DNA from: Acholeplasma sp.
GTDB taxonomy: Bacteria; Bacillota_I; Bacilli_A; ML615J-28; CAG-698
DNA length: 32,009 bases
Assembly: GCA_012838635.1 (NCBI GenBank)
Contig: DUOW01000020.1
Span: 1 to 32,009 of the forward strand
Direction: 5' to 3'
Made by a program: the position numbers and the translations under genes. Below, one piece after another: positions 1 to 32,009 of the stretch. Every line of letters starts with the position of its first letter. The stretch's first letter is position 1. The notes under the pieces are model-generated. The model was not told the origin of the DNA, ran no database searches, and saw only the letters and a list, made by a program, of their open reading frames with translations.

Positions 1-58
1 AACTGGCCAATTTTTTCTTCTAAAGTTAATTCATGTAATTTTTTCATTAATTTTCTCC

Positions 59-1201
59 TTAATAAATTAAATATTTACTTCTAATCTCACCAAACTTTTT
101 AGTATCTTCTTTAATCCAAGCAAGTTGCTCTTCTAAAGTAAGTAAATATTTAGATATCTTATCTGTCCCTGTATTTAAGTCTAGCATCGTTCTTCCACCT
201 TCACTATATGGTGGGTTAACTTTAAAGTCATTTGGATACAAGTTTCTAATTGTATCAAGCAAAATAAATCCTAATGATACTGACTTCAATTTCTTACGAT
301 CTAAAACGTGAATGTACACACCACCACATAATTGATCTTTATTTTTTGAATAAATCGGCGTAAAGTATTGCGGTCTAAAATAAACTCCTTCAATATTCAT
401 CCCGTTTAATTTATCGGCTAATTCTTTTGAGTTTATATAAGGTGCCCCAATTAACTCAAATGGAGTTGCAGTACCTCTTCCTTCACTCAAGTTAGTTCCT
501 TCAAAAATACAAGTTCCAGGATATAAAATACAACTATTAACTGTTGGTAAGTTAGGAGATGGATAAACATAAAGAATATCATATTCATCTAAATATTTAG
601 TGCGGTCATAATTATCCATCTTAATAACTTCTAAATCACAGCCAATTCCAAACTCTTCATTAAATAGATAAGCAAGCTCTCCGATCGTCATTCCATGTCG
701 TTGGATTGTTGGGTAGTAGCCAATAAAAGAACGATAATTGATATCTAAAATATTACCTTCATAATCTGATGCATTAATTGGATTTGGGCGATCAAACACT
801 ACAAATTTCTTTCCTTCTTCTTTACACGCCATCATTGAATAAGCCATCGTATAAACATAAGTATAAAATCTAGCCCCAACATCTTGAATATCAATACATA
901 AAACATCAATCTCATCTAACATTTCTTTTGATGGTTTTCTTGTATCTCCATATAACGAATAAACTGTAATACCAGTTTCCTCATCTACATAAGTCCCTAA
1001 ATTAATCCCAGCTTGTAGGTTTCCTCTTACCCCATGCTCAGGACTAAATAAAGCTACTAAATTTGTTTTCTCATTTAAAACATCAATTGTAGATTGATAT
1101 TTTGAATTAATACCAGTAGGGTTAGTAATTAAACCTACTCTCTTTCCTTTAAATAAATCTAAATGTTCATCGATACGATCAATTCCTAATTTTAATTTCA
1201 T
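59..1201 (-). CDS. namZ: Exo-beta-N-acetylmuramidase, DUF1343/YbbC family
   Basis: Starts MKLKLGIDRIDEHLDLFKGKRVGLITNPTG; also FSPEHGVRGNLQAG, DIQDVGARFYTYVYTM, DRPNP, EGTNLSEGRGTATPFELIGAPYI, all typical of the family. The provided ORF (59..1540) is longer, but AAGGAGGAGAAAGAATG gives an excellent SD for the ATG at 1201. Confidence 0.88.
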   Translation of the reverse strand: MKLKLGIDRIDEHLDLFKGKRVGLITNPTGINSKYQSTIDVLNEKTNLVALFSPEHGVRGNLQAGINLGTYVDEETGITVYSLYGDTRKPSKEMLDEIDVLCIDIQDVGARFYTYVYTMAYSMMACKEEGKKFVVFDRPNPINASDYEGNILDINYRSFIGYYPTIQRHGMTIGELAYLFNEEFGIGCDLEVIKMDNYDRTKYLDEYDILYVYPSPNLPTVNSCILYPGTCIFEGTNLSEGRGTATPFELIGAPYINSKELADKLNGMNIEGVYFRPQYFTPIYSKNKDQLCGGVYIHVLDRKKLKSVSLGFILLDTIRNLYPNDFKVNPPYSEGGRTMLDLNTGTDKISKYLLTLEEQLAWIKEDTKKFGEIRSKYLIY

Positions 1202-1779
1202 TCTTTCTCCTCCTTGTTCCTTAGCTTGTGCAGATAGTGTAAGATATGTTTGTTTAATATCTGCTTTAAGTTTATCTTTAAACTCTTCAGAAATAGTTTC
1301 GTAAATAAGATCTAGTGCTGCTAATGCTTCTTTATTTGCTTCATCATTTAATGCTAATACTGCAGCTTCAAATTCTAAATTTTTAATGTGCTTATCAATT
1401 GTATCTTTTGCTTCATTAATTCCATTAGGAATTTTACTAGCCACATCTTTACTTAAATTATTGATTTTCCCTTTTAACTGATTTAAAGTAGCTAAAGATG
1501 CACTATCATAGTTAATATTTAATTCACCTAAGAATTTCAAACTATTAAGTTTAACTTTGGCTTCTACTAAAACAGCAAAGTTTGCAACTTTCTCTTGATC
1601 TTCTTCACTTAAAGCATTAAATTTTTCTTCAATCTCTTCAATTAATGCTTCATCTTCTAGAGTAACTTCACCAATATCATTAATTAAGTTCTCTACAGCT
1701 TTAAATGCCTCTTCCTTCTTACAACCAACTAAGGTTACAAAAAGGAAAAAACTAAAATAAATTTCAACGCTTTTTTCAT
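1202..1779 (-). pseudogene. Frameshifted lipoprotein with alpha-helical repeat, continuing in frame into NamZ
   Basis: GAGGTGG SD, then ATGAAAAAAGCGTTGAAATTTATTTTAGTTTTTTCCTTTTTGTAA (MKKALKFILVFSFL*). A neighbouring frame continues FLFVTLVGCKKEEAFKAVENLINDIGEVTLEDEALIEEIEEKFNALSEEDQEKVANF (lipobox LVGC, helical repeat) and stays open into NamZ. A 1-nt indel separates signal peptide and lipobox. Confidence 0.65.
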
Positions 1780-1840
1780 AATTCCACCTCTAATAACTTC
1801 TTACTTTTGGTTTGATGTTTATATGTTTTGGTTTATCTTG

Positions 1841-1870
1841 ATAGCTAGCCTTTTCTTCATGGCTAACTAT
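1841..1870. other. Hairpin, 10-bp stem, 10-nt loop
   Basis: ATAGCTAGCC-TTTTCTTCAT-GGCTAACTAT; one G:U pair; no T-run on the minus strand. Confidence 0.4.
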
Positions 1871-1903
1871 TTTATCTCTTAATGAATGTTTGATTACATT
1901 TCC

Positions 1904-1970
1904 TTCAAATAAAGCTAAATGTTAACAATACGATCAATTCCTAATTTTAATTTCGTTCTTCTTCCTTTTC
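1904..1970 (-). pseudogene. Remnant duplicate of the namZ 5' end
   Basis: Plus-strand aaataaagctaaatgttaacaatacgatcaattcctaattttaatttcgttctt closely matches aaataaatctaaatgttcatcgatacgatcaattcctaattttaatttcattctt at about 1150-1205, including a 27-nt identical core; the start codon is degraded (ATG to ACG). Confidence 0.75.
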
Positions 1971-2753
1971 CTTTTCTAATTCGTATTTATCGAAATCCTG
2001 AAAATCATCAGGATTTTTTGTTAGGTAAACATACTTACCTTTTGTCATCTTAAAATATAAAAACTGTGGCAAAGTAATTCCAAATAAACTAAAAATGGAA
2101 ATAAACAATAATGCCCAACTAGAACTTATCATCCCTAAAGTAAATGTTAATAGTGGCAACAAGAAAAAGAATATTCCTGTAATTAATGTTGGGAAGAATA
2201 GCTTAAACAGCATATAAAAACTTGCTTTAATATAATTCCACTTCGACATTTGAAAATAACTATAAACTGGCCAAAATGCTATGACAGCTTGTGTTAAGAA
2301 AAAGAGTAATATCCAATCTAGCCAATAACCTACAGTATAAACTATCCCCACAAAATCATAAACAAAATCTTGATGATTTAAAATGAGACTATAAATAATT
2401 AATGATCCTAATAAAAATGCATATACTATTAAAATAAGCAATTCTATTAGCCACACCTCTTTAAAACAATACCAAAGATTAGAAAAGTAAGTTTTATATA
2501 AACCGCTTCTTCGGTACCCGCTTAAATCTTTAATCGTTTTAAAGCTTGCAAGTGAAGTATTAATAAAGCCCAAAAGTGTAAACAGAATCGCTAGGTAAAA
2601 ATGAACAACTTTTTCAAAAGAAATAAACAACAACCAGAAAACAATGCTGAATAAAGCAGTAAGCAAAAGATTCATTAAATTGATTACAATTAAGCGATAT
2701 GTCCATTCAAAAAAGGTAAATACTTTACTATTGGCATACTTTTCTACATCCAT
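1947..2753 (-). CDS. YesL-like DUF624-type integral membrane protein
   Basis: 268 aa, multiple hydrophobic segments; TFFEWTYRLIVINLMNLLLTALFSIVFWLL...SFKTIKDLSGYRRSGLYKTYFSNLWYCFKE resembles the YesL arrangement; GGAG SD at the ATG. Confidence 0.6.
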   Translation of the reverse strand: MDVEKYANSKVFTFFEWTYRLIVINLMNLLLTALFSIVFWLLFISFEKVVHFYLAILFTLLGFINTSLASFKTIKDLSGYRRSGLYKTYFSNLWYCFKEVWLIELLILIVYAFLLGSLIIYSLILNHQDFVYDFVGIVYTVGYWLDWILLFFLTQAVIAFWPVYSYFQMSKWNYIKASFYMLFKLFFPTLITGIFFFLLPLLTFTLGMISSSWALLFISIFSLFGITLPQFLYFKMTKGKYVYLTKNPDDFQDFDKYELEKEKEEERN

Positions 2754-2776
2754 AATTTACTCCTTAAACATATCAT

Positions 2777-2805
2777 ATTATATCATATTTATAGCAAAAT
2801 AACAA
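2777..2805 (-). promoter_or_regulatory. Sigma-A-type promoter for the YesL-like gene
   Basis: Minus strand TTGTTA-N17-TATAAT. Confidence 0.55.
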
Positions 2806-2820
2806 TATAAGCAAATAAAA

Positions 2821-2849
2821 AAACCACACAAGTTTAACTTGTGTGGTTT
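2821..2849 (-). terminator. Rho-independent terminator after the solute-binding lipoprotein
   Basis: 13-bp perfect stem AAACCACACAAGT/ACTTGTGTGGTTT, 3-nt loop, followed on the minus strand by TTTT. Confidence 0.85.
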
Positions 2850-2867
2850 GGTTTTATATTTTTAATT

Positions 2868-5800
2868 CTAACCGAATTGAGCGATAACCTTTTGTTCCAT
2901 TGCAGGTAGACATTCTGCTACAACAGCTGAATAGTCTGCTCCTTGACGGATAGCTTCTTCTGCTGGTCTTGCAGCTGATGGATCACCCCAAATTCCGATT
3001 ACTTCTTCATATGGGTCATACATTACTTTACGTTTGTCATAGAATAGAACACATTCAATTGAATATGGATCATCTAGTCTAACACTTGCGTTTTGACGTC
3101 TTACGTCTTTTTCAGTTTCTCCAACTAATAATCCAGCTTCTTTTTGTTTTGTTTCTGTTAATCTAAACATATCATTTAGAGCACGGTAAATACCTTTGTA
3201 TGCTAATTCATCATCTGTTAAGCCATTAAGTTCATGCTTATGTGTCATATGATTAACCATTGAATAAATTGAACCACCTTTACTAATAACCTTAGTTTGT
3301 TCATTACTCATACTGTCTGGATAAGGGAATGGAACGTATCCATATCTTGTACCAGTTGGATCTCCAGGTGACCACATATCTTCTCCCCAACGGTTGTCAG
3401 TTTTTGTAAACCACATTTCTCCGCCGTCCATAATTGCTTTTTGTGTTCTGAATGCTTCAGTTTGACCATCATATCCTGGAACTGTGTCCCATGCTTGATG
3501 GTTCATATAGATTTTCTTAAGTAAGTTAACAATAGTTCTTTGAATAGGTCCATCAAGGTTAAGTGATGCACTTGCAGTGTCTACCATCTTAATACCTGTA
3601 GCATTAATCATACCTGCCCAGTAAAAGAATGGTCTACCAGCAATAGCATAGTATTTTTCATCTTCAGTACTCTTTTGACCGATTGCAACTTGAGCATCTA
3701 ATACCCATTGTTCAAAATCGCTATAATGCCAACGATCACTCATAAACATTTGGGCAGGGTTTTCTACTCCTACTTCTTCAAGTAAGTTAACGTTGTAGAA
3801 TAAACCACGGTCGATATAGTTAGCTCCATAATTAGAAGGACTCATAGCGAATAAGTCTCCTTTATATGTAGCAGCTTCTCTATCTGCAGGGCCCATACTA
3901 TTTTCGCCATAGCGAAGATATAAATCTTGTACTGGATATAGAGCCTTACTTGCAGAGAATTGATTTAACCATGTCGTAGTTATGATATAGTAGTCGGCAC
4001 CACCTTTTGTATTGTTCGCATTATTATTAATCCATTGAACTCTCGCTGGTCCCCAAGGAGCTTCATCTGGATAAGCTTCTACGCTAATTGTACAGTTATA
4101 AGCTGCTTCAACTTCACGCCATGCTGCTTGTTTAGCTGTCTTATCAGCACCAGCATATTGTTCTAAGAACGGATCTTGGTCAAACAATGCATGACCAGCG
4201 TTCATAATTGTAATATTGTATCCATTTAAGTTAATTGGTGCTTCTGGCACTGGTTTCTTCTCAGCTTTAATTTGATATCTTTGAGTAATTGCATATGTTC
4301 CTGGATTTTTAATACTTGGTGCACGAGCAATGATATAGAATGTTTTACCAATACCTGCTTCATGAACAGTTACTAAACCATTTTCATCAACAGTTGCATA
4401 ACTATCATTTTGTGATGACCAATGAACAACTTGATCAGCACCAGCTGGGCCAACATCTGCTGTAAATTGATAAGATTCTCCAACATAAACATTTGGAAAA
4501 CCATTAATAGTAACACTTGTTGGTTCAGGTGTTATGATAACAATTTCTTCTTTTTCTTTGATTGTAATATCAATTGTTGCTGTTAAACCTTCAACATATG
4601 TAGATGTAGCAGTAATAGTTACAACTGTTCCTACATCTTCAGCAATTGCGTTACAAATAACAGTGCCATCATCACGAACTGTTAATAATGGACTAGCTGA
4701 TGACCAAGTAACAGCACTAAATGAGAAAGCAGGTTTACTTGAAGCAGATAACTTAAGAGCTCCACCAACTTCAATTCTTGGATCATCATTTGGTGCATTA
4801 ATTGTTAATTCAGTTGGCATTGGTCTTTCGATCAATGTTAATTCAAATGAATCTGATTCTTCACCAACTGTAGCAGTAATTCTTAATCTTCCTTGCTTTA
4901 ACACATTGATTTTTAATCTTCCTCTATTTACACCAGTTTTGCTTGTTCCATCAACAGCAGGAACGAAAGTTAATACTTCAGCAATATCTGCTTCTGGAAT
5001 AGTTTCTTCGTTTGCTTCATAGTTTTGTCCAAGAAGAACTGGGTTTTCAGGATCTGTAATATCTTCAACTTTATAGATTACATCTTTAGTTTCTGGATCT
5101 ACTTTATTAGTTTTGTAACTTCCTGAATAGTCAACAGCAATTTCTTCCCTCTTAACTGAGTATCCTGGTTCAGAAATAAATAATGGTAATACTGACTCAT
5201 CTTTAACTTCAAATGTTACGCTTAAGTCCGCAACTTGAACACCACTTGCATCCGATACAACAGCAATAATTGTTGCAATACCTGCTGTTAACGCTTCTAC
5301 ATTAGCAGTTTCATCATCTTCACTTGCTGTTAATGAGATAACTTCAGTATCTTGAGTCTTCCAAGAAACTTTTTCACCTTCTCTTAAATTTGCTACACTT
5401 ACTGTAAATTCTCTACCAATAAAGATGTATGCATTTTCTTCTGGAATTACTTCAGGAACGCCTGCAATTGCACGTTCACCTAATTCTGCTGCTGTAACTG
5501 TAATTGTAACAGTTTTAGTAAGATCTCCAGATGTAATTGTAATTACTGCTGTTCCTTCTGCGTGAGCTGTTACGACACCACTATTGTCTACTGTAGCGAT
5601 ATCATCATTATTTGATGTATATGCTAATGTAGCTTGTTGGACAGCACCGTTTTGATCTTTAACTTGTGCTCCCAATGAATATGTGTTTCCAATAACAACT
5701 GTTGCTGCATCTTTTAGAACGTGAATTGATAAAACTACTTCCACATCTGGCTTTGGTACTACAGTGATAGTTAATGCTGCCTGTTTTTCTCCTGCTTTAG

Positions 5801-6080
5801 CGGTAATAACAGCTGTTCCTTCAGCAACTGCTGATACTAAACCACTTGCACTAACAGTAGCAACTGCTTTATTATCACTGTCGTAAGTCACTTTTTTATC
5901 AGTGGCATTGTCGGGCTTTACAGTAGGATTAATTTGATAAGTTTGTCCTACTTGTAATTCTTCTGCGCTTGATTCTAGTTCTACTGATGTAACTTTCACA
6001 ACTTCGTCGCCATTACAGCTACATCCAAATAGTAGTAAACTCAAACCAAACACTAAAAGCAATGATAACCATTTTTTCAT
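2868..6080 (-). CDS. Extracellular solute-binding lipoprotein with several N-terminal Ig-like (BIG2-type) domains
   Basis: MKKWLSLLLVFGLSLLLFGCSC signal/lipobox; repeated 'VTSVEL...VGQTYQINPTVKPDNATDKKVTYDSDNKAVATVSASGLVSAVAEGTAVITAKAG' units; C-terminal SBP-type domain (INLNGYNITIMNAG...GADYYIITTTWLNQFSASKALYPVQDLYLRYG). Confidence 0.8.
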   Translation of the reverse strand: MKKWLSLLLVFGLSLLLFGCSCNGDEVVKVTSVELESSAEELQVGQTYQINPTVKPDNATDKKVTYDSDNKAVATVSASGLVSAVAEGTAVITAKAGEKQAALTITVVPKPDVEVVLSIHVLKDAATVVIGNTYSLGAQVKDQNGAVQQATLAYTSNNDDIATVDNSGVVTAHAEGTAVITITSGDLTKTVTITVTAAELGERAIAGVPEVIPEENAYIFIGREFTVSVANLREGEKVSWKTQDTEVISLTASEDDETANVEALTAGIATIIAVVSDASGVQVADLSVTFEVKDESVLPLFISEPGYSVKREEIAVDYSGSYKTNKVDPETKDVIYKVEDITDPENPVLLGQNYEANEETIPEADIAEVLTFVPAVDGTSKTGVNRGRLKINVLKQGRLRITATVGEESDSFELTLIERPMPTELTINAPNDDPRIEVGGALKLSASSKPAFSFSAVTWSSASPLLTVRDDGTVICNAIAEDVGTVVTITATSTYVEGLTATIDITIKEKEEIVIITPEPTSVTINGFPNVYVGESYQFTADVGPAGADQVVHWSSQNDSYATVDENGLVTVHEAGIGKTFYIIARAPSIKNPGTYAITQRYQIKAEKKPVPEAPINLNGYNITIMNAGHALFDQDPFLEQYAGADKTAKQAAWREVEAAYNCTISVEAYPDEAPWGPARVQWINNNANNTKGGADYYIITTTWLNQFSASKALYPVQDLYLRYGENSMGPADREAATYKGDLFAMSPSNYGANYIDRGLFYNVNLLEEVGVENPAQMFMSDRWHYSDFEQWVLDAQVAIGQKSTEDEKYYAIAGRPFFYWAGMINATGIKMVDTASASLNLDGPIQRTIVNLLKKIYMNHQAWDTVPGYDGQTEAFRTQKAIMDGGEMWFTKTDNRWGEDMWSPGDPTGTRYGYVPFPYPDSMSNEQTKVISKGGSIYSMVNHMTHKHELNGLTDDELAYKGIYRALNDMFRLTETKQKEAGLLVGETEKDVRRQNASVRLDDPYSIECVLFYDKRKVMYDPYEEVIGIWGDPSAARPAEEAIRQGADYSAVVAECLPAMEQKVIAQFG

Positions 6081-6129
6081 GATTTTTCCTCCTTGTTTGA
6101 TTTGCTTTAAGTCCTAAGACCTCATATTT

Positions 6130-6158
6130 ATTATACTAAATAATACCTAAAATATCAA
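6130..6158 (-). promoter_or_regulatory. Sigma-A-type promoter for the Ig/SBP lipoprotein
   Basis: Minus strand TTGATA-N17-TATAAT. Confidence 0.7.
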
Positions 6159-6184
6159 GAGTTTTTTGAAAACGATATCTGTTT

Positions 6185-7141
6185 TTAAACCTTTTTCTCG
6201 TAGTTCGTATAACTCTTCCAAACCTCAAACCCTAAACGATTATAAACATCTAAAAGTCCTGTCCAATCAATTAAAAGCTCACTACAACCACGTTCATGTA
6301 AGTCTTTAATTGCAATTTTTAAAAGATTGCTACCAATTTTTTGTCTTCTATGATCTTTATCAACACCTAATGGTCCAAGGCCACCTAAGTTATTAAACTT
6401 TTGATACCAAGTAATATGATAAGGGAAAATTGGCACTTTTGTATCACTTAGTCTTACAAAACCAACAACTTGGTCTTTATCTAAACAAATAATATAATCC
6501 TTACCAAAGATTCCTTTTTCATAATAATCTTGGAATTCAAACTCCCATCTTCCCGGAAAACACTTTTCAAAAAAGGCTTTTGTAGCTTGATAATCTTTCT
6601 TCTCAAAATAGCGATACTGATAACTTTCCATATTCTCAAAGTTTTCAATTAAATCTTTTTGATAGTTGTAACATACCATATCATGAGTTGGTCCTAAATT
6701 AGTATAACCAATCTTTTCTAAAAAGACAGTTGTTAGGTGATTAAAATCAACTGGTACTCCAGGAAAGAAATTGTTAATATCTTTTCCAATCCAAAATCTC
6801 TTTTTCCCTAGTTTTTTAAAACCAGCTTCTACCTTTTCAAAAAGCGTTGTGGCAATCTTTTGCTTGCGATGTGTTCTCTTAACATAGAACAAACTAATAA
6901 AGCCGATATCATGATAAGCTTTTACCATATCATCCATAAACTCTTTTGCTATAATAAACCCTACAACTTTATCTTCATCTAATGCTACATAAGAATATTC
7001 TTTTAAAACATATTTATTTTCAGTAACATTTTGTTTAAAGATAAAATCAGATACAGGATACATTCCATGTAAATCATCATTCCATAATTCTTGAATTAAA
7101 TGATAATCTTTAAACTCTTTAAAGTTTTTATATTTAATCAT
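6185..7141 (-). CDS. Tandem GNAT-family N-acetyltransferase
   Basis: Two acetyl-CoA-binding-like segments: HRKQKIATTLFEKVEAGFKKLG and LGVDKDHRRQKIGSNLLKIAIKDLHERG. ATGA overlap with nagB. Confidence 0.75.
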   Translation of the reverse strand: MIKYKNFKEFKDYHLIQELWNDDLHGMYPVSDFIFKQNVTENKYVLKEYSYVALDEDKVVGFIIAKEFMDDMVKAYHDIGFISLFYVKRTHRKQKIATTLFEKVEAGFKKLGKKRFWIGKDINNFFPGVPVDFNHLTTVFLEKIGYTNLGPTHDMVCYNYQKDLIENFENMESYQYRYFEKKDYQATKAFFEKCFPGRWEFEFQDYYEKGIFGKDYIICLDKDQVVGFVRLSDTKVPIFPYHITWYQKFNNLGGLGPLGVDKDHRRQKIGSNLLKIAIKDLHERGCSELLIDWTGLLDVYNRLGFEVWKSYTNYEKKV

Positions 7142-7863
7142 TTATTATCTCCATAAGCAGCATCATCAATAATTACAGTAACATTTGGATGTTTGTGTAA
7201 AATGCTTGCTGGAAAATCTTCTGATACTTTTTTAGATAATAATTTATTAACAGCATCTTGTTTACCTTTGCCACTAATTACCATTAAAATTGCTTTAGCA
7301 TCCATAATATTTTTAATTCCCATTGTAATTGCATACTTAGGAACTTCATCAATTGATGCAAAGAATCTCTTATTATCTTCTCTTGTTTTTTCAGCTAACT
7401 TAACTACAAATGTTTCTTGAGAAAAGCTAGTTCCTGGTTCATTAAAACCGATATGGCCATTACCACCAATTCCTAACAACTGTAAATCAACTGGATTTTT
7501 CTTTAATAATTCATTGTATTTTTTACAGTTAGCTTCTAAGTCATCTCCCTCAGATGATGGTAAATGCGTATTTGCTTTCTTAATATCGATGTCTTTAAAG
7601 AAATTAGTATTCATATAAGAATAATAACTTTGTTCATGATTTTTATCTAGTTGACAATATTCATCTAGATTAAAGCTTTTAACATCTTTAAAAGAAATCT
7701 CTCCAGCTTTGTACATTTTAATTAAATTTTTATAAGTACCAAGCGGACTTGAACCTGTAGCTAAACCTAAATTAGCTTTAGGATTTTTCTTAACTACATC
7801 AGCAATAATTTCAGCTGCTTTCTTACTCATCTCATCGTAGTCTTTAACTCTAATAATTTTCAT
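7138..7863 (-). CDS. nagB: Possible independently initiated glucosamine-6-phosphate deaminase within the fusion
   Basis: AGAAGGAGGAAATATGAAAATTATTAGAG: ideal SD and ATG at the expected NagB N-terminus. Confidence 0.6.
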   Translation of the reverse strand: MKIIRVKDYDEMSKKAAEIIADVVKKNPKANLGLATGSSPLGTYKNLIKMYKAGEISFKDVKSFNLDEYCQLDKNHEQSYYSYMNTNFFKDIDIKKANTHLPSSEGDDLEANCKKYNELLKKNPVDLQLLGIGGNGHIGFNEPGTSFSQETFVVKLAEKTREDNKRFFASIDEVPKYAITMGIKNIMDAKAILMVISGKGKQDAVNKLLSKKVSEDFPASILHKHPNVTVIIDDAAYGDNK

Positions 7864-9399
7864 ATTTCCTCCTTCTAATTTAATTGGTAAGCATCCTTTA
7901 AACTTACCACTATATAATAATTCTACTAAACTTTTCAAAGAAAGTAAAGTTGCTTCATATAAACAAATATAATTCTTTACATTCCTTAAATGTAAGATAT
8001 CATAAGGTGATCTCATACTAACTACAATTGTTTTAGCTGGATTCAACTTTTCCCAAACTTTAGTTTGATAATCGTCTTTTGTAATGTTGTATGTGCAAAA
8101 GATGATTTTATCAGCTAATCTTACTTCTTTTTCAAGTAACTCATTAGGAATAAACTTATCATTAATCACAATTTCCTTACAACTTAAGAAATTTTGTAAA
8201 GTAAAATAATCATTTTCTTTATTATCTACTAAACTAAATAGTTTAATTTCCGGAAAGATTGATAAAATCTTTTCTTTCCTTTTTAAAGGAATTAGTTTTT
8301 GATCTTTTACTAAAGTGATTGCTTCTAAAGCAAACTTTTCTGCTAATTTAGATTTTTCTTCTTTTGCAATAATACTTAAATTATTCTCAAAATCAATTGC
8401 TTCTTCTAAATAAAATTCCTTATATTTTAAAATCTTCTCTACTGCTTCATCAACTCTAGCAATTGGGATTTCTCCTTCTTCAACTAAACTAACAAAAGTA
8501 TGATAGATTTCTTGTTGCTCTTCTAAATCAGCCTTACCACAGAAACATAAAATATCATTTCCAGCTAAGACTCCCTTCTTCACAATCTCTTTAATACTAT
8601 AATTATCCCAAATAGCTTTCATCGTTAGTGAATCAGTAACAACTAATCCTTTAAATCCTAACTTTTCTTTAAGAAGTTTAGTAATAATATTATATGACAA
8701 GCTAGCAGGATTTTTTTCATCTAAACACTTATAAACAATATGTGACATCATTATCCCATTAGCTTTATTTTCAATAGCTTTTTTAAATGGGTATAATTCA
8801 ATCTTTTCAATTTCTTCTAAAGACTTACTAACGATAGGTAGTCCCAAATGACTATCAACACTCGTATCACCATGGCCAGGGAAATGTTTTACAGTTGCAA
8901 TTAACTTAGCATCCATAAATCCTTGACTTGCCCTTAAAACAAACTTAGCAACTTCTTTAGGGTTATCAGAATAACTCCTTGAATTAATCACAGGATTATA
9001 CGGATTATTATTAACATCTGCTACTGGAGCAAAATTAATACTAAAACCTAAGTGTTTTAAATCTCTTCCTGCTTGTTTATATAATTCATATGGATCCTTT
9101 CCACAAGCTGCAAAACCCATCGCAGCTAAAAGTGGGGTTATTCCTGCCTCAATTCTTTGAACCGGCCCACCTTCTTGATCTAAAGCAATAAATGGTTGTA
9201 CTTTCTTATCTTTAGAAATTTTGCTATTCAATTTGCTAACTTGTTTTAGTGAAGTAATATTTCTTTTAAATAAAATTACTCCACCTATACTTAAGTCATT
9301 TAGTAAAAAATCTAGTTGCTCATTATATTCTGTCCCATGAAAACTAAACATCAACATTTGCCCAACTTTTTGTTTTAGACTCAAATCCTCTAGCTTCAT
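7138..9399 (-). CDS. Fusion of a GH3 beta-N-acetylglucosaminidase (NagZ) with glucosamine-6-phosphate deaminase (NagB)
   Basis: NagZ signature KHFPGHGDTSVDSHLGLP; then MKIIRVKDYDEMSKKAAEIIADVV...LGLATGSSPLGTY...FNLDEY...LLGIGGNGHIGFNEPGTSF (NagB). One open frame; SD AGAAGGAGGAAAT precedes an internal ATG at 7863. Confidence 0.9.
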   Translation of the reverse strand: MKLEDLSLKQKVGQMLMFSFHGTEYNEQLDFLLNDLSIGGVILFKRNITSLKQVSKLNSKISKDKKVQPFIALDQEGGPVQRIEAGITPLLAAMGFAACGKDPYELYKQAGRDLKHLGFSINFAPVADVNNNPYNPVINSRSYSDNPKEVAKFVLRASQGFMDAKLIATVKHFPGHGDTSVDSHLGLPIVSKSLEEIEKIELYPFKKAIENKANGIMMSHIVYKCLDEKNPASLSYNIITKLLKEKLGFKGLVVTDSLTMKAIWDNYSIKEIVKKGVLAGNDILCFCGKADLEEQQEIYHTFVSLVEEGEIPIARVDEAVEKILKYKEFYLEEAIDFENNLSIIAKEEKSKLAEKFALEAITLVKDQKLIPLKRKEKILSIFPEIKLFSLVDNKENDYFTLQNFLSCKEIVINDKFIPNELLEKEVRLADKIIFCTYNITKDDYQTKVWEKLNPAKTIVVSMRSPYDILHLRNVKNYICLYEATLLSLKSLVELLYSGKFKGCLPIKLEGGNMKIIRVKDYDEMSKKAAEIIADVVKKNPKANLGLATGSSPLGTYKNLIKMYKAGEISFKDVKSFNLDEYCQLDKNHEQSYYSYMNTNFFKDIDIKKANTHLPSSEGDDLEANCKKYNELLKKNPVDLQLLGIGGNGHIGFNEPGTSFSQETFVVKLAEKTREDNKRFFASIDEVPKYAITMGIKNIMDAKAILMVISGKGKQDAVNKLLSKKVSEDFPASILHKHPNVTVIIDDAAYGDNK

Positions 9400-9420
9400 A
9401 TACCCTCCATAAATAAAGAT

Positions 9421-9447
9421 AAGGTGCTATTTACAAAATAGCACCTT
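9421..9447 (-). terminator. Intra-operon hairpin / weak terminator or mRNA-stabilising element
   Basis: 12-bp perfect stem AAGGTGCTATTT/AAATAGCACCTT, 3-nt loop, followed on the minus strand by the U-rich but interrupted ATCTTTATTTA. Confidence 0.6.
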
Positions 9448-9452
9448 TTATT

Positions 9453-10487
9453 TTAACCCGTAATTCCGGTTCTTTCAATTCCCTCTACAAATTGTTTTTG
9501 GACGAAGAAATAACCGATTAACAACGGTAGCATCATCAATAGTGCCGCAGTATTCGCAATTAATCCATAGAACATTGGATCGGTCGCTAACGATTCATCG
9601 GTTAAGGTATCAAAGATTGGTTTACCCAAAGCTACCCAACCACTAATAACCGTAAACAAACGATCTGTTCCTTCTCCTAAACGAGCTGCTAGTACCGGAT
9701 AAGATTGAACGATACTAAACAATCTCGCAAAGTAATAATCATTCCATTGCCATACGAAAGCAAACAATGCTACAACAACAATCGCTCCTCTTGCGTTCGG
9801 TAACATTACACTCCAGAATGTTCTAATAACACCAGCTCCGTCTACTTGTGCAGACTCTTCAAGTTCTACTGGAATGTTTTTAAAGAATTGTCTAAAGATA
9901 TAGATAAAGATTGCTGATCTAATACCTTGACCAAACGCTGATAGAATCAAGATTGATAATACTGTTCCCATAAGCTTTATTCCAAAGAATGGTGTATTAA
10001 CTAAGAATAAAGATCTTGAAACGTGTAATGTTTCATTCGGAACAACTAATGTAAATAGAATAATATAAAATAGAATATTACTTCCTCTAAATTTTAACTT
10101 CGAAAATGCATATCCTGCTACTGCTGTTGCCATAACTTGGATCACCATTACTACTAAAGAAAGAAGTGTTGTTCTTGCTAGAGTAGGCCAGTAATCAAGT
10201 AAGTCCATCGCTAGGCCAATATTAACTGTACTAAATTCTGATGGAATCCAAATAACTTGCGGATTAGTTAAGTCGTTAGGCGATCTAAAAGCATAAGAGA
10301 ACTTTTGGAAAATCGGTAATAAAATTGCAAAACATAATCCAATTAAGATTAATGTTCTAAAAATTCTTCCCGCTGTTCCACCAACTTTTTGCGCATAAAC
10401 TTTCCTTCTTGTTTTCTTTTCATGCTTTGTTAAAACAGGCTTTGTATAATATTCTTCAGGTACAACAAGTTTTTGTTTATTCGTCAT
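9453..10487 (-). CDS. Carbohydrate ABC transporter permease (MalG type)
   Basis: EAA loop EESAQVDGAGVIRTFWSVMLPNARG; multiple TM segments. Start adjusted to MTNKQKLVVPEE (provided ORF starts at 10514). Confidence 0.85.
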   Translation of the reverse strand: MTNKQKLVVPEEYYTKPVLTKHEKKTRRKVYAQKVGGTAGRIFRTLILIGLCFAILLPIFQKFSYAFRSPNDLTNPQVIWIPSEFSTVNIGLAMDLLDYWPTLARTTLLSLVVMVIQVMATAVAGYAFSKLKFRGSNILFYIILFTLVVPNETLHVSRSLFLVNTPFFGIKLMGTVLSILILSAFGQGIRSAIFIYIFRQFFKNIPVELEESAQVDGAGVIRTFWSVMLPNARGAIVVVALFAFVWQWNDYYFARLFSIVQSYPVLAARLGEGTDRLFTVISGWVALGKPIFDTLTDESLATDPMFYGLIANTAALLMMLPLLIGYFFVQKQFVEGIERTGITG

Positions 10488-11712
10488 AATAGAACACCAT
10501 CCTTGACACAACAATTAATACTAAAGAAATTAATATAATTGATGATAAACAGAATAACCAACTCATAGCTGCATGAATACCATGAGCTGTAACCATACCT
10601 AATCCATCTGTTAAGCTAACAAATTTATTTACAGAATAAGCCTCTAATGTTGTTAAGAGGTCACTTCTTAAGAAGGAGTCAACAACAGTATAAACACCTG
10701 CCGTAAGCATTAATGGTGAAACCATTGGAAAAGTAATTTTCCAGAAAATTTCATATTGAGTTGCCCCCTCCATTTTTGCTGCTTCATATAAGTGTTTAGG
10801 CACTGATTGAATCGCACTTAAGAAAATTAAAATCTGTACACCTGAATAAGTTATAACATCATAAATTGAGGACGTAACATTGCCTAAGAAGGTTACAATA
10901 CCTCCCGGAATTCCTGCTTCGAGTAAGAACATACTAAAGTCAAATCCACCTTGGAAGAAAGCACCTGTCGTCTCTTCAGTAGCTGATGTTAAAGCTGCAC
11001 CTGTAGTCATCGCAACTTCTACAGCTTGCGAGTTAAAGATAACCGGCATAAAGAAGACTGCTCTTACAAAACTACGGCCAGGAAATTTCGTATTTAAAAC
11101 AACTGCAAGAATTAAACTAAAAATTAATACTAATGGAACTTCAAGTAACGTATTACCAAAAGATGTTAATAGCGTTTGTCTAAATGTTGAATGTTGGTTC
11201 CAAACAAATTGATAGTTATCAAAACCAATATTTTCCGTAATTACTCCCATATTATCTCCTGTAATTGGATTTAAACCAATTGTTTGAATATGAGAGAAAC
11301 TATAGAAAACAGTTGTAATAAATGGAATTAAGAAGAAATATCCAAAACCAATAATTAGCGGAATAACAAAAACAAATCCCCATAAAGACTTTTTCTTTCT
11401 ATAAGTTAAGTTTCTAGTTAGCTTTCTTGGGATATAAGCTAAAGCATCTTTAATCTTAACAACTGTTTTAGAGTTATTTAACTTATAAAAGAAATCTTGA
11501 ATTGCCCATTTAGTTTTTTTATACCACGTAACCTTTTCTCTTCTAGCTTGGGCTTTAGCATCTTTTTCAAGTTGCTTTTGCATTTCCTTTTCTCTTTTAG
11601 CTTGAATTTTATCTTGCTTCTTTTGTTCTTCTAAAGCAATATAATATCTTCTCCTAGCAAAATAGTCATTCCATCTTTCTTTGAAGGTTTTTTTAGTTTG
11701 ATTTTGATTCAT
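10477..11712 (-). CDS. Carbohydrate ABC transporter permease (MalF type) with about 100-aa charged N-terminal extension
   Basis: EAA loop YEAAKMEGATQYEIFWKITFPMVSPLM; extension rich in K/E/R. Confidence 0.85.
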   Translation of the reverse strand: MNQNQTKKTFKERWNDYFARRRYYIALEEQKKQDKIQAKREKEMQKQLEKDAKAQARREKVTWYKKTKWAIQDFFYKLNNSKTVVKIKDALAYIPRKLTRNLTYRKKKSLWGFVFVIPLIIGFGYFFLIPFITTVFYSFSHIQTIGLNPITGDNMGVITENIGFDNYQFVWNQHSTFRQTLLTSFGNTLLEVPLVLIFSLILAVVLNTKFPGRSFVRAVFFMPVIFNSQAVEVAMTTGAALTSATEETTGAFFQGGFDFSMFLLEAGIPGGIVTFLGNVTSSIYDVITYSGVQILIFLSAIQSVPKHLYEAAKMEGATQYEIFWKITFPMVSPLMLTAGVYTVVDSFLRSDLLTTLEAYSVNKFVSLTDGLGMVTAHGIHAAMSWLFCLSSIILISLVLIVVSRMVFYYDE

Positions 11713-11714
11713 AA

Positions 11715-14700
11715 TTATTCTCCCTCCAAGATTATATAGTCGTTTGCAGCAATGGAAATTCCACTTATGCTGTCTAAATATGGGCTATTTGCATAGTTGA
11801 TGATAACTTTACAAACTGTACCATAATCATTTGCATACGTAGATTGAACTACGTTATCTGTAAGATACTTATGACCTACTAGCTTACCTTGATGAATCTT
11901 AGCTTCATTAATTTTTTGATTCATCTCGACAATTTTGTTTTCCCAGTTTAAGAAATAAGTATTGAAGTATTCTGTATAATCAGTTGTTAATAATGTATTT
12001 GTATCAGTATAAGAGACAACAAAGTTTAAGTTAGAACCAGTCTCTAATGCTTTAAGTAAATACCAACGATAAGATTGGGCGCTATTATAGTTAACTGTCG
12101 TTGTTGTGTAGTCAACTAAACCACTTAATGCTAACTGATATAAAGGAATTGAATACTCTACTGCTGGATATAAAGTTGTCGTTAATGGAGCATCAACAAT
12201 AATATTTGCATATTTAAATGCATAATCAAATGGGCTCTTAAGCATTACTTTCTTACCAGAATCTTTCGCAATATCTAAAGTAGCTACTTGATAATCTTGC
12301 CCTACAACAGTAAAGATTTCTTTCTTGCTATCATAAGATGAAATTTTCAAGTTACCTAAGTCCGATAAGTAAATACCAGAAGTATTAAGTTTCTCATAAT
12401 TAGCCAAGTATTTATTAAAGTATGATTGATAAAAACGAGGCGATAAGTGATAGATTGGAGCAAGTGTGCGGTCAAAACGACCAGTTGGTACTACATAAGG
12501 GTAGTAGACAGTTTCTGTATTACTTACACTCTTTGCATTGTACTTTCTCTTACCAAATGGATAATCGTATCCTTGGTTTGTAGAAACATTTACTTCTGGA
12601 TAGAAATTAATATTTCTTTCTGCTAAAAACTGGCTTAACTTCTTGAATCCTTTTGACCCACCTAGTACGCTAGAAATTCTAATATCTTTTCTAGCTTTAG
12701 ATTCCATCTCATCTTTAGTCCAAGCTGTATAACTAACACTAAAGTTTTCTACTCCTTTTTCTTCTAAAGTTTCAATAACTTCTTGTGCTTCTTCAAATGT
12801 TGTTAAGCTTTCTGCTTTGTTGTAAACAAAACCTAATTGCATTGCTTTCTTTTCAAAAGCACCTAAGAAATTTAAATTAACTACATTTGATTCAGTTGTA
12901 TCAATTTCTTGTAAATCGTACTTATTAATTAAATATCGACGATATTGTTTTGCAACCTCTACATAGTTAAAGTTAGCATTTGATTTCACTTCCCCATCTT
13001 CAATTTTTTCAGGAACAATAAACTGGAAGTAATATGAAAGGTCAGTTGGAATCCTTGATTTCGACCATTTTTGATATGAAGAAACATAGTAAGATCTTCC
13101 TACACTTACAAACTCTGAATCTCTCATACTTACTTCACAGTTAATATAGTTGGAACTGCCTGCTGTTCTTGTCCTCATAAAGTCAGCTACAATACTGTGG
13201 TGACTAGGAGCTTTTTCAATAATTGCAATCACGCCTATATTTTCTGTTTTGTCTAAGTAAGCATACATTGGAAGCATTATCGTTTGTACATCAGCAGGTT
13301 CGGTATTTAAGATTTGCGATTTATCAAAACCATAAACTCTCTTTGGTTGATAGCCCGAAACAAACTGATCTTGCTTATCACTGTTAAAGTTAATAACAGC
13401 ACCACTACCATCAGGGATAATAATCTCACCTTCAGATGTATGATCAAAGTTTTTACTAAAGTTAGGTAAAATCTCAATACTTGAAATCTTGAATTCATGA
13501 GAATAACCATCATCCCCACTTGAACCTTCTTTAATTGAATCGTGTAAGATATCAAACTTTAAGCCATTTATTGTAAGTTCATATTGAACCCCAACTTGGA
13601 AAATCGCACTTGCAGAAGCTGCAGATTGTTGATAAATTCTATTTTGCTCTTCTACAATATTCCTTTTTTCTTCACCTTCTTTAGCTAAGAAAGGTTCACT
13701 AAATTGTGCACGAACAGGGTTACCTAATTCATCATAAACAAAGTTCCCATCGGCATCTCTTAAAGGTACACCACCTTGAATAACTGGTTTACCTTCGTAA
13801 TAAACAATTTTACTATCATCATATTTATCTAAAACTGAAGTACTAGTTCTCATATAGTTTGTTGAACTAATATCGTATAAGAATGTATACAATTCATTTC
13901 TTCTAGCTTCTGATGTAGCCTTATTTTCATAAGTTTTTGAACTATTTTCTGTATAGTGAATATAGTTCTTATTTGTTTCATTAGTTTTAACGTTATAAAC
14001 AAGTTCGTAGTGACCATCCATAATTGACTTAATATTGGCTGCTGTTAAGAATGGATTAACATGAACTGGAGAATTTGGTGCATTGCAAGTTTCACCTAAA
14101 ACCATTTTTGGTTTTCCAATTTTATCTTCAGTAATCGTTCCGTCTTCATAATCTTCTTCAGTCCAAATTAAGTTGTTTAATGTCCAGTGACCTAAGAAAG
14201 TATTTTTACCATCTGAACTATAAACTGGTGTTGCCGTACCTAAATTGTTTTCTACAATATAATTAGCGGCTTCTTCACTAGTAGTAAGTCCATTTTCAAG
14301 GTAAATTAAATTATAATGTCCATGTGAGTCAACCTCATTTGATACAACTTTTGTAATCCAAGTGTTTCCTCTAACAATATCTTCAAAGACTTCTCTTTCA
14401 ATATATCTAGGGAAGAAGTTGTTAGCATTAGTAAAATCTCCTACTTCGTATAAAACTTGAACTTTATTATCACCTTCATAGTTAATCTTATAATGTCTTG
14501 TAGCTACACCTTTAATTAAGTCCATATAAGCTACACTCTTACTATAAGTACCTAAATTGTTAGCAGAAACCTTTCCACTTTTTCCAAAGTAACGAAGTCT
14601 AAAGACATCACCACTAACTAATTCTCCTTTTTCATTTACATAATCACTTAATTGATATAAAACATTAAATGATTCATATACATCAAAACCATTTTTATCT

Positions 14701-15668
14701 TTTACTTGAACACCACTAACTTTCTTTGGTGTTCCTGTTTCATTTAAACCAATTGATACTGAAGTAGTTTCTTCATTAATATACATTGTAAACTTGTCAT
14801 TTTGAGCTACAATTCGATCAGTTTCAAAAATTGAAGATTTATATTCAATATCATCTACTACTGAATTTAAAACTACTGACTCAACCATATTGTTTAAAAT
14901 GTTAACTGCTTTTTTCGTTTCTTTTGTGATGTTATCTAATACTTCTTGATCGGGTTCTTCAATCTCTTTTTGAACAATCGCTAATTGTGACATCTTTGTT
15001 TCAATTAACTTAATTGGATAGTCAAAAATAATTGTGAAGTTTTCCGTATCAACATTAGTATTATTGGGAACAACAACTTCTTGTTCTTCCATTTCACCTT
15101 CTTCTCCACCTTCTTTTGGAACTAAAATAATTCTCGTTTCATATGTGTCGAAGAAAGTCAAAGATTCTAATTCATCTACAATTCCTGAAAAAACATCTTT
15201 TCCTTTTTGTGTTAAAGCAACAATTTTTAAGTTGTTAACTCCTGGCTTGCCTTCATCATCTTCATAAAGTTCTAGACTAAAGTCATCAGTTTCAAAAAGT
15301 CTCGCCACGGCAAGTTGAGCTAAATACATTTCATTAGCAATAAGCTCTTCATTATCACCCACATTTAAGTTTATATAAATTGCTGTATCGCCATAATGAT
15401 TTGTTTTTTCAACTTTGTAACCAGCATCAGTTAAAGCTGTTGCTACACGCTCAACATCACTTTCAGAAAAACCCTTCTTAAAAGTAATTTTACGATCATA
15501 TTGTTCTAGATAAGAAAAATCAAGTAAAAATTCTTCAGAATCAAATTTTTGATTATCATAGCTAATTGTTGTTGCCTTTAAGCCACCAATAAAGTAAACA
15601 CCTAAAGTGATACCAATTGCTATAACTAATAGACCTAAAACAATATGTCTTAATCTAATAATTTTCAA
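11715..15668 (-). CDS. Very large membrane-anchored extracellular protein, DUF5696-like, possible GH-like TIM-barrel region
   Basis: 1317 aa; N-terminal TM anchor (IVLGLLVIAIGITLGVYFIGGL); TTG start with GGAGG SD; C-terminal segment ENFSVSYTAWTKDEMESK...FYPEVNVSTNQGYDYPFGKRKYN. Family name recalled from typical neighbourhood, not searched. Confidence 0.55.
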   Translation of the reverse strand: MKIIRLRHIVLGLLVIAIGITLGVYFIGGLKATTISYDNQKFDSEEFLLDFSYLEQYDRKITFKKGFSESDVERVATALTDAGYKVEKTNHYGDTAIYINLNVGDNEELIANEMYLAQLAVARLFETDDFSLELYEDDEGKPGVNNLKIVALTQKGKDVFSGIVDELESLTFFDTYETRIILVPKEGGEEGEMEEQEVVVPNNTNVDTENFTIIFDYPIKLIETKMSQLAIVQKEIEEPDQEVLDNITKETKKAVNILNNMVESVVLNSVVDDIEYKSSIFETDRIVAQNDKFTMYINEETTSVSIGLNETGTPKKVSGVQVKDKNGFDVYESFNVLYQLSDYVNEKGELVSGDVFRLRYFGKSGKVSANNLGTYSKSVAYMDLIKGVATRHYKINYEGDNKVQVLYEVGDFTNANNFFPRYIEREVFEDIVRGNTWITKVVSNEVDSHGHYNLIYLENGLTTSEEAANYIVENNLGTATPVYSSDGKNTFLGHWTLNNLIWTEEDYEDGTITEDKIGKPKMVLGETCNAPNSPVHVNPFLTAANIKSIMDGHYELVYNVKTNETNKNYIHYTENSSKTYENKATSEARRNELYTFLYDISSTNYMRTSTSVLDKYDDSKIVYYEGKPVIQGGVPLRDADGNFVYDELGNPVRAQFSEPFLAKEGEEKRNIVEEQNRIYQQSAASASAIFQVGVQYELTINGLKFDILHDSIKEGSSGDDGYSHEFKISSIEILPNFSKNFDHTSEGEIIIPDGSGAVINFNSDKQDQFVSGYQPKRVYGFDKSQILNTEPADVQTIMLPMYAYLDKTENIGVIAIIEKAPSHHSIVADFMRTRTAGSSNYINCEVSMRDSEFVSVGRSYYVSSYQKWSKSRIPTDLSYYFQFIVPEKIEDGEVKSNANFNYVEVAKQYRRYLINKYDLQEIDTTESNVVNLNFLGAFEKKAMQLGFVYNKAESLTTFEEAQEVIETLEEKGVENFSVSYTAWTKDEMESKARKDIRISSVLGGSKGFKKLSQFLAERNINFYPEVNVSTNQGYDYPFGKRKYNAKSVSNTETVYYPYVVPTGRFDRTLAPIYHLSPRFYQSYFNKYLANYEKLNTSGIYLSDLGNLKISSYDSKKEIFTVVGQDYQVATLDIAKDSGKKVMLKSPFDYAFKYANIIVDAPLTTTLYPAVEYSIPLYQLALSGLVDYTTTTVNYNSAQSYRWYLLKALETGSNLNFVVSYTDTNTLLTTDYTEYFNTYFLNWENKIVEMNQKINEAKIHQGKLVGHKYLTDNVVQSTYANDYGTVCKVIINYANSPYLDSISGISIAANDYIILEGE

Positions 15669-15683
15669 CTCATTTTCCTCCTT

Positions 15684-16409
15684 CTAGAAATATCGTAAGG
15701 TTATCTCTCGATATACTGTGTATGCAAAGCTAAAGATTTTACGATATAGGTCAAATAGTAATAATACAGCAAAAAGAATAACAATAGCTGCTACTAACGT
15801 AAACACTGCCATTAATACACATTTTAATAACCCATACTCATGAATAGCCATCCATCCTACAAATAGGAAATACACACTACCAAAAGTTCCAATACCCATA
15901 ATTAAATGATAAAGCCCTACTTCCTTTTCTACAATAATATTACTTACAAAAATTCCAAAAAACTTTGCTACAATCATCGGAAATAAAGCATAGCTTGTTA
16001 GAAGAAAGATATCTTTCATTGTTCCTTTACCATCAAATAGTGTTGTAACTGACCAGTTAGCAACAACTAAAACAGCTAAAGGTACGATAACATAAGCAAT
16101 CTCCGCTAATGTATTTAACTCTGTAATATCTCTTTGATTTACAATAAAACCAGAGTAATGGAAATCCATAATACTTAATAAAATATAAAGAACGATATAA
16201 GTAATAGCTAAACTCATTTTAGCTCTTTTATATCTTTTGAATTCATCAAACCCTTTGAAAGGTTGGAATAAAATATAAGTAGGAAACTTAATTCCTTCAT
16301 TCCATAAAAACTTAAAGAATTGAGCAATTTCAGAAATAACAAGTTTTACAATACTAAAAAACTTTTCTTTCTTAGAAACTTCAGTTGTCATAACTTCTCT
16401 ATTTTCCAT
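15684..16409 (-). CDS. YIP1-family-like integral membrane protein
   Basis: 241 aa; PFKGFDEFKRYKRAKMSLAITYIVLYILLSIMDF... followed by several TM segments; position next to the DUF5696-like gene. Confidence 0.6.
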   Translation of the reverse strand: MENREVMTTEVSKKEKFFSIVKLVISEIAQFFKFLWNEGIKFPTYILFQPFKGFDEFKRYKRAKMSLAITYIVLYILLSIMDFHYSGFIVNQRDITELNTLAEIAYVIVPLAVLVVANWSVTTLFDGKGTMKDIFLLTSYALFPMIVAKFFGIFVSNIIVEKEVGLYHLIMGIGTFGSVYFLFVGWMAIHEYGLLKCVLMAVFTLVAAIVILFAVLLLFDLYRKIFSFAYTVYREITLRYF

Positions 16410-18199
16410 TAATCCTCACCTACAATTCTCTTAATGTCTTTTCTTGGAATCTCCGCAATTTTACCTCTTGCAACTAAAATTAAAGCTGCTCCGATTGCTA
16501 AAACGGCAAAAGACGTAAAGTTAAGTTTAATTTCACGGTCACGATATCTTTGATAAGCATTTGAATAATAACTAGTTTCAAATCCTAAACGGAAGTTAGC
16601 CATTGCATCTTGATATCGATTTTCATTTAGTAATGATTTACCAATACCAATATAAGCAAGCTCGTAATTAGGGTTTTCCGAAACTACATTCTTCCATTCC
16701 TCAGCTGCTTCTGCTAATTGACCATTATATTGATATTCAACTGCTTTATTAATAATTCTAGCAATATCAGTTGGCTCAAAACGAATAACAGCTTTATTGT
16801 ATTTATCTAAAACTAAGATATCTTCACCTTGATAACGAACAGCTGTTGGGCTGTTGATATTATTTAACTCTGGACCAGAATTACCTGAGATGTAAAGTAA
16901 GTTACCTTCATCATCATAAGTAAACAGTCTTCCTTTTTTCTCATCTACTACTGTATAAACACCATAGTCATTAATTGCGATCCCCGCAAACCTAGATGAA
17001 ATCGAAATTCCATCACTAGCGCTACTACCAGCAAGAGAAAAGGCAATATCCCCTATTGGCATATGATAACCATTTTTAACTAACGTATCTTTTCCTGAAG
17101 GGTTAATCTTCTTAATCATATTGTTTGGATCTTCACTATAAGTAGATACTTTGATTGCTCTTGATACAGTATAGATAAATCCTGAATCATCAATTGCTAA
17201 GTTCCTAAACTCAGTATTTACAATCGCTGATTGTTTTTTAAGCTGTTCTTCAGTTGAAAAGTTACGCCAAAACTTATCCCAAGCTGTTAGAGTTGTATAG
17301 TTTACACCGATATAACTCATGAACTCACCAAAGTAGCTCATTTGCATAATACCTTCATAAACAGACTCAGAGATAACAAACATTCTTCCTGTTGAGTCAG
17401 TAACCATTTTTAAAGGTGAGAATGTCTTACCTTCAAAAACAATTGATGTTGGTTGGCTTACAACTTGGATAATATGGTAATCAACAGGATCTAATAGTAA
17501 GATTTGATTGTTACCTTTATCGCAAATGTATAAAACGTCTTGATATTCACCTTCAATAATGAAACCACCTTCATCTCTTAAAGGTCTTAAAGCACGATAA
17601 ACACCAGAAATATTTTTCGGTTGAATATACCATCTTTGACTATCAGCCCTACTTTCAACCGGTGTTTGTAGTGGTGCTGTAAATGTTAACCAGTCAACAC
17701 CATCAGTCGTATTACTAAATAGTTTATTACCTGTATCAGTACCAGTTTTTACTTTTTCGTATTCATCTTGAGTAATTGTATCTGGCCTAATTTCATAACG
17801 AGTAATAATTTCACCTTCATAAAAACGATCAACAGTTTCTCCTTTAAGGCGATATCTTCTTGTTCTTCTTGATTCATCACTACCTTGTTTTAGTTTTAAT
17901 GTGCTATCAAAAACATATAAATAGTTAGATGTTGAATCGATAATGTAAATTGTTTCTTCACCTGTAACCGGGTGTTTAAAAATAAACAAGTCTTCTGGAG
18001 AAGTGAATTGATCAGCTGGTATTCCTTCCCAGGCATTTGAGGTAATTGTATAAATACCATCTTTACTTGCACTCATACCTACAGTTGAGTGGATAGCTTT
18101 CTTCGCATGGTCGTAAGTATATCCACCTTTAGCTTCTACAATAAGTACAGTTGACCCCAGTAATAATAAAGCACTAAGAAAATAAAATATTTTTTTCAT
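16409..18199 (-). CDS. NHL-type beta-propeller protein with TPR segment and C-terminal TM helix
   Basis: N-terminal signal (IFYFLSALLLLGSTVLIVEA); propeller-like repeats (YICDKGNNQILLLDP, DILVLDKYNKAVIRFEP); TPR (GQLAEAAEEWKNVVSENPNYELAYIGIGKSLLNENRYQDAMANFRLG); TM (FAVLAIGAALILVA). Confidence 0.7.
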   Translation of the reverse strand: MKKIFYFLSALLLLGSTVLIVEAKGGYTYDHAKKAIHSTVGMSASKDGIYTITSNAWEGIPADQFTSPEDLFIFKHPVTGEETIYIIDSTSNYLYVFDSTLKLKQGSDESRRTRRYRLKGETVDRFYEGEIITRYEIRPDTITQDEYEKVKTGTDTGNKLFSNTTDGVDWLTFTAPLQTPVESRADSQRWYIQPKNISGVYRALRPLRDEGGFIIEGEYQDVLYICDKGNNQILLLDPVDYHIIQVVSQPTSIVFEGKTFSPLKMVTDSTGRMFVISESVYEGIMQMSYFGEFMSYIGVNYTTLTAWDKFWRNFSTEEQLKKQSAIVNTEFRNLAIDDSGFIYTVSRAIKVSTYSEDPNNMIKKINPSGKDTLVKNGYHMPIGDIAFSLAGSSASDGISISSRFAGIAINDYGVYTVVDEKKGRLFTYDDEGNLLYISGNSGPELNNINSPTAVRYQGEDILVLDKYNKAVIRFEPTDIARIINKAVEYQYNGQLAEAAEEWKNVVSENPNYELAYIGIGKSLLNENRYQDAMANFRLGFETSYYSNAYQRYRDREIKLNFTSFAVLAIGAALILVARGKIAEIPRKDIKRIVGED

Positions 18200-18203
18200 A
18201 AAC

Positions 18204-19202
18204 TTAATCCTTTAACCCACTCGTAGCCATTGTTTCAATCATACTACTTTGGGAGATGATAAACATCGTAATCGGTACTGTAATCATAATTAAACTTACC
18301 GCAGCTAACGTACCCGATCTTGCAGCACCAGCTGTTGCTATTTGCGATAGGGCATAACTTACCATCTTGAAGTCTTCTCTATAAATGTACATTGCACCTT
18401 GAGTATTCCATAAGCTTTGGAAAACTAAAATAATTAAAGTAATCCAAGCTGGTTTTACTAAAGGCATAACAATTGTCCAGAAAATCTTAAAGTCTCCAGC
18501 TCCATCTAGCTTTGCCGACTCAATATATGATGTTGGTACTTGTGACATAAACTGTTTCATTAAGAATAATCCTAATGATGAACCAATCATCGGCAAAATT
18601 AAAGCTAGTGGATTATCGATTAAACCAAGCCAGTTAAAGATAATATAGTTTGGAATCGATGTTACTGCTGCTGGGAACATTAACGAATAAACGATAATCG
18701 TAAAGATAACATTTCCACCAGGAATCTTATATTTTGCTAGTGGGTAAGCGCACATTGAAGCAATAACTACGTGTCCTACTGTTCCCAAAATAGTTACCAT
18801 AACTGTGTTAAATAGGTATCTAGCAAATGGAACAGTTGAGTTTGCTAAGGCAACGCTTAAATCTGTAAAGTTATCTAAAGTAGGGTTTCTTACAAAAATG
18901 TTTGGCGGGAACTTAAATAACTCATCTAGTGGTTTAAAAGCATTATTAATTACCAAAATTAAAGGTAAAGCACTTAAAATCCCCGCTACACATAGGAAGA
19001 AGAATAAGACTAAGTCTCCTCCTACTGATCTATTAATTCTCTTTTTCTTTTTACTACGACGATGTACCTTTATCGTACTAATTTCAGCGAAAGGACGAGA
19101 ATCAATACTTTTAGCACGTTTAGCATTACGAAGAGCTTTTTTATCTTCTTTTAACTGTGCTTTTTCAGCTGCAGTTAATTTAGCTTTTTTAGCTTGAGCC
19201 AT
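18204..19202 (-). CDS. Carbohydrate ABC transporter permease (MalG type)
   Basis: EAA loop IESAKLDGAGDFKIFWTIVMPLVKPAW; basic N-terminal extension. Confidence 0.88.
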   Translation of the reverse strand: MAQAKKAKLTAAEKAQLKEDKKALRNAKRAKSIDSRPFAEISTIKVHRRSKKKKRINRSVGGDLVLFFFLCVAGILSALPLILVINNAFKPLDELFKFPPNIFVRNPTLDNFTDLSVALANSTVPFARYLFNTVMVTILGTVGHVVIASMCAYPLAKYKIPGGNVIFTIIVYSLMFPAAVTSIPNYIIFNWLGLIDNPLALILPMIGSSLGLFLMKQFMSQVPTSYIESAKLDGAGDFKIFWTIVMPLVKPAWITLIILVFQSLWNTQGAMYIYREDFKMVSYALSQIATAGAARSGTLAAVSLIMITVPITMFIISQSSMIETMATSGLKD

Positions 19203-20206
19203 TATGATCCCACCTTTCCAATAATTTTTCTAATTAATTTATTTAAAACGATTGCGGAAACGAAAAGGATTGTCGCAATTGCCGAAGCATAACCCATCTC
19301 GAATCTTTGTCCACCATAGTCTTGCAAGTGGTTTACAATCGTATGACCAGCATAGTTAATAGAAGGGAAACCCGCTAAAGTAGTCGTTACAGCACCTACA
19401 CCAAGTGATGATGAGATTTGTAATACAGCACTAAATAAAAGCTGTGGTCTCATGTTTGGTAAGGTAATATACCATAACTCTTGCCAACGGTTTTTAACAC
19501 CATCAACTGCTGCTGCCTCATATTGTGATCTATCTACACCTTTTAAACCGGCAATCAAAGTTAAGAAGTTAACTCCTAAGCTCATCCAAAGCTGAACGAT
19601 AATTACAATCGGTAAGATGTATTTTTCTGTTTGAAGCCATAGAATTGGTTCTCTAATAAAACCCCATTTAATTAAGAAGGCATTGGCATAGCCATAAATA
19701 TCACTAGAGAAAATCAAACTCCAAATCGTAATCGCACCTCCAGAAATTGAAGGAGCATAGAAAATTAAAGTTACAAATGCTCTTAATTTATCTGGAAGTT
19801 CATTAATTAACCAAGCTAGAATAAATGAAATTAAATATCCTAATGGCCCAGTAATAATTGCGATAATTAAAGTATTTTGAACAGCTATAATGAAAATTGG
19901 ATCATCAAGTAACAATGTTAAGTAGTTAGACCAACCAATAAATTTAGGAGCTTCAAGTAAGTTAAAGTATGTAAAACTTAAAAAGAAACTCATTAAAACA
20001 GGTAAAACTGTAAATAAGAAAAATAGTGCTAAATAAGGAATCATCATTAAATATAATGTTTTATTTAACCAGAATTTTCTTCTTGCTGGTTTTTTTCTGC
20101 TCCAAATGTCTAAACGGCGGGCTGTATCTTCTTTCCACTCACGAAAAGATCTTCTTTTCTTAATAGCTTGGTTATCTACCATAACTTTATCAGCCATACT
20201 ATGCAA
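19202..20206 (-). CDS. Carbohydrate ABC transporter permease (MalF type)
   Basis: EAA loop YEAAAVDGVKNRWQELWYITLPNMRPQLLF; TM segments; overlaps neighbours. Confidence 0.87.
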   Translation of the reverse strand: MHSMADKVMVDNQAIKKRRSFREWKEDTARRLDIWSRKKPARRKFWLNKTLYLMMIPYLALFFLFTVLPVLMSFFLSFTYFNLLEAPKFIGWSNYLTLLLDDPIFIIAVQNTLIIAIITGPLGYLISFILAWLINELPDKLRAFVTLIFYAPSISGGAITIWSLIFSSDIYGYANAFLIKWGFIREPILWLQTEKYILPIVIIVQLWMSLGVNFLTLIAGLKGVDRSQYEAAAVDGVKNRWQELWYITLPNMRPQLLFSAVLQISSSLGVGAVTTTLAGFPSINYAGHTIVNHLQDYGGQRFEMGYASAIATILFVSAIVLNKLIRKIIGKVGS

Positions 20207-23200
20207 TATCCTCTCTAGTTATAAAACCAAATTCTTTTCTTTTCTTTGTCAACTCGGCATTAATTGTATTTACATAAGTTAGAAGTATTTCTCGAGGATT
20301 CTTCTTTTCGTTAATTGTTTTTCTAAAAGCATTCTCGACGTTTCTTCCTGTATAGTAACCACCAGCTACTTCTGGAATACCAACTGTATTAACCCATTGA
20401 GAAAGTAAAACTTCTTTTTCTTCTGTTGTCCAAGCCATACTCTTGAAAGCATCCATATTCGCTGTGTTATGACGAGCTGCCGAACCTAAAATTGACTCTA
20501 ATTCCTGAGCATAAGATAATTGTGTTGGAGCGGATGTAACCCACTTTAAGAACTCCCAACTTGACTCAGGATCTTTTGTTTGTTTCATAATAATACCTGC
20601 TGATCCACTTGCAGCACCTTTGTTATTAACGATTCCAGTTTCAGAATCTTTCACACCTGGAATTGGTGCAAAGCCCCATTTACCAGTAATCTCTGGTGCG
20701 AAAACAGCAAGGTAGTTAAAGTTTGTATAATCTACAACTCCAATTGGAGTTTCACCTGTTCTAAATCTGTTTAAGAAACTTGCAGCTGTTGGGAAAGAAT
20801 AATCTGTATAATACTTAACCCAAGTTTCAAATGATTGCAATGCTTCTTCTCTATCTAAAGCTGTTGCTGTTTTATCTTCTGTATAGAAACTACCACCATT
20901 TTGGAATAACATCGAAGCAAACACTTGGTTTACAGCTGCTGATGCACCAACAGCACTTAATGGAAGATAGAATTGTAAGTTAGAAATTTGTAACTCAGTT
21001 ACTAAACTTGTAACTTCATCCCATGTTTTAGGTACTGTCCATCCTCTTTCTTCAAAAATATCTTTTCGATAGAAAGTAACTAAGAAAGATTGGGTGATTG
21101 GTAGAGCATAAAACTCTAAATCATTCACATCTGCTGTTTTTTGTAAAGCATAAGGTGTCATTGCACTATCAGCAAATCTTGGAGTAGATTCACCATTGAT
21201 CAACAATCTAACTCCATATTCGGTAACTTCATATTTAAAGTCATCAAATTGTGAAATATCATAAGAAGCATTTCTTAAAGCATAGTTTACAGGAAGTCCG
21301 TTATATACGTTTAAGGCTACATCTGGGCCTGTACCAGCAAGTGTAGCCGGTAATAAAACTCCGGGATCTACAACCTTTAAAATAACGTTAATTCCGTATT
21401 GGTTAGTAAATGTTGTGTCAGATAAAGTTTTTAAAGCATTAGCTTGCTCTCTACCAGCAACAGCACTAGTTAAGAACCATACTTCAATTTCTTTATCAAA
21501 TCCTTCGGCATGTGTTACGCCAATTGATTGATAATCAAAGAAGAAAGTCATAAAGAAAGCTTTAATATCAAACCATGTTCCGCTAAACCAGTCAGCATTT
21601 GGTTTTGGTAGTTCAGCATCACTACTTGAAACATACAATGCTTCAACTGTAAGTGATTGTTCTTGAATACTTGTAATCCAAGTTCCAAGTGAAGATAAGT
21701 TTTGAACAAACGTTCCTAATCTTTCTTGAATTGTTCTTGGCTTTTCTAAAAATGATTCAAGCTGAATTGCCATTGTATCTAGTACGGATACTAAACTTCC
21801 CTTTTCTCCTGAAAGCTGAGTAATATGTTCTGATACTTCTCTTAATCTAATTGCATTTTCTTCAAAACACTCTAATAAACCAACAATACGAGCATTATCT
21901 CCATATAGGTGATATTCTTGGTATGGGTCTGGGTTAACTGTAGTTATAGAAATGATTTGTAAATACATATTATTTAAATCATTAACAACATTTTTAACTT
22001 GGTTAATCGGACCACCATATGCTCCTAATGTTGACTCTAATCTAATCGTGTTAATTCCTTCATGGAAATAAAACTTATATTTTTCTTCACTATTTCCTAA
22101 AGTAACTAATCGCCAATTTGTACTGTAATTGAAATTAGAGTTATTAGCTTCAATAAATGGAATTTCTCCATTAATATATAATCTTCTTGTAGAGAAAAGT
22201 CCACGAGCTGTATTCTGTTTAGCTTTAAAACTAAGTTCATACATTCCCGCTTCTTCCACATCAACTTCCCATTCAATCCAATCTCCAGGTGCTGTCCATT
22301 TTGTACCACCAATTGAGTTTAGTGTTATTTTAACTGGATGCGATGGAGTGTTTGTTGGCGAAGTACGATCAGCAATCGCATATAAAGTAGGAGATGAACG
22401 TTTTGTTGAATTTTCAGCTTCTACTTGTAACATTACATTACTTGGCTCATTCTTATCTTGATGTTGATTTAGATAATCTTGATAAGTAACAACTTCAGGA
22501 ACTGCTTCAACTGTTAAAGAAATAATACTCATATTTTCTCTAATTGAATCAAAAGTAATTGTATTAGCTCCTGCTTTGAAATAAAACATATAAGGATTAA
22601 CTACATAACCTGTATAATCTCTTATATAGCTTTGATTTACATCAAATATTTCCATTTGTGATGGTTTCATATCATTGCCATTAATGTCTTGAATGATTTC
22701 TCCTTTGTCTTTCCACATTCTATAGAATCTAATGTTTCGAGCAGATTCAAATGGTAATTCACCATTAATCAAAATAATTCTCTCAACATTGGCACCACCA
22801 CTAGTATCTCTAACATTGAAACTTTCATCACGAAGTTTCTCAGCATAATATTCTACTTTCAAATAATAGAATCCTGCCTCAGGAATATCGACAGGAAAAG
22901 TAATACTTCCTGTTTCTGATGTGTAATATCCTGCCTTTTTTTCTCCATTTGGTAAAACAATTGAGTTATTAGGATCATCTACATCCATATACTTAAAGTC
23001 AATTGCATTTGCACTTGGAGTACCCAATGTTATGTCTACTGTAATATCTTCAACTTGAGGTTTTACAATCAAAGGTTTAACGTCTTTATTAAAATCCAAT
23101 ACTGCTAATCTTTGAGGATCAGAAATACCCGTAGCCTTAGCTCTAATGTAGTTATTGTAATCACCTTCGGGATATAACTCTTCTGGAATATATGAATCTG

Positions 23201-23450
23201 ACGTTGTTCGATCTGGTCTAAAACTCTTCACAATTGAAACTGTGATGATTGTTACTAGTAAAACTAAAATTGTAATCCAAATTGCTCGTTTAATCATCTT
23301 CACACGATTAGTTTTACGCTTTAGTTTACTTTCACTTGAATCAACTAAATCATAATTCACAGTAGTAATCTTGACATCTTCAATTGCTACTGCTTCTTTT
23401 TTAACTTCTTCAACTTCTTGTTCTTGAAGTTTCTTTTCTTCTTTACTCAT
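20199..23450 (-). CDS. Membrane-anchored extracellular solute-binding protein with two CBM-like domains
   Basis: Charged cytosolic N-terminus then TM (AIWITILVLLVTIITVSIV), no lipobox; two beta-sandwich CBM-like regions (ETGSITFPVDIPEAGFYYLKVEYYAE; GTKWTAPGDWIEWEVDVEEAGMYELSFKAKQNT); C-terminal SBP domain (IEVWFLTSAVAGREQANALKTLSDTTFTNQYGINVILKVV...GPDVALNV). Confidence 0.75.
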   Translation of the reverse strand: MSKEEKKLQEQEVEEVKKEAVAIEDVKITTVNYDLVDSSESKLKRKTNRVKMIKRAIWITILVLLVTIITVSIVKSFRPDRTTSDSYIPEELYPEGDYNNYIRAKATGISDPQRLAVLDFNKDVKPLIVKPQVEDITVDITLGTPSANAIDFKYMDVDDPNNSIVLPNGEKKAGYYTSETGSITFPVDIPEAGFYYLKVEYYAEKLRDESFNVRDTSGGANVERIILINGELPFESARNIRFYRMWKDKGEIIQDINGNDMKPSQMEIFDVNQSYIRDYTGYVVNPYMFYFKAGANTITFDSIRENMSIISLTVEAVPEVVTYQDYLNQHQDKNEPSNVMLQVEAENSTKRSSPTLYAIADRTSPTNTPSHPVKITLNSIGGTKWTAPGDWIEWEVDVEEAGMYELSFKAKQNTARGLFSTRRLYINGEIPFIEANNSNFNYSTNWRLVTLGNSEEKYKFYFHEGINTIRLESTLGAYGGPINQVKNVVNDLNNMYLQIISITTVNPDPYQEYHLYGDNARIVGLLECFEENAIRLREVSEHITQLSGEKGSLVSVLDTMAIQLESFLEKPRTIQERLGTFVQNLSSLGTWITSIQEQSLTVEALYVSSSDAELPKPNADWFSGTWFDIKAFFMTFFFDYQSIGVTHAEGFDKEIEVWFLTSAVAGREQANALKTLSDTTFTNQYGINVILKVVDPGVLLPATLAGTGPDVALNVYNGLPVNYALRNASYDISQFDDFKYEVTEYGVRLLINGESTPRFADSAMTPYALQKTADVNDLEFYALPITQSFLVTFYRKDIFEERGWTVPKTWDEVTSLVTELQISNLQFYLPLSAVGASAAVNQVFASMLFQNGGSFYTEDKTATALDREEALQSFETWVKYYTDYSFPTAASFLNRFRTGETPIGVVDYTNFNYLAVFAPEITGKWGFAPIPGVKDSETGIVNNKGAASGSAGIIMKQTKDPESSWEFLKWVTSAPTQLSYAQELESILGSAARHNTANMDAFKSMAWTTEEKEVLLSQWVNTVGIPEVAGGYYTGRNVENAFRKTINEKKNPREILLTYVNTINAELTKKRKEFGFITREDIA

Positions 23451-25305
23451 TGTTTTCTCCTTGTAATGCTTTGTAGTGAAGCTTTCCTAATTTAAAGACT
23501 GCTTCCAACATTTCCATTGACTCAGCTAGATTGCTTTGTTTATTTCTAGCTAGCCATAACTCTTTTTGTTTATTTAATATTTTTTCCTTCTTAAATAGTT
23601 TTTCCAACAATTTAAGTTTCTTACTTTTAGCTAATTTAGGATTAAAACTTTGCATTAATAATCTTGTAACTAAAACTAAATCAATACTTTGGTTAACCTC
23701 ATCAATAACTAACTTTTTATCTTTAATCTTTAGTTTAGTATTTTTTAGCCCTTTTCGGTAAATTTCTAAATAATCTACTAAAGCTTGATATTTAGCTTCT
23801 TCAATAATGCTGTTTTTAATTTTCTCATAGTAATATTCTAAAGGTGCATCTTGCTTTAAAGCATAACTTGCCCACATATAACCAAAGAAAGTTAATGTAG
23901 CATTTGTAATATAGTAGTTTTCAAATTGATAATAATTACCAATCCCAAGTAAGATTTGGGCAAAGTTTCCTTTTTCATCTTTAAATACTTCTTCGTTTAA
24001 GTATTTAACAACATTAACCATTTCACCTTCTTCTAGACTCCAAGAATAAAATCCTGCAAACACTAAAGGTGCTACAATTGATGGAAGTAATTGCAAGTGA
24101 CCTGCATCACCCCAATCAGTTAGTACAATACCTAAACCATTGTATTTATAAACATTATCACATGCACTTTTAATATTTGCGATAAAGTCATAAGTTCTAC
24201 CAGTAAAACTACACCAACTTGTCGTACCAGGAGCAGCAGCAAATTTAATATTTAACGTTCCTAAAGTTTTTAATGTTTCAGAAAACTTATATGTAGCATC
24301 ATAACCCCAATCAATAAAGATAATATCTTTAGGTAGTTTCTTTAAAGCCTCTTTGTCTTTAATTAAAACATCCCCCCACATAATTGGTTTTTTATCGTAT
24401 TTTTTAACTTCTTCTAACACTAAATTTAAGTAATCTAAATAAACATTACTTAACCCTTCTTTTTCCACAATCTCCTTAGTCTTACCCATCCCAAGTTCCA
24501 TTGGTTCATCAAAGTTAATATTGAAATATTTAGACTTTCGTCCAGGTAACATCTCTTCATACATCTTACTTACTAGTTTGATTGATCTTGGATCTTTTGG
24601 ATCTACTGTCACCGGATCTCTATGTCTACCCCAATAGAAGGCTCCATCAGGACAAATAGCTAAATCTTTATATTCTTTTGTGGCAAGCCATGGTCCCATA
24701 TGACCAAAACCATTTTGGTTAGGAACAAAATCTATTTCTCTTGCAAAACAGTAATCTTCAATTAACCTATATTCATTCTTCGTAATATAGCCATCTTCTA
24801 ATAAATACTTTCTTGCAAAGTCATATTCATAGCTAAACCCCTCTACATATAACTCAAAATGATTCATCTTTAATTCTGCCATAAGATCAATGATTTTGTA
24901 GATAGTTTCGATCGTAGGTACTTTATTACGACTAATATCTAAAGTAAATCCTCTTACTAAAAGCTTTGGTTCATCCCAAATCTCTACAGTTTCGATTCTC
25001 TCTGATTTAAAGATTTGCTTTAAAGTTTGGCTTGCATAAAAAGCTGAAGCTGCATCATTGTAATAAATATCAATCTTATCTTTATCAATAACAATCTTAT
25101 ATGTTTGAATAGATCTTGCCTGTTCATAGATAAAATTAATATCCCCGATTTTGTTTGTTTTCTTTACTTTAAGAAATCTCTTTAGATTATCAAAAACGTT
25201 TTCTAAATTTTCAGTTAAAAAAACGGAATATTTATCTTTCTTTGTAAATTCTTCTTTCGTATATTTAATATACTTAACCTTTGGGTAAATCTTATACAAT
25301 TTCAA
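23443..25305 (-). CDS. GH20-type beta-N-acetylhexosaminidase, apparently cytoplasmic
   Basis: LLVRGFTLDISRNKVPTIETIYKIIDLMAELKMNHFELYVEGFSY; FVPNQNGFGHMGPWLATKEYKDLAICPDG; candidate catalytic D-E in KYFNINFDEPMELG. TTG start with AAAGGAA SD; no signal peptide. Confidence 0.78.
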   Translation of the reverse strand: MKLYKIYPKVKYIKYTKEEFTKKDKYSVFLTENLENVFDNLKRFLKVKKTNKIGDINFIYEQARSIQTYKIVIDKDKIDIYYNDAASAFYASQTLKQIFKSERIETVEIWDEPKLLVRGFTLDISRNKVPTIETIYKIIDLMAELKMNHFELYVEGFSYEYDFARKYLLEDGYITKNEYRLIEDYCFAREIDFVPNQNGFGHMGPWLATKEYKDLAICPDGAFYWGRHRDPVTVDPKDPRSIKLVSKMYEEMLPGRKSKYFNINFDEPMELGMGKTKEIVEKEGLSNVYLDYLNLVLEEVKKYDKKPIMWGDVLIKDKEALKKLPKDIIFIDWGYDATYKFSETLKTLGTLNIKFAAAPGTTSWCSFTGRTYDFIANIKSACDNVYKYNGLGIVLTDWGDAGHLQLLPSIVAPLVFAGFYSWSLEEGEMVNVVKYLNEEVFKDEKGNFAQILLGIGNYYQFENYYITNATLTFFGYMWASYALKQDAPLEYYYEKIKNSIIEEAKYQALVDYLEIYRKGLKNTKLKIKDKKLVIDEVNQSIDLVLVTRLLMQSFNPKLAKSKKLKLLEKLFKKEKILNKQKELWLARNKQSNLAESMEMLEAVFKLGKLHYKALQGENNE

Positions 25306-25325
25306 TCATTCCTTTCGTTTTGAGT

Positions 25326-25333
25326 GTATATAC
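25326..25333. promoter_or_regulatory. Possible GntR/HutC-type operator half-palindromes
   Basis: Perfect 8-bp palindrome GTATATAC fits GT-N-TA-N-AC, downstream of the -10 box. Confidence 0.3.
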
Positions 25334-25344
25334 TATATAACAAA

Positions 25345-25373
25345 ATTATACTACAAAAACGATTTTTTTTCAA
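25345..25373 (-). promoter_or_regulatory. Sigma-A-type promoter for the GH20/transport operon
   Basis: Minus strand TTGAAA-N17-TATAAT. Confidence 0.7.
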
Positions 25374-25388
25374 GGTCAAATTGAATAA

Positions 25389-25414
25389 AAAAAGAGCATT
25401 TTTATGCTCTTTTT
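25389..25414 (-). terminator. Rho-independent terminator ending the upstream operon
   Basis: 11-bp stem AAAAAGAGCAT/ATGCTCTTTTT, 4-nt loop, minus-strand T-run; overlaps the stop codon of the DigH-like gene. Confidence 0.85.
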
Positions 25415-26696
25415 AGATACTTTTTACATCTTTTGTCCACAAACTTTTAATTGATTTTTGAGCTGCCGGATAATTATCTTGCTTATCAACTAAGTTGTGA
25501 TAAGTAAAGAAAATTTCTCCAGAAACATAATCTAAAGTACTATTAAATAGTAATTGGTTTTTAATTTCATCTGGATTTATCCAGTAATTATTACTACCCA
25601 TACGGTATAAGCCCATACCAATATAAAGTTTAGTTTTTGTTTTTTTACTAGCTTCATTCCACCATTTTGCTAAGTCGGCATACTTTACAATTTCTTTTTC
25701 TGATCCATCTTCTAAAACTTTATGATAATCAAGGTTGAAATAATCTTGAGGGACTACATAATCAATATAACCTTTTTCCATCCAGTAATAGATATCAGCA
25801 TATAATCCTTCATAGCAATTAAAGCATGATTCATCATTATTTGAACCATATTCCCAGGCATTTTCTTTTGAAGAATACTTAGTACTTGTACGGTAAATAC
25901 CAAAAGGACTAATCCCAAATTCAACTTTACGGTCTAATGTATCTAGCTTTTCTTTCATCATCTTAATTAAACAAGTTACATTGTATCTTCTAAAGTCAGC
26001 TTTGTTTTTAATTCCAACTTGATATTGTTTCTTTTCTTCATCTGGATCTACATATTCTTCATAAGGATAGAAATAGTCATCCATATGGATTGCTTTTACA
26101 TCATATTTTCTTGCTATCTCTAAAGCAGAATCACTGACAAACTCTTGAACTTCTTTAGAAGCAGGATCTAAGATTAAAGCTTTACGGCTAGTTTCCATAA
26201 CTAAATGAGGATTCTTCTTCGCAAAGTTTTTATCATCTAGCGTTTTTAAATACTCATCTTTTGTCATTTCTAATTTATCTAAAGTAATTTGACTTACACG
26301 ATAGGGATTAAGCCAAGCATGAACTTCAATTTGCTCTTTTTTAGCTTTTTCAATAAAGTATCCTAAAATATCAAACCCAGGATATTTCCCTTGTTCTCCA
26401 GTAATATAAGAACTCCAAGGATTTAACTCTGATTCATAGAAAGCATCATTAGTAGGTCTAACCTGAAAAATAACGGCATTCATCTTATATTCTTTAACTG
26501 TTTTGATAATATCATCTAAATGCTTTTTGTAATCTTCTACATCCTTTAGTTTAGGTAAATCAATGTTTGCAACAGTTGAAACCCATACTCCTCTTAAAGC
26601 ATCCTTTTCTTCTATTTTTTCAGGAATTAAAACAGGCTCTTCGCTGCGAAAATAAGTAACAAATCCTACCTTAGAATCTCTTTTGATTTTTCTCAT
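25413..26696 (-). CDS. GHL10/DUF187-family glycoside hydrolase (DigH/YddW-YngK-like), no signal peptide
   Basis: LRGVWVSTVANIDLP; MNAVIFQVRPTNDAFYESELNPWSSYITGEQGKYPGFDIL; EVHAWLNPYRVS; AIHMDDYFYPY. Confidence 0.85.
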   Translation of the reverse strand: MRKIKRDSKVGFVTYFRSEEPVLIPEKIEEKDALRGVWVSTVANIDLPKLKDVEDYKKHLDDIIKTVKEYKMNAVIFQVRPTNDAFYESELNPWSSYITGEQGKYPGFDILGYFIEKAKKEQIEVHAWLNPYRVSQITLDKLEMTKDEYLKTLDDKNFAKKNPHLVMETSRKALILDPASKEVQEFVSDSALEIARKYDVKAIHMDDYFYPYEEYVDPDEEKKQYQVGIKNKADFRRYNVTCLIKMMKEKLDTLDRKVEFGISPFGIYRTSTKYSSKENAWEYGSNNDESCFNCYEGLYADIYYWMEKGYIDYVVPQDYFNLDYHKVLEDGSEKEIVKYADLAKWWNEASKKTKTKLYIGMGLYRMGSNNYWINPDEIKNQLLFNSTLDYVSGEIFFTYHNLVDKQDNYPAAQKSIKSLWTKDVKSI

Positions 26697-27670
26697 TTGA
26701 AATCCTTTCTCATAATCGCAAATGACTTCACAATTCTCATCCCTGCATATAAATAAATATTACGAGCTTTATTATCACTACCAGTAAATAAAGTCATAAA
26801 TTTAGCTCCATTTTGTTTTGATCTCAAACAAAGCTCACAGAACATCGTTTTACCTAGCCCTCTAGCTCTAACAGAAGAATGAATACCAACACCTGATAAA
26901 TAACCTCTTCCTGAAGGTTCAGTAAAGATTGGACCAGTAAAACCTAAAGCACGATTATCTTTCTTAACAACTAATAATCTATTTAAATTACCAAGTTTTC
27001 TTTGTCTTTCAATTTCCTCAAACCAAGTAGGACTATTTAAATCTTCAAATAGTTCTTTTAAACCATAGTCTTTTTCTTCATCAAAGAAATCAATGAAATA
27101 ACCATCTTTCTCATTTTCTTTTTTCTTGTTTACTACATACTCTGGAAGTTCATAATTTTCAAGCTCTAAATGGAAGGCATCTAACTGTCCATTTGTATTA
27201 TATCCATAACTTAGAAGTAGGAAATAATAAGCTGAATTAAACTCAACTGCAGGCGCTCCTGGATGGTTATGTTTATCATATCCAGGAACATACCACTCTA
27301 GATTTATTGGGTTTCCAAAGTAACAACGAACAAATTTCTTGCCATTTTCCTTAAGATATTGTTCTAACTTTTCTAAAATCTTAGTTCCATATCCTTGTCT
27401 TTGATACTCCTTTTTTACAACGACAAACGTAATAAACCCTGGTGTTTCTGGATTTTGATTAGTTACATTAGCTTGTCCTGCACCAATTAACTCCTCATCT
27501 TTATAAAGTAACACTAAACTTTCATCTTTAAAATAAGGATTTTTTAAGAATTTATTCGTAAATAACTCTTCTGTCCATGGCTTAAAAATCCCGTTTTCCC
27601 CTGTTGCATTTTCATTCCAAAGCTTTATTAAAGCTGGCAATTGATCTTTTGAAAACTTTTTAAACTTCAT
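26693..27670 (-). CDS. Tandem GNAT-family N-acetyltransferase
   Basis: VVKKEYQRQGYGTKILEKLEQYLKENG and GVGIHSSVRARGLGKTMFCELCLRSKQNG; start adjusted to MKFKKFSKDQ (SD AAAGGA). Confidence 0.78.
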   Translation of the reverse strand: MKFKKFSKDQLPALIKLWNENATGENGIFKPWTEELFTNKFLKNPYFKDESLVLLYKDEELIGAGQANVTNQNPETPGFITFVVVKKEYQRQGYGTKILEKLEQYLKENGKKFVRCYFGNPINLEWYVPGYDKHNHPGAPAVEFNSAYYFLLLSYGYNTNGQLDAFHLELENYELPEYVVNKKKENEKDGYFIDFFDEEKDYGLKELFEDLNSPTWFEEIERQRKLGNLNRLLVVKKDNRALGFTGPIFTEPSGRGYLSGVGIHSSVRARGLGKTMFCELCLRSKQNGAKFMTLFTGSDNKARNIYLYAGMRIVKSFAIMRKDFK

Positions 27671-28757
27671 CTTTACATCCTTTCCCAAAATGACTTATAA
27701 CATAATTTCCGATTCTTCCACGCCAACCAATGATTTTATTGTTCTCTCTTGTTGGGTGAACTCTATTACTAAGTACGCAAAATGCTACTTGATTTTCTCT
27801 ATCAATAAATAAATGTGTTCCTGTAAAGCCTGTATGCATAATTGTTTTCGGGCTTGCTAAACACCCAGATTGAGGGTAAGATCCTTTAATTGTCCAACCA
27901 ACTGACCTTTTTTCCGTAATTACACTCATCTCGTTTTCCTTTTGACTAGCAAGTTCTGTAAACATTAAATCGATTGTAGCATGAGATAAAATTCTTTTAC
28001 CCTTGTAAACACCATCATTTAAGACCATTTCCATAAAATGCGCAACATCTTTCACACAAGAAAATAGCCCCGCATGACCACAAGCTCCACCTAATAAATA
28101 AGCTTTTTCATCATGAACTTTCCCTCTTACAACCCCATCACAAATTCGATCTTTTCTTACTTCAGTTGGAGCAATGATTTTATAAAGATCAGGACTTGGA
28201 TTATAACCAGTATGATACATTTCTAATGGCTCGAAAATATATTTTTTTGTAAATTCATCAATTGGCATTCCACTTATCTTTTCCACAATCCAACCTAGAA
28301 TAATAAATCCTAGGTCAGTATAAATAATTCTTTCACCAACTTCAGCCATTGGGGGAGCATCATAAATTGCCTTAGCAATAGCTTCTTTTGGTTTATCAAG
28401 ATACTCTGCATAAGCAATTGCTGGTTTTAACCCAGCTGTATGCGTAACTAAATCAAAAACAGTTACTTTTGGATTTTGAAAATCAGGAAGAATCTCTTTC
28501 ACATTATCATATAATCTTAACTTCCCTTGTTCCATTAAAATCAAAACTGAAGTAACAGTTGCAATAACTTTTGATAATGATGCCATATCGTAAATAGTAT
28601 CAATATCATTTACTTCTTTTTCAGGAATTACTGCTTTAAACCCAAAAGTATTAAAATGCTTATTGCCATTTTCTATTAAACAATAATTACAACCAGGAAA
28701 AACTCCATCTTTTACTGCTTGTTCCATTAATGAATCTAAATATTTAATCTTTGTCAT
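27660..28757 (-). CDS. Class C beta-lactamase-fold serine hydrolase, AmiE/YbbE-like
   Basis: SxxK in MASLSKVIAT; YTDLGFIILGWIVEKISG; HTGFTGTHLFID. AmiE assignment partly from context. Confidence 0.75.
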   Translation of the reverse strand: MTKIKYLDSLMEQAVKDGVFPGCNYCLIENGNKHFNTFGFKAVIPEKEVNDIDTIYDMASLSKVIATVTSVLILMEQGKLRLYDNVKEILPDFQNPKVTVFDLVTHTAGLKPAIAYAEYLDKPKEAIAKAIYDAPPMAEVGERIIYTDLGFIILGWIVEKISGMPIDEFTKKYIFEPLEMYHTGYNPSPDLYKIIAPTEVRKDRICDGVVRGKVHDEKAYLLGGACGHAGLFSCVKDVAHFMEMVLNDGVYKGKRILSHATIDLMFTELASQKENEMSVITEKRSVGWTIKGSYPQSGCLASPKTIMHTGFTGTHLFIDRENQVAFCVLSNRVHPTRENNKIIGWRGRIGNYVISHFGKGCKDEV

Positions 28758-29644
28758 TATTTACTCCTTTTATATAATTTATCGTGATAGCGATTATAGA
28801 AATTATCCCAAGCAACTTTCTTAATTTCTTCTTTAGTATATCCTCTTTTTTTCATTCCTTCAATGATTAGATGAGCTTTTGTAGCATTAGGGACTTCTTT
28901 AACCATTGCATTTTCAAAATCATCATCTAAATAATCCATAAAGTCAAACCCAAAGCAAACATTATCTATACCCATAACTTCAATTGCAAAATCTAAATGA
29001 TCTAAGAAATGTTCTAAATCTCTTTCTTCTTCTTTCCTGCTTACAAAACTCTTTGCTAGCGTTAGGCCAAATAAACCATTTGCTTTCTTTAAAGCAAGCA
29101 TTTGCTCTTTATCTAGGTTCCTTCTATGATCACAAATATCATAAACTAAGCCATGAGAATAAACAATATTATGATTAGTATATTCTAAAACATCGTAAAA
29201 ACTTTTCTTGTTTAAGTGAGCTGTATCAATAATCATATCAAGCTCAATCATTATATCAAGTAGCTTTTTACCTTCTTCTTTTAAACCAGATTCTTTAGGG
29301 CCAGCAACACCTGTTGCATACTTATTTTCTTCATTCCAAGTAAGCATTGCATGTCTAAAACCTAAGTTATAGAAATAACGAATATCTTCAGCGTTTTCTA
29401 AGTTTCTTAATCCTTCAAAACCTAAAATAACTTTAAAATCTTTTAGTTCATTCCAATCAATTTTGCCTAAAGCGCAATTTACTGCTTCTTTCAAATCAAA
29501 GTCATCTGGTGAATATAAAGTCCAAACTGCACCTTTAATAACAGAATTATTATATTGCTTTACGTGAATATCTTTGAATCGATTATCGCCTTTTCCTCTA
29601 AATAAGTCATATAGTAAATCACTATGAATATCAAATACTTTCAT
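28757..29644 (-). CDS. M19 (renal/membrane-type) dipeptidase
   Basis: FDIHSDLL; MLTWNEENKYATG; DTAHLNKKSFYDVLE; YSHGLVYDICDHRRNLDKEQ; FGFDFMD. Confidence 0.82.
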   Translation of the reverse strand: MKVFDIHSDLLYDLFRGKGDNRFKDIHVKQYNNSVIKGAVWTLYSPDDFDLKEAVNCALGKIDWNELKDFKVILGFEGLRNLENAEDIRYFYNLGFRHAMLTWNEENKYATGVAGPKESGLKEEGKKLLDIMIELDMIIDTAHLNKKSFYDVLEYTNHNIVYSHGLVYDICDHRRNLDKEQMLALKKANGLFGLTLAKSFVSRKEEERDLEHFLDHLDFAIEVMGIDNVCFGFDFMDYLDDDFENAMVKEVPNATKAHLIIEGMKKRGYTKEEIKKVAWDNFYNRYHDKLYKRSK

Positions 29645-30918
29645 TATTTATCTCCTTTAAAATTAAATACTGCTAAATAGTCTTCAACTGTTTCTCTTCT
29701 AATTACTTCTTTAACACCTTTACTACTTACAAACAAAACTGCTGGTCTTAATGCTCCATTATAATTAGAACTCATTGCATAACAATAAGCACCAGTTGTA
29801 TATGTTACTATATAATCATTTTCTTTAAGTTTGCTTAAAGTAATGTCTTTTCCCAAAATATCTCCTGACTCACAAAACTTCCCAACAACTTGATACTTTT
29901 CTTTTTCTTGACTAACTACATTATTAACACAAGCAAAACTATACTTAGCATCATATAAAGCTGGTCTAATATTGTCAGCCATACCCCCATCAACTAAACA
30001 ATAGTTATAGTATCTACTTTGTTTTAGTTTTAAACACTGATAAATAGTAACAGCTTCAGTCCCAACAATACTTCTTCCTGGTTCAATTGCTACAATCTCA
30101 AAATCAAGCTCTTCTAGTTTTTTAATAATTGTCTTTAATCCTTCTTTTAAGGGAAACTTGCTATCTTCTTTTAAATACTTAACTCCAAAACCTCCGCCTA
30201 AATCAAAAGCTTTGATTTTGTATTTTAATTTAGTTTCTAGCTTTTTCTTAAATTCGGCTATTTTATCAATTGCTTCTAAATAAGGATCTATTTCCTTAAT
30301 TTGTGAACCTAAATGGACTTGAAGTCCTTTTAAAACTACATGCGTAGAGTTATTATAAAAATCAATGATATCATCCCAAATAGCATTATCAATACCTTCC
30401 CCAAACTTAGAATCTAAATTGGCTGTTTGAATATGTTTGTGAGCATCTATTTTCACATAAGGGTTTATTCTAAAATAGGTATCTACTTTAGTCTTAGCTA
30501 ACTTTTCAATTAGTTTAAGCTCAGAAAAAGAATCTACAATAAAAGCATTTATCTTTAACTTTAAAGCTAACTTTATTTCTTCTTCAGTCTTATTGTTTCC
30601 TTGAAAGAAGACTCTTTCCATTGGAAAGTTTGCTTTTTCTAATAACTCAAAATCACTAATGCTTGTAGCATCAGCACATAAACCTTCTTCATTTAGAATA
30701 TCTACTAGATGTGGTGCTATAAAAGCTTTTGAGGCATAAATGATTTTTGTCTTTAGTTTTTTAGAACTAAAGCTTTCTTTAATTAATTTGATTTTTGTTT
30801 TAACCCCTTCTTCATCATAAACCATTAAAGGAGTTTTATATTTCAAAGCTAAAGCTTTTAATGAATGCTTACCAATATATAATTCATTGTTTTTAATATT
30901 TGTATTAACTGTTTTCAT
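29644..30918 (-). CDS. lysA: Diaminopimelate decarboxylase
   Basis: PLP lysine YASKAF; HKHIQTANLDSKFGEG; FDLGGGFGVKY; EPGRSIVG; CESGDILGKD; GAYCYAMSSNYNG. Start adjusted to MKTVNTNIK. Confidence 0.92.
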   Translation of the reverse strand: MKTVNTNIKNNELYIGKHSLKALALKYKTPLMVYDEEGVKTKIKLIKESFSSKKLKTKIIYASKAFIAPHLVDILNEEGLCADATSISDFELLEKANFPMERVFFQGNNKTEEEIKLALKLKINAFIVDSFSELKLIEKLAKTKVDTYFRINPYVKIDAHKHIQTANLDSKFGEGIDNAIWDDIIDFYNNSTHVVLKGLQVHLGSQIKEIDPYLEAIDKIAEFKKKLETKLKYKIKAFDLGGGFGVKYLKEDSKFPLKEGLKTIIKKLEELDFEIVAIEPGRSIVGTEAVTIYQCLKLKQSRYYNYCLVDGGMADNIRPALYDAKYSFACVNNVVSQEKEKYQVVGKFCESGDILGKDITLSKLKENDYIVTYTTGAYCYAMSSNYNGALRPAVLFVSSKGVKEVIRRETVEDYLAVFNFKGDK

Positions 30919-31882
30919 ATTTTTCTTCCATTTCTTTAAAGAACTCAAGCATCTTTTTATCTTCTGTAATTCCCATTAATCTTATTTTATATTCTTTAAC
31001 ATCTAACCCTTTTAAATAACGAGAAAATAAAGACCTTAAATTTAAAATAGCAAGTTTAGTTCCTAATTCTGCTTTTAAAAGTTCATAGTGTCTTTGAACC
31101 ATTTGGATTCTTTCAATCGCAGTTGGTTCTTTTACTTCTTTTCCTTCAAAATGATTAACAATATTTTGAATTAACCAAGGATTGCCAATACTACTTCTAC
31201 CAATCATAATGGCATCACATTTAGTATATTCTAAAACATATTCAGCATCTTCAATTGTTTTAATATCGCCATTAGCAATTACTGGCATCTTGATACTTTC
31301 TTTAGCAAGCTTAATATAATCATAGTTAGCTTTACCCTTATATAAATCACTTTGCGTTCTACCATGTATACAAATTGCAGCTGCACCGGCTTTTTCAATT
31401 TGTTTTGCAACTTCTATTACATTAATAGTATTTTTCGTTATTCCTAGTCTAATCTTAACTGTCACAGGTTTACTTACACTTTCTACTACCCCTTTTACAA
31501 TCTCATAAATATTTTCTGGACTTTTAAGTAAATAACTTCCTGATTTAGCTTTTAATACTTTCTTTACTGGACAGCCCATATTTAGATCAATAATATCGCA
31601 ATCACTATATTTATCTAAATAAATAGCTGCTTTAACTAAATCTTCTTTAGTCCCACCAAAAAGTTGCATGCTTACTAAATGATCATCTTCTTTTACTTTA
31701 GTCATATCTAAAGTTTTTTTGTTTTTAAAGTTGATACCTTTAGCGCTAATCATTTCTGTATAACAGAGGCTAGCACCAAACTCTCTCATAATCTTCCTGT
31801 AAGAATAGTTAGTATATCCAGCTAAAGGAGCAATAATTACTTTGTTTTTAAGTTCATATTTACCTATTTTCAAAACGACCAT
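30905..31882 (-). CDS. dusB: tRNA-dihydrouridine synthase, DusB type; real start may be the TTG at 31873
   Basis: KIGKYELKNKVIIAPLAGYTNYSYR; LNMGCPVKKVLKAKSGSYLL; MIGRSSIGNPWL. AGGAG abuts the ATG, but is well spaced for TTG-KIGKYELKN. Confidence 0.92.
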   Translation of the reverse strand: MVVLKIGKYELKNKVIIAPLAGYTNYSYRKIMREFGASLCYTEMISAKGINFKNKKTLDMTKVKEDDHLVSMQLFGGTKEDLVKAAIYLDKYSDCDIIDLNMGCPVKKVLKAKSGSYLLKSPENIYEIVKGVVESVSKPVTVKIRLGITKNTINVIEVAKQIEKAGAAAICIHGRTQSDLYKGKANYDYIKLAKESIKMPVIANGDIKTIEDAEYVLEYTKCDAIMIGRSSIGNPWLIQNIVNHFEGKEVKEPTAIERIQMVQRHYELLKAELGTKLAILNLRSLFSRYLKGLDVKEYKIRLMGITEDKKMLEFFKEMEEKYENS

Positions 31883-31896
31883 CTCCTTTTAAAAAA

Positions 31897-32009
31897 GATC
31901 TTACTCTAAGTGCCTACACCCACATACCTACATAAGCTTAAGGCTGCTTCAGTCACGACCTGACCTGGTTCACTTCAAGATATTGGGTATAGGGACTTAA
32001 AATAAGATC
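31897..32009 (-). ncRNA. ffs: Bacterial small SRP RNA (4.5S/scRNA), truncated or ending at the window edge
   Basis: Minus strand GTGAACCAGGTCAGGTCGTGACTGAAGCAGCCTTAAG (SRP domain IV signature) enclosed by a 25-position terminal helix GATCTTATTTTAAGTCCCTATACCC / GGGTGTAGGCACTTAGAGTAAGATC with one C-C mismatch, followed by TTTTTT. Confidence 0.88.

Follow-up and report, generated by a model that had tools for sequence, protein, structure and literature searches.

A recurrent eight-gene module with two ABC permease pairs and a GH129-like protein, DUF5696, as a probable glycan-uptake system in Acholeplasma and other bacteria

Several described systems allow bacteria to take up or salvage glycans. 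The alginate importer brings in long glycans, and to our knowledge has one permease pair and no NHL, Yip1 or DUF5696 partners. The mur cluster of Bacillus subtilis serves peptidoglycan salvage by NagZ, NamZ and MurQ. Gram-positive CUT1-type oligosaccharide importers, which have an MsmX-type ATPase in common, combine an SBP_bac_1 protein with paired BPD_transp_1 permeases, with the ATPase gene located elsewhere. The available excerpts of a paper on GH161 beta-1,3-glucan clusters in Acholeplasma laidlawii and Paenibacillus list a glucan phosphorylase, GH16, GH3 and permeases and no ATPase gene, and give the binding protein of the A. laidlawii cluster as missing (PMC6484121). Here we describe a locus which, judged from its genes, belongs with the binding-protein-dependent ABC importers as a new variant. 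We found no paper describing this module in the literature searched, and DUF5696 appeared in none of it.

The window, meaning the whole stretch of 32,009 nucleotides that was analyzed, is a single contig from an Acholeplasma sp. genome assembly that measures 1.04 Mb and is 98% complete. A sequence-only reading had claimed that a binding protein, two permeases, an NHL/TPR protein, a Yip1-like protein, a DUF5696-like protein and two further permeases follow one another here, and ORF calls with Pfam searches place eight open reading frames with these families, all on the minus strand from 23450 to 9453, in the order SBP1-A1-A2-NHL/TPR-Yip1-DUF5696-B1-B2 (Table 1). BPD_transp_1 exceeds its curated cut-off in all four permeases. 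NHL and TPR both stay below theirs in the window copy (NHL at 16.2 bits, cut-off 20), and NHL passes it in relatives. Neighboring genes overlap by 8 bp (SBP1/A1), 1 bp (A1/A2 and NHL/Yip1) and 38 bp (B1/B2), or are separated by 4 bp (A2-NHL), 15 bp (Yip1-DUF5696) and 2 bp (DUF5696-B1). The block is bracketed by a promoter-like site ahead of the GH20 gene and a terminator-like repeat past B2, both of them consensus matches only. A serine beta-lactamase-like hydrolase and Dus are also encoded upstream of the module, and a YesL-like membrane protein (labeled by reading; no Pfam match) downstream.

Table 1. Features of the window, in order of position.
Feature	Position	Strand	Evidence and remarks
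NamZ exo-muramidase, without signal peptide	59..1540	-	Pfam
SBP2, lipoprotein-like (LFGC), Big_2 domains	2868..6080	-	placed by our HMM with the second binding protein adjoining the module in most named loci
Double-GNAT protein, ~320 aa, downstream of module	6185..7141		
NagZ-like GH3 fused to NagB-like glucosamine-6-P isomerase, without signal peptide	7138..9399	-	Pfam; motif KHFPGHGDTSVDSH read in sequence
Terminator-like inverted repeat (12 bp, followed by a T-rich tail), between B2 and NagZ	9421..9447	-	consensus match only
Permease B2	9453..10514	-	BPD_transp_1; closest solved relative AlgM2, 1.5e-14
Permease B1	10477..11712	-	BPD_transp_1
DUF5696 protein, 1317 aa	11715..15668	-	DUF5696 2e-122; N-terminal TM anchor 1-33; GH129-like fold (predicted)
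Yip1-domain multi-TM protein, 241 aa	15684..16409	-	Yip1 PF04893, 2.3e-12, 47.6 bits, over cut-off
NHL/TPR protein, 596 aa	16409..18199	-	hydrophobic signal-like N-terminus 2-25, NHL propeller, TPR, C-terminal TM 557-579
Permease A2	18204..19202	-	BPD_transp_1; closest solved relative AlgM2, 3e-19
Permease A1	19202..20206	-	BPD_transp_1; closest solved relative AlgM1, 1.8e-17
SBP1, solute-binding protein, 1083 aa	20199..23450	-	SBP_bac_1 at 676-977, 6.6e-21, 76 bits
SBP1 membrane anchor	20199..23450	-	single N-terminal TM 50-79, no lipobox; sequence features
GH20 hexosaminidase-like, without signal peptide	23443..25305	-	Pfam; overlaps SBP1 by 8 bp
Promoter-like TTGAAA-17-TATAAT, ahead of GH20	25345..25373	-	11/12; consensus match only
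GHL10 glycosidase-like, without signal peptide	25413..26696	-	Pfam
Double-GNAT protein, ~320 aa, upstream of module	26693..27688		
M19 dipeptidase, peptidoglycan-salvage context	28757..29644	-	Pfam
Diaminopimelate-decarboxylase-like	29644..30948	-	PF02784 and PF00278

The same series recurs in many other genomes. Of 43 genomes scanned in the order, 39 have a DUF5696 match at E 0.001 and 38 have one above the curated cut-off; in a phylum sample of 295 genomes, 44 exceed that cut-off. Among named genomes, DUF5696 has at least 556 relatives. From the order and phylum scans we fetched 80 loci of up to 20 kb each and mapped them with HMMs built from the window proteins, and the named-genome scan contributed 80 further loci, among the matches listed, that span Acholeplasmataceae, Izimaplasma, Paenibacillus, Cohnella, Gracilibacillus, Halalkalibacter, Thermobacillus and Lachnospiraceae including Butyrivibrio. 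The complete eight-gene series was present in the same order and on the same strand in 126 fetched loci, or 127 with the window. Loci scored as incomplete were mostly cut by a contig end, had lost an ORF to a longer antisense frame in the ORF caller, or carried a joined B pair; B1 and B2 form one ORF of 617-638 aa in five loci (L088, L091, L100, L102 and L131). In complete modules the median gaps between genes run from -11 to +13 bp, with most gaps at 30 bp or less, and SBP1 is present in all 127. Conversely, the order's 43 genomes contain 53 full-length Yip1 matches, of which 51 have DUF5696 no more than 4 kb away; the sole Yip1 of the window's own genome is the module copy. With 126 other fetched loci showing the same full order, chance co-location of the eight genes can be ruled out. 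This is the neighborhood survey that the sequence-only reading had proposed as a check, and its result, that DUF5696, Yip1 and NHL/TPR recur together with paired permeases, supports treating the three non-transporter genes and the two permease pairs as one recurrent unit.

Two of the accessory proteins are linked still more tightly. NHL/TPR and Yip1 form a single fused chain in 39 of the 127 complete modules, which is direct evidence that they act together. (Since our NHL and Yip1 HMMs were both trained on fused proteins, the two labels are interchangeable in the locus maps, and identities were settled with Pfam.) A fused relative (L109) was modeled with a mean pLDDT of 86.5 as a propeller, TPR and helices, and the model matches the NHL propellers of TRIM proteins; the Yip1 protein of the window has several hydrophobic TM segments. 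Sequence and model are consistent with an NHL propeller outside the cell, carried on a Yip1 membrane scaffold. Nearest neighbors agree in being fused or split 97-100% of the time, where the base is 68% (123 modules, kinship ignored), and the distances of seven components correlate pairwise at 0.79-0.96 across 123 non-redundant modules, without correction for the species tree.

The enzymes encoded beside the module vary. GH10 accounts for 17 of 77 scanned flanking proteins, and GH43, GH3, GH38, GH95 and a fucosidase also occur beside other modules, as do GH16 with GH3 and, at locus L125, a GH149-like glucan phosphorylase; 18 of 24 GH10 matches have no hydrophobic N-terminus by a simple score. 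Given a fixed module with changing neighbors, the locus is, as far as gene content tells, a glycan-uptake chassis that stays constant while its cargo varies. Peptidoglycan is what the enzyme set of the window suggests (NagZ, NamZ, GH20, GHL10, the dipeptidase and the decarboxylase), and its fragments are most likely the cargo here. Since the degradative enzymes of the window are without signal peptides, breakdown probably takes place inside the cell. NamZ occurs in 15 of the 80 loci of the window's own phylum, and LD-carboxypeptidase in related loci. MurQ and a MurNAc kinase are absent from the Pfam matches of the window; a related locus, L112, encodes a MurQ-like SIS protein and a BadF-type kinase. 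The double-GNAT proteins recur in peptidoglycan-type loci. NagZ-NagB is one ORF of 753 aa in the window and of 759 aa in a locus of the same genus (L092), and is split (~510 and ~240 aa) in several relatives. The NamZ ORF is preceded by an ORF-poor gap (1541-1946) and begins with a 112-aa stretch (1203-1540) that has no Pfam match; NamZ of relatives is mostly ~375-390 aa long, and translation probably starts at an internal ATG. Because no match to the penicillin-binding transpeptidase PF00905 was found in the 98%-complete genome, which has one Mur-ligase-domain protein, the host is probably a wall-less bacterium. The best reading of these gene contents is probably that a wall-less bacterium salvages the wall material of foreign bacteria.

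What might DUF5696 contribute to uptake? By family profile and predicted structure it is a GH129-fold homolog. From residue 272 onward the window protein was predicted with a mean pLDDT of 92, and the best solved Foldseek matches of the model are GH129 (3e-26), followed by GH101 and GH36. Searched against the PDB as a single sequence, the window protein had no match; the family profile alone did, matching solved ZgGH129 at 2.8e-9, and hhalign of the DUF5696 profile with a profile of GH129 proteins from Paenibacillus-type genomes gave 6e-10. Residues ~75-270 are an N-terminal insertion, with an alignment occupancy of 0.05-0.11 among 79 members.

The active site is where the family departs from GH129, whose catalytic residues we take to be an Asp and a Glu, in agreement with the PDB title ZgGH129 D486N. 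The acid/base Glu is replaced by Lys1144 in the window protein; only 19 of 127 members have E at this position. The rest carry S, N, D, Y, K or another residue, with variation even between closely related Paenibacillus members. The GH129 motif GSEGGND is retained as EGGN in some Paenibacillus-type members, which sets the site two residues earlier than hhalign had it, and we dropped the strict proline suggested by that alignment. The candidate nucleophile site, an Asp at the end of strand 4 in GH129, falls at S1102/D1103 with an uncertainty of one residue; D is found there in 68 of 127 members, at a degenerate site where the alignment is not exact to the residue. An ordinary active GH129 was dropped as a candidate since the acid/base residue is not conserved. 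One could still imagine a membrane-anchored glycosidase whose active site has been remodeled and which trims surface glycans before uptake: the fold is like that of GH129, GH101 and GH36, some members keep EGGN, in 79 aligned members N1193 never changes and position 1209 is D or E with few exceptions, and D1103 may be the nucleophile counterpart and retain residual or altered catalysis. With so few members keeping the acid/base residue and only about half the candidate nucleophile, we consider an active enzyme unlikely. The same loss, with lysine in the window, makes doubtful the glycan "processing" at the membrane that had been read from the sequence, a step that also sits poorly with degradative enzymes lacking signal peptides. 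DUF5696 is most likely a glycan-holding pseudo-glycosidase whose catalytic activity has probably been lost; it would presumably bind glycan, and holding or guiding is likelier than processing.

The transport genes raise a different question, namely whether the module is one system or two. An EAA-like coupling loop can be read in each of the four permeases. Pfam found no cognate ATPase gene inside the window. The genome's one MalK-type ATPase is encoded on a different contig and is probably shared because further BPD_transp_1 permeases lie elsewhere in the genome; a single MsmX-type ATPase whose gene lies outside the module probably powers it. The window copy of SBP2 has no SBP_bac_1 match in Pfam, and its relative in L112 matches SBP_bac_1 at 4.5e-11. 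With a loop in every permease and possibly a binding protein for each pair, there might be two ordinary ABC importers side by side (SBP1 with A1/A2, SBP2 with B1/B2), with NHL, Yip1 and DUF5696 acting at the surface independently of one another, though within the same regulon. Parallel divergence lends this some support: SBP1 distances track A2, NHL/Yip1 and A1 most closely (0.92-0.94), and those of DUF5696 track NHL/Yip1 best (0.96), then the B pair (0.92-0.93) and the A pair least. However, a regulon alone fails to explain why one order and strand hold from Acholeplasmataceae to Lachnospiraceae with the accessory trio always between the pairs, and we give separate importers rather little credence. 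A role of the trio outside the import path, in sensing glycans to control the operon or to bring in the ATPase, seems more improbable still. Partner binding is common for propeller and TPR domains, and Yip1 is a membrane domain for which we know of no transport chemistry, but Pfam finds no signaling output domain (kinase or DNA-binding) in the window trio.

We therefore favor, with reasonable though not full confidence, a conserved glycan-uptake module of two permease pairs, one or more binding proteins and three fixed accessory proteins. Two MalFG/AlgM-like permease heterodimers would be served by the single MsmX-type ATPase, and membrane-anchored SBP1, usually together with the lipoprotein SBP2, would work with them. 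The extracellular NHL propeller/TPR domain would be tied to the Yip1 scaffold, and the membrane-anchored, GH129-derived DUF5696 would hold or thread the glycan and not cut it. In the window, peptidoglycan fragments would then be depolymerized in the cytoplasm by GHL10, NamZ, NagZ and GH20. Sizeable oligomers would presumably enter by this route, we infer that the module proteins touch each other, and it is plausible from their gene arrangement that all eight products act as one machine. The sequence-only reading had likewise proposed one envelope machine; the recurrent eight-gene unit, the NHL-Yip1 fusion and the adjoining glycan enzymes in many lineages favor that part of it, and the membrane processing step falls away. 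More tentatively, and we would call it possible but not probable, the inactive GH129-derived protein and the NHL-Yip1 scaffold keep a long glycan in place above both permease pairs, which are coupled and import it jointly. We know of no described counterpart to such joint import.

The module is widespread, and in cultivable Paenibacillus and Lachnospiraceae it sits beside enzymes for xylan and other glycans. If our reading is true, it assigns a role to DUF5696 and to bacterial NHL-Yip1 proteins and points to a concrete way in which bacteria without walls could feed on the peptidoglycan of others. It may also account for published glucan clusters with a seemingly missing binding protein, as far as the excerpts describe them. 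Those GH161 clusters (PMC6484121) resemble the module in the kind of neighbors, and a GH149-like phosphorylase lies beside L125; the excerpts make no mention of the accessory genes. B. subtilis mur salvage has NagZ and NamZ homologs in the window, and its further steps have likely counterparts in the MurQ-like SIS protein and BadF kinase of the related locus; it differs in that uptake here is proposed to run through an ABC module, and no transpeptidase was detected in the genome that carries it. With the GH129 glycosidases (NagBb, 5wzn; ZgGH129, 5opq/8rzk) DUF5696 has fold and detectable sequence homology in common, but it is without the conserved acid/base Glu, has a TM anchor and sits in an ABC operon. 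The alginate importer AlgM1-AlgM2-AlgS with AlgQ1/AlgQ2 (4tqu and others) supplies the nearest solved permeases, AlgM1/AlgM2, for A1, A2 and B2. Compared with CUT1-type importers, with which it shares an SBP_bac_1 protein, paired BPD_transp_1 permeases and, probably, an ATPase gene located elsewhere, the module has two permease pairs, a TM-anchored binding protein of ~1000 aa and three fixed accessory proteins.
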